Positions 1-64,000 of a DNA stretch of 64,000 bases are shown here, one piece after another; position 1 is the stretch's first letter; each line of letters opens with the position of its first letter. Below the pieces are notes generated by a model, which was given only the letters and a program-made list of their open reading frames with translations, searched no databases and was not told the DNA's origin. Origin of the DNA: Streptomyces cathayae (GTDB lineage: Bacteria; Actinomycetota; Actinomycetes; Streptomycetales; Streptomycetaceae); the NCBI RefSeq assembly GCF_029760955.1, contig NZ_CP121682.1, forward strand, positions 310,001-374,000, written 5' to 3'. The position numbers and the translations under genes are program-made.

Positions 1-115
1 CGAAGGAGGTGATGGCCTTGCCGTCGCTGGAGGCCACAAGGGCGAAGCGGATCTCCTGGATGCTCTCGACGAGATCGCGGAGCGCCCAGCTCACGTCGTT
101 TCCCTGTTGTGTCAT
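1..115 (-). CDS. cvnB: Roadblock/LC7 domain protein, CvnB-type (partial, C-terminus outside window)
   Basis: The N-terminal 38 residues read MTQQGNDVSWALRDLVESIQ and onwards to a VASSDGKAI segment, which is the opening of the roadblock/LC7 fold found in conservon CvnB proteins. These proteins are thought to act with a CvnA sensor kinase-like protein and a CvnD GTPase at the membrane. The ATG at 115-113 overlaps the TGA of the upstream CvnA gene by 4 bases (ATGA), so the two are translationally coupled. The rest of the gene, and the expected cvnC and cvnD, lie beyond the left edge. Family identification is from the motif and the neighbour; the paralogue number cannot be told. Confidence 0.85.
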   Translation of the reverse strand, partial: MTQQGNDVSWALRDLVESIQEIRFALVASSDGKAITSF

Positions 116-1914
116 GGGGTGTGGTCGCTCTCCTCGGTGCGGTGCTCGGTGGACTCGCGTCCTGCGGGGGTGTCACCGGTGATGGCCGCTTCGGGCGCCG
201 CGCCGGTGTCGCGTTCTCCACAATCGTGCGCCCCCGCGCCGTGTGCCGCGCCGTCGCGGCCGGCGATGTCACGTCCGGCGGTGGCGAAGGCGGCGAGGCC
301 GGCGAAGGACGCGTCCGGTGGTACGGGGGTGACGGTGCTCGGCCCGCCGCGCTCGGTCCGGCCCGTCGGCTGCGGCTCCGCCTCGGTCCGCCTGATGCTG
401 CGGCGACGGGGCAGTCCGCCGGGCGTGGTGGCCTGCGCTCCGTCGGGTTCCGGGGGCACGGTGGAGTCGGCCGGCCAGCGGTCGGCCTCCCCGTCGTCGG
501 TGACCGCGGTCCACGGCAGGACGGACGGGACGGCGGGGGCCTTCGGTGCGGGAGCGGTCGGCGCCGCGGCGGCCGTGGGCAGCCGGCTGAAGTACTTGTG
601 CGGTACGACGACCACCACCGAGGTGCCGAGCCACGGCGAGTCCGCGAAGGTGACGCGGATGCCGTAGCGGCGGGCGAGGACGCCGACGACCCTGAGGCCG
701 ATGTTCGCGTCCTCGGTGATGCCGCCGATCCCCGCGCCGGGCGCGGTGCCCGCGAGGGCGTGTTCGGCCTCGCGCTTCTTCTCCTCGCTCAGGCCCTTGC
801 CGGAGTCCTGGATCTCGATGCCGACACCGTTCGGGACCTCCTTGCCGGAGACGACCACGGGCTCGGTGGGCGGCGAGTAGCGCGCCGCGTTGTCCAGCAG
901 ATGCGCGAAGATCAGCGTGAGGTGGTCCACCAGACCACCGTCGACGCCGAGTTCGGGCAGCCGGCGCAGCTGGACACGGTGGAAGTCCTTGATCCGGCCG
1001 ATGCCGCCGCGCATCACGCTCAGCAGCCGTTGCGGCTCCTGCCACTGCCTGCCCGGCCGGTCCGAGCCGCCGAGCACGCCGACGCTGGCGGCGAGACAGT
1101 CGGCGGGACCGATCTCCTGGTCGAGTTCCATCAGGCCGCGGGCGACGACCGGGAGGCGGCCGTGCTCGCCCTGCAGCTCGTGCAGCCGGCCCCGGAGTTT
1201 GCTGGTCAGTACGTGGATGCGGTTGCCGATGCTGATGACGGCCTGTTCGGCGGAGGTGGAGCGGTCGAACTCCTCCTCGAGCGCCATCAGGGCGATCCGC
1301 AGGATCCTGCGCAGTTCGGTCTGGAGCTCGGCACCGGCCTCGGCGCTCCGGTCGACGCCCGGCAGCACGTCGTCGATGGCGTCGCCGGCGCGCAGCCGCT
1401 CGATCGCTTCCGGCAACTGCTCGTCGGCGAGCCGGGTCACCGCGGCCAGCCGGTGCGCCGACTGCTCCCGCAGGGCCTCACGCTGCTCGGCGATCCGTGC
1501 CTCGTGACCGGCGGCCTGTTCGGCCAGCCGGGCGTCGTGGCGCTCGGCCTGCTCGGCGAGCTTCGCCTCGAAGGAGTGTGCCTGGGCAGCGAGTTGGCCC
1601 TCGTGTGCCGTGTCCCGGTCGGCGAGGAGCCGTTCGTGCGCGGCGTTCTGCCCGGTGAACCGCTCCTCGTGGTCTGCCTGCGCGGCCCGGAGGGTGTGCT
1701 CCGTCCGGGCCAGTCGGGTCCGGGTGCGGAGCAACAGCCGTACGCATATCGCGCCGGCCGCCGTGGCGGCGGCACCGGCGACGGCCGTCGTTATTCGCTC
1801 CGAGCTCATGAACGTGGCGGCGACCGCCCCGCCGCCCAGGCCCAGCGGCATCAACCACCAGCTGTACCAAGCGACAGGGGGCCGCGCCGCCGGTGGCGGA
1901 GTGGCGAGTTCCAT
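112..1914 (-). CDS. cvnA: Conservon sensor kinase-like ATPase (CvnA)
   Basis: A 600-residue protein with two N-terminal membrane helices (about residues 13-35 and 39-60, around WYSWWLMPLG and AVAGAAATAAGA). A long Glu/Ala/Arg-rich coiled coil follows (about 60-180), then a helical region and a HATPase domain. N-box HLLDNAARYSPP, G1 box IQDSGKGL and the G2 region NIGLRVVGVLARRYG are visible. The C-terminal 150 residues are disordered and rich in Pro, Gly and charged residues. CvnA proteins lack a standard phosphoaccepting H-box in many cases and work with CvnB-D in a GPCR-like membrane complex. The start at 1914 was preferred over an upstream in-frame ATG at 1920 because a GAAGG lies 6 bases before it. 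Confidence 0.88.
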   Translation of the reverse strand: MELATPPPAARPPVAWYSWWLMPLGLGGGAVAATFMSSERITTAVAGAAATAAGAICVRLLLRTRTRLARTEHTLRAAQADHEERFTGQNAAHERLLADRDTAHEGQLAAQAHSFEAKLAEQAERHDARLAEQAAGHEARIAEQREALREQSAHRLAAVTRLADEQLPEAIERLRAGDAIDDVLPGVDRSAEAGAELQTELRRILRIALMALEEEFDRSTSAEQAVISIGNRIHVLTSKLRGRLHELQGEHGRLPVVARGLMELDQEIGPADCLAASVGVLGGSDRPGRQWQEPQRLLSVMRGGIGRIKDFHRVQLRRLPELGVDGGLVDHLTLIFAHLLDNAARYSPPTEPVVVSGKEVPNGVGIEIQDSGKGLSEEKKREAEHALAGTAPGAGIGGITEDANIGLRVVGVLARRYGIRVTFADSPWLGTSVVVVVPHKYFSRLPTAAAAPTAPAPKAPAVPSVLPWTAVTDDGEADRWPADSTVPPEPDGAQATTPGGLPRRRSIRRTEAEPQPTGRTERGGPSTVTPVPPDASFAGLAAFATAGRDIAGRDGAAHGAGAHDCGERDTGAAPEAAITGDTPAGRESTEHRTEESDHTP

Positions 1915-2301
1915 CTGCATCCTTCGAAGCAACACGATCGAACAGGGGGGTGTGCAAGGGATCGCACTCAGGGGTGCGGACCGCGAACGGACGCGGCGCG
2001 ATCGCTTCAACTCGCAGCGCTGCCAAGGAGCTTATCGGTTCCTGCCACAAAAGATCACGTTCGAGGGGCGGCGGAAGTGAGGGTTCCGTCACGCTCCGGA
2101 GGAGAGGTGAGGACACTCAAGTGTCCGGGCTTGCTTGGTAGTTGGGCTCAACGGCAGTCTCCGCCCGAAAGAACTTGGCCGCAATTCGAAGACATATGAC
2201 ATTCAAACATGCCCTCATCCGCCCGCCCAAGGGTAACTTGCAAGTCAGGGACCGGCGTTGGGCCGATCCCACTGTGCATGAAGCAGGCTGGAGGCGATGG
2301 C
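1915..2301. other. Divergent intergenic region between cvnA and the STAS gene
   Basis: This 387-base stretch separates the cvnA start from the STAS gene start and must hold both promoters. It contains an AT-richer patch around 2183-2215 and one perfect inverted repeat at 2111-2126, listed separately. I see no convincing small gene; open frames here lack a ribosome binding site. Confidence 0.7.
2111..2126. promoter_or_regulatory. Perfect 16-bp inverted repeat, possible operator
   Basis: GGACACT-CA-AGTGTCC has two perfect 7-base arms around a 2-base centre, the geometry of a dimeric repressor site. It lies about 200 bp from both flanking gene starts. Which protein binds it is unknown. Seen directly; the function is inference. 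Confidence 0.45.
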
Positions 2302-2685
2302 GTGGTGCGGCACCAACCTGCACCGCCTACCCGGTATCTCCGCGTCCACCAGGACCGGGGACACACCGTGCTGGAGTTCCGCGGCGAGATCGACATAGCC
2401 GCGGAGGCGGAGGTCGTCCCGCACCTCGATGCGGCGACCTCGGACCGCGAGTGCCGCATCGTGCTCGATCTGACCCGGGTCGAGTTCCTGGACGCCTCGG
2501 GTCTGCGCCTGCTGTACCGCGCCCGGCAGCGGGTGCTGGCCCAGCAGGGCCGGCTGCACCTCGTGTGCACCCACGCGCTGACCCTGCGCCTGTTGCGGAT
2601 CACCGGCCTGGCCGGGCTGCTGCCTCCTCGGCCCACCCTGGACGCGGCCCTGGAGCACCCCGGGACCACACCCGGCCCGGGGTGA
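2302..2685 (+). CDS. STAS-domain anti-anti-sigma factor
   Basis: A 127-residue STAS protein. The core reads EFRGEIDIAAEAEV, then VLDLTRVEFLDASGLRLL. This matches the SpoIIAA/RsbV signature, with the phosphorylatable Ser in DASGL (about residue 67). Proteins of this type bind an anti-sigma kinase and release a sigma factor when unphosphorylated. The GTG at 2302 was chosen because GGAGG (2290-2294) is 7 bases upstream; in-frame ATGs at 2209 and 2278 have no ribosome binding site. It stands alone with no adjacent anti-sigma gene, so its partner is elsewhere. It converges on the PRPP synthetase gene with only 12 bases between the stop codons. Confidence 0.85.
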   Translation: MVRHQPAPPTRYLRVHQDRGHTVLEFRGEIDIAAEAEVVPHLDAATSDRECRIVLDLTRVEFLDASGLRLLYRARQRVLAQQGRLHLVCTHALTLRLLRITGLAGLLPPRPTLDAALEHPGTTPGPG

Positions 2686-2697
2686 GCGTCCGGGCCG
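2673..2697. terminator. Convergent stem-loop terminator
   Basis: CGGCCCGG, a 9-base loop and CCGGGCCG form an 8-bp perfect stem that spans the STAS stop codon and ends next to the PRPP synthetase stop. It has no T-tract, which is usual in Streptomyces. It could serve both converging genes. Confidence 0.55.
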
Positions 2698-3702
2698 CTA
2701 CGCGGTCGGCGGGGCGTCGAACAAGGCGCTGACCGACTCCCCGTTGTGGATGCGGCGCACCGCCTCGGCGAGCGCCGGGGCGATGGACAGGACCCGCAGC
2801 TTGTCCGTGTGCTCGTCCGCGGGTACCGGAACGGTGTTGGTGCACACGATCTCCAGCACGTCGGGCTGCTCGCTCAGGCGTTTGAGCGCGCCGGCCGCGA
2901 ACAGGCCGTGCGTGCAGGCCACCCGAATGGAGCGCGGTCCCAACTCCCTCAGCCTGTCGAGCAGTTCGAGCACCGTGCTGCCCTTGGCGATCTCGTCGTC
3001 CAGGACGATGACGTCCCGCCCGGCCACCTCACCGATGACGGAACTGATCCGCACCCGGTCGTCGGCGAACCGCTGCTTCGCCCCGGCCGCCACCTGCGCC
3101 CCGATCAGCCGGGCGAACGCCGCCGCCTCCTTGGCGTTGCCCAGGTCGGGCGAGACGACGGTGGTGCGGCTCAGGTCGTACCGGCGGAAGTGGGCGGCCA
3201 GTTCGCGCAGTGCGTGCAGGTGGTCCACCGGCACCGAGAAGAAGCCGTGCACCTGCGGTGCGTGCAGGGTCATCGCCAGGACCCGGCTCGCGCCCGCCGC
3301 CACCAGGAGATCCGCGACCAGACGTCCGCCCATGGAGATGCGCGGGGCGTCCTTCTTGTCGGAGCGGGCGTAGGAGTAGTGCGGCATCACCACGGTGATC
3401 CGGGAGGCGGACGCCCCACGGGCCGCGTCACACATCAGGAGGAGCTCCACGAGGTGTTCCTGGACCGGTTTGACCAGGGGCTGGATCAGGAACACGTCCC
3501 GCTCGCGGCAGTTGGCCAACAGCTGCACCTCCAGGCAGTCGTTGGCGAACCGACTGGCCCGGACCGGGCTGAGCTGCACACCGAGGTGCGCGCAGACCTC
3601 CGCCGCCAGTTCCGGATGGGCACTGCCGCTGAACACGGCGATGTCTCGCACGGTCGGCTCCTCGAATGATCTGTCGGCCGGGAGCCTCATGCTACTGGCC
3701 AC
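2698..3702 (-). CDS. Ribose-phosphate pyrophosphokinase (PRPP synthetase), divergent paralogue
   Basis: A 334-residue protein with the two phosphoribosyltransferase-type domains of PRPP synthetase, which makes PRPP from ribose 5-phosphate and ATP. Seen are the N-terminal FSGSAHPELA, the ATP/flexible region HYSYARSDKKDAP (109-120), LHAPQVHGFF (147-155, canonical DLHAxQIQGFF) and the PRPP loop VLDDEIAKGST (233-243). The usual loop is VDDxIDTGGT, so the Asp-Thr-Gly-Gly part is replaced and this is probably not the housekeeping enzyme. The GTG at 3702 has GAGGG close upstream; an internal ATG at 3690 has none. It is transcribed away from the DUF4230 gene. Confidence 0.85.
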   Translation of the reverse strand: MASSMRLPADRSFEEPTVRDIAVFSGSAHPELAAEVCAHLGVQLSPVRASRFANDCLEVQLLANCRERDVFLIQPLVKPVQEHLVELLLMCDAARGASASRITVVMPHYSYARSDKKDAPRISMGGRLVADLLVAAGASRVLAMTLHAPQVHGFFSVPVDHLHALRELAAHFRRYDLSRTTVVSPDLGNAKEAAAFARLIGAQVAAGAKQRFADDRVRISSVIGEVAGRDVIVLDDEIAKGSTVLELLDRLRELGPRSIRVACTHGLFAAGALKRLSEQPDVLEIVCTNTVPVPADEHTDKLRVLSIAPALAEAVRRIHNGESVSALFDAPPTA

Positions 3703-3837
3703 GAACCCTCACCCACCCCGCCTCGCCACCACGGCGTGCGCCCCCACATGCTCCCGGCGATGTCCCCCACACCTCAACTTCCTTGTCTGTCAGGGGAAGT
3801 GGGGGGCATTCGGTCAGTAGGAAGGAGGGCCGTCACC

Positions 3838-4500
3838 ATGACGACTCCCATCAGGCGCCTCCCCGGGCGCATACCGGGCTGGGCGAAGGCACTGACCGCG
3901 GTGGTGGTGGTGCTCGCCGTACTGTTCGCCGGCGTCCGGCTCAGCCTGCTGCCGGGCCTGAAGGACCTGTTCGGCACGGAGACCCAGGACCGCTCCGGCC
4001 CCGCGCTCCTGGAGTCCATCCAGGACATCAGCCGGTACGACGCGGCGACCGGCAACTTCCAGGTCGTGGTGGACCTGGAGAAGGACACCAAGTTCCTGCC
4101 CGACGCGGTCCGCGGCAGCCGCATCCTGTACGTGGGCGCGGGCACCGTAGACGCCTATGTCGACCTCGGAAAGCTCGGCAAGGACGACGTACAGGTCGAC
4201 GAGGACCGTACGTCCGCCACCCTGCGGCTGCCGCACGCCCGTCTGGGCACTCCGGCACTCGACCCCGAGCGCTCCTACGCCGTCTCCAAGCAGCGCGGGC
4301 TGCTCGACCGTCTCGGTGACCTCTTCTCGGACAACCCCAACAGCGAGCAGGCCGTCCAGAAGCTCGCGGTACGGCACATCGGTGACGCGGCGAAGGAGAG
4401 CGGGCTGACCGCCCGCGCCGAGAGCAACACCACGGGGATGCTCGAAGGGCTGCTGCGTTCCCTGGGATTCAAGAAGGTGGAGGTCGCCTACGGCGACTGA
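3838..4500 (+). CDS. DUF4230 family membrane-anchored protein
   Basis: A 220-residue protein with one N-terminal membrane helix (about residues 15-35, LTAVVVVLAVLFAGVRLSL) followed by a soluble domain. The region LLESIQDISRYDAATGNFQVVV, continuing to YVGAGTVDAYVDL, is typical of DUF4230, whose role is unknown. The domain is expected outside the cytoplasm. The start at 3838 has a very strong GAAGGAGGG 7 bases upstream; an in-frame ATG 102 bases earlier has no such site. The gene is followed after 85 bases by the VanZ-like gene in the same direction. Confidence 0.82.
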   Translation: MTTPIRRLPGRIPGWAKALTAVVVVLAVLFAGVRLSLLPGLKDLFGTETQDRSGPALLESIQDISRYDAATGNFQVVVDLEKDTKFLPDAVRGSRILYVGAGTVDAYVDLGKLGKDDVQVDEDRTSATLRLPHARLGTPALDPERSYAVSKQRGLLDRLGDLFSDNPNSEQAVQKLAVRHIGDAAKESGLTARAESNTTGMLEGLLRSLGFKKVEVAYGD

Positions 4501-4585
4501 GCCGTACCGGCACAGGGTCGGCGTGATGGCCCCGTCACCGGGTAACTGACCGTTCCAGCACAGCAGTTGACCATAGGAGGACGGA

Positions 4586-5233
4586 ATGCCCCGTACTGCC
4601 TCACGCCGGTTCTTCGGGTGGCGCCGCACACCGGGCAGCGGTCCTGGGCCCGCACGCGGCGCCGGGGGCACAAACGGCGGGGCGCGACCGCTGCCCCTGC
4701 CCGTCCGGCTGCTCGCGATGCTGTGCGCCTTCGTCTTCATGGTCGTCTTCGCGATGATGCTGGCCCGGATCACCCTGCAGCCCTCCCCCGCCTCGGAGGC
4801 GCTGATCCACACCAATCTGCGCCCCGGCCGTTCCCTGCGGGCCTATCTCGACCAGCCCGCGCTGCGCGACGCCGTGCGCCAGGTCGGCGGCAACATCCTC
4901 CTGGGCATGCCCTTCGGTCTCCTCGCGCCGGTGGTGGCCCCGCGCACCCGCGGGTTCCTGCGCGTGCTGCTGCTGACCGGCAGCGTGATGCTCATGGTGG
5001 AGTTCGCGCAGGGGGCCATGATCACCGGACGCGCCTTCGACATCGACGACGTCATCCTGAACACCGGTGGCGCGCTGATCGGGTATCTGCTGCTCGGACG
5101 GCGGCTCAGCCGTGCCGTGCACGCGCGGAGGCCGAAGGCCGGCACGAGGCCGGACACCGAGAGGAAGGCGAAGTCCAGGGGCAGGGCCGAGCCGATGCCC
5201 GAGGCCGAGCCGAAGAGCCGGAAACGGGCGTGA
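4586..5233 (+). CDS. VanZ-like family membrane protein
   Basis: A 215-residue protein with about four membrane helices (LLAMLCAFVFMVVFAMML, a short one around NILLGMPFGLLAPV, VLLLTGSVMLMVEFAQG, and VILNTGGALIGYLLLG). The patterns GNILLGMPFGLL and ExxQ-like EFAQGAMITGRAFDIDDVILNTGG are the VanZ family hallmark. VanZ itself gives low-level teicoplanin resistance; most homologues have no assigned role. AGGAGG lies 6 bases before the ATG. The C-terminal 50 residues are a charged, basic tail. It probably shares a transcript with the preceding DUF4230 gene. Confidence 0.85.
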   Translation: MPRTASRRFFGWRRTPGSGPGPARGAGGTNGGARPLPLPVRLLAMLCAFVFMVVFAMMLARITLQPSPASEALIHTNLRPGRSLRAYLDQPALRDAVRQVGGNILLGMPFGLLAPVVAPRTRGFLRVLLLTGSVMLMVEFAQGAMITGRAFDIDDVILNTGGALIGYLLLGRRLSRAVHARRPKAGTRPDTERKAKSRGRAEPMPEAEPKSRKRA

Positions 5234-5297
5234 CCCGGGCGGCGCCGTCACCACCCCGGGGCTGAGGGCGTCGCTCTCCTCCTGCCCGCTCTCGCGT

Positions 5298-5537
5298 CTA
5301 CCGGCGAACGGTCCAGGTGAACTTGTCCCCTCCTACCCAGCGCACCGTGTCCGGGTCGTCGAGATCATGGACCGTGATCCCGAACGCGGCGGCGGCCAGC
5401 AGTACATCGGTGATCGCTCTTGCCTCGCCGATCACTTCTCCGTCGATCTCCACGATCCGGAACGGCGGCGTACCGGGCTGCACGCCGAGCACCATGATCC
5501 GTGGATGGGTCACGTACAGGCTCCCGCTTTCCGTCAT
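5298..5537 (-). CDS. Small conserved hypothetical protein
   Basis: A 79-residue protein beginning MTESGSLYVTHPRIMVLGVQ. It has an alternating hydrophobic pattern that suggests a small beta-rich fold (IMVLGV, FRIVEIDGEVIGEA, AITDVLLAAAAFGITVHDLDD). No membrane helix or signal peptide is seen. Reading frame, composition and codon use fit a real gene, and it ends convergently with the VanZ-like gene. I do not recognise a family with certainty. Confidence 0.65.
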   Translation of the reverse strand: MTESGSLYVTHPRIMVLGVQPGTPPFRIVEIDGEVIGEARAITDVLLAAAAFGITVHDLDDPDTVRWVGGDKFTWTVRR

Positions 5538-5732
5538 GTATCACAGGGTAGGCCGCAAACCGGACGAACGCGGGTTCGGTGATTCACCCGGCAGTCGGGA
5601 AACCGACAGCCGGACCCGGGAACCCCGGAGCACCGGCCCCGACGCGTACGCACCGGGCGGCCCGACGCAGGTCGGGGGAGGGGCCCGACCTGCGGGCCCT
5701 CGGCCGCGTCCGCACCCAGGAGCGCGACTCGG

Positions 5733-5748
5733 GGTGATGCGCATCACC
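5733..5748. promoter_or_regulatory. Perfect 16-bp palindrome with CRP-like half-sites
   Basis: GGTGATGC-GCATCACC is a perfect palindrome containing GTGA-N6-TCAC, the half-site spacing of Crp-family boxes. It lies about 195 bp upstream of the small minus-strand gene that starts at 5537. Binding by a Crp-type regulator is inference. Confidence 0.45.
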
Positions 5749-5923
5749 TCAAAACGGGCATGTGGACGGAACACCCGGAGGCCGTTCCCCGTTGAACGAG
5801 ACGTGGGTGCGGAGGGGACAGTGTCCCCGGGCCTCACCTTCCGCCCCCAGGGACGATCGTCCGGCTGAAGCCCTGTGGCGCCCTCCGCCGAGAGGCGACC
5901 GCCGTCCGCGCCCACCCCTGACC

Positions 5924-5957
5924 GCCCCGGCCGTGATTCCCCCGTCACGGCCGGGGC
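5924..5957 (-). terminator. Stem-loop terminator of the acidic protein gene
   Basis: GCCCCGGCCGTGA, an 8-base loop and TCACGGCCGGGGC form a perfect 13-bp stem. It lies 52 bases past the stop codon of the minus-strand gene at 6010-6273. It has no T-tract. The length and perfection of the stem make a terminator the simplest reading. Confidence 0.65.
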
Positions 5958-6009
5958 TTCCACTCTTCTCGCACTCCCCCGCTTCCCACCGCGCGGTTCG
6001 TGCCGCGCG

Positions 6010-6273
6010 TCAGTCGGAGGGCTCGTCCGGTACCGGCTGGTCCGGGTTGGCGGAGGCCGAGTGCGGTGCGCCCCGGCGGCCGGTCCCGGCCTCGTCCGTG
6101 TCGGGGACGTCGGGCCGCCGCTCACCGGACGCGTCCGGTTCGGCGGACTCCTCCTCATCGGCGGCGGGGGCGACCTCCCAGGGGTCCTCGCCCTCACCGG
6201 CCTGCTGGTCGGGCGGGTCCCGGGGAATGCCCTGGCCGTTCTCGCCCGGTCCTTCGTCGCGGTGGTCGGTCAT
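6010..6273 (-). CDS. Small acidic, probably disordered protein
   Basis: An 87-residue protein with many Asp, Glu, Pro and Gly residues and almost no hydrophobic core (DHRDEGPGENGQG near the start, DEEESAEPDAS in the middle). GGGAGAGG lies upstream of the ATG at 6273. Short acidic unstructured proteins like this are common in Streptomyces. No function can be assigned. It is followed by a strong terminator and preceded after 110 bases by the ROK gene on the same strand. Confidence 0.6.
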   Translation of the reverse strand: MTDHRDEGPGENGQGIPRDPPDQQAGEGEDPWEVAPAADEEESAEPDASGERRPDVPDTDEAGTGRRGAPHSASANPDQPVPDEPSD

Positions 6274-6383
6274 GGTCCTCTCCCTTCCTCCGCACACCGT
6301 CACGCACGGCCGGCGTGTACGGGCGTACGTACCGCCGTCGCTCGGGCTGCCGCGCGGGTACCTGCGCCGTGAGCTGCGAAACC

Positions 6384-7673
6384 TCAGCGCGGTGTCCGTT
6401 CCTGGAGCGCTCTGCGCCAGGCAGGCTGCGGGGCCTGCGGATCCGGGCCGGGGCGCCGTCCGCCGCGGGTGAAGAAGTCGGCGAGCGGCAGGATCGCGGC
6501 CCCGACGGTGACGGCGTCGGGGCCGAGGCTGCCCAGCTCGATCGTCACCTTCTCGGCGGGGTGGCGCAGCGCGTACGACAGGGCGTGTCTGCGCACGGCG
6601 GGCAGGAAGCGGGAGCCGAGCTGAAGGCCCGCCCAGCCGCCCATCAGGATGCGTTCCGGCTGGAAGAGGTTGATCAGGTCGGAGAGGCCGGCCCCCAGGT
6701 ACTCGGCGGTCTCCTCCAGCACCGCGAGGGCGACCGGGTCGGCGGCGGTGCCGTCGGCGGGGTAGGCGGCGGCGAGCATCGAGGTCAGCGCCGTCTCCTC
6801 GTCGGTTCCGCCGGGGCCCCGGCCGCCCTCCTCCCGCCACCGGGCGAGCAGCGACTCGGCGCCCGCGTAGGCCTCCAGGCAGCCGAGCGCGCCGCAGCGG
6901 CAACGGCGGCCCCGCACCCGTACGGTCAGGTGCCCCCACTCGACCGCGCGGCCGTGCTCCACCTCGGGCGTGACGAGGCAGGCGCCGACGCCGGAGCCGA
7001 AGAGGACGACGAGGGCGTTGCGGGCGCCTCGTCCGGCCCCGAACCACATCTCGGCCTGGCCGAGGGTCCTGGCCCCGTTGTCGATGAAGTAGCGGACGCC
7101 CTCGGGCAGGGGCGAACCGCCGCGCAGCAGGGACTCCAGCTCGATGGCGTCCCAGCCGATGGTCTGCCCGTGCACGACGGCACCCCGGTCGGCGGTGTGC
7201 TCGACGATGCCGGGGACGCCGATGCCGACACCGAGGAGCCGCTCGGGATCGAGGCCGGAGGTGGCGAGCACCTCGGTGATCCCGGCGCGGATGTGGTCGA
7301 CGATGACCTCGACCTCGTAGCGCTGCTGCTCCAGCGGGCGCTCGGCCCGGGCGAGTTCGGTGAGGGTCAGGTCGAACAGCTCGACCCGCACCCGGGTCTC
7401 GCCGACATCGACGCCGATCATGTGGCCGCTGCCCGGTACCACTCGCAGCAGGGTGCGCGGGCGGCCGCCGTCGGAGTCGACGCTGCCCGCCTCCTCGACC
7501 AGGCCGTCACCGATCAGGTCGGCGACCACATTGCTCACCGAGCCGGAACTGAGCCCGGTCACCGGGCCGAGCTCGAAGCGGCTGAGCGGGCCGTCGAAGT
7601 AGAGCCGCTGCAGTACGGCCGTACGGTTGGCCCGTCTGAGGTCGCGTACCGTGCGCCCGTTCCGCTCCGCCAT
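6384..7673 (-). CDS. ROK-family transcriptional repressor
   Basis: A 429-residue protein. Residues 1-75 form a winged helix-turn-helix (RANRTAVLQRLYFDGPLSRF, then LSSGSVSNVVADLIGDGLV). A ROK sugar-kinase-like domain follows, with MIGVDVGETRVRVEL (about 88-102), a VGIGVPGIV segment and the zinc motif CRCGALGCLEAYAG. This is the layout of NagC/XylR-type repressors, which bind a sugar or sugar phosphate. AGGAG lies 6 bases before the ATG at 7673, which I prefer to upstream in-frame starts. A 14-bp inverted repeat 78 bp upstream is probably its own operator. No sugar gene is adjacent, so the effector is unknown. Confidence 0.88.
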   Translation of the reverse strand: MAERNGRTVRDLRRANRTAVLQRLYFDGPLSRFELGPVTGLSSGSVSNVVADLIGDGLVEEAGSVDSDGGRPRTLLRVVPGSGHMIGVDVGETRVRVELFDLTLTELARAERPLEQQRYEVEVIVDHIRAGITEVLATSGLDPERLLGVGIGVPGIVEHTADRGAVVHGQTIGWDAIELESLLRGGSPLPEGVRYFIDNGARTLGQAEMWFGAGRGARNALVVLFGSGVGACLVTPEVEHGRAVEWGHLTVRVRGRRCRCGALGCLEAYAGAESLLARWREEGGRGPGGTDEETALTSMLAAAYPADGTAADPVALAVLEETAEYLGAGLSDLINLFQPERILMGGWAGLQLGSRFLPAVRRHALSYALRHPAEKVTIELGSLGPDAVTVGAAILPLADFFTRGGRRPGPDPQAPQPAWRRALQERTPR

Positions 7674-7750
7674 ATGGCTCCTCCCGAACCCCTGCCCGAC
7701 CTGCAACATACCGTCGAGGGCCGGATCGGCGCGACTTTCCCCCACCCTTA

Positions 7751-7764
7751 TTCAATGTCTTGAA
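7751..7764. promoter_or_regulatory. Inverted repeat, candidate ROK autoregulatory operator
   Basis: TTCAA-TGTC-TTGAA has perfect 5-base arms. On the minus strand the wider context reads TTAGTTCAAGACATTGAATA, AT-rich in very GC-rich DNA. It lies 78-91 bp upstream of the ROK start, in the region shared with the FBP gene. ROK/XylR-type operators have this general form. The link to the adjacent repressor is inference. Confidence 0.5.
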
Positions 7765-7934
7765 CTAACACCGTCGGCCCGCGCCGCCGCGCCACCGCCC
7801 GCGGACTCCGCCCCACGCGGACCCGCGGCGAGGTCTTCTCGGGGAAAAGCGCTGGCTCACGCTCCTTCGAGATCCTTACCCTGGGGCCGGAACCAGAGCC
7901 TAGAGGTTCAGAAAGGTCAGGCTGGGAGAGCCCC

Positions 7935-8429
7935 ATGAGATCACTCACCGAACAAGACATCCGCGGTTCCTTCGTCAACTGTTCCAAGGGTGAGGCCAAA
8001 CGCCTGTTCGTGCCCCGTGATCTCGGGGAGCGGGTCTGGAGCGAGCTGGACTTCCTGGGCTGGCGGGACCCGGGCGCGCCCGACCGCGGCTACCTCGTCA
8101 CCGAGCGTGCGGACCAGGGCCGTCTGACCGGGGTGGCGCTGCGCTTCCAGCCCGCCCGTCGCGGGTTCCTGCACCGCAGCATGTGCTCGCTGTGCCTGAC
8201 GACCCATCCGCGGGGAGGCGTCTCCCTGATGACCGCGCGCAGGGCGGGCACGGCCGGGCGCGAGGGCAACTCGGTCGGCGCCTACATGTGCACCGACCTC
8301 GCCTGCTCCCTCTACCTGCGCGGCAGGAAGATCCCGGAGACGGGGCCCCGCTTCGAGGAGACCCTCACTCTGGAGGAGCAGATCGCCCGTACGCTGAGCA
8401 ACCTCCACGCCTTCCTCGACAAGGTGTGA
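7935..8429 (+). CDS. FBP-domain (FusB/EF-G-binding type) zinc-finger protein
   Basis: A 164-residue protein with the treble-clef zinc finger of the FBP/FusB family. Ligands are in CSLC (about residues 83-86) and CTDLAC (about 118-123), separated by RRAGTAGREGNSVGAYM. FusB-type proteins bind elongation factor G on the ribosome and can protect it from fusidic acid, though most actinobacterial members are uncharacterised. The N-terminus (TEQDIRGSFVNCSKGEAKRL) and C-terminus (LSNLHAFLDKV) are full length for the family. GGGAGAG precedes the ATG. Confidence 0.8.
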   Translation: MRSLTEQDIRGSFVNCSKGEAKRLFVPRDLGERVWSELDFLGWRDPGAPDRGYLVTERADQGRLTGVALRFQPARRGFLHRSMCSLCLTTHPRGGVSLMTARRAGTAGREGNSVGAYMCTDLACSLYLRGRKIPETGPRFEETLTLEEQIARTLSNLHAFLDKV

Positions 8430-8580
8430 CACCCGGCCGCGGCACCGGTCGGCAGGGGTCGACACCGGTCGGCGCCAGTCGGCGTTGTCCGTGAATGCCC
8501 CGGTCCGTCACCCGGCCGACTACGGTCCTCCCCGAACACGTTCGACGTGTCCGGAGAGGGGGAACCGTCGGAGGATGCGA

Positions 8581-9828
8581 GTGGTTCGTGAGTGGGTGGC
8601 GCCGGCCAGGCAGTTCGTCAAGCAGCGGCGCGATCCCGTGACCGTGCAGACGCTGCGTTCGGCGGCGGCGGCGACGGTCGCCTACATCATCGCGGTGCGG
8701 CTGAGCCCGGAAGCCGCCCCGCTCACCGCTCCGCTGACGGCTCTGCTCGTCGTCCAGGTCACCCTGTTCTCCACGCTCACCACCGGCATGCGCCGGGTGA
8801 ACGCCGTGGTGACCGGGGTGGTGGTCGCCATCCTCTTCAGCCTGCTGGTGGGGCTGAGCTGGTGGAGTCTGGGCCTGCTCATCCTGTCGTCACTGATCGT
8901 CGGCCACCTCGTCCGTGTGGACGAGTTCGTACCCGAGGTGGCGATCAGCGCGATGCTGGTGCTCGGGGTGACCCACCACGGGGACACCGCGTGGGCGCGG
9001 ATCGTGGAGACGCTGATCGGCGCCGTCGTCGGGCTCGCCTTCAACCTCCTGCTGGCCCCTCCGGTGTGGGTGGAGGAGGCCGGTGAGTCGATCGGGTCGC
9101 TGGCCCGGCGGGTGCGGCAGCTGATGCTGCGCCTGGGCGAGCAGGCCTTCGAGCACACTCCCCACCACCGTGCGGCGGCCCGGCTGCACGAGGCCCGCCG
9201 GCTCGATCACGACATCTCCGAGGTGGACGCGGACCTCCGGCAGGCCGAGGACAGCCTGCGGCTGAACCCGCGGGTGCGGGAGGGGCTGCTGCACCGGGTC
9301 GTGCTGCGCACCGGCCTGGACACCCTGGAGATCTGTACGGTCGTCCTGCGGGTGCTGGCGCGCACCTTCACCGACCTCGCGAGGGAACGCGAGCCGGATC
9401 CCCTGTTCCCCCCGGAGACGGGCGCCGTTGTCGAGCAGTTGCTGTCCGAGATCTCCGACGCGGTGGTCAGCTTCTCGGTGCTGGTCACCTCGAGCGTCAG
9501 CGAGAGCGCGGAGTCCGCGGAGGAGCGGCTCATCACGGAACTGCGGCAGGCCGCCACGACCCGAGACCGGCTGGCCCGACTGCTGCTGGAGGACGTGCGG
9601 CGGGACGCCCGTCAGTGGCAGCTGTACGGTGCCCTGCTGACCGAGGTCAACCGCATTCTCGACGAGATGGACATCGAGCACCGTTCGAAACGGCTGCTGG
9701 AGGAGTTGGACCGGCACGCACGCGAGCAGCGTGAACGCCTGCCGCGGCTCACCCGGATGCGGGAGCGGCTGCGCGTGCCGGACCGGCTGCGCCGGAACCA
9801 GCGGGACACCGCCGGGCGTTCTCTGTGA
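8581..9828 (+). CDS. FUSC-family (aromatic acid exporter-like) membrane protein
   Basis: A 415-residue protein with about six N-terminal membrane helices (residues 20-160, for example AAAATVAYIIAVRL, VVVAILFSLLVGLSWWSLGLL). A long helical cytoplasmic domain rich in Glu, Arg and Leu follows (160-415). This is the arrangement of FUSC/ArAE-type proteins; the substrate is not known. GTG at 8581 was chosen because GGAGG (8570-8574) is 6 bases upstream; the ATG at 8575 would directly abut that site. The stop is 56 bases before the next gene on the same strand. Confidence 0.8.
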   Translation: MVREWVAPARQFVKQRRDPVTVQTLRSAAAATVAYIIAVRLSPEAAPLTAPLTALLVVQVTLFSTLTTGMRRVNAVVTGVVVAILFSLLVGLSWWSLGLLILSSLIVGHLVRVDEFVPEVAISAMLVLGVTHHGDTAWARIVETLIGAVVGLAFNLLLAPPVWVEEAGESIGSLARRVRQLMLRLGEQAFEHTPHHRAAARLHEARRLDHDISEVDADLRQAEDSLRLNPRVREGLLHRVVLRTGLDTLEICTVVLRVLARTFTDLAREREPDPLFPPETGAVVEQLLSEISDAVVSFSVLVTSSVSESAESAEERLITELRQAATTRDRLARLLLEDVRRDARQWQLYGALLTEVNRILDEMDIEHRSKRLLEELDRHAREQRERLPRLTRMRERLRVPDRLRRNQRDTAGRSL

Positions 9829-9884
9829 CGGGACCGGCCGGCGGCGTGCGTGCCGGCGGCCACGGAGACGAAGGGGGCACGCGG

Positions 9885-10937
9885 ATGACCGACACCACCA
9901 TGCGGATCGACGGGAACACCTTGCTGCTGCCTGGCGGTGCGGCGGTGCGGTTCATCCGTACGCTGCGGTTGCCGGAGACCGGAACGCACGCCCTGCCGCC
10001 GGGCCTGGGCGAGTTCCCGGTACGGCGTGTCGCGGACTACGCGGAGTCGGTGCCCGAAGCCTGGCGGGCGCGCGGCGGTGTGATGCTCCCGGTGTATCTG
10101 CGGGAGGCCATGTGGCTGAGCTTCGCGGGCACCAGGGAGCCGGCCGCGCTGCAGGTGGGGGTCGGCAAGGTGTGCGCGGTCTCCGGCCGCCCGTGGAGCG
10201 ACCGGCCGGCCCGTGACCCGCAGAACTACCTGGTGCTGCCCCGGCAGCCCTGGCTGGACGGCATCAACTCCGGGAAGGGCACGGTCCGCCAGTTCGTGGC
10301 CGTGCCGCTGGGGCTGGGCGCGACCGTCGAGGGCCAGGTCACCGGCGAGGAGGTGTGGGGCGGTGTCCAGTTGCAGTCCTTCCCGCTGACCCCCGAGGCG
10401 CTGGCCCGGTGGCGCGAGGAGGAGCGGGAGCGGCTGCGGGCGGAGCGGGCGCGGTTCTCGGCCCGCACCGCGGGCTTCGGTGCCGCGCCCGCCATGGCGG
10501 CGCCGCCCGCGCCGGGCGCGGCCCCCGCGGCGCCCGGCGGCGCGCCCCGGGCCGCCGCGGCCATGGGGCTCGGTGTCGGCGGTTCGATGCGGCAGGAGGT
10601 CCACCAGGACGACCGGCCGCTGACGGACTGGTCCGAGCGGCCCGCCGGCCGGGTGTTCGTCCACCTGGTGACGCCTCCCCAGTGGCGGAGCATCACGGGT
10701 GAGGCGCCGCCGCCGTCCCCGGTGGACCGGGCCGCCTACACCCGGGCGGGGCTGCCCTGGTTCGACCACTACGACCAGGACGCGCGGGACCTCGAGCCGG
10801 CCGACGCGCTCCGGTCGGTGAAACCGGTCGGCGACTGGCTCGGGGACGACCACGAGCCCTGGCAGCCCCCGTCGCCGCATCAGGTGAAACCGCTCGGGGA
10901 CGCACGGGGCAAGCCGGTCGAGGACGGCGACTGGTAG
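9885..10937 (+). CDS. Conserved hypothetical protein with Ala/Pro-rich linker
   Basis: A 350-residue soluble protein of unknown function. Residues 1-190 look globular, with LPPGLGEFPVRRVADYAESV and MLPVYLREAMWLSF segments, and a long charged helix (about 175-200, RWREEERERLRAERARF) follows. An Ala/Pro/Gly-rich linker (about 205-240) then leads to a C-terminal part with repeated VKPVGDWLG and VKPLGD motifs. No signal peptide or membrane helix is seen. The ATG at 9885 has AAGGGGG about 8 bases upstream. I do not recognise the family; its position suggests co-transcription with the FUSC gene. Confidence 0.7.
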   Translation: MTDTTMRIDGNTLLLPGGAAVRFIRTLRLPETGTHALPPGLGEFPVRRVADYAESVPEAWRARGGVMLPVYLREAMWLSFAGTREPAALQVGVGKVCAVSGRPWSDRPARDPQNYLVLPRQPWLDGINSGKGTVRQFVAVPLGLGATVEGQVTGEEVWGGVQLQSFPLTPEALARWREEERERLRAERARFSARTAGFGAAPAMAAPPAPGAAPAAPGGAPRAAAAMGLGVGGSMRQEVHQDDRPLTDWSERPAGRVFVHLVTPPQWRSITGEAPPPSPVDRAAYTRAGLPWFDHYDQDARDLEPADALRSVKPVGDWLGDDHEPWQPPSPHQVKPLGDARGKPVEDGDW

Positions 10938-10964
10938 GCATGGGCAACCGGCCGGGGGCCCTCC

Positions 10965-11693
10965 TCAGCCGTCCCCGTCGGCACGCTGCCGTTGCAGCGG
11001 ACGGGGGCAGGAGACCGTGCTCGCCTGGGAGAGGAGTACGTGCATGCGCTCGGTGAGCTGGCCGAGGTCGTCGGCGGGCCGGTGGAACGGCAGCCGTACG
11101 TCGCCGCCGGTGCGGAGGCGTTCGATGCGCAGCGTGAGTCCGTGCCGGTCGACGGCGAGCGGCCGCACGCGGACCGCGCCGTGCAGGCTGCCCGGGTCGA
11201 CCAGCCGGGTGAGCCGGTCGACCGCGTCGCCGTGGCAGTCGGCGAGGTGGGTCAGCAGCCGTGCCTCGGCGGTGGCGAGCGGGTCGGGGCGTGCCGCGGC
11301 GAACTCGTCCGGGTCGACGACGACGGCTCCGGACGCCTGCCGCAGCACCACACGCGTGGCCCGGAAGGCGAGCCGGCCGTCCTCGACGGTGAACCGGCCC
11401 GCGAGCCACAGCCTGGCCCGGATCCTCTTGCGCACCGGAACGGGTGCGACGTCGGCGAACTCCAGCACGGCGGACGGTTCGCCGCGGGGCGCGCAGATCG
11501 CGGCGGTGAGCAGCGCGCTCTCCTCGGGCACCTCCAGCAGGACGCGCCCGTCGTCGCTCATCCCGTGCGCGCCGACGAACTCCTCCCGGAAGCCCTCCGC
11601 GGTCACCGCGCAGGACCATGCGGCGGCGAGCACGGAGCGGGCCCGTTCCGCCGCGCCGGGCTCGGCCGTCCAGACGTGCGTGTCGTCACCCAT
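10965..11693 (-). CDS. DUF2470-domain protein, iron-regulated, possibly haem-related
   Basis: A 242-residue protein. The C-terminal segment TAEARLLTHLADCHGDAVDR, running on to VRPLAVDRHGLTLRI, is the DUF2470 fold that often accompanies haem-utilisation (HugZ-like) split-barrel domains. The N-terminal part has beta-rich segments (LLEVPEESALLTAAICAP, RLWLAGRFTVEDGRLAFRA). GGAGG is 7 bases before the ATG at 11693, and an iron box sits immediately upstream. A role in haem or siderophore iron metabolism is therefore likely, but catalysis is not shown. The 5' neighbour on the same strand is the TetR gene read away from it; there is no operon partner. Confidence 0.78.
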   Translation of the reverse strand: MGDDTHVWTAEPGAAERARSVLAAAWSCAVTAEGFREEFVGAHGMSDDGRVLLEVPEESALLTAAICAPRGEPSAVLEFADVAPVPVRKRIRARLWLAGRFTVEDGRLAFRATRVVLRQASGAVVVDPDEFAAARPDPLATAEARLLTHLADCHGDAVDRLTRLVDPGSLHGAVRVRPLAVDRHGLTLRIERLRTGGDVRLPFHRPADDLGQLTERMHVLLSQASTVSCPRPLQRQRADGDG

Positions 11694-11707
11694 CCCCGAA
11701 CCTCCTC

Positions 11708-11726
11708 TTAGGTAAGCCTTGCCTAA
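11708..11726 (-). promoter_or_regulatory. Iron box (DmdR/IdeR operator)
   Basis: TTAGGTAAGCCTTGCCTAA matches the 19-bp iron-box consensus TTAGGTTAGGCTCACCTAA at 15 positions, including both TTAGGT and CCTAA ends. It ends a few bases from the ribosome binding site of the DUF2470 gene, where Fe-bound DmdR/IdeR would block transcription. The match is seen directly; repression by iron is inferred from the known family. Confidence 0.8.
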
Positions 11727-11792
11727 CCTAGCGAAGATCGGGGCACACGCCAACCCGGTGGCGCGAGCTGGGCGAGACCTTTCGGCACCTTC

Positions 11793-12407
11793 TCAGACCG
11801 TGAGAACACCGAGCAGCGCGCGGGCGCACAGATCGCGCACCTCCTCGCGGCTCAGTTCGGAACCGCGCAGCCACTCCAGGCACACCGCCGTGGTGAAGGC
11901 CAGCCAGCCGCGCACCGCCAGACGCGTGTCCGGCCGCCCCCTCAGCAGCGGACCGAACTCGGGGTCCCCCGCCAGCGCCTGGAGGATCTGCCGCTCCTGC
12001 GCGGCCAGGGCGCGCCGGTAGACCCGGCGTACCGCCCGGTCCCCCGCCGCGTCGGCGCGGTGGAAGGCGCGGTAGCCGTGCGCGTGCTCCTGGACGTACT
12101 CCAGGTACGTGTCCAGCCCCGGGGCGAGCTGTCCGCGCACCGGGGTGCCGGGCACCGCCGCCGTCATGCGCAGCATCCGCTCGCTCTCGCGCTCGACGAC
12201 CGCCGCGAAGAAGTCCCGTTTGGTGGGGAAGTAGTGGTACAGCAGCCCGCGCGAGACCCCGGCGATCTCGGCCACCTGCTCGATCCACACATCGTCGTAC
12301 GGGCTCTCCGAGAACAGCCGCGCCCCGACCGACAGAAGCTGCTCGCGACGCTCCCCGGTGCTGAGCCGGCGGCGCGTGCGCCCGCCCTCGCCCTCGTTCG
12401 CGGCCAT
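11793..12407 (-). CDS. TetR-family transcriptional regulator
   Basis: A 204-residue protein with the N-terminal TetR helix-turn-helix (residues 15-62: RREQLLSVGARLFSESPYDD, then IAGVSRGLLYHYFPTKRDFF) and a C-terminal ligand-binding domain. It is divergent from a CYP102-like P450 gene, 173 bases apart. Bacillus megaterium BM3R1, a TetR protein, represses the P450BM3 gene, so a similar fatty-acid-responsive pairing is possible. A partly symmetric TTGACGCCGGTTCAG at 12421-12435, just upstream of the ATG, is a weak operator candidate. Confidence 0.88.
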   Translation of the reverse strand: MAANEGEGGRTRRRLSTGERREQLLSVGARLFSESPYDDVWIEQVAEIAGVSRGLLYHYFPTKRDFFAAVVERESERMLRMTAAVPGTPVRGQLAPGLDTYLEYVQEHAHGYRAFHRADAAGDRAVRRVYRRALAAQERQILQALAGDPEFGPLLRGRPDTRLAVRGWLAFTTAVCLEWLRGSELSREEVRDLCARALLGVLTV

Positions 12408-12580
12408 CCCCGCACCTTACTTGACGCCGGTTCAGCCGCCGGACCAGACTGGGACGTCCTATTGAATCCGCGTACAACACGGCTCGCGCTTCCCGCACTT
12501 CACGGCGCACCGCAGCCCACCGTCCCCCGGGCGAAGCGCCGCGCCGCGTCGCAGACGCTCACCGGATCGAAGGAGACCGC

Positions 12581-14122
12581 ATGGCGGAAACGACGACACC
12601 GGCCGGACTGCCGAAGGGGTTCCGCAGCGCCGAGCGGGGCTGGCCCGCACTGCGCCGCATCCCCCGTCCTCCCCACCGGGTCCCCCTCCTCGGGGACGTC
12701 CTCGGCTCGAACCGGCGCACCCCCGTCCAGGACTCGATGCGCCACGCCCGCCGGCTGGGGCCGATCTTCCGGCGGAACGCCTTCGGCAAGGAGTTCGTGT
12801 TCGTGTGGGGTGCGGACCTGGTGGCCGATCTGGCCGACGAGGCGCGCTTCGCCAAGCACGTGGGGCTGGGCGTGGCCAATCTGCGGCCGGTCGCGGGCGA
12901 CGGCCTGTTCACCGCGTACAACCACGAACCCAACTGGCAGCTCGCCCATGACGTGCTCGCCCCCGGGTTCAACCGCGAGGCCATGGCGCGCTATCACGCG
13001 ATGATGCTGGCCGTGGCGGAGCGGCTGACCGACCACTGGGACCGCGCGGCCGGTGCGGGCCGGACCGTGGACGTGCCCGGCGACATGACCAGGCTGACGC
13101 TGGAGACGATCGCGCGCACCGGGTTCGGGCACGACTTCGGTTCGTTCGAACGGTCCCGTCCGCACCCCTTCGTCACCGCGATGGTCGGCACGCTCGCCCA
13201 CGCGCAGCGGCGGAACTCCGTGCCCACACCGCTGGCCCCGCTGCTGCTGCGGAGCGCGAGCCGGCGCAACGCCGCCGACATCGCCCGTCTCCACCGCATC
13301 GTCGACGACGTGGTACGGACCCGGCGCGCCGCCGGCGGCGGGGAGGGTGATCTGCTCGACCGGATGCTGGACACCGCGCACCCCGAGTCCGGCGAGCGGC
13401 TGTCACCCGAGAACGTCCGCCGTCAGGTCATCACCTTCCTGATCGCCGGTCACGAGACCACCTCGGGCGCCCTCTCCTTCGCCCTGCACCATCTCTCCCG
13501 GCATCCCGACGTCGCGGCCCGCGCCCGCGCCGAGGTGGACCGTGTCTGGGGCTCCGCGGCCGCGCCGGGCTACGAGCAGGTGGCCAGACTGCGGTACGTC
13601 CGCCGGGTGCTCGACGAGTCGCTGCGGCTGTGGCCCACCGCGCCCGCCTTCGCCCGGGAGGCCCGCGCGGACACGGTGCTGGCCGGGGAGCACCCGATGC
13701 GGCGGGGAGCGTGGACGCTGGTGCTGACCCCGATGCTGCACCGGGACCCCGGGGTGTGGGGGCCCGACGCCGAGCGGTTCGACCCGGACCGGTTCGACAC
13801 ACCGGCCGTACGGTCCCGGCCCCCGCACACCTTCAAGCCGTTCGGCACGGGGGCGCGGGCCTGCATCGGGCGGCAGTTCGCGCTGCACGAGGCGACGCTG
13901 GTGCTCGGACTGCTGCTGCGCCGCTACGAACTGCGGCCCGATCCGGACTACCGGCTGCGCGTGACCGAGCGGCTCACGCTGATGCCGGAGGGCCTGCGGC
14001 TGCGCCCGGAGCGGCGGACGGCGCGGCCGACCGGGGCCGGGGCGTCGAACGCGTCCGGGGCGCCCGGACCCGCCGGCGCGCCGTCAGCGCACCGCCGTCC
14101 AGTGCGCGGGACGGGTGAGTGA
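12581..14122 (+). CDS. Cytochrome P450, CYP102-like haem domain without reductase
   Basis: A 513-residue P450. The I-helix motif AGHETTSG (about 287-294), the ExxR in DESLRLW and the haem-binding loop FKPFGTGARACIGRQFALHEA (about 417-437, Cys ligand in RACIG) are all present. The C-terminus after the haem loop (ATLVLGLLLRRYELRPD, then LTLMPEGLRLR) strongly resembles the haem domain of P450BM3. The CYP102 flavin reductase domain is missing, so it needs separate redox partners. The substrate is probably a fatty acid, by family. AAGGAG is 6 bases before the ATG. The last 40 residues are an Ala/Pro/Gly tail, and its 3' end overlaps the convergent pentapeptide gene by 39 bases. Confidence 0.88.
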   Translation: MAETTTPAGLPKGFRSAERGWPALRRIPRPPHRVPLLGDVLGSNRRTPVQDSMRHARRLGPIFRRNAFGKEFVFVWGADLVADLADEARFAKHVGLGVANLRPVAGDGLFTAYNHEPNWQLAHDVLAPGFNREAMARYHAMMLAVAERLTDHWDRAAGAGRTVDVPGDMTRLTLETIARTGFGHDFGSFERSRPHPFVTAMVGTLAHAQRRNSVPTPLAPLLLRSASRRNAADIARLHRIVDDVVRTRRAAGGGEGDLLDRMLDTAHPESGERLSPENVRRQVITFLIAGHETTSGALSFALHHLSRHPDVAARARAEVDRVWGSAAAPGYEQVARLRYVRRVLDESLRLWPTAPAFAREARADTVLAGEHPMRRGAWTLVLTPMLHRDPGVWGPDAERFDPDRFDTPAVRSRPPHTFKPFGTGARACIGRQFALHEATLVLGLLLRRYELRPDPDYRLRVTERLTLMPEGLRLRPERRTARPTGAGASNASGAPGPAGAPSAHRRPVRGTGE

Positions 14123-14953
14123 CCCGGGCAGTCTGGTGCCGGCGCTTCCGCGGGCCGCGTTCAGCTGGGGCTGGGTGAGGAAGAACGCCCCGGTCAGATC
14201 GGCGTCCGTGAGGTCGGTGTCGCGCAGGTCGGCGCCGATCAGGTCCGCGTCCCGCAGGTCGGCGCCGGTGAGGTCGGCGGCGATGAGGTAGGCGCCCCGC
14301 AGACTGATCCCGCGCAGATCGGCCCCCTGGAGACGGGCCCCCATCAGATCCGCGCCCCGGCGGTCCTTCCTGCGCCCGCGCGCGCCGGCCCGCGCCAGTT
14401 CGCTCGCCCTCAGCAGCAGCACGTTGACGTCCTGCCGGTGGGCGCCCACGTCCAGCGCGCCCAGTTCGTCAGGGGTCCCGCGGGTGAGCCGCCCGGTCTT
14501 CTCCAGCGCCCCGCGCAGTTCGGCGTGGACCGGACGCGCCGCGGGCAGGGTGAGCGCCTCGGTCAGGTACCAGAGCAGTTCGTGCAGCTGCCGGACGACC
14601 GGGAACACGTCGAACATGCGGCGGGCCCGCTCCGGCGGCCCGGTGCGCCAGTCCTGTCCGCCGAAGGTGATCTGCGAGACCTTCTGCCCGGCGCCGAAGC
14701 AGTCGTAGACCGTGCAGCCGCTGAATCCCTCCTGCCGCAGCCGCGCGTGGATGCCGCAGCGGTGGTCCGCCCGCAGGTTACGGCAGGGGCTGCCGGCCTG
14801 CTTGTCCACCGCGAAGTCGGCGGAGGCGGTGAACGGCAGAGCGACACAGCACAGCCCGAAACACTCCCCGCAGTCGCCGCGCAGGTCCGGGGCCGACGCG
14901 CCCTTCTCGGCGCCCTTCGTGTCCATCGCGTCCCCGGTGTTCCCGTCGTCCAT
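14084..14953 (-). CDS. Cys-cluster (YkgJ-like) protein with C-terminal pentapeptide repeats
   Basis: A 289-residue protein. Residues 27-85 carry a cysteine cluster: CGECFGLCC, then CRNLRADHRCGIHARL and CTVYDCFGAGQK. This resembles the YkgJ-type zinc or Fe-S binding domain. The C-terminal part (about 200-260) is a pentapeptide repeat right-handed helix with A(D/N)LxG units such as ADLMGARLQGADLRGISLRG and ADLTGADLRDADLIG. The combination suggests a metal-binding domain with a binding scaffold; the function is unknown. AAGGG is 7 bases before the ATG, and the PIG-L gene ends 11 bases upstream, so the two are probably one transcript. Confidence 0.82.
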   Translation of the reverse strand: MDDGNTGDAMDTKGAEKGASAPDLRGDCGECFGLCCVALPFTASADFAVDKQAGSPCRNLRADHRCGIHARLRQEGFSGCTVYDCFGAGQKVSQITFGGQDWRTGPPERARRMFDVFPVVRQLHELLWYLTEALTLPAARPVHAELRGALEKTGRLTRGTPDELGALDVGAHRQDVNVLLLRASELARAGARGRRKDRRGADLMGARLQGADLRGISLRGAYLIAADLTGADLRDADLIGADLRDTDLTDADLTGAFFLTQPQLNAARGSAGTRLPGSLTRPAHWTAVR

Positions 14954-14964
14954 GCCGCCGCCCT

Positions 14965-15708
14965 TCACCGGGGGAACAGTTCGAAGGTGACCGCCGGCCG
15001 GTTCCCGAACCGCTTGCCCGACTGCCGGGCGTCCCCCGGCAGGAAGCTGCGTACATACGCCTCGGGATCCTCGTCGGTCAACGACTCGAGGTAGGTGCGG
15101 TGTTCGAGCCGGGAGCGCACCGCCCGCTCCCGGCCGACGGTCGCGTCCACGGCGTGGGTGGGCATGCTGGAGCCCGCCACGGCGACCCAGCGGACACCGT
15201 TCCAGGGTTCGAGGCCCTGCTCGGTCAGTTCGGGGAAGATCCACCGGTTTCCGGCGTCTCCGGCCGCGTCGAGCACCGCGCGGCCGACCGCCACGTGGTC
15301 CGGGGCGTTCCAGAACGTCTCGCCCCAGGTCTCCCGGTGGTTCAGGGTGACCACCAGTTCGGGGCGGTGGCGGCGGATGGCGGCGGTGATGTCCCGGCGC
15401 AGGGCGGTGCCGTACTCGATGACGCCGTCCTGGTGGTCCAGGAACTCCACGGTCGACACGCCGACCACGGCCGCGCTCGCCCTCTGCTCCCGCTCCCGGA
15501 TCGGACCGGCCTCGGCGGGCTCCAGGGTGTCGATGCCCGCCTCGCCGCGGGTCGCCAGCACATAGCCGACCTCACGGCCGGCGTCGGTCCAGGTCGCGAT
15601 CGCGGCGGCGCAGCCGTACTCGATGTCGTCGGGGTGGGCGACCACGGCCAGTGCGCGCTGCCAGTCGTCGGGCATGGGCTCGAGTTGGGCGAACGTCACC
15701 TCGGTCAT
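14965..15708 (-). CDS. PIG-L family deacetylase
   Basis: A 247-residue LmbE/PIG-L protein. The metal-binding AHPDDIEYGC motif (about 24-33, His and Asp-Asp ligands) and the third ligand in HNRE-like LNHRETWGETFWNAPDHVAVG (His of PDHV) are intact. Family members remove N-acetyl groups from GlcNAc-type substrates; MshB and Mca of mycothiol metabolism are well-known examples, but this protein is shorter than both. The ATG at 15708 fits the family N-terminus; the ribosome binding site is weak. It precedes the Cys-cluster/pentapeptide gene by 11 bases. Confidence 0.86.
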   Translation of the reverse strand: MTEVTFAQLEPMPDDWQRALAVVAHPDDIEYGCAAAIATWTDAGREVGYVLATRGEAGIDTLEPAEAGPIREREQRASAAVVGVSTVEFLDHQDGVIEYGTALRRDITAAIRRHRPELVVTLNHRETWGETFWNAPDHVAVGRAVLDAAGDAGNRWIFPELTEQGLEPWNGVRWVAVAGSSMPTHAVDATVGRERAVRSRLEHRTYLESLTDEDPEAYVRSFLPGDARQSGKRFGNRPAVTFELFPR

Positions 15709-15739
15709 GCCCGCAGAGTAACCCGTCCCACCGACGACA

Positions 15740-15770
15740 CCCCCCGGGGCCCACCCGGAGCCCCGGGGGG
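15740..15770 (-). terminator. Stem-loop terminator of the S33 peptidase gene
   Basis: CCCCCCGGGGC, a 9-base loop and GCCCCGGGGGG form a perfect 11-bp stem 18 bases past the stop codon of the minus-strand hydrolase gene. It separates that gene from the PIG-L gene downstream. Confidence 0.65.
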
Positions 15771-15787
15771 CACGCCTCACTCCGCGC

Positions 15788-17089
15788 TCACACCTCGCCC
15801 CGGGCCAGCGCCAGCAGCCGGTCCAGCACGCGGGGGCCGCCCGCGCGCACGCCGTCGTGCTCGAACTCGTCGGTGACCCAGGTGCGCAGGCCGCGGATCG
15901 CCCGCGCGGTGCGCAGGGAGTGGTCCGTGTCGACGTACATGTCGTCGTGGTAGACGGCCGCCGCGACCGGGACCTCGTTGACGGCGAGGCGGGCCGGGTC
16001 GTACAGCGGCGTCCAGCCGGTGCGGGCGGCGAGCAGTTCGGCGGTCTCGCGCAGCGGGCGCAGCGCGGGGTCGCAGTCGAACACCCAGGGGTGGACGGTC
16101 TCGCCGGTGAACAGCAGCGGCCCGTCGCCCGCGAGCGCCTTCGCCGCGTCGAACTGCGGGAACTCGGCCCGCACCCGCTCGGCCGACCAGGCGGTGGCCC
16201 GGCCGTCCTGACCGTAGATCGACTCGTGGACGAGCGCGTACAGCGGGTGCCCCGCGTACGACAGCAGGCCCTGTGCCTGCTCCTGGAAGGCGTCGGAGAG
16301 CGCGGGGCCCGCCGGGGTGCGGACGAAGGCGTCCTCCAGGAGGTAGTGCAGCCGGTGGCTGCCGTCGCCGCTGCCGAGGAGGATGCCCAGGGACTGGAAC
16401 GCCTCGACGGTGAGCCGGTAGCCGTTGGGGAGGACGACCTCGTGGGTGAGGAGGTGGTCGGCGATCCGGCGGGCGCGCTCGACGTCCTGCGGGTAGCGCG
16501 CGTAATGGGCGGTGACCTTGCGCTCGATGCGCGGGTAGGCGGCCCGGTAGACGTCCTCGGGGTGGGCGTCCAGGGAGGGCAGGCCGCCGGTGATCACGGC
16601 GGTGGCGAGGCCCTCGGGGGCGGTGGACAGGTAGGCGACCGTGCAGAAGCCGCCGAAGCTCTGGCCGAGGACGGTCCAGGGGGCCCCGCCGGTGACCTCG
16701 GGGCGGATCGCCTCGCAGTCGCGGACGATGGAGTCGGCGCGGAAGCGGGCCAGGTAGTCGGCCTGCTCGGCGGGGCCGCCGCGCAGCGGGAGCGTCTGCC
16801 GGTTGGCGGGGGTGGAGCGGCCGGTGCCGCGCTGGTCGAGCAGCAGGACCCGGTACTCCTTCAGGGCCCGGCCGAGCCAGGCCTGCTGCCCGATGAAACG
16901 GTTCGCCCCGAAGCCGGGGCCGCCCTGGAGGTAGATCAGCCACGGCAGGTCCCGGTCCGCCTTGTCCGCGGCGACGGCCTCACGCGCGTACAGCTCGATC
17001 GTCTCCCCCGAGGGGGCGTCGTGATCGAGGGGCACGGTGAAGCGGCGGTCGGTGAGGACGACGCCGGGCTGGCGGTAGCTGACGGTCAA
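15788..17089 (-). CDS. Proline iminopeptidase-like alpha/beta hydrolase (peptidase S33)
   Basis: A 433-residue alpha/beta hydrolase. The oxyanion region LQGGPGFGANR (about 54-64), the motif LLLDQRGTGRST (about 84-95) and the nucleophile elbow GQSFGGFCT (Ser about 144) are the S33 prolyl aminopeptidase signature. A C-terminal Asp and the His in DDMYVDTDHS are candidate members of the triad. It would release N-terminal proline or act on small peptides in the cytoplasm; no signal peptide is seen. The gene stands alone with a terminator after it. Confidence 0.88.
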   Translation of the reverse strand: MTVSYRQPGVVLTDRRFTVPLDHDAPSGETIELYAREAVAADKADRDLPWLIYLQGGPGFGANRFIGQQAWLGRALKEYRVLLLDQRGTGRSTPANRQTLPLRGGPAEQADYLARFRADSIVRDCEAIRPEVTGGAPWTVLGQSFGGFCTVAYLSTAPEGLATAVITGGLPSLDAHPEDVYRAAYPRIERKVTAHYARYPQDVERARRIADHLLTHEVVLPNGYRLTVEAFQSLGILLGSGDGSHRLHYLLEDAFVRTPAGPALSDAFQEQAQGLLSYAGHPLYALVHESIYGQDGRATAWSAERVRAEFPQFDAAKALAGDGPLLFTGETVHPWVFDCDPALRPLRETAELLAARTGWTPLYDPARLAVNEVPVAAAVYHDDMYVDTDHSLRTARAIRGLRTWVTDEFEHDGVRAGGPRVLDRLLALARGEV

Positions 17090-17200
17090 CGGGACTCCCG
17101 GGACGAACGAATTGTCGGATCGCGACCCAGTTCAGCACATGTTCGTCCGGCCTTCGAGCCCGGGATCACGCAATTCTTTTCGCGTCTTCCCGTGCAGCGG

Positions 17201-18226
17201 TCAGCGTGCCGACAGGCTGGAGCGGCGGACCACGAGTTCCGGGCGCAGGACGACCCTCCGGTGCTCGTGGGGCGCGGCCCCCGTCCCGGCCTCCGTCTCC
17301 TCCAGCAGCAGTTCCGCCGCCAGGGCGCCCATGGTGACGGCCGGCTGCCGTACCGAGGTGAGGGGGACGGCCGCCGCGGCGGCGAACTCGATGTCGTCGT
17401 AGCCCACGATCGCCAGGTCGTCCGGGACGCCGACGCCGGCCGCGTACATGGCCTGGAGCACGCCGAGGGCGAGCAGGTCGTTGGCGCAGAACACGGCGGT
17501 GGGGCGGTCGGCGAGGCCGAGCAGCCTGGCGCCCGCGTCCCGTCCGGCGGCGACGTCGAGGCGGTCGGTGGGCAGCTCGCGCAGTCTCTCCGGGCCGAGT
17601 CCGGCCTCGGCGAGCGCGTTCAGGGCGCCGGTGCGCCGGTCCCGGACCTGGTTCAGACCGGGCGGCCCGCTGACGTAGGCGAGGGACCGGTGTCCCGCGT
17701 CGACGAGGTGGCGCACGGCCAGCGCGCCGCCCGCCACGTCGTCCACGGAGACGGAGCACTCGGTGGTGCCCTCGGCGACCCGGTCGACCAGCACGAAGGG
17801 GATGCCGTGCCGGCGGAAGGCCTCGATGGTGCGGCCGGTGGCGTCGGCCGGGGTGAGCAGCACGCCCCGCACCCGCTGCTCGGCGAACAGGGAGAGGTAC
17901 TCGGCCTCCTCGCTCGCGTTCTGGTCGCTGTTGCAGACCATCACGCCGAGTCCGGCCGCACGCGCGGCGCGCTCGGCGCCGCGTGCCACGTCGACGAAGA
18001 AGGGGTTGCCCATGTCGAGGACGAGCAGGCCCATGATCCGGCTGCGGCCCGCACGCAGTTGCCGCGCCGACTCGCTGCGGACGTAGCCCAGCCGGTCTAT
18101 GGCGGACAGCACCCGTGCCCGGGTCTCGACAGCGACCGTCTCCGGGCGGTTGATCACGTTGGAGACCGTGCCGACGGAGACTCCGGCGACGCGGGCGACG
18201 TCCTTGATACCCACCGACTGGGCCAT
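17201..18226 (-). CDS. LacI-family repressor, probable rhamnose regulator
   Basis: A 341-residue LacI/GalR protein. The helix-turn-helix IKDVARVAGVSVGTVSNVIN (residues 7-26) with hinge helix ARQLRAGRS is followed by a periplasmic-binding-protein-like effector domain (60-335) ending VVRRSS. It lies directly downstream of the rhamnose importer genes on the same strand, separated from rhaM by 284 bases. The divergent rhamnose promoters contain LacI-type palindromes, so it most likely represses them until a rhamnose-derived inducer binds. The effector is inference. Confidence 0.85.
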   Translation of the reverse strand: MAQSVGIKDVARVAGVSVGTVSNVINRPETVAVETRARVLSAIDRLGYVRSESARQLRAGRSRIMGLLVLDMGNPFFVDVARGAERAARAAGLGVMVCNSDQNASEEAEYLSLFAEQRVRGVLLTPADATGRTIEAFRRHGIPFVLVDRVAEGTTECSVSVDDVAGGALAVRHLVDAGHRSLAYVSGPPGLNQVRDRRTGALNALAEAGLGPERLRELPTDRLDVAAGRDAGARLLGLADRPTAVFCANDLLALGVLQAMYAAGVGVPDDLAIVGYDDIEFAAAAAVPLTSVRQPAVTMGALAAELLLEETEAGTGAAPHEHRRVVLRPELVVRRSSLSAR

Positions 18227-18510
18227 CGGGTGGAAACCTCCGAGGAAACGTGGGGGGCGGGTGGGACTTCGCGGGGCGGCGGGTGCGCCTTCACATTACC
18301 GGCACGGCCGCACCGGCTGCGGTTGCCTGCGGGCGGGGTCGGACGGGCAGCCGGAAGCCGGCGACGTGCGGCGGCCTCCGGTCGGCGTGGCCCAAGGCCG
18401 CGAAAGGACCGGCCGGGCCGGCCGAGGCGGGGCCGGTCACGGTGCCGAGGGCGGCTCCGGCCGGCAGGGTGCGTCGTCCCCTCGTGGAGGACTCCGTTCT
18501 CAGGCGAGTC

Positions 18511-18831
18511 TCAGGCGAGGTGGAAGACTTCGGTGAGCGGTCGCATCGCCTCGTCGGGGCGGGTCCCGTCGAGGGATTCGAAGAGGGGGGCCATCTCGGC
18601 CTGCCAGCGGGCGTTGACCTCGGTGGCCTCCATACCGGCCTTGGCGGCCTCGAAGTCCTCCGTCTCGAGGTAGCCGACGAGGAGGCCGTCGTCGCGCAGA
18701 AAGAGCGAGTAGTTGTGCCAGCCGGTGGCCGAGAGCGCCTCGCGCATCTCGGGCCACACGGCGGCATGGCGTTCGCGGTACTCGGCGAGCTTGTCCCGGC
18801 GGACCTTGAGCAGGAAACAGACGCGCTGCAT
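18511..18831 (-). CDS. rhaM: L-rhamnose mutarotase
   Basis: A 106-residue protein of the RhaM family (about 104 residues is normal). It interconverts alpha and beta anomers of L-rhamnose to feed the isomerase. Visible are MQRVCFLLKVRRDKLAEYRE, the motif VWPEMREALSATGWHNYSLF and a C-terminal MRPLTEVFHL. The active-site Tyr/His/Trp positions of the family fall in EYRERHAAVWPE and GWHNYS. The gene follows rhaS after 31 bases and belongs to the importer operon. Confidence 0.92.
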   Translation of the reverse strand: MQRVCFLLKVRRDKLAEYRERHAAVWPEMREALSATGWHNYSLFLRDDGLLVGYLETEDFEAAKAGMEATEVNARWQAEMAPLFESLDGTRPDEAMRPLTEVFHLA

Positions 18832-18862
18832 GAAGTACCGCTCCTTCCCTGAGCGTTGATGC

Positions 18863-19948
18863 TCAGAAGTCGAACTGGTCGATGTTCTCGGCGTTGAAGA
18901 CGGTGGGCTTGCCGAGGTTGATCACGCCGTCCTTGCCGATGGTGTACTCGCCCATCGCGCCGGCCTCGAAGGTCTCGCCCTCCTTGCCGGTGATCTGGCC
19001 GGAGGCCAGGGCGACGGCGGTGCGCGCGGCGAGTTCGCCGAGCTTCGCCGGGTCCCAGAGCTCGAACGCCTCGACGGTGCCGTTCTTGACGTACTTGCGC
19101 ATGTCGTTGGGGGTGCCGAGGCCGGTCAGCTTGACCTTGCCCTTGTACTTGGAGCCGGAGAGGTACTGGGCGGCGGCCTTGATGCCGACGGTGGTCGGGG
19201 AGATGATCCCCTTCAGGTTCGGGTACTCCTGGAGCAGTCCCTGGGTCTGCTGGAAGGACTGCTGGGCGTCGTCGTTGCCGTAGGCGACCTTGACCAGCTT
19301 GATGTCCTTGTACTTGGGGTCCTTGAGTTCGTCCTTCATGAACTCGATCCAGGCGTTCTGGTTCGTGGCGGTCTGCGCGGCGGACAGGATCGCGATCTCG
19401 CCCTTGTAGCCGATCTGTTCGGCGAGCAGTTGCACCTCGGTGCGGCCCAGGTCCTCGCCGCTGGCCTGCGAGATGAAGGCGTTGCGGCAGTCGGCGGTGG
19501 TGTCGGAGTCGTAGGTGACGACCTTGATGCCGTTCTTCATGGCCTGCTTGAGCGCGGTGCACAGCGCGCCGGGGTCCTGCGCGGAGACGGCCATGGCGTC
19601 GACCTGCTGCTGGGTGAGCGTGTTGACGTAGGAGACCTGGCCGGCGGTGTCGGTGGCGCTGGAGGGGCCGACCTCCTTGTAGGTGGAGCCCAGCTCCTTC
19701 ACGGCCTTCTCGCCGCCCTTGTCGGCGGTGGTGAAGTAGGGGTTGTTGACCTGCTTGGGCAGGAAGCCGACGGTCAGGCCCTTCTTGGTCGGCGCGTTCG
19801 GGTCGGCCTTGCCGGCCGTGGCGGCCTGGCCGCCGCCCTCGCTCTTGACGTCGTCCTTGGTGGTGCCGCCGCAGGCGGTGGCGGCCAGGGCGAGGGAGGT
19901 GACGGCGGCGAGGGCCGCGCAGGTCCGGCGGAGGGAGGTCTTGCGCAT
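18863..19948 (-). CDS. rhaS: Rhamnose ABC transporter, substrate-binding lipoprotein
   Basis: A 361-residue type 2 periplasmic-binding protein with a lipoprotein signal peptide: MRKTSLRRTCAALAAVTSLA leads to the lipobox LAATAC (Cys about 26). The mature part (VGFLPKQVNNPYFTTADKGG, then LTGLGTPNDMRKYVKNG) matches RhaS/RbsB-type sugar binders. It captures L-rhamnose at the outer face of the membrane and delivers it to RhaP/RhaQ. The ATG at 19948 starts exactly at the signal peptide. It follows the permease gene rhaQ after 68 bases. Confidence 0.92.
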   Translation of the reverse strand: MRKTSLRRTCAALAAVTSLALAATACGGTTKDDVKSEGGGQAATAGKADPNAPTKKGLTVGFLPKQVNNPYFTTADKGGEKAVKELGSTYKEVGPSSATDTAGQVSYVNTLTQQQVDAMAVSAQDPGALCTALKQAMKNGIKVVTYDSDTTADCRNAFISQASGEDLGRTEVQLLAEQIGYKGEIAILSAAQTATNQNAWIEFMKDELKDPKYKDIKLVKVAYGNDDAQQSFQQTQGLLQEYPNLKGIISPTTVGIKAAAQYLSGSKYKGKVKLTGLGTPNDMRKYVKNGTVEAFELWDPAKLGELAARTAVALASGQITGKEGETFEAGAMGEYTIGKDGVINLGKPTVFNAENIDQFDF

Positions 19949-20016
19949 GGTGGATTCCTTACGGACGAGACGGGCGGGACGGACGGGGGCGAGGGGGCGA
20001 GACGGGCGGGGCGGAT

Positions 20017-21054
20017 TCACGGGGCCGGGGTCGGTGTCCTGGGCGCCGGTGGCGGGGCGGACGCCGCCCGGCGTCCGGCCCGGGCCGCGGAGAGCTGCCG
20101 TGCGACGCGCGGGCCGAGCACGGAGACGACGAGCAGGACGCCGGTGACCACGATCTGTGACTGGGCGGAGACGTTGACGAGGCTCATCACGTTCTGCAGC
20201 GCGCCGAGCAGGAAGACGCCCGCGATCGCGCCGCCGAGGGTGCCCTTGCCGCCGTCGAAGTCGATGCCGCCGAGCAGCACGGCGGCGACGACGGAGAGTT
20301 CGAGGCCGGTGGCGTTGTCGTAGCGGGCGCTGGCGTAGTGCAGGGCCCAGAAGACTCCGGTGAGGGAGGCCATCAGGCCGGTCAGGGTGAACAGGATCAG
20401 CTTCTGCCGCCTGACCCGGATGCCGGCGAACCGGGCGGCTTCCTCACTGGCGCCGATGGCGAACAGCGACCGCCCGAACGGGGTGGCGTGCAGCGCGACC
20501 ACGGCGATCGCGAGCAGCACCAGGAAGGGCAGGAAGGCGTACGGGACGAAGGTGTCGCCGATGCGTCCGGCGGCGAAGTCCAGGTACTGCGTGGGGAAGT
20601 CGGTCACCGCGTCGGAGCCGAGGACGATCTGCGCGATGCCGCGGTAGGCGGCGAGGGTGCCGATGGTGACGGCGAGGGAGGGCAGGCCGATCCGGGTCAC
20701 GAGCAGACCGTTGACCAGTCCGCAGAGCACGCCGATGAGCAGGCAGATCGGGATGATCGTCTCGATGGCCAGGCCCTGGTTCCACAGGGCGCCCATCACC
20801 GCGCCGGACAGGCCGGCGGTGGAGGCGACGGAGAGGTCGATCTCACCGGAGACGACGAGCAGGGTCATGGGCAGGGCGATCAGCGCGATCGGCAGGGTGT
20901 TGCCGATCAGGAAGGACAGGTTGAGCGCGTTGCCGAAACCGTCGACGGTCGCGAAGGACAGCAGCAGGACCACGACGAGCAGGGCGCCCACCACCGTGTC
21001 CCACCGCACGGACGGGGACCGGCGGACGGCGCGCGCGAGAGCGGAGTCAGCCAT
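20017..21054 (-). CDS. rhaQ: Rhamnose ABC transporter permease
   Basis: A 345-residue BPD_transp_2 (ribose-type) permease with 8-10 membrane helices. Characteristic are VVSGEIDLSVASTAGLSGAV, the coupling loop IGASEEAARFAGI and LLGGIDFDGGKGTLGGAIAG. It pairs with the RhaP permease to form the membrane channel. Its start overlaps the end of rhaP by 8 bases, so translation is coupled. The C-terminus carries an extra Pro/Ala tail after the last helix. Confidence 0.9.
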   Translation of the reverse strand: MADSALARAVRRSPSVRWDTVVGALLVVVLLLSFATVDGFGNALNLSFLIGNTLPIALIALPMTLLVVSGEIDLSVASTAGLSGAVMGALWNQGLAIETIIPICLLIGVLCGLVNGLLVTRIGLPSLAVTIGTLAAYRGIAQIVLGSDAVTDFPTQYLDFAAGRIGDTFVPYAFLPFLVLLAIAVVALHATPFGRSLFAIGASEEAARFAGIRVRRQKLILFTLTGLMASLTGVFWALHYASARYDNATGLELSVVAAVLLGGIDFDGGKGTLGGAIAGVFLLGALQNVMSLVNVSAQSQIVVTGVLLVVSVLGPRVARQLSAARAGRRAASAPPPAPRTPTPAP

Positions 21055-22087
21055 GGCGGGCGTTCCTCTTCTTCAGGGCGGTGGCCACGCGCAGCGCGAC
21101 GATCCGGTCGACCGCGATGGCGAGGATGAGCAGGATGCCGTTGATGGCGAGCACCCACACGGAGCTGACGCCGAGGGCGGGCAGCACACTGTTGACTGAG
21201 GTCAGCAGCAGTGCGCCGAGCGCCGCGCCGTAGACGCTGCCGGAGCCGCCGGTGAAGACCACGCCGCCGACCACGACGGCGCTGACGACGGTGAGTTCGT
21301 AACCGCTGCCGGTGCCGGAGTCGACGTTGCCGAACCGGGCCAGGTACAGGGCGCCCGCGAGTCCGGCGAGGGCGCCGCAGAAGGTGTACGCGGCGAGGAT
21401 CCGCTTGCGTACGGGGATGCCGGCCAGCCGGGCGGCCTCGGGGTTGGAGCCGAGCGCGTACAGCTCGCGTCCGCTGCCGAAGTGCTTCAGGTAGTACGCC
21501 GTCGCCACGAGCACCGCGAGGGCGATGAGCGCCAGGTAGGGCACCGCCGAGATGCCGCCGGATCCGAAGTCGACGAATCCGCCGGGGAGATCGGCGGCGG
21601 TGATCTGGCGGGAGCCGACCCAGATGGAGTCGATGCCGCGGATGATGTAGAGCGTGCCGAGGGTGACCACGAGGGCGGGCACCTGACCGAGGCTGACGAG
21701 CAGTCCGTTGAGCAGTCCGAAGCCGATGCCGAGCAGGACGGCGAGGGCGATGGCGACGACCGGGTTTCCGCCGCCCTGGAGGTGGACGCCGGCGGCGAAG
21801 GCGCTGATGCCGAGCGTGGAACCGACGGACAGGTCGACGTTGCGCGTGATGACGACGAGAGCCTGGCCGGTGGCGACCAGGACCAGGATGGTCGCGTTCA
21901 GCAGCAGGTCCTTGATGCCCTGTTCCGAGAGGAACTCGCCGTTGCCGGCCTGGGTGACGGCGATCATCACCAGGAAGACGAGCAGGATGGCGAGTTCGCG
22001 CATCTTGAAGACGCGGTCGACCAGCCGGGTGCCGCTCGACCTGGGCACCTCGGCGACGGGGGCTTCTTCGGGAGCGGTGACCGTCAT
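21047..22087 (-). CDS. rhaP: Rhamnose ABC transporter permease
   Basis: A 346-residue ribose-type ABC permease with 8-10 helices. Characteristic are [20 protein letters not shown], the coupling loop [19 protein letters not shown] and [20 protein letters not shown]. The N-terminal 25 residues are cytoplasmic. The ATG at 22087 overlaps the rhaT stop by 4 bases (ATGA), which fixes the start; the open frame runs much further upstream but only as a shadow of rhaT. It forms the heterodimeric channel with RhaQ. Confidence 0.9.
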
Positions 22088-23601
22088 GCGGCGGCCCTCC
22101 CCGTGGCTGCGGCCATCACGGTTTCCTCGGTGGCGTCGGTGCGGGGGATCTCGGCGGTGATCCGGCCCTCGTGCATCACCAGCACGCGGTCGGCCATGCC
22201 GAGGATCTCGGGCAGGTCGGAGGAGATCATCAGCACGGCCACACCGTCGGCGGCGAGCTGGGACAGCAGCCGGTGCACCTCGGCCTTGGTGCCGACGTCG
22301 ATGCCGCGGGTGGGTTCGTCCACGATCAGCACCTTGGGGCCGGTGGCGAGCCACTTGGCGAGGACGACCTTCTGCTGGTTGCCGCCGGACAGGGTGTTCA
22401 CCGTGTCGGCGATCCGGTCGTACTTGACCTGGAGCCTGACCGCCCAGTCGAGGGAGCGGCTGCGCTCCGCGCCTCGGTCCATCAGGCCGGCCTTCACGGT
22501 CGTACGCAGGCCGGTGAGGCCGATGTTGCGTTCGATGGACATGTCCATCACCAGGCCCTGGGCGCGCCGGTCCTCGGGGACCAGGGCGAGTCCCGCGGCC
22601 ATGGCGGTGGACGGGGCGCCGTTGGTGAGCGCGCGTCCGTCGACCTCGACCTCGCCGGCGTCCCAGCGGTCGACGCCGAACACAGCGCGGGCCACCTCGG
22701 TGCGCCCGGCGCCGACGAGTCCGGCGAGGCCGACGATCTCGCCGCACCGCACGTCGAAGGAGACGTCGGTGAAGACCCCCTCGCGGGTCAGCCGTCGCAC
22801 GCTCAGGGCGATCTCCCCGGGGCGCACCTCCTGCTTGGGGTACAGCTCCTCGAGGTCGCGGCCGACCATGCGGCGCACCAGGTCGTCCTCGGTCATGCCG
22901 TCCAGCGGCTCACTGGCGATCCGGGCGCCGTCGCGCAGGGTGGTGACCCGCTCGCAGATCTCGAAGATCTCCTCCAGCCGGTGGGAGATGAACAGCACCG
23001 CCGCGCCCTGTTCGCGCAGGGTGCGCACGACGCCGAAGAGGCGGGCGACCTCGCTGCCGGTGAGGGCGGCGGTCGGCTCGTCCATGATCAGGACGCGGGC
23101 GTCGAAGGAGAGGGCCTTGGCGATCTCGACGATCTGCTGGTCGGCGATGGACAGGCCGCGGGCCGGCCGGTCGGGATCGAGTTCGACGCCGAGCCGCCGC
23201 ATGAGGGCGGCGGTCGCGGTGCGGGTGGCCTGGTGGTCGATCCGGCCGAGCGCGCGCCGGGGCTGCCGGCCCATGTAGATGTTCTCGGCGATCGACAGGT
23301 CGGGGAAGAGCGTGGGCTCCTGGTAGATCACGGCGATTCCGGCGTCGCGGGCGTCGCCCGGACCGTGGAAGACGACGGGCGTGCCGTCGAGCAGCACCTG
23401 GCCGGCGTCCGGCCGGTGCACTCCGGCGAGCGTCTTGATGAGGGTCGACTTTCCGGCGCCGTTCTCGCCGGCGAGGGCGTGCACCTCGCCGGGGAACAGT
23501 TCCAGGGAGACGTCCCGCAGCGCGCGGACCGCGCCGAAGGACTTGGAGATGTCCCTCAGTGCGAGAACCGGGGCCGGACCCGTGTCGGACGGGTGGGTCA
23601 T
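22084..23601 (-). CDS. rhaT: Rhamnose ABC transporter ATP-binding protein (two ABC domains)
   Basis: A 505-residue protein with two ABC ATPase domains in tandem, as in RbsA-type importers. Domain 1 has Walker [10 protein letters not shown], signature LSIADQQ and Walker [12 protein letters not shown]. Domain 2 has a degenerate Walker [10 protein letters not shown], with signature LSGGNQQK and Walker [13 protein letters not shown]. It energises rhamnose uptake. AGGAG lies upstream of the ATG at 23601. It is the first gene of the minus-strand rhaT-P-Q-S-M operon, with LacI-type operator sequences between it and rhaI. Confidence 0.93.
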
Positions 23602-23645
23602 GAGGGCTCCTCGACGACGTCGGCGGGACGGCCCTGGCGACGTCG

Positions 23646-23657
23646 TGAAAGGTTTCA
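23646..23657. promoter_or_regulatory. LacI-type operator near rhaT
   Basis: TGAAAGGTTTCA is a palindromic 12-mer with TGAAA and TTTCA half-sites, the form bound by LacI-family repressors. It lies 45 bp upstream of the rhaT start. Read on the other strand it is TGAAACCTTTCA and closely matches the second site at 23812-23823. Confidence 0.65.
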
Positions 23658-23710
23658 ACTGGGTTGCCGGGACGTTAGGCGCGCGGCGCATGTCACGTCA
23701 ATGGGTTCCG

Positions 23711-23727
23711 GTCGAAAAAGTTTCGAC
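23711..23727. promoter_or_regulatory. Perfect inverted repeat in the divergent rhamnose promoter region
   Basis: GTCGAAA-AAG-TTTCGAC has perfect 7-base arms around a 3-base centre. It lies midway between the rhaT and rhaI starts. It shares the GAAA/TTTC core with the two LacI-type sites but has different spacing. It may be a second repressor site or bind another regulator. Confidence 0.5.
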
Positions 23728-23775
23728 AGCTTCAGGTCACACCCTGGTCACGGATCACGGTCTTGTCCGCAGGGG

Positions 23776-23804
23776 TTGACACTCCTGCGGGGGCGCCATA
23801 ACTT
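23776..23804 (+). promoter_or_regulatory. Promoter of the rhaI operon
   Basis: TTGACA (23776-23781), a 17-base spacer and TAACTT (23799-23804) form a good housekeeping-type promoter reading towards rhaI. The predicted start falls at about 23811, where the LacI-type operator begins, a position well suited to repression. Confidence 0.65.
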
Positions 23805-23811
23805 CCCGTTC

Positions 23812-23823
23812 TGAATCGTTTCA
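23812..23823. promoter_or_regulatory. LacI-type operator at the rhaI transcription start
   Basis: TGAATCGTTTCA (TGAAACGATTCA on the other strand) is a near-palindromic LacI-family site. It begins 8 bases downstream of the predicted -10 box of the rhaI promoter, so a bound repressor would block initiation. The adjacent LacI gene is the obvious candidate; this is inference. Confidence 0.65.
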
Positions 23824-23863
23824 CTCAGTGGTCGATACGACCCGATGTCACAGGAGCCCTGAC

Positions 23864-25024
23864 GTGACCGAGCTCGCCGCGGCGAAGGCCGCTCTCAAGA
23901 CACAGATCGTCGAGACGCCCTCGTGGGCGTACGGCAACTCGGGGACCCGCTTCAAGGTGTTCGCGCAGCAGGGCGTGCCCCGCACCCCGCGGGAGAAGCT
24001 GGACGACGCGGCCAAGGTGCACGAGTTCACGGGGGCCGCGCCCTTGGTGGCGCTGCACATCCCGTGGGACAAGGTCGACGACTACACCGCGCTGGCCGAG
24101 CACGCCGAGGACCGCGGTGTGCGGCTCGGCACGATCAACTCCAACACCTTCCAGGACGACGACTACCGGCTCGGCAGCATCTGCCACCCGGACGCGGCGG
24201 TGCGCAGGAAGGCCGTGGACCATCTGCTGGAGTGCGTCGACATCATGGACGCGACCGGGTCGAAGGACCTGAAGCTGTGGTTCGCCGACGGGACGAACTA
24301 CCCGGGCCAGGACGACATCCGGGCCCGGCAGGACCGGCTCGCCGAAGGGCTCGCGGAGGTCTACGAACGGCTCGGCGAGGGTCAGCGGATGCTGCTGGAG
24401 TACAAGCTCTTCGAGCCGGCGTTCTACACCACGGACGTCCCGGACTGGGGCACCGCGTACGCGCACTGCCTGAAGCTCGGACCGAAGGCGCAGGTCGTGG
24501 TGGACACGGGACACCACGCGCCCGGGACCAACATCGAGTTCATCGTCGCGACGCTGCTGCGGGAGCAGAAGCTCGGCGGGTTCGACTTCAACTCGCGCTT
24601 CTACGCCGACGACGACCTGATGGCGGGCTCCGCCGATCCCTTCCAGCTGTTCCGGATCATGCACGAGGTGGTGCGCGGGGGCGGGTTCACGCCCGAGACC
24701 GCGTTCATGCTCGACCAGTGCCACAACATCGAGGCCAAGATCCCGGCGATCATCCGTTCCGTGATGAACGTGCAGGAGGCCACGGCGAAGGCGCTGCTGG
24801 TGGACCGGGCGGCGTTGGGTGAGGCGCAGGCCGCGGGGGATGTGCTGGAGGCCAACGCCGTGCTGATGGACGCGTACGACACGGATGTGCGGCCGCTGCT
24901 GCGTGAGGTGCGGGAGGAGATGGGGTTGGACCCCGACCCTGTTTCCGCCTATCGCCGGTCCGGGTGGGCCGAGAAGATCGTGGCCGAGCGGGTGGGTGGA
25001 CAGCAGGCGGGGTGGGGCGCTTGA
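23864..25024 (+). CDS. rhaI: L-rhamnose isomerase
   Basis: A 386-residue TIM-barrel isomerase of the actinobacterial/Pseudomonas RhaI type that converts L-rhamnose to L-rhamnulose. Metal and substrate residues are visible in LEYKLFEPAFY (Glu), VDTGHHAPGTNIEF (Asp, His), FDFNSRFYADDDL (Asp pair) and FMLDQCHNIE. It is in the cytoplasm and needs a divalent metal. The GTG at 23864 has CAGGAG 7 bases upstream; the open frame further upstream runs through the promoter and operator. It is the first gene of the plus-strand rhamnose operon. Confidence 0.93.
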   Translation: MTELAAAKAALKTQIVETPSWAYGNSGTRFKVFAQQGVPRTPREKLDDAAKVHEFTGAAPLVALHIPWDKVDDYTALAEHAEDRGVRLGTINSNTFQDDDYRLGSICHPDAAVRRKAVDHLLECVDIMDATGSKDLKLWFADGTNYPGQDDIRARQDRLAEGLAEVYERLGEGQRMLLEYKLFEPAFYTTDVPDWGTAYAHCLKLGPKAQVVVDTGHHAPGTNIEFIVATLLREQKLGGFDFNSRFYADDDLMAGSADPFQLFRIMHEVVRGGGFTPETAFMLDQCHNIEAKIPAIIRSVMNVQEATAKALLVDRAALGEAQAAGDVLEANAVLMDAYDTDVRPLLREVREEMGLDPDPVSAYRRSGWAEKIVAERVGGQQAGWGA

Positions 25025-25093
25025 TCGCCGGGATTCACCTGCCGGGTTCTGTGGTTCGCGGTCTACAGGCCGTATGTGGCTGGTCGCGCCCGC

Positions 25094-25142
25094 GCGGCGG
25101 TAGCCGCAAATTCACCACAGTCCCGCGCCCCTGAAGGGGCGC
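25094..25142. repeat. Dispersed-type Streptomyces intergenic repeat with double hairpin
   Basis: The rhaI-aldolase gap contains GCGGC-GGTA-GCCGC (25094-25107) and GCGCCCC-TGAA-GGGGCGC (25125-25142), joined by a segment like CACAGTCCCGCGCCC. From memory, sequences of this pattern recur between genes in many Streptomyces chromosomes. It could attenuate transcription within the operon. Only one copy is present in this window. Confidence 0.55.
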
Positions 25143-25153
25143 TTTCCCTCACC

Positions 25154-25166
25154 CTCTTGACAAGAG
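25154..25166. promoter_or_regulatory. Odd-centred palindrome before the aldolase-dehydrogenase gene
   Basis: CTCTTG-A-CAAGAG is a perfect palindrome around one central base. It sits 13 bases before the ATG and includes the only purine run that could serve as a ribosome binding site there. It may be chance, or a site for translational or transcriptional control. Confidence 0.3.
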
Positions 25167-25179
25167 AACTGGAACAGAT

Positions 25180-27219
25180 ATGGCAAACCATCCCGAAGCC
25201 GCCGCCCTCCTCGCCCGTTCTCACCGGCTCGGTGCCGATCCGCGGAACACCAACTACGCCGGCGGCAACGCCTCCGCCAAAGGTGTCGAGACCGATCCCG
25301 TCACCGGGGGTGATGTGGAGCTGATGTGGGTCAAGGGGTCCGGCGGGGACCTCGGGACGCTGACCGCGGAAGGGCTGGCCGTGCTCCGGCTGGACCGGCT
25401 GCGGGCGCTCACCGACGTCTACCCCGGGGTCGGGCGCGAGGACGAGATGGTCGCCGCGTTCGACTACTGCCTGCACGGCAAGGGCGGTGCGGCTCCCTCC
25501 ATCGACACCGCGATGCACGGGCTCGTCGACGCCGCCCACGTGGACCACCTCCACCCCGACTCCGGGATCGCGCTCGCCTGCGCCGCCGACGGGGAGAAGC
25601 TGACCGCCGAGTGCTTCGGCGACACCGTCGTGTGGGTGCCGTGGCGGCGGCCCGGTTTCCAGCTCGGTCTGGACATCGCCGCCGTGAAGGAGGCCCATCC
25701 GCAGGCCGTCGGATGTGTGCTCGGCGGACACGGGATCACCGCGTGGGGCGACACCTCCGAGGAGTGCGAGCGCAACTCGCTGCACATCATCCGCACCGCC
25801 GAGAAGTTCCTCGCCGAGCGTGGCCGGCCGGAGCCGTTCGGGCCGGTGCTCGAGGAGTACGAGGCCCTGCCCGGGGACGAGCGGCGGGAGCGGGCCGCCG
25901 CCCTCGCGCCCTACGTGCGGGCCGTCGCCTCGCAGGACCGGGCCCAGGTCGGGCACTTCGACGACTCCGAGGCCGTACTGGACTTCCTGGCCCGTGCCGA
26001 GCACCCGCGGCTGGCCGCGCTGGGCACCTCCTGCCCCGACCACTTCCTGCGCACCAAGGTCCGGCCGCTCGTCCTCGATCTGCCGCCGGCGGCCCCCCTG
26101 GAGGAGGCCGTGGCCCGGCTGACGGAGCTGCACACCACCTACCGCACGGAGTACGCCGCCTACTACGAGCGCCACGCCCTGCCCGACTCCCCCGCCATGC
26201 GCGGGGCCGACCCGGCGGTCGTGCTGGTTCCCGGCGTGGGCATGTTCAGCTTCGGCAAGGACAAGCAGACCGCTCGCGTGGCCGGCGAGTTCTACGTCAA
26301 CGCGATCAACGTGATGCGCGGGGCCGAGGCGGTCTCCACGTACGCGCCGATCGAGGAGTCGGAGAAGTTCCGCATCGAGTACTGGGCGCTGGAGGAGGCC
26401 AAACTCCAGCGGATGCCGAGGCCGAAGCCGCTCGCCACCCGGGTGGCGCTGGTGACCGGCGCCGGCAGCGGCATCGGGAAGGCGATCGCGCGGCGGCTGG
26501 CCGCCGAAGGCGCCTGTGTCGTCGTGGCGGACCTGAACGGGGACAACGCGGCTGCGGTGGCAGAGGAGTTGGGCGGATCCGACAAGGCCGTCGCCGTGAC
26601 CGTCGACGTCACGTCGGAGGAGCAGATCGCCGAGGCATTCCGGGCGGCGGTGCTCGCCTTCGGCGGGGTCGACCTGGTGGTGAACAACGCCGGGATCTCC
26701 ATCTCCAAGCCGCTGCTGGAGACGTCCGCGAAGGACTGGGACCTCCAGCACGACATCATGGCCCGCGGTTCCTTCCTCGTCTCCCGTGAGGCGGCCCGGG
26801 TGATGATCGCGCAGGGGCTGGGCGGGGACATCGTCTACATCGCGTCCAAGAACGCCGTGTTCGCCGGTCCGAACAACATCGCCTACTCGGCCACCAAGGC
26901 CGACCAGGCCCATCAGGTACGGCTCCTCGCCGCCGAGTTGGGCGAGCACGGCATCCGCGTCAACGGGGTCAACCCGGACGGTGTGGTGCGCGGTTCCGGG
27001 ATCTTCGCCGGCGGCTGGGGCGCCCGGCGCGCGGCCGTGTACGGGGTGCCGGAGGAGAAGCTGGGCGAGTTCTACGCACAGCGCACGCTGCTGAAGCGGG
27101 AGGTGCTGCCCGAGCACGTGGCGAACGCCGTGTTCGCGCTGACCGGCGGCGATCTCACCCACACCACGGGCCTGCACGTCCCGGTCGACGCCGGCGTCGC
27201 CGCCGCGTTCCTGCGGTGA
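25180..27219 (+). CDS. Bifunctional rhamnulose-1-phosphate aldolase / lactaldehyde dehydrogenase
   Basis: A 679-residue fusion. Residues 1-400 are a class II aldolase domain with zinc-ligand motif VDHLHPDSG (His-x-His) and the third His in GGHGITAWG. Residues 420-679 are a short-chain dehydrogenase with VTGAGSGIGKAIAR (Rossmann), NNAGIS and the catalytic pair YSATK with Ser in YIASKN. The aldolase splits rhamnulose 1-phosphate to DHAP and L-lactaldehyde, and the dehydrogenase oxidises the aldehyde to L-lactate with NAD. The ribosome binding site is poor. It overlaps the kinase gene rhaB by 4 bases (GTGA). Confidence 0.92.
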   Translation: MANHPEAAALLARSHRLGADPRNTNYAGGNASAKGVETDPVTGGDVELMWVKGSGGDLGTLTAEGLAVLRLDRLRALTDVYPGVGREDEMVAAFDYCLHGKGGAAPSIDTAMHGLVDAAHVDHLHPDSGIALACAADGEKLTAECFGDTVVWVPWRRPGFQLGLDIAAVKEAHPQAVGCVLGGHGITAWGDTSEECERNSLHIIRTAEKFLAERGRPEPFGPVLEEYEALPGDERRERAAALAPYVRAVASQDRAQVGHFDDSEAVLDFLARAEHPRLAALGTSCPDHFLRTKVRPLVLDLPPAAPLEEAVARLTELHTTYRTEYAAYYERHALPDSPAMRGADPAVVLVPGVGMFSFGKDKQTARVAGEFYVNAINVMRGAEAVSTYAPIEESEKFRIEYWALEEAKLQRMPRPKPLATRVALVTGAGSGIGKAIARRLAAEGACVVVADLNGDNAAAVAEELGGSDKAVAVTVDVTSEEQIAEAFRAAVLAFGGVDLVVNNAGISISKPLLETSAKDWDLQHDIMARGSFLVSREAARVMIAQGLGGDIVYIASKNAVFAGPNNIAYSATKADQAHQVRLLAAELGEHGIRVNGVNPDGVVRGSGIFAGGWGARRAAVYGVPEEKLGEFYAQRTLLKREVLPEHVANAVFALTGGDLTHTTGLHVPVDAGVAAAFLR

Positions 27220-28667
27220 GCGCCGCCGTGCGGCCGTACGCGGCGGTCGACCTCGGCGCGTCCAGCGGGCGTGTCATGGTCGGCCGGGTCGGCCCCGACA
27301 GCCTGGAGCTGACCGAGGTCCACCGCTTCCCCAACCGGCCCGTGCGCGTGCCCGAGGGGCTGCGCTGGGACATCCTCGGGCTGTACGCCGGAGTGCTGGA
27401 CGGGCTGCGGGCGGCGGGTGACGGACCGGCGTCCGTCGGCATCGACAGCTGGGCCGTGGACTACGGCCTGCTCGACGCCGACGGGGCGCTGCTGGGCAAC
27501 CCGGTGCACTACCGCGACCGCCGTACGGAGGGGGTCGCGGAGAAGGTGTGGGCGAGCGTGCCGGCCGAGGAGCTGTACGCGGCGACCGGTCTGCAGTACG
27601 CGCCGTTCAACACCCTGTACCAGCTGACGGCGGCCCGCGGCACGGCCCAACTGGCACAGGCCGGGCGGCTGTTGCTGATCCCTGATCTGCTGACGTACTG
27701 GCTCACCGGTGAGCAGGGCACGGAGCTGACCAACGCCTCGACCACGCAGCTGATCGACCCGCGCACCCGCGACTGGTCCCACACGGTCGCAGAGCGGCTG
27801 GACATCGATCTCTCCCTGTTCGCTCCGTTGCGTCAACCCGGAGATCCCGCAGGAGAGTTGCGTCCCGAGGTACTGGAGGAGACCGGGCTGGCCGGGCCCG
27901 TCCCGGTGACGGCGGTCGGCTCGCACGACACCGCTTCCGCGGTGGCCGCCGTGCCCGCCACCGATGAGCGGTTCGCCTACATCTGCACGGGCACCTGGTC
28001 GCTGGCCGGTCTCGAACTGGACGCCCCGGTCCTGACCGAGGAGAGTCGCGCCGCCAACTTCACCAACGAGCTGGGGCTGGACGGCACCGTCCGGTACCTG
28101 CGCAACATCATGGGCCTGTGGCTGCTCCAGGAGTGCGTACGGGCCTGGGGCGATCCGGACCTGGGGGCGCTGCTCCTGGAGGCGGCGAAGGTGCCGGCGC
28201 TGCGGTCGGTGGTGGACGCCGGGGACGCGGCGTTCCTGGCGCCGGGGCGGATGCCGGAGCGGATCGCCGAGGCCTGCCGCGTCTCGGGGCAGCCGGTGCC
28301 CGGCTCCCCCGCCGAGATCACCCGCTGCATCCTCGACTCGCTCGCCCTCGCGCACCGCGGCGCGGTCGAGGACGCCCAGCGGCTCGCCGGGCGCTCGGTC
28401 GACGTCGTGCACATCGTGGGCGGCGGCACCCGCAACGCCCTGCTGTGCCAGCTGACCGCCGACGCCTGCGGGCTGCCGGTGGTGGCCGGCCCGACCGAGG
28501 CGGCCGCGCTGGGCAACGTCCTCGTCCAGGCCGGTGTGCGCGGCCAGGCCGGCGGTCTGGCCGGGATGCGGCGCCTGCTCACCCGGACCCAGCTGCTGAC
28601 GCGGTACGAACCGCGGGGCGGAACCCGGCGGTGGGAGGCCGCTCGGGCCCGGCTCGCCCGGGACTGA
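27216..28667 (+). CDS. rhaB: Rhamnulokinase
   Basis: A 483-residue FGGY-family carbohydrate kinase that phosphorylates L-rhamnulose. Seen are the phosphate-1 motif AAVDLGASSGRVMVGRV (residues 8-24), GIDSWAVDYGLLD, the HYRD motif typical of RhaB (VHYRDRRTEG) and the adenosine motif HIVGGGTRNALLCQLTADA. The order in the operon is isomerase, aldolase-dehydrogenase, kinase. The GTG start overlaps the previous stop codon by 4 bases, so production is coupled to the aldolase. Confidence 0.93.
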   Translation: MSAAVRPYAAVDLGASSGRVMVGRVGPDSLELTEVHRFPNRPVRVPEGLRWDILGLYAGVLDGLRAAGDGPASVGIDSWAVDYGLLDADGALLGNPVHYRDRRTEGVAEKVWASVPAEELYAATGLQYAPFNTLYQLTAARGTAQLAQAGRLLLIPDLLTYWLTGEQGTELTNASTTQLIDPRTRDWSHTVAERLDIDLSLFAPLRQPGDPAGELRPEVLEETGLAGPVPVTAVGSHDTASAVAAVPATDERFAYICTGTWSLAGLELDAPVLTEESRAANFTNELGLDGTVRYLRNIMGLWLLQECVRAWGDPDLGALLLEAAKVPALRSVVDAGDAAFLAPGRMPERIAEACRVSGQPVPGSPAEITRCILDSLALAHRGAVEDAQRLAGRSVDVVHIVGGGTRNALLCQLTADACGLPVVAGPTEAAALGNVLVQAGVRGQAGGLAGMRRLLTRTQLLTRYEPRGGTRRWEAARARLARD

Positions 28668-28740
28668 CCGGAGGTCTCCCCCGCGCGGTGCCCGCGCACT
28701 ACCCTGCATCCACCCGACGATCGATCCACAAGGAGCCGCG

Positions 28741-29496
28741 ATGCGTGTCGCCCTGTTCCTGACCTGCGTCAACGACACGCTGTATCCGGACACCGGGCGC
28801 GCCGTCGTGAAACTGCTGACCAGGCTGGGTGTCGAGGTCGACTTCCCGATGGCGCAGACCTGTTGCGGTCAGGCGCACTACAACACCGGGTACCGGCACG
28901 AGGCGGAGCCCCTCGCCGAGCACTTCGCCGACGTCTTCCGGGACTACGAGGCGATCGTGACGCCGTCCGGGTCGTGCGGGGCGATGGTGCGGGAGCTGTA
29001 TCCGCGGATGGGCGAGCGGGCCCGTGCCCAGGGGCGCGGGGACGCCCTCGCGGCCACGCTGGCGCCCGTGGTGCCCAAGACGTACGAGCTCACGGAGTTC
29101 CTGGTGGACGTGCTGGGGGTGACGGATGTCGGCGCGTACTACCCGCACACGGTGACCTATCACCCCACCTGCCACGGGCTGCGCTCCCTGGGGCTCGGCG
29201 AGCGGCCCCGGCGCCTCCTTCAGGCCGTACGGGGGCTGGAGCTGGTCGAGCTGCCGGGAGCGGAGGAGTGCTGCGGCTTCGGTGGCACGTTCGCGCTGAA
29301 GAACCCCGACGTCTCCGCGGCGATGGGCGCCGACAAGGTGCGCAACGCCGAGTCGACGGGCGCCGAGGTGCTGTGCGCGGCGGACAACTCCTGTCTGATG
29401 CACATCGGGGGGACGATGACCAGGCTGCGCACCGGTATGCGGCCGGTGCACCTCGCGGAGATCCTGGCGAGCACGAAGGAGGAACCGGCCGTATGA
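28741..29496 (+). CDS. lutA: L-lactate utilisation Fe-S protein LutA
   Basis: A 251-residue protein with the two CCG-type domains of the LutA/YkgE family: QTCCGQAHYNTGY (about 39-51) and EECCGFGGTFALKN (about 177-190), plus CHGLRSLG and DNSCLMHIGG. These bind Fe-S clusters. LutA acts with LutB and LutC to oxidise L-lactate to pyruvate on the cytoplasmic side of the membrane. AAGGAG precedes the ATG. It starts 73 bases after rhaB on the same strand, and its stop overlaps lutB (ATGA). Confidence 0.93.
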   Translation: MRVALFLTCVNDTLYPDTGRAVVKLLTRLGVEVDFPMAQTCCGQAHYNTGYRHEAEPLAEHFADVFRDYEAIVTPSGSCGAMVRELYPRMGERARAQGRGDALAATLAPVVPKTYELTEFLVDVLGVTDVGAYYPHTVTYHPTCHGLRSLGLGERPRRLLQAVRGLELVELPGAEECCGFGGTFALKNPDVSAAMGADKVRNAESTGAEVLCAADNSCLMHIGGTMTRLRTGMRPVHLAEILASTKEEPAV

Positions 29497-30989
29497 GTGG
29501 GACGTTCGTCGGGATGCCCGGCTTTCCCGCGTTTCCGAGCGCCGCCCGGGAGGCCGTGCACGACACCACCCTGCGCGGCAATCTCCGGCACGCCACGCAC
29601 ACCATCCGCGCCAAGCGGGCCAAGGCCGTCGCGGAGGTGTCCGACTGGGCGGAGCTGCGGGAGGCCGGCAAGCGGATCAAGGACCACACGCTCCGTCACC
29701 TCGACCACTACCTGGTGCGACTGGAGGAGTCGGTGACCGCCGCGGGCGGCACCGTCCACTGGGCCGCCGACGCGGACGAGGCCAACCGGATCGTGACCGG
29801 ACTCGTCAGGGAGACGGGCGAGTCGGAGGTCGTCAAGGTCAAGTCGATGGCCACCCAGGAGATCGAGCTCAACGAGGCCCTCGAGGCCGCGGGCATCCAC
29901 GCCTACGAGACCGATCTGGCCGAGCTGATCGTGCAGTTGGGCAGGGACCGGCCCTCGCACATCCTCGTCCCGGCGATCCACCGCAACCGCGGTGAGATCC
30001 GGGACATCTTCGCCCGTGAGATGGGCGACTGGGGCCGTCCGGCGCCCGAGGGCCTCACCGACACACCCGCCGGACTCGCCGAAGCCGCGCGGCTGCACCT
30101 GCGGGAGAAGTTCCTGCGCGCCAAGGTCGGCGTCTCCGGCGCCAACTTCATGGTCGCCGAGACCGGCACGCTGGTGGTGGTGGAGTCCGAGGGCAACGGG
30201 CGGATGTGCCTGACCCTGCCCGAGACGCTGATCTCGGTCGTCGGCATCGAGAAGATCGTGCCGACCTGGCGGGACCTGGAGGTGTTCCTGCAGACCCTGC
30301 CCCGCTCCTCCACCGCCGAGCGGATGAACCCGTACACGTCCACCTGGACCGGCACCACCGACGCGGACGGCCCGCGCGCCTTCCACCTCGTGCTGCTGGA
30401 CAACGGCCGCACCGACACCCTCGCCGACGAGGTCGGCCGCCAGGCCCTGCGCTGCATCCGCTGCTCGGCCTGCCTCAACGTCTGCCCGGTCTACGAACGG
30501 GCCGGCGGCCACGCCTACGGCTCCGTCTATCCGGGCCCGATCGGCGCCATCCTCAGCCCTCAGCTGCGGGGCACGGCGAGCGAGATCGACGCCTCCCTGC
30601 CGTACGCCTCGTCGCTGTGCGGGGCCTGCTACGAGGTGTGCCCGGTCGCCATCGACATCCCCGAGGTGCTGGTGCATCTGCGGGAACGGGTCGTGGAGGG
30701 CGGCGAGGTCACCCGGGGCGGCAACAAGGTGGTGCTCAGGCCCGCGAAGGGGCACGCCGCCGAGCGTGCGGCGATGCGCGCGGCGCGCTGGGCGTTCACC
30801 CGTCCGGGGGCGCTGCGCACCGGTCAGCGCCTCGCCTCCCGCACCCGCCGTCTGCACCCGCGCACCCTGCCGGGTCCCGGCCGGGCGTGGAGCGGGACCC
30901 GGGACCTCCCGCCGGTCCCCGCCGAGCCGTTCCGGGACTGGTGGCAGCGTACGCGGGGCGGGAACGACGTGAAGGGAACCGCCGGATGA
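29493..30989 (+). CDS. lutB: L-lactate utilisation Fe-S protein LutB
   Basis: A 498-residue protein with an N-terminal LUD domain (GANFMVAETGTLVVVESEGN) and two C-terminal 4Fe-4S motifs, CIRCSACLNVCPVY (about residues 322-335) and CGACYEVCPVAIDIPEVL. A C-terminal DUF3390-like segment follows. It is the central electron-transfer subunit of the LutABC lactate oxidase. The ATG overlaps the lutA stop by 4 bases, and its stop overlaps lutC in the same way, so the three are made together. Confidence 0.93.
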   Translation: MSGTFVGMPGFPAFPSAAREAVHDTTLRGNLRHATHTIRAKRAKAVAEVSDWAELREAGKRIKDHTLRHLDHYLVRLEESVTAAGGTVHWAADADEANRIVTGLVRETGESEVVKVKSMATQEIELNEALEAAGIHAYETDLAELIVQLGRDRPSHILVPAIHRNRGEIRDIFAREMGDWGRPAPEGLTDTPAGLAEAARLHLREKFLRAKVGVSGANFMVAETGTLVVVESEGNGRMCLTLPETLISVVGIEKIVPTWRDLEVFLQTLPRSSTAERMNPYTSTWTGTTDADGPRAFHLVLLDNGRTDTLADEVGRQALRCIRCSACLNVCPVYERAGGHAYGSVYPGPIGAILSPQLRGTASEIDASLPYASSLCGACYEVCPVAIDIPEVLVHLRERVVEGGEVTRGGNKVVLRPAKGHAAERAAMRAARWAFTRPGALRTGQRLASRTRRLHPRTLPGPGRAWSGTRDLPPVPAEPFRDWWQRTRGGNDVKGTAG

Positions 30990-31624
30990 GCAGCAGGGAA
31001 CGGATCCTGGGCCGGGTGCGACGCGCCCTCGCGGACGTACCGAAGGACGACACCCCGTACGAGCGGGCGGTCGCCCGGGAGTATCTGCGCGAGCACGGGC
31101 AGCGGACCGTCGCGGAGACGATGGACCTCCTCGCCGAGAACCTGGCCGACTACCGGGCGATCGTGCACCGCACGGATGCCGCCGGCCTGGCCGGGACCGT
31201 CGCCGGACTCCTGTCCGCGCGCGGCGCGTCCTCGGTCCTCGTCCCGCCGGGGCTGGACGAGGCCTGGCTCGCGCGGACCGGCGTGACGCGGGTCGCGGAC
31301 CGGGCGGAGAGCACCCCGCGCGAGCTGGACCGGGTCGACAGCGTGGTCACCGCCTGCGCGGTCGCCGTCGCCGAGACCGGCACGATCGTGCTGGACGGCT
31401 CGCCCGACCAGGGCCGCCGCCGCATCACCCTCGTCCCCGACCACCACATCTGCGTCGTCCGCGCCGCCCAGGTCGTCCCCTCCGTCCCGTACGCCCTCGA
31501 ACGCCTCGACCCGAGCCGCCCGCTCACCTGGATCTCCGGCCCGTCGGCGACCAGCGACATCGAACTCGACCGGGTGGAGGGCGTCCACGGCCCACGCACC
31601 CTGGAGGTCGTCCTGGTCGGCTGA
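30986..31624 (+). CDS. lutC: L-lactate utilisation protein LutC
   Basis: A 212-residue LUD-domain protein, the third subunit of LutABC. The family pattern is seen in VTACAVAVAETGTIVLDGS, RRRITLVPDHHICVVRA and the C-terminal SGPSATSDIELDRVEGVHGP. The ATG overlaps the lutB stop by 4 bases. It closes a plus-strand run of six genes that together take rhamnose carbon to DHAP and pyruvate. Confidence 0.92.
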   Translation: MSSRERILGRVRRALADVPKDDTPYERAVAREYLREHGQRTVAETMDLLAENLADYRAIVHRTDAAGLAGTVAGLLSARGASSVLVPPGLDEAWLARTGVTRVADRAESTPRELDRVDSVVTACAVAVAETGTIVLDGSPDQGRRRITLVPDHHICVVRAAQVVPSVPYALERLDPSRPLTWISGPSATSDIELDRVEGVHGPRTLEVVLVG

Positions 31625-31655
31625 GACCGGTACGGCACGTCACGGACGACGGGGG

Positions 31656-32633
31656 TCAGTCCTGAGGGCCGCAGAGCCGGGCGAAGCGCGCCGCGTCGAC
31701 GTTGCCGCCGGAGAGGATCAGGCCGACCCGCTGTGGGAGGGGGCCCGCGCGGCCGGTGAGCAGTGCGGCCAGCGGGGTGGCACCGCTCGGCTCGAGGACG
31801 ATCTTCAGGCGCTCGAAGGCGAACCGCATGGCGTCCCTGATCTCGTCGTCGCCGACGAGGACGATTCCGTCGAGGAGCCGCCGGTTGACGGAGAACGTCA
31901 GTTCACCCGGCGTGTGCAGTGCCTGCCCGTCGGCGATGGTGCGCGGGACCGGGATGCTCACGCGGTGTCCCGCCTCCAGGGACCGCTTGGTGTCGTCCCC
32001 CGCCTCCGGCTCCACGCCGATCACCCGCGTTCCGGGGTACAGGCCCTTGACCGCGGTGGCACTTCCGGCGATCAGCCCACCACCGCCGACCGGCGCGAGC
32101 AGTACGTCCAGCTCCCCGGCTTCTTCGAGGAGTTCGAGTGCGGCCGTGCCCTGCCCCGCGATGACGTGCGGGTGGTCGTAGGGCGGGACGAGCGCCAGGC
32201 CGCGCTCCGCGGCCAGGGCCTCGGCGACGGCGACACGGTCGCCGGTGTACCGGTCGTACGTGACGATCCGAGCGCCGTACGCCTCGGTGGCCGCCCGTTT
32301 CGAGGGCGGGGCGTCCTCGGGCATGACGATGACGGCGGTGGTGCCGAGTTCCCGGGCGGCCAGGGCGACGGCCTGGGCGTGGTTGCCCGAGGAGTAGGCG
32401 GCAATGCCCCGGGACAGCTGCTCGGGGGTGAGGCGGGAAGCCGCGTGGTAGGCGCCGCGGAACTTGAAGGCGCCCACCCGCTGGAAGTTCTCGCACTTCA
32501 GGTGGACCTCGGCACCGACGAGCGCGTCCAGGGTGCGGGAGCGCAGGACCGGCGTGCGGTGGGCGACGCCTTCGAGCCGTGCGGCGGCGGCACGGACGTC
32601 GTCGAGGGTCACCGACGGGGTGGTGGTCGTCAC
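31656..32633 (-). CDS. Threonine/serine dehydratase (PLP-dependent, catabolic type)
   Basis: A 325-residue fold-type II PLP enzyme. The PLP-lysine motif AFKFRGAYHA (about 51-60), SSGNHAQAVALAA, the phosphate loop VGGGGLIAG and the C-terminal LSGGN are clear. It deaminates threonine or serine to the 2-oxo acid. It lacks the C-terminal ACT regulatory domain of biosynthetic IlvA, so it resembles TdcB or serine racemase-type enzymes. The GTG at 32633 fits the family N-terminus although the ribosome binding site is weak. It converges on lutC. Confidence 0.88.
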   Translation of the reverse strand: MTTTTPSVTLDDVRAAAARLEGVAHRTPVLRSRTLDALVGAEVHLKCENFQRVGAFKFRGAYHAASRLTPEQLSRGIAAYSSGNHAQAVALAARELGTTAVIVMPEDAPPSKRAATEAYGARIVTYDRYTGDRVAVAEALAAERGLALVPPYDHPHVIAGQGTAALELLEEAGELDVLLAPVGGGGLIAGSATAVKGLYPGTRVIGVEPEAGDDTKRSLEAGHRVSIPVPRTIADGQALHTPGELTFSVNRRLLDGIVLVGDDEIRDAMRFAFERLKIVLEPSGATPLAALLTGRAGPLPQRVGLILSGGNVDAARFARLCGPQD

Positions 32634-32698
32634 GCGGTGACTGTACGTCCCGTCACCGTCGGCCGAAAGGGTGCGCCCGGGAGCGGGCGCGGTGGGTC

Positions 32699-33337
32699 TC
32701 AGCGGGTTCCGTCCGGGCCGGGCCGCACCGGGGGGCGGCCGCGTACCCAGCCGAAGAGGGCCAGCGAGCACAGGGCGGCGAACGCGCACCAGGTCGAGAC
32801 GAACTCCAGCCGCCACAGGGCCCAGCAGACCAGCGCGCCCGCGGCGGCCAGGGCGCCCAGCGTCCGCAGGCCGCGGTCGCCGGACAGCAGCAGCGCGCCG
32901 ACCGTGGCCACCAGGTAGCCCACGGCCGCCAGTGGAGCGTGCGGCAGGTCCAGGACGTATCCGACGGTGTGCCCACGGACCTCCGCCCGCACCGGGCGCG
33001 TGGCGAGTACGTACCCGAGGGCCGCCGCCGTCACGGCACCGGCGGCGAGCGGCACGATCAGCGCGCGCCGCGCGGGGTGCGGGGCGGCGCACCACACGCC
33101 CACCGGTACCCAGAGCGCCAGGAGCGGCAGGGCGACGACCGCCCAGAGCAGGACCGCCGGACCCGTCCCTCCGTCCGAGGCCCAGACCGCCGCCTCGATC
33201 ATCTGGTGCACTCCGAGCAGCAGCGGCAGCATGGCCAGCGGGAGGTCACGGCCGCGGTCCGCCCGCGCCACGCAGGCCGCGCCGACCGCCGCGACACAGA
33301 CGCCCGCCACGAGGTCGGCCTCCGCACTCCAGCACAT
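32699..33337 (-). CDS. Integral membrane protein, DUF6629-like
   Basis: A 212-residue protein with about seven membrane helices and the N-terminus MCWSAEADLVAGVCVAAVGA. The motif LLLGVHQMIEAAVW (about 40-53) and the C-terminal WRLEFVSTWCAFAALCSLAL recur in a small actinobacterial family I recall as DUF6629. No enzymatic motif is visible. It is located between the dehydratase gene and the end of the first nar operon, all on the minus strand, but gaps of 65 and 105 bases argue for separate transcription. Confidence 0.72.
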   Translation of the reverse strand: MCWSAEADLVAGVCVAAVGAACVARADRGRDLPLAMLPLLLGVHQMIEAAVWASDGGTGPAVLLWAVVALPLLALWVPVGVWCAAPHPARRALIVPLAAGAVTAAALGYVLATRPVRAEVRGHTVGYVLDLPHAPLAAVGYLVATVGALLLSGDRGLRTLGALAAAGALVCWALWRLEFVSTWCAFAALCSLALFGWVRGRPPVRPGPDGTR

Positions 33338-33442
33338 CGCTCCGTCCTCGGGTCACCCGCCGGGAACCCCATCCTCGCGGTCCCGGAGCGACCGGACGGT
33401 GACGACACGGCAGCGTGCGCGCTCCCCCGTGCCTACCCGGTG

Positions 33443-34210
33443 CTACCCGGTGCGCTCCCAGCCCCGGGGCGGTGTGCGGGTGCCGAGGGTGGTGTCGCGG
33501 CTGCGGTAGACGATGTAGGGGCGGGTCAGGTAGCCGAGGGGGGCGGTGAGCATGTGGACGAGGCGGGTGAAGGGCCAGGCCGCGAAGAGCAGCAGGGCGC
33601 TGAGGGCGTGGAGCTGGAACAGCACCGGGGCGCCGGTCATCAGGGCCGGGTCGGGCTGGAGGGAGAAGATGGAGCGGAACCAGGGGGAGATGGTCTCGCG
33701 GTAGTCGTAGCCGCCGCCGGCGATGTTCGCGGCCACGGTGGCGGCGAGGCCCAGCACGATGGTCGCCGTGAGGGAGACGTACATGGCCTTGTCGTTGCGG
33801 GTGGTGGCGGAGAAGACCGGGCCCACGGTGCGCCGCCGGTAGATCAGGATGGCGATCCCGCCGAGGGTGGCGACGCCGGCGACGGTGCCGAGGACGACCG
33901 CGCCGATGTGGTACACGTTCTCGCTCACCCCGACGGCCTCGGTCCAGCTCTTGGGGACGATCAGGCCGACGACGTGGCCGATCAGCACGACGAGGATGCC
34001 GAAGTGGAACAGGGGGCTGCCGATGCGCAGCAGCCGCCGCTCGTACAGCTGGGAGGAGCGGGTGGTCCAGCCGAACTTGTCGTAGCGGTAGCGCCAGATG
34101 TGGCCGAGGACGAACACCGCGAGGCAGACGTAGGGCAGGGCGACCCAGAGCAGGACGCCGCCGGTGCCTGCCTCCGCCGCCAGGGTCACGGGCTGCGCGG
34201 ACGCGGTCAT
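33443..34210 (-). CDS. narI: Respiratory nitrate reductase gamma subunit (cytochrome b), nar operon 1
   Basis: A 255-residue membrane protein with five helices. The haem-ligating histidines are in GSPLFHFGILVVLIGHVVGL (helix 2) and FQLHALSALLLFAAWPFTRLVH (helix 5). NarI takes electrons from menaquinol and passes them to the NarH clusters. It is the last gene of the operon, and its ATG overlaps the narJ stop by 4 bases. Compared with the second-operon NarI, the N-terminus is nearly identical in VWRYRxDxFGWTxRxSQL, showing close paralogy. Confidence 0.94.
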   Translation of the reverse strand: MTASAQPVTLAAEAGTGGVLLWVALPYVCLAVFVLGHIWRYRYDKFGWTTRSSQLYERRLLRIGSPLFHFGILVVLIGHVVGLIVPKSWTEAVGVSENVYHIGAVVLGTVAGVATLGGIAILIYRRRTVGPVFSATTRNDKAMYVSLTATIVLGLAATVAANIAGGGYDYRETISPWFRSIFSLQPDPALMTGAPVLFQLHALSALLLFAAWPFTRLVHMLTAPLGYLTRPYIVYRSRDTTLGTRTPPRGWERTG

Positions 34211-34899
34211 CGGGGACCTCCTACGACGGGGTCGGGCAGGAACACGGGGGACGCGTACGGATCGAGTCCGACCTGTTCCTCGGGCGGGCCCTGGGCGGCG
34301 AGTCGCAGGACGGCCTCCCGGTCGTCGCCGGCGAGGGCGGGCAGGGTGGCGGAGACGGATTCCAGGACGTGCGCCCAGGGCGAGTCGTCGTCGGTCAGGG
34401 CCAGCCGCAGCAGTTCGAGGCCGGCCCGGTGTTCGGTGAGCAGGCGTGCTCCCGCGTCGGGGTCGGCGGCGGCGAACTCGAGGACGACGGCGAGGTGGTC
34501 GGGCAGTTCGTCGTCGGCGAGCCGCCAGCCGGCCGCGGCGTAGGTCTGTTTCAGCCTCAGCAGGCCCATGCCGCGCTTACGGGTGTCGCCGTGCGCGTAG
34601 TACGTCAGGTACGGGCAGCAGCGTTTGCGGTGGTCGAAGGTGGCGACGTAGGCGGCGGTCAGGTCGGCGGGGGCGGTCCGCTCGGCGTGTGCGGTGAAGC
34701 GGAGCAGGGGGCGGGCCACGGCCGGGTCGGGGAGGGCGTCGGCGACCCGGCGGGCCAGGGCCAGGTGGTCGCCGAACGCGTCGTCGGGGTAGGCGAGCAG
34801 CAGGGACTGGGCCTGCCAGGCGGAGGGGTGCCAGGGCCGGGTGCGGGATGCCCGGGTGCTCTTCGGGAGCCCGGCGGGCTTCGGGGACTTCCGCTTCAT
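34207..34899 (-). CDS. narJ: Nitrate reductase assembly chaperone, nar operon 1
   Basis: A 230-residue NarJ protein that inserts the molybdenum cofactor into NarG before membrane attachment. The family pattern is AWQAQSLLLAYPDD (28-41), FDHRKRCCPYLTYYAHGDTRKRGMGLLRLK (about 88-117) and DDELPDHLAVVLEFAA. The ATG overlaps the narH stop by 4 bases. The C-terminus is of normal length, unlike the second-operon NarJ. Confidence 0.93.
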   Translation of the reverse strand: MKRKSPKPAGLPKSTRASRTRPWHPSAWQAQSLLLAYPDDAFGDHLALARRVADALPDPAVARPLLRFTAHAERTAPADLTAAYVATFDHRKRCCPYLTYYAHGDTRKRGMGLLRLKQTYAAAGWRLADDELPDHLAVVLEFAAADPDAGARLLTEHRAGLELLRLALTDDDSPWAHVLESVSATLPALAGDDREAVLRLAAQGPPEEQVGLDPYASPVFLPDPVVGGPR

Positions 34900-36656
34900 G
34901 GTGTCGGCTCCGTCTTTCCGTCGTGGCCCGTGCCCGGGGCGTCACCGCCCCCGTTGTCGCCGCCCCGGGACGGTGTGTCCGGGAACAGTCCGGGTGGGGA
35001 GCCCTTGCCGTCCCAGTTGAGGAGGTTCACCCGGGTGGCCTTGTCGGTGGGGGTGGCCGGGGTGTCGGAGGTCTGGCGGTCGCGCAGGGCGTGGAAGCTC
35101 TCCACGGCGATGGGGGCGGCGCCGCCGGAGGTCTCGCCGAAGGGGCCGGAGCCTCCCATGCCGGGGCCGCCCTCGTAGTCGAGGCTGCACTCGGTGGCCA
35201 GTTCCTCGAGCTGGTGGGCCTGTTCGGCGTGGGCGGGCGGAATGACGTACCGCTCGTCGTACTTCGCGAGGGCCAGCAGCCGGTACATGTCGTAGACCTG
35301 CTCGCCGGTCATGCCGACCGCCTCGGGGATGGCGTCGTTCGGTTCGCGTCCCAGGTTGATGTCGCGCATGTAGGCGCGCATGGCGGCCAGGCGGTGCAGG
35401 ACCGCGTCGACGGGGGCGGGGTCGCCCGCCGTGAACAGCTGGGCGAGGTAGTCGACGGGGATGCGCAGGGCGTCGACGGCGGCGAAGAGGTTCTGGTGGT
35501 CCTCGGCGTCGCGTCCGGTGTCCCGGACGGCGTCGACCACCGGGGACAGGGGCGGGATGTACCAGACCATGGGCATGGTCCGGTACTCCGGGTGCAGCGG
35601 CAGGGCCACCTTGTAGGTGTTGATCAGGGAGTGGATCGGGGAGCGCTGCGCGGCCTCGATCCAGTCCCGCGGGATGCCGGCCCGTTCGGCCGCGGCGACG
35701 ACCCGGGGGTCGTCCGGGTCGAGGAAGACCTGCCGCTGCGCCTCGTACAGGCCGGTGTCGTCCGGGGTGGAGGCGGCTTCCAGGACCCGGTCGGCGTCGT
35801 AGAGGACGAGGCCGATGTAGCGCAGCCGGCCGACGCAGGTCTCGGAGCAGACGGTGGGCAGCCCGACCTCGATGCGCGGGAAGCAGAACGTGCACTTCTC
35901 GGCCTTGCCGGTGCGGTGGTTGAAGTACACCTTCTTGTACGGGCATCCGGTGACGCACATCCGCCAGCCGCGGCACTTGTCCTGGTCGACCAGGACGATG
36001 CCGTCCTCCTCGCGCTTGTAGATCGCGCCGGAGGGGCAGGAGGCCGCGCAGGACGGGTTGAGGCAGTGCTCGCAGATGCGCGGCAGGTAGAACATGAAGG
36101 TCTGCTCGAACTCGAACTTGATCTTCTCGGAGACCTGGTTCAGCAGGACGTCCTTGTCGCCGTGGTCGGGCGAGCCGCCGAGGTCGTCGTCCCAGTTCGC
36201 GGACCAGGCGATCTTCATGTCCTTGCCGGTGATCAGGGACTTGGGGCGGGCGACGGGGGTGTGCTCCTGGAGCGGGGCGTTGGTGAGCGTCTCGTAGTCG
36301 TACGTCCAGGGCTCGTAGTAGTCGTCCAGGGAGGGCAGTTTGGGGTTCGAGAAGATCTGGATCAGCTTCTTGAACCGGCCGCCCGCCTTCAGCCCCAGCC
36401 TGCCGCGCTTGTTGAGCTCCCAGCCGCCCTGCCAGGTGTCCTGGTCCTCGTAGCGGCGGGGGTAGCCCTGGCCCGGGCGGGTCTCGACGTTGTTGAACCA
36501 GACGTACTCGACGCCGGAGCGGTTGGTCCACGCCTGCTTGCAGGTGACCGAACAGGTGTGGCAGCCGATGCACTTGTCGAGGTTCATCACCATCGCCATC
36601 TGCGCCATCACCCGCCCGATGGGGGCGGGCCCGGCGGATGCTTCGCCGACGGCCAT
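34896..36656 (-). CDS. narH: Respiratory nitrate reductase beta subunit (Fe-S), nar operon 1
   Basis: A 586-residue four-cluster ferredoxin-like protein. Cys motifs are CIGCHTCSVTCK (about 28-39), CEHCLNPSCAASCPSGA, CRGWRMCVTGCPYKK and CTFCFPR with CSETCVGR. The Trp in CRGWRMC is the usual substitution that makes one site a 3Fe-4S cluster. It relays electrons from NarI haem to NarG. The ATG at 36656 shares one base with the narG stop (TGATG). Its C-terminus runs about 50-60 residues beyond the second-operon NarH and is Gly/Asp/Pro-rich. Confidence 0.94.
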   Translation of the reverse strand: MAVGEASAGPAPIGRVMAQMAMVMNLDKCIGCHTCSVTCKQAWTNRSGVEYVWFNNVETRPGQGYPRRYEDQDTWQGGWELNKRGRLGLKAGGRFKKLIQIFSNPKLPSLDDYYEPWTYDYETLTNAPLQEHTPVARPKSLITGKDMKIAWSANWDDDLGGSPDHGDKDVLLNQVSEKIKFEFEQTFMFYLPRICEHCLNPSCAASCPSGAIYKREEDGIVLVDQDKCRGWRMCVTGCPYKKVYFNHRTGKAEKCTFCFPRIEVGLPTVCSETCVGRLRYIGLVLYDADRVLEAASTPDDTGLYEAQRQVFLDPDDPRVVAAAERAGIPRDWIEAAQRSPIHSLINTYKVALPLHPEYRTMPMVWYIPPLSPVVDAVRDTGRDAEDHQNLFAAVDALRIPVDYLAQLFTAGDPAPVDAVLHRLAAMRAYMRDINLGREPNDAIPEAVGMTGEQVYDMYRLLALAKYDERYVIPPAHAEQAHQLEELATECSLDYEGGPGMGGSGPFGETSGGAAPIAVESFHALRDRQTSDTPATPTDKATRVNLLNWDGKGSPPGLFPDTPSRGGDNGGGDAPGTGHDGKTEPTP

Positions 36657-39600
36657 CAGTACGTCACCTCCTGGTTCGAGCGGCGGCGGACGACGGTGAC
36701 CTCGTCGCGCTGGTTGCCGGTGGGGCCGAGGTAGTTGAAGGCGTACGACAGCTGGGCGTAGCCGCCGATGAGGTGGCTGGGCTTGATCAGCAGCCGGGTC
36801 AGGGAGTTGTGGATGCCGCCGCGCCGGCCGGTGGTCTCGGTGCGGGGCACGTCGATGAGCCGGTCCTGGGCGTGGTGCATGTAGACGGTGCCCTCCGGCA
36901 TACGGTGCGAGACGACCGCGCGGGCGGCGACCACACCGTTGCGGTTGACGGCCTCGACCCAGTCGTTGTCGTGCACGCCGATCTTCTCGGCGTCCTCCTT
37001 GCTCATCCAGATCGTCGGGCCGCCCCGGGAGAGGGAGAGCATGAACAGGTTGTCCTGGTACTCGGAGTGGATGGACCACTTGTTGTGCGGGGTCAGATAG
37101 CGCACGGTCACGCCCAGTTCGCCGACGTCGCCGATGCGTGGCTCTCCGAACAGGGCGTCCATGTTCAACGGCGGCCGGTAGACGGGCAGTTCCTCACCGA
37201 GTGCGGACATCCAGTCGTGGTCGAGGTAGAAGTGCTGCCGGCCGGTGAGGGTGTGCCAGGGCTTGAGACGCTCGACGTTGACGGTGAACGGCGAGTAGCG
37301 GCGTCCGCCGGTCTCCGAACCGGACCACTCCGGCGAGGTGATGACCGGGACCGGCGCGGCCTGGGTGTCGGCGAAGGTGATCTGCTTGCCCTCGTGTTCG
37401 GCCGCCAGGTCCGCGAGCCGGGTGCCGGTGCGCGCCTCCAGGCTGTGGAAGCCCTGGGTGGCGAGGTGGCCGTTGGTGGTGCCGGACAGGGCGAGGATCG
37501 CCTCGCAGGCGTGGGTGTCACGCGCGAGCGAGGGACGGCCGTCGGCCGTGCCGCCGCGCACGGTGCCGTTCTTGTGCCGCAGGTACTCCAGTTCGCGGTC
37601 GACCTTGAAGGTGATGCCCTTGGTGGTGGCGCCGAGGGTGTCGAGCAGCGGTCCGAGCGCGGCCATCTTGTCGGCGACGGCCGCGTAGTCGCGTTCGACG
37701 GTGACGAGTTTCGGCATGGTCCGGCCCGGGACCGGTTCGCACTCCCCCGCCTTCCAGTCGCGGACCCGGCCGTGCGGGTTCGCCATCTCGTCCGGGGTGT
37801 CGTGCAGCAGCGGCGCCGCGACGACGTCGGTGCGCACGCCCAGATGGCCGGCCGCCTGCCGGCTGAACTCCTTGGCGATGGCGTGGAAGGCGTCCCAGTC
37901 GCTGCGGGTCTGCCACGGCGGGGCGATGGCCGGGTTGAAGGCGTGCACGAAGGGGTGCATGTCCGTGCTGGACAGGTCGTACTTCTCGTACCAGGTGGCG
38001 GCCGGCAGGACGACGTCGGAGAAGACCGTGGTGCTGGTCATCCGGAAGTCCAGGGTCAGCAGCAGGTCGAGTTTGCCCTCGGGCGCCTCGTCGTGCCAGA
38101 CCACGTCCCGCGGGCGGGCCTCGGGCGGCGCCTCGGTGGCCCGCACGGAGGCGTCGGTGCCCAGCAGGTGCTTGAGGAAGTACTCGTTGCCCTTGGCGGA
38201 GGAACCCAGCAGGTTCGCCCGCCAGATGGTCAGCACCCGCGGGAAGTTCTCCGGGGCGTCCGGATCCTCCCCGGCGAACTTCAGCCGCCCCGCCTTGAGT
38301 TCGTCCACCACGTGGTCGGCGACCGGGCGGCCCCGCGCCGCGGCCTCGTCCGTCAGGTCGAGCGGGTTGCGGTCGAAGGTGGGATACGACGGCATCCAGC
38401 CCATCCGCGCCGACTGCGCGATGACGTCCGCCGTGGTCTTCCCGGCGAACGGGCCGCCTTGGCCCGGACCGGCCGCCGCGAGGGTGTCCGCGGAGAACGG
38501 GTCGTAGCGGAACTGGTCGGCGTGCAGGTACCAGTAGGCGGTCTGGATCATCAGCCGGGCCGGCCGGTTCCAGTCGGCGGCGGTGGCGATCGCCGAGTAG
38601 CCGGTGATCGGGCGGACCTTCTCCTGGCCGACGTAGTGCGCCCAGCCGCCGCCGTTGACGCCCTGGCAGCCGGTCAGCGTGGTCAGGGTCAGGAAGGACC
38701 GGTAGATGGTGTCGGAGTGGAACCAGTGGTTGGTCCCCGCCCCCATGATGATCATCGAACGGCCGCCGGACTCCTCGGCGTTGGTGGCGAACTCCCGGGC
38801 GATCCGGGCGACCCGGTCCGCGTCCACTCCGGTGATCGCGGCCTGCCAGGCCGGTGTGTACGGCTCCTCCGCGTCCTCGTACGAGGCCGGCCACCTGCCG
38901 GGCAGTCCCTCCCGGGCCACTCCGTACTGGGCCAGCAGCAGGTCGTAGACCGTGGTCACCAGGCGGCCGGCGATCCGGCGCACCGGCACCCCGCGCCGCA
39001 GCCGGCCCGCCGAGCCGTCCGGGGCGTCGAAGCGCGGCAGCAGGACGGTGACCGGCGCCTCAAGGGTGCCGTCGGCGGACAGCGACGGATCGGTGTCGCC
39101 CAGGTCGAGGTTCCATTTGCCGGCCCCGGACTCGCCGAAGCGGTCGCCGAGCGTGCCGTTCGGCACCACCGGCTCCCCGGTGGCCGCGTCCAGCAGCACG
39201 GTGCGGAAGTCCGCGTGCTCGGCCTCGGCGGCCTCACCGCCGAGGTCGGCGGCGGTCAGGAACTTGCCCGGTACGTAGGCACCGGTCTCGGCTCCGGCTC
39301 CGGCTCCGGCCTCGTCGAGGGTGACCAGGAAGGGCAGGTCGGTGTACCGCTTGACGTACTGCTCGAAGTACTCCGTCTTCCGGTCGACGAAGAACTCCTT
39401 GAGGATCACATGGCCCATGGCCATGGCCATGGCGCCGTCGGTGCCCGGCTGGGCCGGCAGCCACTCGTCGGCGAACTTCACGTTGTCCGCGTAGTCCGGG
39501 GAGACCGCGACCACCTTCTGCCCCCGGTAGCGGGCCTCGGCCATCCAGTGCGCGTCCGGGGTACGGGTCACCGGCAGGTTGGAGCCCCACATGATCAGGT

Positions 39601-40390
39601 AGCCGGCGTCCCACCAGTCCCCCGACTCCGGTACGTCGGTCTGGTCGCCGAAGACCTGCGGCGAGGCCACCGGCAGGTCCGCGTACCAGTCGTAGAACGA
39701 CAGCATCGCGCCGCCGAGCAGGGAGTAGAAGCGTGCGCCGGCCGCGTGCGAGACCATCGACATGGCCGGGATCGGCGAGAACCCGGCCAGCCGGTCCGGG
39801 CCGTGCTCCTTGATGGTGTGCACGTGCGCGGCGGCCACCATCTCGGTCGCTTCCGCCCAACTGGCCCGCACCAGACCGCCCTTGCCGCGTGCCCGCTTGT
39901 AGCGGCGGGAGCGCTCGGGGTCGGAGACGATGTCGGCCCAGGCCGCCACCGGATCGCCGAGGCGGGCCTTGGCCTCCCGGTACATCTCCAGCAGTACGCC
40001 CCGCACGTACGGGTAGCGCACCCGGGTCGGCGAGTAGGTGTACCAGGAGAAGGCCGCTCCCCGGGGGCAGCCGCGCGGTTCGTACTCGGGGCGGTCGGGG
40101 CCCACCGACGGATAGTCGGTCTGCTGGGCCTCCCAGGTGATGATGCCGTCCTTGACGTACACCTTCCACGAGCACGAGCCGGTGCAGTTCACCCCGTGGG
40201 TGGAGCGCACCACCTTGTCGTGCGACCACCGGTCCCGGTAGAACTCGTCCGCCTGGCGTCCGCCGCTCCGGTGCAGGGTGCGCAGGTCCTTGGAGACCTC
40301 CGCCCGGGTGAAGAACCGACGGCTGCGTACCAGGGCCTCCGCCAGATCACCGTCCATGCCCGCAGGTCCCGGGCTGATCTCCGTGCTCAC
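36656..40390 (-). CDS. narG: Respiratory nitrate reductase alpha subunit (Mo catalytic), nar operon 1
   Basis: A 1244-residue molybdopterin oxidoreductase that reduces nitrate to nitrite in the cytoplasm. The FS0 cluster motif STHGVNCTGSC has a His ligand (H65) and Cys 69, 73 and about 108 (RGCPRGA). The Mo-ligand Asp lies in FGDQTDVPE. There is no working Tat signal, as usual for NarG. The GTG at 40390 was chosen because GGAG is 7 bases upstream; an in-frame ATG at 40414 has none. Overall similarity to the second NarG in this window is high along the whole length. Confidence 0.94.
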   Translation of the reverse strand: MSTEISPGPAGMDGDLAEALVRSRRFFTRAEVSKDLRTLHRSGGRQADEFYRDRWSHDKVVRSTHGVNCTGSCSWKVYVKDGIITWEAQQTDYPSVGPDRPEYEPRGCPRGAAFSWYTYSPTRVRYPYVRGVLLEMYREAKARLGDPVAAWADIVSDPERSRRYKRARGKGGLVRASWAEATEMVAAAHVHTIKEHGPDRLAGFSPIPAMSMVSHAAGARFYSLLGGAMLSFYDWYADLPVASPQVFGDQTDVPESGDWWDAGYLIMWGSNLPVTRTPDAHWMAEARYRGQKVVAVSPDYADNVKFADEWLPAQPGTDGAMAMAMGHVILKEFFVDRKTEYFEQYVKRYTDLPFLVTLDEAGAGAGAETGAYVPGKFLTAADLGGEAAEAEHADFRTVLLDAATGEPVVPNGTLGDRFGESGAGKWNLDLGDTDPSLSADGTLEAPVTVLLPRFDAPDGSAGRLRRGVPVRRIAGRLVTTVYDLLLAQYGVAREGLPGRWPASYEDAEEPYTPAWQAAITGVDADRVARIAREFATNAEESGGRSMIIMGAGTNHWFHSDTIYRSFLTLTTLTGCQGVNGGGWAHYVGQEKVRPITGYSAIATAADWNRPARLMIQTAYWYLHADQFRYDPFSADTLAAAGPGQGGPFAGKTTADVIAQSARMGWMPSYPTFDRNPLDLTDEAAARGRPVADHVVDELKAGRLKFAGEDPDAPENFPRVLTIWRANLLGSSAKGNEYFLKHLLGTDASVRATEAPPEARPRDVVWHDEAPEGKLDLLLTLDFRMTSTTVFSDVVLPAATWYEKYDLSSTDMHPFVHAFNPAIAPPWQTRSDWDAFHAIAKEFSRQAAGHLGVRTDVVAAPLLHDTPDEMANPHGRVRDWKAGECEPVPGRTMPKLVTVERDYAAVADKMAALGPLLDTLGATTKGITFKVDRELEYLRHKNGTVRGGTADGRPSLARDTHACEAILALSGTTNGHLATQGFHSLEARTGTRLADLAAEHEGKQITFADTQAAPVPVITSPEWSGSETGGRRYSPFTVNVERLKPWHTLTGRQHFYLDHDWMSALGEELPVYRPPLNMDALFGEPRIGDVGELGVTVRYLTPHNKWSIHSEYQDNLFMLSLSRGGPTIWMSKEDAEKIGVHDNDWVEAVNRNGVVAARAVVSHRMPEGTVYMHHAQDRLIDVPRTETTGRRGGIHNSLTRLLIKPSHLIGGYAQLSYAFNYLGPTGNQRDEVTVVRRRSNQEVTY

Positions 40391-40455
40391 CGTGCCACTC
40401 CGCTCCGGGCACACGTGGCCCGTTCGAATCGTGATCGGTTTCGGCCGTTCTCGAC

Positions 40456-40486
40456 TCTAGGACCACTTCCCACCCGAAGGTCAACA
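40456..40486 (-). promoter_or_regulatory. Possible narG1 promoter
   Basis: On the minus strand TTGACC and TAGAGT are separated by 19 bases, about 65 bp before the narG1 start. The spacing is longer than ideal. The surrounding DNA is AT-richer than average. Weak support. Confidence 0.3.
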
Positions 40487-40563
40487 GCCACACCAGAATT
40501 CTGCGTTTTTCGTGAAGATCGACAGCGGTGGAGTGCGGCTGTCCGGATGCGGTGGATCCCCCT

Positions 40564-41052
40564 CTACGCCTCCGTCGTGGCAGCGGGGCGGGGCAGGGCG
40601 CCACCCACTTCCTCGCGCACCGCGTCGACCGTGGCCCACTGCTCGGTGCTGAGCACCGCGAGCGCGGCCGGGAAGACGCCGTCCTGCTCCTTGAGGATGT
40701 GGTCGCGCAGCAGCTCCATCGCCTCCATCAGCCGGTCCGGCCAGGCCGGGTCGCCCGGGACGGCTCCGTCGGCGGCCTGTTCCAGCACCGCGTCGACGTG
40801 CCGGTGTTCCGCCTCCAGGGTGGCGATCTGGTCGGGGAAGTCCTCGGCCATGGCGGGGAACAGGCCGCCCTCCTCCACCCGGGTGTGCGGGCCGAGCACG
40901 GCCGCTGTCTCCCGGGCCACCTGTGCCATCCGGACCACGTCACCGGCCTCGTGGGCGGGGCGCAGGTGGCTGATCAGCCGGACGACCTCGTCGTGCTCAC
41001 GGGTCAGCTCGTCGATCGACGCCAGGGACTGGCAGCCGCAGTACTCGCACAC
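40564..41052 (-). CDS. Hemerythrin HHE-domain protein
   Basis: A 162-residue four-helix di-iron protein. Ligand-bearing segments are LTREHDEVVRLISHL, HTRVEEGGLFPAM, EAEHRHVDAVLEQ and LRDHILKEQDGVFP. The N-terminus MCEYCGCQ adds a CxxCxC cluster that could hold a metal. HHE proteins bind O2 or NO, or repair Fe-S centres damaged by NO. Located directly upstream of narG1 and downstream of narK, it probably protects against nitrite-derived NO. The GTG start has GGAGAAG 6-8 bases upstream. Confidence 0.9.
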   Translation of the reverse strand: MCEYCGCQSLASIDELTREHDEVVRLISHLRPAHEAGDVVRMAQVARETAAVLGPHTRVEEGGLFPAMAEDFPDQIATLEAEHRHVDAVLEQAADGAVPGDPAWPDRLMEAMELLRDHILKEQDGVFPAALAVLSTEQWATVDAVREEVGGALPRPAATTEA

Positions 41053-41125
41053 CGGATCTTCTCCTTTTCTCTTTGCTTGCTCTTCGTTCCCTCTTCGCTT
41101 CTTGCCGCTTTTTCACTGCCCTTCG
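41053..41125 (-). promoter_or_regulatory. Purine-rich, AT-richer leader of the hemerythrin gene
   Basis: On the minus strand the 70 bases before the GTG are almost all A and G (for example AAGAAGCGAAGAGGGAACGA), ending in AAAAGGAGAAG, the ribosome binding site. This composition is far from the surrounding 70% GC coding DNA. Such unstructured leaders favour ribosome loading. No defined operator is seen. Confidence 0.45.
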
Positions 41126-41160
41126 CCGAGGTTTGTCGACTTCCCGTTCGTCGGTGCTCC

Positions 41161-42429
41161 CTACACGGTGCTCCCGGCGTGGTGCCGGTCCCCGGTGTGC
41201 CGCTCGGCCCTCTCGGCCGCGGCGCGGACACCGGTGAGGGTGTAGACCAGCGCCGCGGCGGACACCATCGCGAGCAGCACCAGACCGACGGCGTACGACC
41301 CGTACGCCCCGTACAGCGAGCCCATCACCAGCGGCGGCAGGAACCCGCCCAGGCCACCCGCGGCGCCGACCACACCGGTGACCGAGCCGACCTGGTCGGC
41401 CGGGGTCAGCCGCGCCACCAGCGCGAAGGTCGCCCCGCTGCCCGCGCCGAGCGCGGCCGCCATGGCGAGGAACGCGATGGTCCCCACCGGCGCCAGCACC
41501 GGGGTGAACGACTGCACGAGCGCGCCGGCCACGACCACGGCCAGCGAGCCGGCCAGGACCCGGACCGGGCCCAGCCGGTCGGACAGCCAGCCGCCGACGG
41601 GACGCATCGCCACCGCGAGCAGCACGAACCCGGCCATGCGGTTGGCGGCGTCGGCCTGGGTGAGGTCGTAGCCGGTCCTGAGGTAGGTGGGCAGGTAGAC
41701 GGAGAAGGCGACGTAGCCGCCGAAGGCGACGGCGTAGAGCGCGGACGCCTGCCAGGTGATGCCCAGCTTCATGGTGGCGGCCAGCCGCCGGGCCAGCGGC
41801 AGGCTCGGTACGGTGCGGCCCGGTGCGTCGCGCAGCACCAGCGCGGCGACCACGGCGTACACGGCCAGCGCCGCGGCGGTGATCAGGAACGGTGTCTCCA
41901 TGCCGTTCGCGTCGACCAGGGACACCGTGGTCAGGGCGCTGATGGCGGTGCCGCCCATGCCGGCGCCGAAGACGCCGATGGCCAGTCCGCGCCGCTCGGG
42001 CGGGAACCAGGGGCTGACGAAGGGCACGCCGACGGCGAAGGCGGTGCCGCCGATGCCGAGGAAGAACCCGCCGATGAGCAGTGCGGCGAGGGAGGAGTGC
42101 CCGGCCAGGCCCAGGTAGAGGACCGGCACGACCGTGGCCGCCGACACGACCGGGAACATCAGACGTCCGCCGAACCGGTCGGTCAGCGCGCCGACCGGGA
42201 TACGGCCCAGGGAGCCGACCACGACGGGGACCGCGACCAGCAGCGACTGCTCGAACGACGTCAGGTCCAGGCTGTCCTGGAAGCGCGGGGCGAGCGGGCT
42301 GAGCAGTGCCCACGCCCAGAAGTTCACGGCGAAACCGACGGTGGCCAGAGCCAGCATCAGCCATGCCCGGCCGGGCACCCCGGCATCTGACGGTGGGCTG
42401 CCGTTCTTGGACTTCGGCGACTGGACCAT
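41161..42429 (-). CDS. narK: Nitrate/nitrite transporter (MFS, NarK type)
   Basis: A 422-residue MFS protein with 12 membrane helices. The nitrate-signature segments are visible in GAGMGGTAISALTTVSLV (helix 5) and GAGSGATFALVARLTP (helix 11), with PWFPPERRGLAIGVFGAG between helices 4 and 5 and the MFS motif GRIPVGALTDRFGGR. It would import nitrate and export nitrite. It lies between the nitroreductase and the hemerythrin genes, upstream of narG1. The ATG at 42429 was chosen from the family N-terminus. A DosR-like box lies 53 bp upstream. Confidence 0.92.
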   Translation of the reverse strand: MVQSPKSKNGSPPSDAGVPGRAWLMLALATVGFAVNFWAWALLSPLAPRFQDSLDLTSFEQSLLVAVPVVVGSLGRIPVGALTDRFGGRLMFPVVSAATVVPVLYLGLAGHSSLAALLIGGFFLGIGGTAFAVGVPFVSPWFPPERRGLAIGVFGAGMGGTAISALTTVSLVDANGMETPFLITAAALAVYAVVAALVLRDAPGRTVPSLPLARRLAATMKLGITWQASALYAVAFGGYVAFSVYLPTYLRTGYDLTQADAANRMAGFVLLAVAMRPVGGWLSDRLGPVRVLAGSLAVVVAGALVQSFTPVLAPVGTIAFLAMAAALGAGSGATFALVARLTPADQVGSVTGVVGAAGGLGGFLPPLVMGSLYGAYGSYAVGLVLLAMVSAAALVYTLTGVRAAAERAERHTGDRHHAGSTV

Positions 42430-42481
42430 GCTGTGTCCGTCCCTTCCTCTCACGTGGGTGCCGCGGCACCGGGACCGTGCG

Positions 42482-42495
42482 GAGACCGTGGGCCC
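42482..42495 (-). promoter_or_regulatory. DosR/OsdR-like box upstream of narK
   Basis: On the minus strand the 14-mer is GGGCCCACGGTCTC, which fits GGG-nCn-nn-nGn-CCC except for one T in the last triplet. It lies 53-66 bp upstream of the narK start. It is the weakest of the three similar sites in this block. Binding is inference. Confidence 0.4.
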
Positions 42496-42717
42496 CTTGC
42501 CCGCAGACCGAAGCCCCGTGACCACTGTCCGGTTCCGGGGCCTTGCCTCCCCAGAGGCCATGAGTCCCTGCCGTCGGGCGGACCGGTCCCCCGGGCGGGG
42601 TCCGGTCGTCCCACCGCCCGGCTTTGTTCCCCTCGGTTCCCAGGGGGCCGAATCGTGAAACAACGGCCCCGAGCGGTGGTGACCGGCTGCCCCCTCGTCC
42701 CGGGCGGTGGGCCGAAC

Positions 42718-42750
42718 GTCCCTGCCCGGTCCCTGCCCGGTCCCTGCCCG
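42718..42750. repeat. Three tandem copies of an 11-base unit
   Basis: GTCCCTGCCCG is repeated three times without interruption, followed by two shortened GTCCCGG copies. It lies just downstream of the nitroreductase stop codon. It is not a CRISPR array, since there are no spacers. Slippage in replication is the simplest origin. Confidence 0.75.
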
Positions 42751-42800
42751 GTCCCGGCGCCGGTCCCGGCTCGACGGAGCGGCCACCCGTCAGGCCCAGG

Positions 42801-43781
42801 TCATGGGCCGGGGAGGGGGCAGGCCGAGGCCCGGGGAGTACGTCCGCCGCCGGCGCCGTACCCGAAGCGGATCAGCAGCTGCGGGCAGCACCGCCGCCGC
42901 GGTCCCGCCATGGCCGCCCGCAGGTCCGGCCACTCCATCGCCTGGTGCAGCATCGAGGTGCGCACCCCGTGCCGGGTGGCCGTCAGCAGCACGCGCTCCA
43001 GGGCCTGCCCCGCCCTCAGCCAGTCCTCCGGCCGGTCGTGGGGGGTCCACAACAGGGCCACCTGCGCGTGGCGCTCGAACCGTACGGCCGGCAGCCGCGG
43101 CACACGCAGCACACCGTCGAAGTCCCGGACCGGCATCCGGCCGGCCGCGTCCCGCGGCCCCAGGGCGCTGAGGGGAATGCCGTAGGGGGCGTTCTCACCC
43201 CGGGGCGAGATCCAGGTGCGCATCTCACCGGTGCTCGCCGGGTCGGCGGCGTTGCGGGACTCGGCGGCCGCCGTCAGGTGCAGCAGGCGCCGGGTGCCGA
43301 TGATGTCGGGGACGTCCAGCTGGGCCCGCTCGACGCGGGCCGCGCTGATCATCTCGGCCGCGATCGGCTCCGGTACCGGACGGCCGGTGAACGGCATCCG
43401 GCTGGTGTGCCGGCGTTCGACCGCCTCGTACAGGCCGGACAGGGGCAGTTGCCCGGCCGGGGTGGTCCCGACCAGCTGCACCGTGGCCAGCAGGTCCGGA
43501 TCGTCCGCGGCGGGGAGCAGCCGGACGACGGGGACCCAGCCCAGGCGTTCCGCGGCCACCCGGAGGTTGAAGACGGCCGCGCCCACCGATATGTGCTGGG
43601 CGCGCAGGTGGGGATCGGCGGCCGGCAGCTTCCGCCGGCGGTCGACCCTGACCTGGATCGTCCTGCTGTCCGGGTCCAGGCCGAACCGCCAGGGCTGGGT
43701 GTTGTGGATCGACGGGGCCGCGACCGCCGCGGCCAGCAGGTCATGAACGGCGGTGGCATCCAGTTCCCGGGTCTGCGTCAC
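42801..43781 (-). CDS. Nitroreductase-like protein of the Acg family
   Basis: A 326-residue FMN-type nitroreductase-fold protein. The N-terminal APSIHNTQPWRFGLD (about 22-36) and the segment RRHTSRMPFTGRPVP are typical of the Acg (Rv2032) subgroup, one of the strongest members of the mycobacterial DosR dormancy regulon. Acg-type proteins bind flavin poorly and may not be active reductases. The GTG at 43781 has AGGAG 7 bases upstream. A perfect DosR-like palindrome lies about 105 bp upstream, which supports hypoxic induction here too. Confidence 0.87.
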   Translation of the reverse strand: MTQTRELDATAVHDLLAAAVAAPSIHNTQPWRFGLDPDSRTIQVRVDRRRKLPAADPHLRAQHISVGAAVFNLRVAAERLGWVPVVRLLPAADDPDLLATVQLVGTTPAGQLPLSGLYEAVERRHTSRMPFTGRPVPEPIAAEMISAARVERAQLDVPDIIGTRRLLHLTAAAESRNAADPASTGEMRTWISPRGENAPYGIPLSALGPRDAAGRMPVRDFDGVLRVPRLPAVRFERHAQVALLWTPHDRPEDWLRAGQALERVLLTATRHGVRTSMLHQAMEWPDLRAAMAGPRRRCCPQLLIRFGYGAGGGRTPRASACPLPGP

Positions 43782-43885
43782 GGCACGGCTCCTTCGCAAC
43801 GGCTCCTCGCGGAGTGTCCCCTCCGCTCCGTCCACTCTGCGCCGTGCTCCCGCTCCGGCAGGAGGGTTGACCGGCCCCACGCTGC

Positions 43886-43899
43886 GGGCCATGTGGCCC
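43886..43899. promoter_or_regulatory. DosR/OsdR-like box upstream of the nitroreductase gene
   Basis: GGGCCATGTGGCCC fits the GGG-nCn-nn-nGn-CCC pattern of DosR boxes exactly and extends to a 16-bp perfect inverted repeat CGGGCCA-TG-TGGCCCG (43885-43900). It lies about 105-119 bp upstream of the Acg-type gene, whose mycobacterial counterpart is DosR-controlled. The site is seen directly; the binding protein is inferred. Confidence 0.6.
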
Positions 43900-43914
43900 G
43901 GTTCTCGTGAGGGG

Positions 43915-44361
43915 TCAGGTGACCGGCAGGGCGGTGGCGAGCAGGACGACGCCCAGGGAGCCGACCAGGGCGACGACCGCCAGGGTCCGGGCCGTCTCCG
44001 TGCGGCCCTGGGAGTGGGCGATCCCATGGCCCGCCGCGGCGAGCATCACCACGGCGAACAGGGCGAGTTTGGCCGCGAGGGTGCGGCCGTGGCCGGGCTC
44101 GGCGAGGGATGCCCAGGTGACGCCCCGGTGCCGGGCCATGGCCCATCCGGTGGCCAGTTGCATGGGCAGGAAGACCGCGCCGGTGAGCATCCCGAAGCGG
44201 CGGCCGGCCGCGGCGGTGAAACGGTCCTTGGCCTCCGGGGCGAGCAGCCGCCGGGCCAGCGGCAGGACCACCAGCGACAGGGCCAGCTGCCCGCCGACCC
44301 ACAGGGCGGCGCCCGCCACATGCGCGAACCGGACCAGGGACCACCAGCCGACGGTGTCCAC
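43915..44361 (-). CDS. CopD-like four-helix membrane protein linked to nirK
   Basis: A 148-residue protein with four membrane helices. WWSLVRFAHVAGAALWVGGQLAL at the start and GHGIAHSQGRTETARTL near the end resemble the CopD/PCu domain, with histidines that could bind copper or haem. The GTG shares one base with the nirK stop (TAGTG), so it is translated with nirK. It may help copper supply or electron delivery to NirK at the membrane. The exact family is uncertain. Confidence 0.75.
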   Translation of the reverse strand: MDTVGWWSLVRFAHVAGAALWVGGQLALSLVVLPLARRLLAPEAKDRFTAAAGRRFGMLTGAVFLPMQLATGWAMARHRGVTWASLAEPGHGRTLAAKLALFAVVMLAAAGHGIAHSQGRTETARTLAVVALVGSLGVVLLATALPVT

Positions 44362-45803
44362 TACCCGATCACCTCCACGGTGCCGTGCGCGCCCGCTTCG
44401 GCGTGGCGCATGTCGTGATCGACGAAGGAGTAGTGGCCGGCCTCCGGAAACGTCGTCTCGACGAAACCACCCTGCGCCGGAGCCAGGTCCAGTACCTGCG
44501 CGCCGCCCGGATCCCCGGGGCCCAGCAGGAGGACGCCCTCCTTGTACACGGTGTCGAAGACGGTGCCCACGATGTGGAAGGCGATGCCGTTCCTCGGCCC
44601 GGCGGCGACCACCCAGAACCGGACCCGTTCACCGGCCCGCACCCTCAGGGGCCGCTCGGCGTACTGGGCGGCGACCCCGTTGAACGTCCAGGCGTCCGGC
44701 TCGTTCCGGCGCATCTTCGCCACCTGGGCGGCGCTGCCCGGCGTGCCGAGGTAGAGCTCGGAGGAGACCAGCGCGTATTCGTGGTCGGCCTTCCTCAGCC
44801 CCGGCGGGTCGATGACCACGGCGCCGTACATGCCGTTGCCGATGTGCTGGAGCATGGGCGCGGTGCTGCAGTGGTACAGCCAGGCGCCGGCCTTCTCGGC
44901 GCGGAAGCGGTGGACCAGGCGCTCGCCGGGCTCTATGGTGCGCATCGGCCCGTCGGGGGCGAGGGAGCCGGCGTGGAAGTCGATGCCGTGGCCCATGCCC
45001 GGGTCGTCGTTGATCAGGGTGATCTCGAAGACGTCGCCGATCCTGCCGCGCAGGGTGGGGCCGGGCGCGGTGCCGCCGAAGGTCCACATCCGCTGTGTCA
45101 CGCCGGGAGCGACTTCGACGTCGGTGCGGGCGGCGCGCAGTTCCGTCCGGTGCACCGTCTTGCCGGGTGCGGGGGCCAGGTCGGCGGGGCGGGGCCGCCA
45201 GCCGGCGGAGAACCCGGCGGTGAGGTCGGGGCCGTCCTCCGTGCCGGAGCCGGAGGCCGCCGTGCGGCCGTCGTGTTCCGCGTCTGCGCCACCGTCCCCG
45301 CCGAAGCCGTCGTCGACGGCGGCGGCAGCGGCGACGGCGACGGCGACGGCGGCAATGTACAGGGTCATCCCGGCCGCCCGGTGGCCCGGCAGGGTGCACC
45401 ACGCCTCACGGTCCTCGGTGACCGGGCCGAGGTCGAGCACACGGCTGTCGCTCCGGGCCAGCATCGGGGTGGTGGGGCCGTCCTCCACCTCGAGGTCGTG
45501 CCGCTGGGCATCGGTGTTGGTGACCTTCAGCCGCAGTGCGGTGCCCGCGGCGACCTCGATGCGGTCCGGCCGGACCCGCATGTCGGTCAGGGTCACGGCG
45601 ACGGTGCGGACGACTTTCGTGGCACCGGCCGCGGTTCCGGCGGCGACATGCGAACCGCCGGTGTTTCCACCGCTGTTGGCGACCAGTACGGCCAGCACGG
45701 TCAGTACCGTGCCCGCGACGGTGCCCCACAGCGCGGGCCGCCGTGCCGTACGGTCCGTGCGGCCGCCGCCGTCGGTGTCCGGGGCGTACCGCTCACCGTG
45801 CAC
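44361..45803 (-). CDS. nirK: Copper nitrite reductase (NirK) with fused N-terminal cupredoxin domain
   Basis: A 480-residue protein. One N-terminal membrane helix (24-44) is followed by a cupredoxin domain (65-148) with a type 1 copper set His102, Cys136, His141, Met146. The NirK core (215-480) keeps every ligand of the two-domain enzyme: type 1 His272, Cys312, His320, Met325; type 2 His277, His311, His463; and the catalytic Asp275 and His410. It would reduce nitrite to NO outside the cell membrane, the fused cupredoxin passing electrons to the core. Between them is a low-complexity Ala/Val segment (148-163). The GTG at 45803 has GAGGAG upstream and overlaps the radical SAM gene. Confidence 0.85.
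   Translation of the reverse strand: MHGERYAPDTDGGGRTDRTARRPALWGTVAGTVLTVLAVLVANSGGNTGGSHVAAGTAAGATKVVRTVAVTLTDMRVRPDRIEVAAGTALRLKVTNTDAQRHDLEVEDGPTTPMLARSDSRVLDLGPVTEDREAWCTLPGHRAAGMTLYIAAVAVAVAAAAAVDDGFGGDGGADAEHDGRTAASGSGTEDGPDLTAGFSAGWRPRPADLAPAPGKTVHRTELRAARTDVEVAPGVTQRMWTFGGTAPGPTLRGRIGDVFEITLINDDPGMGHGIDFHAGSLAPDGPMRTIEPGERLVHRFRAEKAGAWLYHCSTAPMLQHIGNGMYGAVVIDPPGLRKADHEYALVSSELYLGTPGSAAQVAKMRRNEPDAWTFNGVAAQYAERPLRVRAGERVRFWVVAAGPRNGIAFHIVGTVFDTVYKEGVLLLGPGDPGGAQVLDLAPAQGGFVETTFPEAGHYSFVDHDMRHAEAGAHGTVEVIG
45330..45347. repeat. GGCGAC microsatellite inside nirK
   Basis: Three exact GGCGAC units, continued by GGCGGC, encode the Ala/Val run between the cupredoxin and the NirK core. Six-base units keep the frame, so copy-number change would alter only linker length. 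Confidence 0.65.
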
Positions 45804-47073
45804 GGTGCTCCTCGCCGTCCGGGGCGGCAGTGGGGCGGGGGGCTGCGGGCTGCCCGCCCCGGGGGCCGGCGGTCAGCAGTTCGGCCAGCTCCCGCTGGTA
45901 CGGGAACGAGCCCGGCCGGTAACCGCACCACGGCTCCTCGGCGTACGGGTCGCCGGTGACGCCGTAGGCCCGGGACCGTGAGCCGCCGCAGACCCGGCGG
46001 AACTCGCACTGCCCGCACCGGCCGCCCAGCCGGTCGGCGTCCCGCAGCCCGGTGAACAGGTCCGAGGTCCGGTAGATCTCGGTCAGCGGCGTCTCGCGCA
46101 CAGTGCCGGCGCCCAGCGGGAGGAAGCCGCTGGGGTGCACGCCGCCGGTGTGCGAGACGAAGACGAACCCGCGGCCCGCGTTGACGTCCAGCGGTGGGCG
46201 GCGCGCCCGGCGTACTCCGGCGTCCAGCCCCAACACTGCGGCACGGCCCCGCAGTTCGTGGTAGAGCGGGCCGAGTCCGAGCGCCCCGACATGGTCCTCC
46301 CCGCGTCGCGCGAGGATCAGACGCTGGAGCGCGACACGACGGAAGTGGTGGGCCTCGGTGGTCTTGGCGGGCACGGTCAGGCCCATGTCGTAGACGAAGT
46401 TGAGGACGTCCTCCACCTCGCCGGGCGTCAGTGCGCCCAGGGCGCGGCCGCGTCCGGTGGGCACCAGGAAGAAGGCGCTCCACAGCATCGCGCCGTGTTC
46501 GGCGACGAGGCGGACGATGTCGGGGAGGTCGTGCAGATCGTGCCGGGCGACCGTGGTGTTGACCTGCACCTTCATGCCGAGGGCGCGGGCCGCGTCCCAG
46601 GCGTCCAGGGTCCAGCGGAACACCCCCGGCACGCCCCGGAAGTCGTCGTGGAGTCCGGCTGTGGACCCGTCGAGGCTGAGGGAGAGTCCGACGGCTCCGG
46701 CCGCGTGCAGTTCGCGCAGCCGTTCCTCGGTGAGGGTGGGGGTGCCGGAGGGGGACACGGCGACCCGGACCCCGATCTGCCTGCCGTACGTGATGAGTTC
46801 GGTGAGGTCGGGGCGCTGGAAGGGGTCACCGCCGGTGATCACGAACAGCGGGGCGGGCTGTCCGAAGGCGGCCACCTGCCGCAGCAGGTCGCACACGGCT
46901 GCGGTGTCCAGCTCCCGCGGGTCGCGGTCGGGCACGGCCTCGGCACGGCAGTGGAGACAGGCCAGCGGGCAGGCCCGGGTGGACTCCCAGATGACGATGA
47001 ACGGCCGCTCCCCCGCGTCGTGCCGTTGACGGCGGACGGCTGCCCGGTCGGCCGTCTCCGCGGCGGCGCTCAC
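45793..47073 (-). CDS. Radical SAM/SPASM protein coupled to nirK
   Basis: A 426-residue radical SAM protein. The cluster motif CPLACLHC (Cys 35, 39, 42) is followed by FVITGGDPFQRPDL and SLDGSTAGLHDDFRGVPG. The C-terminal SPASM-type Cys set is CGQCEFRRVCGG with a later PWCGYRPG. It is similar in layout to NirJ/AhbD haem-modifying enzymes and to the TIGR04053-type family I recall. As NirK uses copper and not haem d1, its target is unknown. The GTG at 47073 has GGAGG 8 bases upstream. Its end overlaps nirK by 11 bases, so it is the first gene of a radSAM-nirK-copD operon. Confidence 0.85.
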   Translation of the reverse strand: MSAAAETADRAAVRRQRHDAGERPFIVIWESTRACPLACLHCRAEAVPDRDPRELDTAAVCDLLRQVAAFGQPAPLFVITGGDPFQRPDLTELITYGRQIGVRVAVSPSGTPTLTEERLRELHAAGAVGLSLSLDGSTAGLHDDFRGVPGVFRWTLDAWDAARALGMKVQVNTTVARHDLHDLPDIVRLVAEHGAMLWSAFFLVPTGRGRALGALTPGEVEDVLNFVYDMGLTVPAKTTEAHHFRRVALQRLILARRGEDHVGALGLGPLYHELRGRAAVLGLDAGVRRARRPPLDVNAGRGFVFVSHTGGVHPSGFLPLGAGTVRETPLTEIYRTSDLFTGLRDADRLGGRCGQCEFRRVCGGSRSRAYGVTGDPYAEEPWCGYRPGSFPYQRELAELLTAGPRGGQPAAPRPTAAPDGEEHRAR

Positions 47074-47208
47074 CGTTCGGCCCTCCTCGGCGTACCGGCG
47101 CGGTCTCGGGGACGGTCGATGTGGTCGTGCACGGGATACCTCCGGTTCGGTCGCCGTCAGCATCCCCCCGGCGCCGTGGCCGGGGCAGCGGCCGACGGGC
47201 TTCTCCGG

Positions 47209-47226
47209 CAGGGCCGTTGGTCCCTG
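47209..47226. promoter_or_regulatory. DosR/OsdR-like box between the radical SAM gene and narG2
   Basis: CAGGG-CCGTTGGT-CCCTG contains the 14-mer GGGCCGTTGGTCCC, matching GGG-nCn-nn-nGn-CCC. It lies 92 bp upstream of narG2 and 136 bp upstream of the divergent radical SAM gene, so one site could serve both operons. The regulator is inferred. Confidence 0.55.
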
Positions 47227-47317
47227 TCAGGGGTGGGTGCAGGGGGCCGGAAGGTCCGGCGGTGGGGGCCGCCGGACCCAGGTGCGCGGAGATCACTGCC
47301 GCCTAGCGTTCCTGAGC

Positions 47318-50300
47318 ATGGAGAACGATCAGAACGCAGGGCCGCGGGAGTCACGTACCGCCCATGACTGGCCTCTTGCGGCCCGTCGGCTGTTGACGCG
47401 CCGTGAGGTGTCGGCCGACGGCCGTGCCGTGTTCGGCGAGGGCGACCCCCGGTGGGAGGGGTTCTACCGGGACCGGTGGTCGCACGACAAGGTGGTGCGC
47501 TCCACCCACGGGGTGAACTGCACCGGCTCGTGCTCGTGGATGGTGTACGTCAAGGACGGCCTCATCACCTGGGAGCACCAGGCCACCGACTACCCGTCGA
47601 TCGGCACGGACTGCCCCGAGTACGAGCCGCGCGGCTGCCCGCGCGGGGCGTCGTTCTCCTGGTACACCTACTCCCCCAGCCGGGTCCGCTACCCGTATGT
47701 GCGCGGCACGCTGCTGAAGATGTGGCGCGAGGCCCGGGGGCGGCTCGGTGACCCGGTGGCGGCGTGGGCGGAGATCACCGGCGACCCGGCGAAGGCCCGC
47801 GCCTACAAGCGGGCACGCGGCAAGGGCGGTCTGGTGCGGGCCGACTGGGACGAGGTGGCCGAACTGGTCGCCGCCGCGCATGTGCACACCGTCAAACAGC
47901 ACGGTCCGGACCGGGTGGTCGGCTTCTCGCCGATCCCGGCCATGTCGATGGCCTCGTTCGCGGCCGGCTCCCGCTTCATGTCGCTGATCGGCGGCACCCT
48001 GCTGTCGTTCTACGACTGGTACGCCGACCTGCCGGTGGCGTCCCCGCAGGTCTTCGGCGACCAGACCGACGTGCCGGAGGCCGCGGACTGGTGGAACGCC
48101 GGCTACCTGATCATGTGGGGCTCCAACATCCCGGTCACCCGCACGCCCGACGCGCACTTCCTGACCGAGACCCGCTACAACGGCACCAAGATCGTCGCCG
48201 TCAGCCCGGACTACGCCGACAACGTCAAGCACGCCGACGAGTGGGTGTCCCCGCACCCGGGCACCGACGGTGCGCTGGCCATGGCGATGGGCCACGTGAT
48301 CCTGCGCGAGTTCCTCGTCGACCGCGAGGTTCCGTACTTCCAGGACTACTTGCGCACGTTCACCGACGCGCCGTTCCTGGTGACGCTGCGGGAGCACGGC
48401 GACGACCTGGTGCCCGACGGCTTCCTGACCGCCGCCGACCTGGGGCGCGAGGACGAGAACGCCGAGAACTACGAGAACGCCGACTCCAAGACGGTCCTGC
48501 TGGACTCCGCCACCGGCGAGCCCGTCGTCCCGAACGGCTCCCTGGGCTTCCGCTGGGCGAAGTCCGGCGCGGGCAGCTGGAACCTCGACCTCGGCGACGT
48601 CGTCCCCGAACTGAGCCTGCTGGAGCGGGCCGGGGAGCGGGCCACGGTGGCGCTGCCCCGCTTCGACGAGGGTCCCACCGAGGGCGGTTCGAGCATGGTG
48701 CGCGGGGTGCCGGTCCACAGGATCGGCGGACGCCGGGTCACCACCGTCTTCGATCTGATGCTGGCCCAGTACGGTGTCGAGCGCCCGGGGCTGCCCGGCG
48801 ACTGGCCGTCCTCGTACGACGACGCCTCGCGGCCCTACACCCCGGCCTGGCAGGAGACGGTCACCTCGGTGCCCGCCGAGCAGGCGGCCCGGATCGCCCG
48901 GGAGTTCGCCCGCAACGCGGAGCGTACGAAAGGCCGTTCCATGATCGCGCTGGGGGCCGGCACCAACCACTGGTTCCACTCCGACACCATCTACCGCGCG
49001 TTCCTGGCGCTGACCACGATGACCGGCTGCCAGGGCGTCAACGGCGGCGGCTGGGCGCACTACGTCGGCCAGGAGAAGGTCCGCCCCCTCACCGGCTTCC
49101 AGCACCTCGCCTTCGCCTTCGACTGGCAGCGGCCCACCCGGCACATGACGGGCACCTCGTACTGGTACCTCAACTCCGACCAGTGGCGCTACGAGGCGTT
49201 CGGGGCGGACGAGTTGGCCTCCCCGCTGGGCAAGGGCAAGCTCGAGGGCAGGACGTTCGCCGACTGCCTGGCACAGGCCGTGCGGCTGGGCTGGACACCC
49301 GGTCACCCCGGCTTCGACCGCAACCCCCTCGACCTGGCGGACGAGGCCGCGGCGCGGGGCCGCCCGGTCGCCGAGCACATCGTGGACGAACTCAAGGCGG
49401 GGCGGCTGAAGTTCGCCGCCGAGGACCCGGACGCGCCCGAGAACTTCCCGCGGGTGCTGACGGTGTGGCGGGCCAACCTGCTGGGGTCCTCCGGCAAGGG
49501 CAACGAGTACTTCCTGCGGCATCTGCTGGGCGCGGACGCGGCCGTCCGCTCCGAGGAGACCCCGCCCGGGGGGCGCCCGCGGGAGGTGGTCTGGCACGAC
49601 GAGGCGCCCGAGGGTAAACTCGACCTGCTGGTCACCCTGGACTTCCGGATGACCTCCACCGGTCTGCTCTCCGACGTCGTCCTGCCGGCCGCGACCTGGT
49701 ACGAGAAGGACGACCTGTCCAGCACGGACATGCACCCCTTCGTGCACGCCTTCACCCCGGCCATCGCCCCGCCCTGGCAGGCGCGCACCGACTACGACAC
49801 CTTCCTCACCATCGCCGACCGGTTCAGCGAGCTGGCCGCCGAGCACCTGGGCAAGCGGACCGACGTCCTCGCGGTGCCGCTGCTGCACGACACCCCCGAC
49901 GAACTCGCCCAGCCCGGAGGGGTGGTGAAGGACTGGAAGACCGGCGAGTGCGAGCCGGTCCCGGGGCGCACCATGCCGAAACTGGTGGTCGTCGAGCGGG
50001 ACTACGCGGCCACCGGGCAGAAGATGCGGGCCATCGGCCCGCTGCTCGACACCCTGGGCACCACCACCAAGGGCGTCACCGTCCACCCCGACCGGGAGAT
50101 CGAGGACCTGCGCCACCGCTGCGGCACCGTCCGCGACGGAGTGGGCGCCGGCCGGCCCTCGCTGGCCACCGCCTCCGACATGTGCGAGGCGATCCTGGCC
50201 CTGTCCGGCACCACCAACGGCCGCCTGGCCACCGAGGGCTTCCGCGAGCTCGAACGGCAGACCGGCAGCAAGGGTCTGGTGGAGCTCGCCTCCGAACGCG

Positions 50301-51034
50301 AGGCCGAGCGGATCACCTTCGCCGACACCCGCAGCCGGCCGCGCTCGGTGATGACCTCCTACGAGTGGTCGGGCTCGGAGTCCGGCGGGCGCCGCTACTC
50401 CCCGTTCGTCATCAACACCGAGCACAAGAAGCCGTGGCACACCCTCACCGGCCGCCAGCACTTCTTCGTCCAGCACGACTGGATGACCGAACTCGGTGAA
50501 CAGCTCCCCGTCTACCGCCCGCCGCTGAACACCCCGCGGCACTACGGCGACGAGCAACTGCGCGAGGACGGCCGGGCGGAGGTCACGGTCCGCTATCTGA
50601 CCCCGCACTCGAAGTGGTCCATCCACTCCAACTACCAGGACAACAAGTACATGCTCGACCTGTCCCGCGGCGGTCCGGTCATCTGGATGTCCCTGGAGGA
50701 CGCCGAGAAGATCGGTGTCAAGGACAACGAGTGGATCGAGGCGTACAACCGCAACGGCGTGGTCGCCTGCCGGGCCGTGGTCACCCACCGGATGCCCGAG
50801 GGGACCGTGTACATGTACCACGCCCAGGACCGCAACGTGAACGTGCCGAAGACCGAGGTCAGCGGCAAGCGCGGCGGCATGCACAACTCGCTGACGAGGC
50901 TGCTGCTCAAGCCCACCCATCTGGCCGGCGGCTACGCCCAGTTCACCTACGCCTTCAACTACTACGGCCCGACCGGCAACCAGCGGGACGAGGTCACCGT
51001 CATCCGCCGCCGCAGCCAGCGAGTGGAGTACTGA
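47318..51034 (+). CDS. narG: Respiratory nitrate reductase alpha subunit (Mo catalytic), nar operon 2
   Basis: A 1238-residue molybdopterin enzyme, the second NarG in this window. FS0 ligands are His64 and Cys68, Cys72 in STHGVNCTGSC, with the fourth in RGCPRGA; the Mo-ligand Asp is in FGDQTDVPEAADWWNAGYL. It matches NarG1 along its length, differing mainly in the first 45 residues and in the 370-440 region. No ribosome binding site precedes the ATG at 47318, so the transcript may be leaderless or the start may be slightly different. It heads a narGHJI-VKOR operon and is divergent from the radical SAM gene. Confidence 0.93.
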   Translation: MENDQNAGPRESRTAHDWPLAARRLLTRREVSADGRAVFGEGDPRWEGFYRDRWSHDKVVRSTHGVNCTGSCSWMVYVKDGLITWEHQATDYPSIGTDCPEYEPRGCPRGASFSWYTYSPSRVRYPYVRGTLLKMWREARGRLGDPVAAWAEITGDPAKARAYKRARGKGGLVRADWDEVAELVAAAHVHTVKQHGPDRVVGFSPIPAMSMASFAAGSRFMSLIGGTLLSFYDWYADLPVASPQVFGDQTDVPEAADWWNAGYLIMWGSNIPVTRTPDAHFLTETRYNGTKIVAVSPDYADNVKHADEWVSPHPGTDGALAMAMGHVILREFLVDREVPYFQDYLRTFTDAPFLVTLREHGDDLVPDGFLTAADLGREDENAENYENADSKTVLLDSATGEPVVPNGSLGFRWAKSGAGSWNLDLGDVVPELSLLERAGERATVALPRFDEGPTEGGSSMVRGVPVHRIGGRRVTTVFDLMLAQYGVERPGLPGDWPSSYDDASRPYTPAWQETVTSVPAEQAARIAREFARNAERTKGRSMIALGAGTNHWFHSDTIYRAFLALTTMTGCQGVNGGGWAHYVGQEKVRPLTGFQHLAFAFDWQRPTRHMTGTSYWYLNSDQWRYEAFGADELASPLGKGKLEGRTFADCLAQAVRLGWTPGHPGFDRNPLDLADEAAARGRPVAEHIVDELKAGRLKFAAEDPDAPENFPRVLTVWRANLLGSSGKGNEYFLRHLLGADAAVRSEETPPGGRPREVVWHDEAPEGKLDLLVTLDFRMTSTGLLSDVVLPAATWYEKDDLSSTDMHPFVHAFTPAIAPPWQARTDYDTFLTIADRFSELAAEHLGKRTDVLAVPLLHDTPDELAQPGGVVKDWKTGECEPVPGRTMPKLVVVERDYAATGQKMRAIGPLLDTLGTTTKGVTVHPDREIEDLRHRCGTVRDGVGAGRPSLATASDMCEAILALSGTTNGRLATEGFRELERQTGSKGLVELASEREAERITFADTRSRPRSVMTSYEWSGSESGGRRYSPFVINTEHKKPWHTLTGRQHFFVQHDWMTELGEQLPVYRPPLNTPRHYGDEQLREDGRAEVTVRYLTPHSKWSIHSNYQDNKYMLDLSRGGPVIWMSLEDAEKIGVKDNEWIEAYNRNGVVACRAVVTHRMPEGTVYMYHAQDRNVNVPKTEVSGKRGGMHNSLTRLLLKPTHLAGGYAQFTYAFNYYGPTGNQRDEVTVIRRRSQRVEY

Positions 51035-51035
51035 C

Positions 51036-52592
51036 ATGCCCCGTGGCGAAGCCACTGTCGGACGCGTGATGGCCCAGATCGCGATGGTGATGAACCTCGA
51101 CAAGTGCATCGGATGCCACACCTGCTCGGTCACCTGCAAGCAGACGTGGACCAACCGCACCGGTGTCGAGTACGCCTGGTTCAACAACGTCGAGACCAAG
51201 CCCGGTGTCGGCTACCCCCGCCGCTACGAGGACCAGGAGCAGTGGAAGGGCGGCTGGACGCTCGACAGGCGCGGCCGGCTGGTGCTGCGCTCCGGGGGCC
51301 GGGTCAAGCGGCTGCTGTCGCTGTTCTCCAACCCCGACCTGCCGTCCCTGGAGGACTACTACGAGCCGGTCACCTACGACTACGACAACCTCATCAGCGC
51401 CCCCGCCGGACCCGACATGCCCGTGGCCCGGCCCCGCTCGGTGATCACCGGCAAGCCCACCGAGATCACCTGGGGCGCCAACTGGGAGGACGGCCTCGGC
51501 GGCGCCCCGGAGAACGCCGGCCGCGACCCCGACCTGTCGGGCGAGTGGGCCGAGAAGGTCAGGTTCGAGTTCGAGCAGACCTTCCTCTTCCACCTCCCCC
51601 GGCTGTGCGAGCACTGCCTCAACCCGGCCTGTGTGTCGGCCTGTCCGTCCGGCGCGATGTACAAGCGGGTCGAGGACGGCATCGTCCTGGTCGACCAGGA
51701 CAAGTGCCGCGGCTGGCGGATGTGCGTGACGGCGTGCCCGTACAAGAAGGTGTACGTCAACCACGCCACCGGCAAGGCGGAGAAGTGCACCTTCTGCTTC
51801 CCGCGCATCGAGGCCGGCCAGCCCACCGTCTGCTCCGAGACCTGTGTCGGCCGGCTGCGCTACCTCGGTCTGCTGCTGTACGACGCCGACCGGGTCGGCG
51901 AGGCGGCGGCCACGCCCGACGAGAAGGACCTGCTGGACGCCCAGCGGAACGTGTTCCTCGATCCCTTCGCCCCCGAGGTCGTCGCCGCGGCACGGGAGTC
52001 GGGCATCCCGGAGGACTGGCTGGAGGCGGCCCGCCGCTCCCCGGTGTACGCCCTGGTGTCGAAGTACAAGGTGGCGCTGCCGCTGCACCCGGAGTACCGC
52101 ACCCTGCCGATGGTCTGGTACGTGCCGCCGCTCTCCCCGGTGCTCGACGCGGTCGACGCGGCCGGCGGCGATCAGGACGACCCGGACCACGTGTTCGCCG
52201 CCGTCACCCGGCTGCGCATCCCGCTGGAGTACCTGGCGGAGCTGTTCACCGCCGGGGACACCGACGTCGTCGGCGGGGTCCTGATGAAGCTCACCGCGCT
52301 CCGCTCGTACATGCGCGGGCGCACCCTGGGCGAGGAGGGCGACGAGGCCGTGGTCAAGGCCGTCGGCCTCACCGGGCAGGAGGCCGAGGACCTGCACCGG
52401 CTGCTCGCCGTCGCCAAGTACGAGGACCGCTACGTCGTCCCCGCCGCCCACAAGGAGGACGCCGCCGCGCTCACCGCCATGGAGAACCGCTGCCCGGTCG
52501 AGTCCTCCGGCGACCCGGCGGGCACCGACGGCCGGCGCGTGCTGCTCGGCATCCCCACCCTGCGCCGCAAGAACTCCGGAGACCTCCCGTGA
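51036..52592 (+). CDS. narH: Respiratory nitrate reductase beta subunit (Fe-S), nar operon 2
   Basis: A 518-residue NarH with the same four cluster motifs as the first copy: CIGCHTCSVTCK, CEHCLNPACVSACPSGA, CRGWRMCVTACPYKK and CTFCFPR with CSETCVGR. The gene begins one base after the narG2 stop. It lacks the Gly/Asp-rich C-terminal extension of NarH1 and ends in a short PTLRRKNSGDLP tail. Its stop overlaps the narJ2 start (GTGA). Confidence 0.94.
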   Translation: MPRGEATVGRVMAQIAMVMNLDKCIGCHTCSVTCKQTWTNRTGVEYAWFNNVETKPGVGYPRRYEDQEQWKGGWTLDRRGRLVLRSGGRVKRLLSLFSNPDLPSLEDYYEPVTYDYDNLISAPAGPDMPVARPRSVITGKPTEITWGANWEDGLGGAPENAGRDPDLSGEWAEKVRFEFEQTFLFHLPRLCEHCLNPACVSACPSGAMYKRVEDGIVLVDQDKCRGWRMCVTACPYKKVYVNHATGKAEKCTFCFPRIEAGQPTVCSETCVGRLRYLGLLLYDADRVGEAAATPDEKDLLDAQRNVFLDPFAPEVVAAARESGIPEDWLEAARRSPVYALVSKYKVALPLHPEYRTLPMVWYVPPLSPVLDAVDAAGGDQDDPDHVFAAVTRLRIPLEYLAELFTAGDTDVVGGVLMKLTALRSYMRGRTLGEEGDEAVVKAVGLTGQEAEDLHRLLAVAKYEDRYVVPAAHKEDAAALTAMENRCPVESSGDPAGTDGRRVLLGIPTLRRKNSGDLP

Positions 52593-53431
52593 ACCCACTG
52601 CCCGCCGGTGTCCCCGCCCTGGTCCGCGCCCGTGTCCGGGCCGCCGTACGCCGCCCGGACCGGACCGCCCCCGGCCGTCGGGGCCGGCTCACGCCCGAGG
52701 AGGCCGAGGCCCGCACACTGCTGCTGCGGCTGTGCTCACTGCTGCTGCAGTACCCGGACGCCGAACTCGCCACCACCCGGCCGGTGCTGACGTCCACGGT
52801 GGCCGCGCTGCCGGCGTCGCCCGCCGCCGGGCACCTGGCCGGTTTCACGGCCTGGCTCACCGCCCAGGAACCGGATGCCCTGGAGCGCCACTACGTCGAG
52901 ATGTTCGACCTGCGCCGCAAGAGCAGCCTCTACCTCACCTACTACCTGCACGGCGACACCCGCCGCCGCGGGATGGCCCTGCTGATCCTGAACCAGCGCT
53001 ACCGGGCGGCCGGTTGGGACACCGACGGAGGCGAACTGCCCGACCACCTCCCGGTCGTGCTGGAGTTCGCCGCCCTCGTGGGCACCGGCGCGGGCGAGGC
53101 GCCGCTGCGTCAGCACCGGCGCGGACTGGAGCTGATCCACCGGGCGTTGACCGACGCCGGCTCCCCGTACCGGCATGTGCTGGCGGCGCTGCTCACGCTG
53201 CTGCCGCCGCCCACCGAGGAGGACCGGGCGGCGGTGGCCCGGCTGGTCGCCGAGGGCCCGCCGAACGAGGAGGTCGGGCTCGACCCCTACGGAACGTACG
53301 GGGAGGGGGAGTTCGCCCCTCCTGGCACCTTCGTGCCCCCGCCGCCCGCCGCCCCGACCCGGGTCCCGCCCGTCACCCCGCCGTTCACGCCGCCCGTCAC
53401 CCCGCCGAGCCGTACGGAAGGCCGCCGATGA
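52589..53431 (+). CDS. narJ: Nitrate reductase assembly chaperone, nar operon 2, with proline-rich tail
   Basis: A 280-residue NarJ. The family core is RLCSLLLQYPDAEL, FDLRRKSSLYLTYYLHGDTRRRG and GGELPDHLPVVLEFAALV, ending near NEEVGLDPYGTYG. A C-terminal extension of about 45 residues is almost pure Pro/Thr/Val (TFVPPPPAAPT, then PPVTPPFTPPVTPP), absent from NarJ1. It is probably disordered and could bind a partner. The GTG overlaps the narH2 stop, and the narI2 ATG overlaps its own stop. Confidence 0.92.
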   Translation: MNPLPAGVPALVRARVRAAVRRPDRTAPGRRGRLTPEEAEARTLLLRLCSLLLQYPDAELATTRPVLTSTVAALPASPAAGHLAGFTAWLTAQEPDALERHYVEMFDLRRKSSLYLTYYLHGDTRRRGMALLILNQRYRAAGWDTDGGELPDHLPVVLEFAALVGTGAGEAPLRQHRRGLELIHRALTDAGSPYRHVLAALLTLLPPPTEEDRAAVARLVAEGPPNEEVGLDPYGTYGEGEFAPPGTFVPPPPAAPTRVPPVTPPFTPPVTPPSRTEGRR

Positions 53432-54225
53432 ACGCCCTGTCCCTCACCGTCGCCGCCTCTTCCCCCGTGAGCGGCCCCGAGTTGCTGCTGTGGGTGGCCG
53501 TTCCGTACGTCTGCCTGGCCGTGTTCGTGGTCGGGCACGTGTGGCGCTACCGGCAGGACCAGTTCGGCTGGACCTCGCGCACCAGCCAGCTCCTGGAACA
53601 CCGCTGGCTGCGCTGGGGCAGCCCGCTGTTCCACCTGGGCGCGTTCATGGTGATCGCCGGGCATGTGGTGGGGCTCGCCGTACCGGCCTCGTGGACCGAG
53701 GCCGTCGGCATCGACGAGCACACGTACCACGTCACGGCCGTCTGGGCGGGCTCGGTGGCCGGTGTCGCCATGGTCGCCGGGCTCGGCATGCTGTGCGCCC
53801 GGCGGCTGCTGAGCCGGCGGATCCGGCTCGGCACCGACCGCAGCGACAAGCTCCTCTTCCCGCTGCTGTCCGCCACCGTCCTGCTGGGCATCGCCGCCAC
53901 CGCCGCGCACAACGTCTTCGGCCCCGGTCACGACTACCGCTCCACCGTCTCCGTCTGGTTCCGGGGCCTGTTCACCCTCGCCCCGAAGCCCGAGGCGATC
54001 ACCGGCGCCCCGCTGCTCTTCCAACTGCACGCCCTGACCGCCTGCCTGCTCTTCGCGGCCTGGCCGTTCACCCGTCTCGTCCATGTGTGGAGCGCGCCGG
54101 TCGGGTACCTCGTCCGGCCGTACCTGGTCTACCGGCGCAGGAACGCGTCGACGGCGGCCGTGCGGGCCGCGGCCGACGGCGCCGGGCGGATCCGGCCGCG
54201 CTCCGGCTCCCGGCCGGCCTCATGA
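53428..54225 (+). CDS. narI: Respiratory nitrate reductase gamma subunit (cytochrome b), nar operon 2
   Basis: A 265-residue NarI with five membrane helices. Haem histidines are in GSPLFHLGAFMVIAGHVVGL and FQLHALTACLLFAAWPFTRLVH. Start and stop both overlap their neighbours by 4 bases (ATGA), so NarJ, NarI and VKOR are translationally coupled. The C-terminal 25 residues are a basic tail (YRRRNAS, RIRPRSGSR). Confidence 0.93.
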   Translation: MNALSLTVAASSPVSGPELLLWVAVPYVCLAVFVVGHVWRYRQDQFGWTSRTSQLLEHRWLRWGSPLFHLGAFMVIAGHVVGLAVPASWTEAVGIDEHTYHVTAVWAGSVAGVAMVAGLGMLCARRLLSRRIRLGTDRSDKLLFPLLSATVLLGIAATAAHNVFGPGHDYRSTVSVWFRGLFTLAPKPEAITGAPLLFQLHALTACLLFAAWPFTRLVHVWSAPVGYLVRPYLVYRRRNASTAAVRAAADGAGRIRPRSGSRPAS

Positions 54226-54860
54226 ACACGAGCGCCCCCTCCCCCGCGGCGGATCCCGCCGCCGTCCGGCCCCCGCGCACGGTGGGCGCCGGCCGCCGGA
54301 CGGGTCTGGTGCTGCTGGTCACCGGGCTCGTCGGCTGGCTCGCGTCCTTCCAGCTCACCGTGGACGACTGGCGGTCGCTCATCGACCCGGCCCACCGGCC
54401 GGCGTGCGACATCAGCCCCGTGGTGAGCTGCGGCAGCGTCATGTCCAGCCCGCAGGGCAACCTGTTCGGCTTCCCCAACATGCTGCTCGGGCTGGGCGCG
54501 TTCGCCGCCGTCGCCGTGCTGGGTGTCGCCGTCCTCACTGGTGCCCGCCTCCACCGGGGGCTCTGGCTCGCGCTGGGCGCCGGGGCGCTGGCCGGGGTGG
54601 TCTTCGTGCACTGGCTGATCGTCCAGTCGCTGTACGAACTCAACAAGCTCTGCCCCTACTGCGTCGTGGTCTGGGCCGTCACCATCGCCCTCTTCTGGTA
54701 CGTCACCGTGCACTGCCTGGACCGGGGGATCCTCCCCGCGCCCCGAAGAGTGCCGGCCGTGGTCCGGGACACCCACTGGATGCTGCTCGGCGCCTGGTAC
54801 GGCGTGATCGCCGCACTCGTCCTCACCCGTTTCTGGTCCTACTGGCGCACCCTGCTGTGA
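54222..54860 (+). CDS. Vitamin K epoxide reductase (VKOR) family protein in the nar2 operon
   Basis: A 212-residue membrane protein with about five helices. The four VKOR cysteines are present: Cys62 and Cys70 in CDISPVVSC, and the active pair Cys144/Cys147 in CPYC. Bacterial VKORs reoxidise DsbA-like proteins using menaquinone to form disulfides outside the cell. The ATG overlaps the narI2 stop by 4 bases, so it is translated with the nitrate reductase. There is no DsbA fusion and no dsbA gene nearby. Both VKOR and NarI use menaquinone, which may explain the pairing. Confidence 0.9.
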   Translation: MNTSAPSPAADPAAVRPPRTVGAGRRTGLVLLVTGLVGWLASFQLTVDDWRSLIDPAHRPACDISPVVSCGSVMSSPQGNLFGFPNMLLGLGAFAAVAVLGVAVLTGARLHRGLWLALGAGALAGVVFVHWLIVQSLYELNKLCPYCVVVWAVTIALFWYVTVHCLDRGILPAPRRVPAVVRDTHWMLLGAWYGVIAALVLTRFWSYWRTLL

Positions 54861-55001
54861 GCCCCGCGGGCCGGCCTGCCGGGTGCACGCTCCGTCGCCG
54901 GTCAGTACGGTGGCGCTCTGGTGTTCCGGTGTTCCGGTGCCCGACCTGGACGAGGTGACCCGGCCGTCGGCGGCACGGGTCACCGGACGGTGGGAGGCGG
55001 C

Positions 55002-55805
55002 ATGGCCGACAAGAAGACGGTGAAGCTGTCCCGTGCGGTGTACGAGAGCGAGCTGCTGCGGCTGCAGACGGAACTGGTCAAGCTCCAGGAGTGGGTGCGG
55101 ACGGAAAAAGCCCGGCTGGTCGTCGTCTTCGAGGGGCGGGACGCAGCCGGCAAGGGCGGCACCATCAAACGGATCTCGGAGCACCTCAACCCGCGCGTGG
55201 CGCGGATCGCGGCCCTGCCCAAACCGACCGAACGCCAGCGCGGCCAGTGGTACTTCCAGCGCTACGTGGAACATCTGCCGGCCGCCGGCGAGATCGTTCT
55301 GTTCGACCGGTCCTGGTACAACCGTGCCGGCGTCGAACATGTCATGGGCTTCTGCACGGAGCAGGAGCACCGGCTCTTCCTCCGCCAGTGCCCGATCTTC
55401 GAGCGGATGCTGGTGGAGGACGGGATCCTGCTGCGCAAGTACTGGTTCTCGGTGAGCGACACCGAGCAGCAGGCCCGTTTCCGCAGGCGGCTGGAGGATC
55501 CGCTGCGGCGCTGGAAGCTGTCTCCCATGGACCTGGAGTCGCTCACCCGCTGGGAGGCCTATTCCCGTGCCAAGGACACGATGCTGGTGCACACCGACAT
55601 CGCCGAGGCGCCGTGGTACGTCGTGGAGAGCGACGACAAGCGCAGCGCGCGGCTGAACATGATCGCCCACCTGCTGAGCACCCTGCCCTACCAGGAGGTG
55701 GTGCCCCCGGTCATCGAGCTGCCGGAGCGCCCGCCGTCCACCGGATACCAGCGTCCGTCACGTGACCTCCAGACCTATGTCCCCGACCACGCGGCGGGCC
55801 TCTGA
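55002..55805 (+). CDS. ppk2: Polyphosphate kinase 2
   Basis: A 267-residue single-domain PPK2. The Walker A motif EGRDAAGKGG (44-53), the Walker B/lid start FDRSWYNRAGVE (101-112) and RKYWFSVSDTEQQ are clear. PPK2 uses polyphosphate to phosphorylate nucleoside mono- or diphosphates. GGGAGG lies upstream of the ATG. Position beside the hypoxia-type nitrate genes suggests a role in energy storage during respiration limits; this is inference. It ends 103 bases before the TSUP gene. Confidence 0.92.
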   Translation: MADKKTVKLSRAVYESELLRLQTELVKLQEWVRTEKARLVVVFEGRDAAGKGGTIKRISEHLNPRVARIAALPKPTERQRGQWYFQRYVEHLPAAGEIVLFDRSWYNRAGVEHVMGFCTEQEHRLFLRQCPIFERMLVEDGILLRKYWFSVSDTEQQARFRRRLEDPLRRWKLSPMDLESLTRWEAYSRAKDTMLVHTDIAEAPWYVVESDDKRSARLNMIAHLLSTLPYQEVVPPVIELPERPPSTGYQRPSRDLQTYVPDHAAGL

Positions 55806-55908
55806 TCCGCCCCCGTCGGCCGCGGGCGAGTGCCCTTCGTGCATGATCGGTGTGGTCCCTCGACCTTCCGGGCGGGGAGGCGGCTCACCGATCGTGAAGG
55901 AGACGGCC

Positions 55909-56676
55909 TTGTCCATCTGGGAGGCACTGGCGGTCTTCGTCGCCGGGGTCGGCGCCGGCACCATCAACACGATCGTCGGCTCGGGAACGTTGATCACGTT
56001 CCCGGTCCTGCTCGCCACCGGGCTGCCACCGGTGACCGCCACCGTGTCCAACGCCCTCGGACTGATTCCCGGCTCCATCAGCGGCGCCATAGGCTACCGG
56101 AGCGAGCTCAAGGGCCAGCGCCGTCTCGTGCTGAGGCTGGGTGTCGCCGCGTCGGTCGGCGGGTTCACCGGAGCGGTGCTGCTGCTGTCCCTCCCCTCGA
56201 CCGCCTTCGAGACGATCGTCCCCGTTCTCGTCGCGCTGGCGCTGGTGCTCGTGGTGCTGCAGCCCCGCATGTCCGCCGTCGTGCAACGGCGCCGTGCGCG
56301 CGCGGGCACGATCACCAGGACCGACGGCGGTCCCGTCCTCTTCGGCGGGATCCTCCTCTCCAGTGTCTACGGCGGCTACTTCACGGCGGCTCAGGGGATC
56401 ATCTACCTCTCCCTGATGGGCATGCTGCTCGATGACACCCTGCAGCGGCTGAACGCCGTCAAGAACGTCCTCGCCGCCGTCGTCAACAGCATCGCGGCCC
56501 TGTTCTTCCTCTTCGTCGCCGACTACGACTGGACGGCCGTCCTCCTCATCGCCGTGGGCTCGGCGATCGGCGGGCAGATCGGGGCGAAGGTCGGGCGCCG
56601 GCTCCCCGCCCCCGCCCTGCGGGCCTTCATCGTCGTCGTCGGCACCTTCGCCATCGTCCAGCTGCTCCTGCGCTGA
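55909..56676 (+). CDS. TSUP (TauE/SafE) family permease
   Basis: A 255-residue membrane protein with eight helices in two repeats. The first repeat carries GAGTINTIVGSGTLITFPVL and the second GGYFTAAQGIIYLSLMGMLL, the TSUP hallmarks. Members move sulfite, sulfonates or other anions; the substrate is not evident here. The start is uncertain. TTG at 55909 has AAGGAG 6 bases upstream and begins just before the first helix; an in-frame GTG at 55894 is the alternative. A stem-loop follows the stop. Confidence 0.82.
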   Translation: MSIWEALAVFVAGVGAGTINTIVGSGTLITFPVLLATGLPPVTATVSNALGLIPGSISGAIGYRSELKGQRRLVLRLGVAASVGGFTGAVLLLSLPSTAFETIVPVLVALALVLVVLQPRMSAVVQRRRARAGTITRTDGGPVLFGGILLSSVYGGYFTAAQGIIYLSLMGMLLDDTLQRLNAVKNVLAAVVNSIAALFFLFVADYDWTAVLLIAVGSAIGGQIGAKVGRRLPAPALRAFIVVVGTFAIVQLLLR

Positions 56677-56686
56677 CCTCTCCGCC

Positions 56687-56704
56687 GCCGGCGCCTTCGC
56701 CGGC
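56687..56704 (+). terminator. Stem-loop terminator after the TSUP gene
   Basis: GCCGGCG-CCTT-CGCCGGC is a perfect 7-bp stem with a 4-base loop, 10 bases past the TSUP stop codon. Confidence 0.5.
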
Positions 56705-56751
56705 CTCCCGCGCCTCTCCCGGGACCGGCGCCCGGATCACCCCGGCCCCCG

Positions 56752-57227
56752 TCAGGCCGTGGCCGGCGCGTACGTCCAGCGCGGCAGGACGCCGAGGCCG
56801 CCTGCCGGTACGCCGGGGCCGTCCTCGTACGGGGGCCGGGGCGTCCTCGCCCGGGCTGCGCGCGTCGGTCCGGCGTACCGCCGGCTGATCGGGCTCATCG
56901 CCCACCCACGTCTCACGGCCCGGCTTCGGCCCGTCGGGCCGGATCAGCAGGGTGTCGACGCGGTGCTCCCGGGCGGCTTCGACCAGAGCCGGGACACCTT
57001 CGGCCGCGTCCGTCGGCCGGCCGGTGCCCACCCGTCCGGCGGGGAAGCGGCCGAGTGCCTCATCCAGGCGATGGCGCGGGTACCGCTGCCGTGTCCACTC
57101 GACGGCCTCCTCCAGAACGGGGAGGACGAACCTGCGGCCCTGCCGCCGTGCTCCGTCTCCCCATGACCTCGCGGACCGTCTCAGGAAGCTTCTCGTGCAC
57201 GGCGGGCCGTTCGCGGGGGTCGTCGAC
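56752..57227 (-). pseudogene. Frameshifted remnant of a probable Rv2629/baeRF2-type protein
   Basis: Three minus-strand frames must be joined to read a coherent C-terminal half. Frame one gives VDDPRERPAVHEKLPETVRE, frame two gives FVLPVLEEAVEWTRQRYPRHR and AAREHRVDTLLIRPDG with TWVGDEPDQPAVRRTDAR, and frame three gives YEDGPGVPAGGLGVLPRWTY before a TGA at 56754-56752. The middle part resembles the release-factor-like baeRF/Rv2629 proteins. At least two frameshifts are needed and about 200 N-terminal residues are missing, so it is not functional. In Mycobacterium Rv2629 is a DosR-regulon gene, which fits this neighbourhood. Confidence 0.6.
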
Positions 57228-57329
57228 CGGAGCGGCGGGAACAGCCGGAAGGCTCCGCCGGACCGCGCACCGCAGGTCCGGAGATTTAGGGTTCCCCTGG
57301 CCTGACCGGGCTGATTCTCAAACCTTTCC

Positions 57330-57348
57330 CTAGCGCACGACTCGCTAG
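57330..57348. promoter_or_regulatory. Inverted repeat upstream of the PepSY gene
   Basis: CTAGCG-CACGACT-CGCTAG has perfect 6-base arms. It lies about 108 bp before the PepSY start, just after an AT-richer stretch (CTGATTCTCAAACC) that may hold a promoter. The adjacent response regulator is a possible binder; this is inference. Confidence 0.4.
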
Positions 57349-57456
57349 CGTCCTGGTGCATACAGGGGAGACCGGCGCCGCCGGGAACCGCAACGCAGTG
57401 CTGCGGTTCCTTGTGGCGGTCCGGGTCGCCCGGGTCTCGTTCCGAGGGAGGAACCG

Positions 57457-57861
57457 ATGCGCAAGGCCAAGCTGATCGCCCTGGCCGGTGGCGGGGTGCT
57501 GCTGTCCGTGACCGTGGGGGCCGCCTTTGCTTCGGCGGGGCAGTCCGAGCAGGCGTCGAGCGGCGAGCAGGTGACCGTCCGGGCCGCGTCCGCCGGCTTC
57601 GAGATCGAGATCGACCCGGAGCTGGACGCCCGGTTCGGACCGCGGCCGGTCAACGCCGTCCAGGCCGCCGGGATCGTCACCGACAGCCGTCCCGGCGCCC
57701 GTGTGGTCAAGGTGGAGCTGGACGAGGAGGACGGCAGGGCCGTATGGGAAGTGGAGGCCCAGGACCGTGGCGGTGACATCGAGGTCCTCGTCGACGCCTT
57801 CACCGGCCGGATCGTCGGCCAGGACTCGGAGCCGTCAGAGGCAGAGGACGAGGACGACTGA
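57457..57861 (+). CDS. Exported PepSY-domain protein
   Basis: A 134-residue protein with a signal peptide (MRKAKLIALAGGGVLLSVTV, cleavage near AFASA-GQS at about 27). One PepSY domain follows (about 60-125), ending VWEVEAQDRGGDIEVLVDAF with TGRIVG, the PepSY signature. The C-terminus is acidic. PepSY proteins act outside the membrane as inhibitors or sensors. Convergent genes for a sensor kinase and response regulator lie next to it, a common Streptomyces pairing, so it may modulate that kinase or be its target. Confidence 0.87.
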   Translation: MRKAKLIALAGGGVLLSVTVGAAFASAGQSEQASSGEQVTVRAASAGFEIEIDPELDARFGPRPVNAVQAAGIVTDSRPGARVVKVELDEEDGRAVWEVEAQDRGGDIEVLVDAFTGRIVGQDSEPSEAEDEDD

Positions 57862-57870
57862 TTCGGTCAC

Positions 57871-57914
57871 CCGCCCCGGCCCGGCCCCGACGCGACGCGT
57901 TCAGGCCGGGGCGG
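57871..57914. terminator. Convergent stem-loop between the PepSY and sensor kinase genes
   Basis: CCGCCCCGGCC (57871-57881) pairs perfectly with GGCCGGGGCGG (57904-57914), an 11-bp stem with a 22-base loop. The right arm lies in the last codons of the kinase gene. It could end both transcripts. Confidence 0.5.
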
Positions 57915-59430
57915 ACTCGTCGTCCGTGGCGGTGACGGCAGAAGGAGAGACTGTGCGACCGCCTGTCCGGCGGGCGCCCGGCGGGGCAGGAAGGCGGCCG
58001 GGACCAGGACGGCCGGGATCGGCGCAGGGCAGGCTGACCACGGCGGCCAGTCCTCCCTGGGATGCGGCACGCAGGGTGACGTTGCCGCCGCCGGCGTGGG
58101 CGAGGCGCTGGACCAGTGCCAGGCCGAGGCCCGTGCCGCCCTTGGGGGCGTCGGGGGCGCGCCAGAAACGGTCGAAGGCGCGGAGGCGCTGCTCCTCCGT
58201 CAGGCCGGTTCCCTGGTCGATGACGTGCAGGTCCACGAACGACGTACGGCCGTCGGCAGCGGCGCGCCGGCGCTCGGACGCGCGGCGGTCGCGCAGGTGG
58301 ATGGTCACGGTGCTGCCGGGCGGCGAGTGACGCAGCGCGTTGGAGAGCAGGTTGTCGAGGATCTGCTCGAGGGCGCCGGACGGGAAGAGCACGGGCCCGG
58401 TGCGCTCACCGGTGAGGGCCAGCTGCACATTCCGCTGTTCGAAGACCGGGGCCCACGTCTGGTGCCGTTCGGCGCAGACCCGTTGCGGGTCGACCACGTC
58501 CCGGGTGGCGGACTTCTCCTCCAGGCCGGCCATCATGAGCAGGCCCTCCACCAGACGCGCCAGGCGGTCGGTCTCGGTGAGCGCCGCGGTCAGGGACGCC
58601 CGGCCGAAGGGCGCGACGGCCGGCTCGAGGTTGTCCAGGCGCAGCCGCAGGGCGGCGAGCGGGGTCTTGAGCTGGTGAGAGGCTTCGCCGGCGAACGCAC
58701 GCTGGGAGGCCAGGAGGTGTTCCAGACGGGCGGCGGTCTGGTTGAAGGTGGCGGCCAGACTGCGTATCTCCGGTGGCCCGTCGGTCACGGCGACCGGCCC
58801 GGGCAGACTGCCGTCGGCGAGACGGACGGTGGCCCGCTGCAGTTCGAGGATGGGGCGTGCGGCCCACCGGGCGACGGCGAACGCGAACCCGGCCACGACG
58901 GCCAGCACGGTGAGCCCGGCCAGGGCGAGCAGCAGCCACACCTGGTGGACGCGGCCGTGCACGGTGCCGGTGGGTACGGAGATGTGGACGGCGGCGTCGG
59001 GCGGGGTGGCATGACCGACGGGCGCGGCGACGGACAGGTACTGCACGCCGCCCATCCCGGAGGTGCGCACGTCGGCGGAACCGGTGCCGTTCAGGGCCGC
59101 GGCGACGTCCGGCCGCCCCAGCAGCTCACGTGCCTCCTGCTCGGACAGGGGGTGGGAGGCGGCGATGAGGCTGCCGGAGCGGCTGATCACGGCGATCCGG
59201 CCGCCGATGCGCCCGGCGCACTCCGTGACGCGTCGGGGCAGGTCCTGCTCCTCCCGGCCGGAAGCCAGGGACAGTTCGGCGAAGGCCGACAGCGAAGCCG
59301 CTTCCTCACGGGCAGCGTTGATCACGCGGTCCCGCTCGGCGCGGGAGTACACGAAACCCAGGGGGATTTCCAGGCAGAGCAGCACCAGGGCGGCGATGCT
59401 CAGGTAGGTGAGCAGCAGACGGCGGGTCAC
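57901..59430 (-). CDS. Two-component sensor histidine kinase
   Basis: A 509-residue kinase. Two membrane helices (about 5-27 and 160-182) flank an extracellular sensor domain. A HAMP domain, a HisKA box with EASHQLKTPLAALRLRLDN, and a HATPase domain follow (N-box DNLLSNALRHSPP, G1 DQGTGL, G2 GGTGLGLALVQRL). The C-terminal 40 residues are a Pro/Gly/Arg tail. The GTG at 59430 overlaps the response regulator stop (GTGA), so the pair is coupled. The stimulus is unknown; the convergent PepSY protein is a likely partner. Confidence 0.9.
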   Translation of the reverse strand: MTRRLLLTYLSIAALVLLCLEIPLGFVYSRAERDRVINAAREEAASLSAFAELSLASGREEQDLPRRVTECAGRIGGRIAVISRSGSLIAASHPLSEQEARELLGRPDVAAALNGTGSADVRTSGMGGVQYLSVAAPVGHATPPDAAVHISVPTGTVHGRVHQVWLLLALAGLTVLAVVAGFAFAVARWAARPILELQRATVRLADGSLPGPVAVTDGPPEIRSLAATFNQTAARLEHLLASQRAFAGEASHQLKTPLAALRLRLDNLEPAVAPFGRASLTAALTETDRLARLVEGLLMMAGLEEKSATRDVVDPQRVCAERHQTWAPVFEQRNVQLALTGERTGPVLFPSGALEQILDNLLSNALRHSPPGSTVTIHLRDRRASERRRAAADGRTSFVDLHVIDQGTGLTEEQRLRAFDRFWRAPDAPKGGTGLGLALVQRLAHAGGGNVTLRAASQGGLAAVVSLPCADPGRPGPGRLPAPPGARRTGGRTVSPSAVTATDDESAPA

Positions 59431-60251
59431 GGAGAGGCGCCCTCGAAGGCACCCGCGTGCCCCCGCGAACAACCGGTCGGCCCGGGAGGAGGCGCCTGCA
59501 CCGCAAGCCGGAACCCCACACCGCGCAACGTCTGGATCCAGCCCGGGTGGCCCAGTTTCCGGCGCAGCGTGGCCACGTGGACGTCGAGTGTCTTGGTGGC
59601 GCCCTCGTAGTAGGGGTCCCAGACGTGTTCAAGGATCTGGCGGCGCGAGCAGACCGCCCCGGGGTCCTCGCACAGCAGCGCCAGCAGCTCGAACTCCTTC
59701 GGGGTCAGCGCGACCTGCGACCGGCCCACCCACACCTGTCGCGTACGACGGTCGACGACCAGCGTGCCGGGGACGTCCCCGGCTGCGGGAAGGGCTTCGG
59801 CCGTCGCCGGCGGGCCAGGGGGCCCGGAGACGGAGCAGCCGTGGGCCGGGGCGGCCCCGGCCGTGGTTCCCGGCGTGGTTCCGGTGCGGCGGGAGACGGC
59901 GCGGATGCGGGCGACCAGTTCCCGGAGGCTGAACGGTTTCGCCAGGTAGTCGTCCGCGCCCAGCTCCAGACCGAGCACCTTGTCGCTCTCCGCGCCCCGT
60001 GCGGTGAGAATGATGACGGGAACGTCCGAGACCTGCCGGATCCCACGGCAGACGTCGATGCCGTCCATGTCCGGCAGCCCCAGGTCGAGCAGGACGACAT
60101 CCCCGAACGGGTCCGGATCCCCGAACGGCCCCGAGAGCCCCTCCGCACCCGTGGCGACCCAGGTGACCGACAGACCGTAGTTCCGCAGCCCCTCCATCAA
60201 CGGCTCGGCGATCGTCTCGTCGTCTTCGATGAGCAGCGCCTGCATCCCCAT
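59427..60251 (-). CDS. OmpR-family response regulator with long interdomain linker
   Basis: A 274-residue regulator. The receiver domain (1-120) has the acidic pair IEDDE, the phospho-Asp in LLDLGLPDMDG (about 57), the Thr in ILTARGAES and the Lys in DDYLAKPFS. A winged-helix DNA-binding domain (about 170-250) follows, with VALTPKEFELLALL and TLDVHVATLRRKLG. The linker of about 45 residues is Gly/Pro/Ala-rich and unusually long. The ATG at 60251 fits the receiver start; an in-frame ATG at 60272 is the alternative. Its stop overlaps the kinase start. Confidence 0.88.
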   Translation of the reverse strand: MGMQALLIEDDETIAEPLMEGLRNYGLSVTWVATGAEGLSGPFGDPDPFGDVVLLDLGLPDMDGIDVCRGIRQVSDVPVIILTARGAESDKVLGLELGADDYLAKPFSLRELVARIRAVSRRTGTTPGTTAGAAPAHGCSVSGPPGPPATAEALPAAGDVPGTLVVDRRTRQVWVGRSQVALTPKEFELLALLCEDPGAVCSRRQILEHVWDPYYEGATKTLDVHVATLRRKLGHPGWIQTLRGVGFRLAVQAPPPGPTGCSRGHAGAFEGASP

Positions 60252-60501
60252 GCGTCTTGTCTCTCTGTGCATCCCCACACGACCTTGCAGAGTCGCCCGG
60301 CACCGCGCCCCTTCGTCCGGGTAGCTGCTTTCCGTCGGCCACCCGCACGGAGGGCCCGGGCTTCGGGCGACGTTTCCACCGTCACGTACGCACCGCGGGG
60401 GCTCCGCGTTCAGGCGCCTCCGGTCATCGGTCGGGCGCCTTGTCCCATGGTGGTGCGAGGCTGAGGTCGTTCGTCCCCCACTTCGTCGAAGGGAAGTCTC
60501 C

Positions 60502-61359
60502 GTGAGCAGCAGGACGATGCCGGCCGCGTTCCTCGGACACGGCAACCCGATGAACGCGCTCGAGCGCAACCGCTACACCGAGGCGTGGCGGCTGTTCGGT
60601 GCGTCCGTACCGCGCCCCCGGGCGATCCTGGTGATCTCCGCGCACTGGTACACCAACGCGACCGCGGTCACCGCGATGCCGCGGCCCCGCACGATCCACG
60701 ACTTCTACGGGTTCCCGCAGGAACTGTTCGACGTGCAGTACCCGGCGCCGGGCGCGCCCGACGTCGCGGAGCTGGTGGCCGACGTGGTGAAGCCGACCTG
60801 GGTGGGGCAGGACATCGACAGCTGGGGGATCGACCACGGCACGTGGTCGGTGCTGATGCACGCCTTCCCCGACGCGTCGATCCCGGTGGTCCAGTTGTCC
60901 CTGAACGCGTTCAAGGACTTCGACCACCACATGCGGCTGGGCCGCAGACTCGCCCCGCTGCGGGAGGAGGGCGTGCTGATCATCGGGAGCGGCAACATCG
61001 TGCACAACCTCCGGGCGGTCGACTTCCGGCAGCCGGACCGCGGGTACGACTGGGCCCTCCGCTTCGACGACGTGGCGCGGGAAGCCCTCCAGACGGACCC
61101 GACCGGGGTCGCTGCGCTCGACGCCCACGCCGACTTCGGCCAGGCGGTGCCGACGCCGGACCACTACCTGCCGCTCCTGTACATCGCCGGCCTGGCCGAC
61201 ACCCAGCCGCTCGACCTGCTGGTCGACGGCCACGCCGCCGGCTCGATCTCCATGGCGGCGTACACCCTGGGGCTGGACCGCGACCTGTCGGGCACGTTGA
61301 GCGACGAGCCCGCCGCCGGCCTTCCGGACGGTTTCCCGGCGCTCGACTCCAACCTCTGA
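60502..61359 (+). CDS. ygiD: Extradiol dioxygenase-type protein (4,5-DOPA dioxygenase, YgiD)
   Basis: A 285-residue member of the LigB-like dioxygenase family. The metal and substrate motifs are FLGHGNPMNAL (about 10-20), VISAHWYTNATAVT (about 44-57), the His in SWGIDHGTWSVLMH and GSGNIVHNLR. It would open the ring of a catechol such as DOPA with non-haem iron or zinc. The GTG start has GAAGGGAAG upstream. It is divergent from the response regulator, with 250 bases between. Confidence 0.87.
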   Translation: MSSRTMPAAFLGHGNPMNALERNRYTEAWRLFGASVPRPRAILVISAHWYTNATAVTAMPRPRTIHDFYGFPQELFDVQYPAPGAPDVAELVADVVKPTWVGQDIDSWGIDHGTWSVLMHAFPDASIPVVQLSLNAFKDFDHHMRLGRRLAPLREEGVLIIGSGNIVHNLRAVDFRQPDRGYDWALRFDDVAREALQTDPTGVAALDAHADFGQAVPTPDHYLPLLYIAGLADTQPLDLLVDGHAAGSISMAAYTLGLDRDLSGTLSDEPAAGLPDGFPALDSNL

Positions 61360-61422
61360 GCGGCCCCGACCTGTGACGACGGGCGTGCGCGCTGCGGACG
61401 CCCGAGAACGAGACATCCTCCT

Positions 61423-61438
61423 CTTGACCTACGTCAAG
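61423..61438. promoter_or_regulatory. Crp/Fnr-type box upstream of the VIT transporter gene
   Basis: CTTGAC-CTAC-GTCAAG is a perfect inverted repeat with TTGAC-N4-GTCAA, the geometry and half-sites of FNR/DNR/NNR-type operators. It lies 102 bp upstream of the VIT gene start. The Crp/Fnr regulator gene at the right window edge is 2 kb away. The sequence match is direct; the pairing is inferred. Confidence 0.7.
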
Positions 61439-61540
61439 GATCGCCCCGCGCTTCGATGAGACGGTGGGACCAGAACGGACAGTTGCCTGGCTGTCGAAGC
61501 CGGAACCGAGGCTGGGGAAGACGGGAAAGAGGTGGGCGTG

Positions 61541-62263
61541 ATGGACGACCGTCCGATGGACGAGGCGGTCTTCGAGGAAAGCCAGAGTGAACAGATCTCC
61601 CGCCGTTTGAACTGGCTCCGCGCGGGGGTGATGGGTGCCAACGACGGCATCGTCTCCACCGCGGCCATGGTCGTCGGTGTGGCCGGTGCGGCAGTGAGCA
61701 ACAGCGCGCTGCTGGCTTCCGGTATTGCTGCCGTAGTGGCCGGTGCCCTGTCGATGGCGGTGGGTGAGTACGTCTCGGTGTCGAGTCAGCGCGACTCCCA
61801 GAAGGCCGAACTCGCCCTTGAGCGGTCCCAGCTGAAGGCCGACCCCGCAGGCGAGTTGGACCAGCTCACGGAACTGATCCGGGCGACGGGCATCGACGCC
61901 GACCTCGCCCGGCCGGTGGCCGTGCAACTGACCGAGAAGGACGCGCTGACCGCGCATGCCCGCCTCGAACTGGGCATCGACCCCGACGAGCTGGTCAACC
62001 CCTGGCACGCGGGACTGTCGTCGATGCTCACCTTCATCGTCGGCGGGCTGGTGCCGCTGCTCGCGATCCTGCTGTCGCCGAGGTCCATCGCCGTAGGGGT
62101 CACGGTGGTGGCCGTGGTCCTCGCCCTCGCGGCGACCGGGTCGATCTCGGCCCACCTGGGCGGCGCGAACAAGTTCCGTGCGGTGGCACGCGTCATCGTC
62201 GGCGGACTCGGGGCGATGGCCGTCACCTACGGCATCGGCCTGCTGGTCGGCACCCAGATCTGA
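61541..62263 (+). CDS. VIT1/CCC1-family iron or manganese transporter
   Basis: A 240-residue protein with five membrane helices. The N-terminal LNWLRAGVMGANDGIVSTAAMVVGVAGA (about 22-49) and AVVAGALSMAVGEYVSVSSQ (about 65-84) are VIT-family signatures, with the metal-binding Glu-rich loop between helices 2 and 3 (about 85-145). It moves Fe(II) or Mn(II) out of the cytoplasm. The ATG at 61541 has AAAGAGG upstream; a GTG at 61532 is in frame. A perfect Crp/Fnr-type box lies upstream. Confidence 0.9.
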   Translation: MDDRPMDEAVFEESQSEQISRRLNWLRAGVMGANDGIVSTAAMVVGVAGAAVSNSALLASGIAAVVAGALSMAVGEYVSVSSQRDSQKAELALERSQLKADPAGELDQLTELIRATGIDADLARPVAVQLTEKDALTAHARLELGIDPDELVNPWHAGLSSMLTFIVGGLVPLLAILLSPRSIAVGVTVVAVVLALAATGSISAHLGGANKFRAVARVIVGGLGAMAVTYGIGLLVGTQI

Positions 62264-62330
62264 CCGGACCCACAACCGTCGGGGCACGCACCTCCGTGCC
62301 CTGCCCGGCAACCCGGAAAGGGGAAGGAAA

Positions 62331-62927
62331 ATGTACGAGCTGCTCATCATCGCGGTGTTCGTGGCGACCCTGGCCGTGGTGGCGCTTCGGCCGCAGCGGG
62401 CCGACGCCCACTGCGACACCATGGAAGGCCCCACGGCGAAGGACGGCGTGCGGGCACTGGAGTCCGCCGACCTCGATCACGCCCTGAAGTGGATCGCCCC
62501 CGACGGGGAGACCGAACTGCGGGAGGTGTTCGAGCGCAGTCTCGCGGCCCGGAAGCTCGGCCCCGAGGCACAGGAGGTGGCCGACCGCTGGTTCCTGGAG
62601 AACCTGGTCCGGATCCACCGCGCCGGCGAGGGCGCGGCCTTCACCGGCCTCCTGCCGGCGGGCACGCCGGTCGAGGAGAAGGTCGCCGCTGCCGACCGGA
62701 GCGTCGACGAGGGCGATCTGCGGCCCCTGGCCGGCCTGATTCCCACCGAGCGCTGGCCGGAACTGGAGCGGAGGTTCGCGAAGGTGCTCGAGCACCGGGA
62801 CTACGACCCGCACGACATGGACGCGGCCCGGGCCTATGTCGAGGCCTACGTGAACTTCTTCAAGTTCGCCGAGGGACACGACCACGACCACGCGCACGCC
62901 CACGCCGGGCACGGGCACGGGCACTGA
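62331..62927 (+). CDS. DUF6448-like exported protein with His-rich tail
   Basis: A 198-residue protein with an N-terminal membrane or signal helix (MYELLIIAVFVATLAVVALR). The motif ADAHCDTMEGPTAKDGVRAL (about 24-43) is the DUF6448 start. The C-terminus HDHDHAHAHAGHGHGH is a metal-binding tail. The soluble part is helical. GGGAAGG precedes the ATG. Position between a VIT-type metal transporter and a signal peptidase in the same direction suggests a role in metal handling outside the membrane; this is inference. Confidence 0.8.
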   Translation: MYELLIIAVFVATLAVVALRPQRADAHCDTMEGPTAKDGVRALESADLDHALKWIAPDGETELREVFERSLAARKLGPEAQEVADRWFLENLVRIHRAGEGAAFTGLLPAGTPVEEKVAAADRSVDEGDLRPLAGLIPTERWPELERRFAKVLEHRDYDPHDMDAARAYVEAYVNFFKFAEGHDHDHAHAHAGHGHGH

Positions 62928-62941
62928 AGGCGGGAGCGGTC

Positions 62942-63486
62942 ATGGACTACGCCCTCTACGCCGTCTCCGCCGTGGTCGCGGCCCTGCTGGCCGTGTCCGT
63001 GGGACGGGTGGCGCGGCGTCGGCTCGGCTTCGTGACCAAGGTCGAGTCCGAGTCCATGGCACCCACCCTGGCGCCGGGCCGGCGACTGCCGCCGCCCGGC
63101 GCCCCTGTGTCTCCCGGCCGGTCCGGCGCGGTGACATCGTGGTCGTCCGCTCGGCCGAGCTGGACCGGGTGGTCGTCAAGCGGGTGATCGGGCTCCCCGG
63201 TGAGCACGTGGACGTCTCCGCCGACGAGGTCCGGGTGGACGGCAGGCCGCTGTCCGAGCCGTACGTCGTCCGGCGGGGCGGTCGGTCCGGCAGCTTCGAC
63301 GTGCCGGACGGCCATCTGTTCCTGCTCGGCGACAACCGCGCCCGGTCGAGCGACAGCCGCAGCTGGCGACAGCCCTGCCTGCCGATCAGCGCCCTGCTGG
63401 GCACCGTCCTCCTCAGGCCGAGGCGACCCGTCGCAACGCCTGCCGATCGAGGATATCGACCCGCCGGCTCGGGCCGAGCCGGATGA
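62942..63486 (+). pseudogene. Signal peptidase I, interrupted by a frameshift
   Basis: The first frame encodes one membrane helix and the catalytic Ser box VESESMAPTLAPGRRL, then turns into nonsense that ends at 63187. Another frame resumes at about 63092 with RRPCVSRPVRRGDIVVVRSA, the catalytic Lys box VVVKRVIGLPGEHVDV and LGDNRARSSDSRSW. All S26 boxes are present, so a net one-base loss (or two-base gain) near 63088-63098 separates the two halves. It is either a recent inactivating mutation or a sequencing error. The 3' end overlaps the Crp/Fnr gene on the other strand by 74 bases. Confidence 0.85.
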
Positions 63487-64000
63487 CTCCGGCCTCCTGC
63501 AGCGCGCCGAGCCGACGGCTCAGCGTCTCCGCGGTGGTGCCGAGGTAAGAGGCCAGCTCCTTCTTGGTGGTGGGCAGTCGGAAGTCCGTGCCGCCGGCCT
63601 CGTCCGCCAGGTGCAGCAGCTGCTGGGCCAGCCGCTGCCGGACCGACTTCCCGCTGAGCGCCGACACCATCTCCTCGGCCGTTCCCAGCCGGTCGGACAC
63701 GGCCCGCAGCATCTGCACCGCCACCGACGGATGCTGCCCGAGCAGCCCGGTGAACCGCGCCCGGTCGATCACACAGAGCTCACTCGGCTGGAGCGCGACC
63801 GCGAAGTGATCGGTGGTCGTGTCCGCGAGAAGCGCGGTCTCGCCGAGGAAGTCCCCCGGAGACATCAGCCGGATCAGCTGTTCGTTCCCGGACTCGGTGA
63901 GCCGGTAGACCTTGACCAGCCCGCGGTGCACGATGAACAACCCGGTGCGGTCCCCGGGGCCGTAAATGCGCTCGTCGCGCTGGTACGGACGCGTCACCGC
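63413..64000 (-). CDS. Crp/Fnr-family transcriptional regulator (partial, N-terminus outside window)
   Basis: The visible 195 residues start inside the cyclic-nucleotide-binding fold (RDERIYGPGDRTGLFIVHRG), and the frame is open to the window edge. Beta-roll (PGDFLGETALL), dimer helix (RMLRA-like VQMLRAVSDRLG) and the C-terminal helix-turn-helix (LPTTKKELASYLGTTAETLSRRL) are clear. No FNR-type cysteines are seen in the visible part; the N-terminal 20-30 residues are missing. The recognition helix is FNR/DNR-like (ETLSRRL). A perfect TTGAC-N4-GTCAA site lies 2 kb away upstream of the VIT gene. Confidence 0.88.
   Translation of the reverse strand, partial: AVTRPYQRDERIYGPGDRTGLFIVHRGLVKVYRLTESGNEQLIRLMSPGDFLGETALLADTTTDHFAVALQPSELCVIDRARFTGLLGQHPSVAVQMLRAVSDRLGTAEEMVSALSGKSVRQRLAQQLLHLADEAGGTDFRLPTTKKELASYLGTTAETLSRRLGALQEAGVIRLGPSRRVDILDRQALRRVASA

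Follow-up and report, generated by a model that had tools for sequence, protein, structure and literature searches.

The 64-kb window analysed here (the whole stretch of Streptomyces cathayae DNA under study) raises the question of which reaction is catalysed by a radical SAM (rSAM)/SPASM protein whose gene lies between nirK and narGHJI. The rSAM gene (45793..47073, minus strand, 426 aa) has a GTG start codon at 47073 with the ribosome-binding site GAGGAGGG just upstream; an in-frame ATG at 47163 offers an alternative start, giving 456 aa. It overlaps by 11 bases (45793-45803) with nirK (44361..45803, minus strand, GTG start), whose product combines an N-terminal cupredoxin domain with copper nitrite reductase domains and scores 152.8 bits against TIGR02376, under the cut-off of 296.3. 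The overlap, and the position of the rSAM gene as first of this minus-strand pair, agree with the earlier note, which had it leading the operon. Beyond a divergent intergenic region (47074..47317) follow, on the plus strand, narG (47318..51034, respiratory nitrate reductase alpha), narH (51036..52592), narJ (52589..53431, PF02613) and narI (53428..54225, nitrate reductase gamma subunit, PF02665, 294 bits). NarI is the haem b subunit of nitrate reductase and the likely haem b consumer at this locus.

The protein had been regarded in the earlier note as an enzyme of no known substrate and the best candidate in the window for an undescribed function. By sequence comparison it is a member of an enzyme type that is already known, if little tested, and very probably represents an AhbD-type coproheme decarboxylase, independent of O2 and peroxide, that gives haem b for NarI in nitrate respiration. 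This reading is based on family membership, tree grouping, cysteine pattern, the haem-gene operons of relatives and the occurrence of the family together with two different haem routes.

The protein matches TIGR04053 over its full length with 475 bits (curated cut-off, 395) and Pfam Radical_SAM with 65 bits. The resemblance to NirJ/AhbD-type enzymes seen earlier was borne out, albeit at scores below canonical membership: AhbD (TIGR04545) came second-best with 299 bits (cut-off, 500), followed by NirJ2 with 182 and NirJ (TIGR04051) with 150 bits (cut-off, 515). In a phylogenetic tree, 24 TIGR04053 rows formed a single group (support 100/98), and this group together with five AhbD rows was split from the NirJ, two AhbC-like and MftC rows (support 99/98). 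The tree was midpoint-rooted for drawing, and AhbD is the sister group if MftC, which has a long branch, is taken as outgroup. Consistent with this grouping, 21 alignment columns were common to six TIGR04053 and five AhbD rows and absent from four NirJ, AhbC-like and MftC rows, although some of them vary in the wider set (K237 is R in 7/23 rows, T239 is V in 8/23). The family profile hit 27 PDB sequences at 0.001, none of them an AhbD entry; the nearest were PqqE, cytosylglucuronate decarboxylase and SkfB. Our literature search did not find the name TIGR04053 in any paper.

The rSAM protein shares with canonical AhbD, characterised in Methanosarcina and Desulfovibrio, the radical SAM cluster motif (CX3CX2C, residues 35-42) and the AuxII motif (C-terminal Cys 353/356/362/383). 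It differs in that canonical AhbD has the AuxI cysteines of a full eight-cysteine SPASM domain, whereas the corresponding positions here are E240, S315 and S365. Serine at the S365 column is found in 23/23 family rows, while the other two replacements are not strict (E 19/23 and A 4/23 at E240; S 18/23 and A 5/23 at S315). The protein thus carries the complete signature by which AuxII-only AhbDs are defined, i.e. CX3CX2C, a C-terminal CX2CX5CX20-38C and Ser/Ser/Glu at the three AuxI positions. According to the available text of PMC10452713, Ser/Ser/Glu replace the AuxI cysteines in non-methanogen AhbDs and were suggested as AuxI substitutes; the same text states that no AuxII-only AhbD had been biochemically studied as of 2023.

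Genetic evidence comes from a relative in Haloferax volcanii (P0142; TIGR04053, 500 bits), which is 49% identical to the rSAM protein over 374 positions and which we matched to HVO_2144, the AhbD of this archaeon. Both proteins belong to TIGR04053, have AuxII-only cysteines and are encoded near nirK. As reported in the accessible part of PMC5746218, ahbD of H. volcanii lies near nirK and norB, and its deletion impairs anaerobic growth only; protohaem rescued the mutant fully in DMSO respiration, and in denitrifying growth haem rescue was partial and seen only with DMSO added. The family thus includes a protein matched to a genetically tested AhbD, and the neighbourhood of ahbD with hemY, hemH and hemQ is already in print (PMC10548856; PMC7242693; available text of each), so that neither the lack of a known substrate nor an undescribed function finds support. 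The two organisms differ in haem route: in the H. volcanii control genome PF17805 (AhbA/B type) was matched but no ferrochelatase, whereas S. cathayae has a ferrochelatase and no PF17805 match.

We searched the flanks of 80 rSAM loci, the best 80 of at least 581 relatives, weighted to Actinomycetota and with at least 20 kb of sequence in 43/80. In some relatives the rSAM gene shares an operon with haem genes of the coproporphyrin pathway (cpfC, chdC, cgoX): rSAM-chdC-cpfC-cgoX in a Chloroflexi locus (L073), cpfC-chdC-rSAM in Actinomyces (L074), cpfC-cgoX-chdC-rSAM in G007, and narGHJI-rSAM-cgoX in three Streptomyces loci (L053, L057, L059), where the reading frames overlap or abut. With Streptomyces proteins as queries and many loci short, a cpfC, cgoX or chdC match lay within 500 bp of the rSAM gene in 13 of these best 80 loci and none did in the other 67; among Actinomycetota flanks, a haem-gene match within 5 kb was present in only 3/26. 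The 64-kb window itself held no match to CgoX, ChdC or CpfC; ChdC is encoded elsewhere in the S. cathayae genome. The denitrification setting is found again in other relatives: NarG (at least 300 bits) lay in the available flanks of 17 of the same best 80 loci, and NirK (at least 100 bits) in those of 10.

The distribution of haem routes points to the same step. Among the 27 TIGR04053-bearing Actinomycetota, in a sample of 296 genomes that represents one draw, 19 had ferrochelatase, seven had PF17805 (AhbA/B type, siroheme route) over the cut-off, none had both and one had neither; G135 and G157 gave weak PF17805 matches below the cut-off. Given that the ferrochelatase and siroheme routes share only the conversion of coproheme to haem, this distribution supports action of the rSAM protein there. 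ChdC was matched in 22/27, indicating that the TIGR04053 enzyme normally comes in addition to ChdC; the five genomes without ChdC are drafts of 89-96% completeness, and 3/27 genomes combine a ferrochelatase with no ChdC match. Of 39 genomes examined from the best 80 of at least 581 loci, 35 were ChdC-positive, the negatives being two Archaeoglobi, a Methylomirabilota record and an Opitutaceae record.

On the proposed mechanism, the rSAM protein would bind Fe-coproporphyrin III (coproheme) supplied by CpfC, and SAM would be cleaved at the CX3CX2C [4Fe-4S] cluster to yield a 5'-deoxyadenosyl radical. This radical would start the oxidative decarboxylation of the ring A and B propionates to vinyls, producing haem b without O2 or H2O2, and the single auxiliary cluster, AuxII, would assist in removing the electron left over. 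The enzyme would thereby duplicate the last step as carried out by the peroxide-dependent ChdC (HemQ), an unrelated protein family that uses H2O2, is predicted to share the same reaction and is encoded next to the rSAM gene in several relatives. ChdC would serve in air, while the placement of the rSAM gene before nirK and divergent to narGHJI may ensure that haem b for NarI is still made in low oxygen. For S. cathayae we infer substrate, product, low-oxygen expression and delivery to NarI. The earlier note had also offered modification of haem for NarI; haem for NarI is indeed the best supported option, but as synthesis of haem b rather than modification of a finished haem.

Other products of haem chemistry appear far less probable. 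A NirJ-type role in haem d1 formation would fit the distant NirJ similarity (150 bits) and the setting of the Thermus thermophilus homologue, which lies in a denitrification region between an annotated nitrite reductase gene (NirS in the nirSJM order, according to the available text of PMC7694296) and a cytochrome c and is there annotated as NirJ. We consider it very unlikely: the tree places TIGR04053 apart from NirJ, the best PF02239 match in the S. cathayae genome (22.6 bits) is below the cut-off, the 27 family-bearing genomes contained one strong (G292, 340 bits) and four weak PF02239 matches over the cut-off (26-48 bits), and the 19 ferrochelatase genomes have no PF17805 over the cut-off. 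Moreover, the JL-18 homologue is itself a TIGR04053 member (482.8 bits), and its literature name, which implies haem d, is put in doubt by our analysis. It is just as improbable that the enzyme takes coproheme but goes no further than the monovinyl stage, or yields a different haem variant for Nar/Nor enzymes, as ordinary protohaem rescued the H. volcanii mutant, fully so in DMSO respiration, and the conserved Ser/Glu have been suggested to stand in for AuxI (PMC5746218 and PMC10452713, available text).

The gene overlap might also suggest that the enzyme modifies NirK, an option raised in the earlier note; a crosslink of amino acids or a residue derived from a radical would be examples of such a change. 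NirK was enriched with the family (15/27 versus 17/269 other genomes, E≤1e-40), albeit among genomes that are not independent and with P values that ignore relatedness, and such enrichment is what a common role in anaerobic N-oxide respiration would predict. However, 11/27 family-bearing Actinomycetota lacked a NirK-like match (E≤1e-20), and widespread homologues without nirK are what the earlier note itself had named as counting against the idea. NirK homologues (at least 100 bits) occurred in the available flanks of only 10 of the best 80 of at least 581 relatives, the haem-gene operons speak against NirK as target and the nearest group to TIGR04053 acts on coproheme, leaving NirK a most improbable substrate. 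Our literature search retrieved no paper joining Streptomyces, nitrate reductase, nirK and radical SAM. Maturation of a peptide, as a RiPP or peptide-derived cofactor, likewise seems hardly credible despite the SPASM domain and a small upstream ORF that could be its precursor. This ORF of 20 codons (47070..47132, minus strand), overlooked when the earlier note found no candidate precursor, has a strong Shine-Dalgarno sequence (GGAGGTATCCC-GTG), and its stop overlaps the rSAM start codon. Strong-SD small ORFs ending on the rSAM start were present in 31/34 close-relative upstream regions (window counted twice; 28 distinct sequences). The ORF nevertheless makes a poor precursor. Other Streptomyces have a longer version of this leader ORF, which bears a hairpin (no Rfam family at E 0.1); the conserved part of the ORF coincides with that hairpin and is missing from the short window copy. 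Across 23 aligned ORFs, pN/pS was 0.84 with no third-position excess, indicating little selection on amino acids, and length ranged from 15 to 72 aa. The ORF was frame-shifted or missing in 3/34 close upstream regions, including the identical loci L046 and L169, where it is frame-shifted and the rSAM gene intact, and was found in 0/15 less similar regions examined. Judged on this leader ORF, no conserved precursor peptide gene accompanies the enzyme, and the ORF reads as translational coupling.

The AhbD-type reading would make the S. cathayae protein a bacterial representative of AuxII-only AhbDs and a testable candidate for finishing haem via the coproporphyrin route without O2 or H2O2; if it is true, a soil bacterium could build a haem-containing nitrate reductase once oxygen runs out. 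Once its function is tested, the label 'family' of TIGR04053 could give way to haem synthase. More broadly, and with less assurance, we think it likely that in Gram-positive carriers TIGR04053 proteins fill a gap at the end of the coproporphyrin pathway, as the enzyme so far missing for an oxygen-independent last step. Operons for nitrate respiration would then bring along a final haem step of their own, accompanied in some strains by a second cgoX-like gene. The B. subtilis control, reported to respire nitrate, gave no family match at 1e-105, indicating that the family is not universal among nitrate respirers with this pathway. In Bacillaceae the enzyme for this step was called 'yet unknown' in a 2024 paper (PMC10965808, available text); in several members of this family of bacteria, the TIGR04053 gene adjoins Crp/FNR-type, MoaA, MoeA and YwiC-like genes.

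The product of the radical SAM gene (45793-47073, minus strand; 426 aa, GTG start, ribosome-binding site GAGGAGGG) is a full-length member of TIGR04053 (475 bits, cut-off 395), and is very probably an oxygen-independent coproheme decarboxylase. The next-best families were AhbD (299 bits, cut-off 500), NirJ2 (182), AhbC (155) and NirJ (150), and one source names the close homologue P0078 'AdoMet-dependent heme synthase'. In a midpoint-rooted tree of 33 proteins, all 24 TIGR04053 rows formed a single group (support 100/98), five actinobacterial AhbD rows passing TIGR04545 formed a separate one (98/95), and a branch uniting both (99/98) set them against NirJ, MftC and two proteins that are only AhbC/NirJ1-like, given their 415-442 bits against cut-offs of 650. 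With the long-branch MftC as outgroup in this midpoint-rooted tree, AhbD would be the sister group of TIGR04053. A 2.9 kb 'plasmid' of a Campylobacter jejuni record (L042, NZ_CP029056) also carries TIGR04053; its tree neighbour is a Mesobacillus sequence, and it is possibly contamination.

According to PMC10452713, AhbD enzymes comprise a class with two auxiliary clusters and an AuxII-only subset, found in most non-methanogenic archaea, in which two serines and a glutamate replace the three AuxI cysteines and of which no member had been biochemically studied as of 2023. The window protein retains RS cysteines 35/39/42 and AuxII cysteines 353/356/362/383, and carries E240, S315 and S365 at the AuxI positions. 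Across the 23 rows of alignment A1 there was no variation at S365 or at any RS or AuxII cysteine; position 240 was glutamate in 19 rows and alanine in four, and position 315 was serine in 18 and alanine in five. In alignment A2, 21 columns were common to six TIGR04053 and five AhbD rows and missing from four NirJ/AhbC-like/MftC rows; in the wider 23 rows K237 became R in 7 and T239 became V in 8, and R246 was unvaried.

Of 296 Actinomycetota genomes, 27 had a TIGR04053 match above cut-off. Ferrochelatase was present in 19 of these and AhbA/B-type PF17805 above cut-off in seven, with both in none and neither in one (G073, 89% complete); PF17805 is not wholly specific, as a Deinobacterium control matches too, and gave weak sub-cut-off matches in two of the 19 ferrochelatase genomes (G135, G157). 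The two groups represent different haem routes, and the step they share is coproheme to haem b. Three comparison genomes with canonical AhbD split alike (ferrochelatase in G043 and G250, PF17805 in G191). In the seven siroheme-route genomes the second match reached at most about 206 bits; most full-length AhbD-type rows of the ranked list scored 305-390. ChdC was absent from five of the 27 genomes, all drafts (G010, G073, G129, G135, G157). Three of them (G010, G135, G157) have ferrochelatase, so that TIGR04053 is their sole visible coproheme decarboxylase, though the genomes are drafts. The 7.6 Mb genome containing the window, which its closest relatives mark as a Streptomyces genome, encodes ChdC (C1:1727331-1727891) and ferrochelatase (C1:2065985-2066941), and its search with PF17805 gave no match. 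The Bacillus subtilis control had no TIGR04053 match at 1e-105; the enzyme is thus not in every nitrate respirer that uses the coproporphyrin route.

In some relatives the radical SAM gene stands among haem genes, in the orders rSAM-chdC-cpfC-cgoX (L073, Chloroflexi), cpfC-chdC-rSAM (L074, Actinomyces bovis) and cpfC-cgoX-chdC-rSAM, on one strand throughout (genome G007). Three Streptomyces loci (L053, L057, L059) read narG-narH-narJ-narI-rSAM-cgoX; the stop codon of narI and the start codon of rSAM overlap in an ATGA or GTGA, and cgoX abuts or overlaps the end of rSAM. The cgoX of L059 and G007 was identified by tblastn only. When 15 neighbour proteins were checked against NCBIfam, all seven cgoX-type proteins passed TIGR00562 (curated name protoporphyrinogen oxidase), which we read as cgoX of the coproporphyrin pathway. 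ChdC of L074 and G007 passed HemQ_actino and that of L073 was weaker (90 bits, cut-off 235); ferrochelatase of L073, G007, G010 and L066 passed TIGR00109, and L074 gave a split match under the cut-off. Among the 80 named loci, the best of at least 581 relatives, 13 had at least one cpfC, cgoX or chdC match within 500 bp of rSAM and five at least two within 2 kb; a haem gene lay within 5 kb in three of 26 fetched Actinomycetota flanks (G007, G010, G139). No cpfC, cgoX or chdC was found in the window, so the operon evidence comes from relatives. Bacillaceae relatives recurrently neighbour Crp-type regulators, MoaA, MoeA, hemerythrin/ScdA and YwiC-like proteins, which we regard as nitrate-respiration surroundings. 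TIGR04053 genes occurred in 31 of 246 sampled Streptomyces genomes; a cgoX-like gene in or beside Streptomyces nar operons either adjoined them or stood at the far end (L053, L057, L059; also L051, L052).

Three of 14 control genomes matched at 1e-105, Haloferax volcanii among them, and two of the three, not named individually, were above cut-off. The H. volcanii protein P0142 (named TIGR04053, 500 bits) shares 49% identity with the window protein across 374 positions; we take it to be HVO_2144 on grounds that include species and family, not locus tag. PMC8305020 lists HVO_2144 as ahbD, with 42% identity to Methanosarcina barkeri AhbD, and PMC5746218 places it near nirK and norB. The latter describes a deletion strain that is normal in air and very slow-growing by denitrification or DMSO respiration; haem restored growth to a similar level in DMSO respiration, and in denitrification partially, only with DMSO added.

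The earlier note had seen here the window's best candidate for an undescribed function. The chemistry is not undescribed, since AhbD is already credited with the last coproporphyrin-pathway step in some organisms (PMC7242693) and ahbD is placed beside hemY/hemH/hemQ, citing earlier work (PMC10548856). What we add is the assignment of TIGR04053, which no paper found in our literature search names, to the AuxII-only group of AhbD enzymes, together with its occurrence in Streptomyces nar/nirK neighbourhoods and the two-route argument (ferrochelatase versus siroheme route). The predicted decarboxylase would fill a recognised gap: for the coproporphyrin pathway of Bacillaceae, PMC10965808 still describes the oxygen-independent enzyme as unknown, and the AuxII-only subset was without in vitro study as of 2023.

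Modification of NirK, another possibility raised from the gene overlap, was assessed by genome-wide co-occurrence. NirK-like matches occurred in 16/27 TIGR04053 genomes versus 51/269 others at 1e-20 and in 15/27 versus 17/269 at 1e-40, and narG (E<=1e-100) in 8/27 versus 30/269. This association is genuine without being exclusive: no NirK-like match was present in 11 of the 27 genomes, and narG was missing from the same 11. As to haem d1, the cytochrome cd1-type domain PF02239 gave one strong match and four weak ones above cut-off in the 27 genomes, and none above cut-off in the window's own genome. The gene at the Thermus nirJ position (L036, 14998-16125, T. thermophilus JL-18 plasmid) is itself a TIGR04053 member, which casts doubt on the part in haem d synthesis that the literature assigns to it; that 31 kb stretch has no other gene with a haem d1 biosynthesis name.

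Maturation of a peptide was weighed on the region upstream. The earlier note had found no precursor peptide in the flanks; a small ORF is present (47070-47132, minus strand; 20 codons, hairpin-free form), and we read it as a non-substrate. Upstream of rSAM, 34 regions from the window and its close relatives were compared (identity of at least 78% across the stretch tested; window counted twice), and 31 of them hold a short ORF that has a strong ribosome-binding site and whose end falls exactly at the start codon of rSAM. The exceptions are the identical L046 and L169, whose frame is lost, and L047, where the same start site serves the rSAM gene itself. The ORFs of the 31 regions comprise 28 distinct sequences of 15-72 aa. 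In 23 of these there is a hairpin that is conserved (pairwise identity 86%, versus 64% and 51% in the flanks) and mostly has about 12 base pairs; it gave no match in Rfam. The hairpin is GC-rich in L166, L168 and kin. With pN/pS at 0.84 and no excess of third-position change, the leader peptide is not visibly conserved, though its frame is kept; we favour translational coupling, perhaps regulation, over an enzyme substrate.

The 11-base overlap between the radical SAM gene and nirK (44361-45803, minus strand), already noticed earlier, was borne out. Immediately downstream of nirK, a 148-aa protein (43915-44361, minus strand) had no Pfam match at 0.001. By Pfam assignments, narGHJI (47318-54225, plus strand) diverges from the radical SAM gene and is followed immediately by a VKOR-family gene (54222-54857, plus strand). 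Two full-length narG genes, both above cut-off (36656-40414, minus strand; 47318-51034, plus strand), point away from each other and flank the hemerythrin-MFS-nitroreductase-nirK-rSAM block. Elsewhere, the genome encodes another NirK-like protein (G000:C1:2830698-2832146, minus strand; 52% identity).
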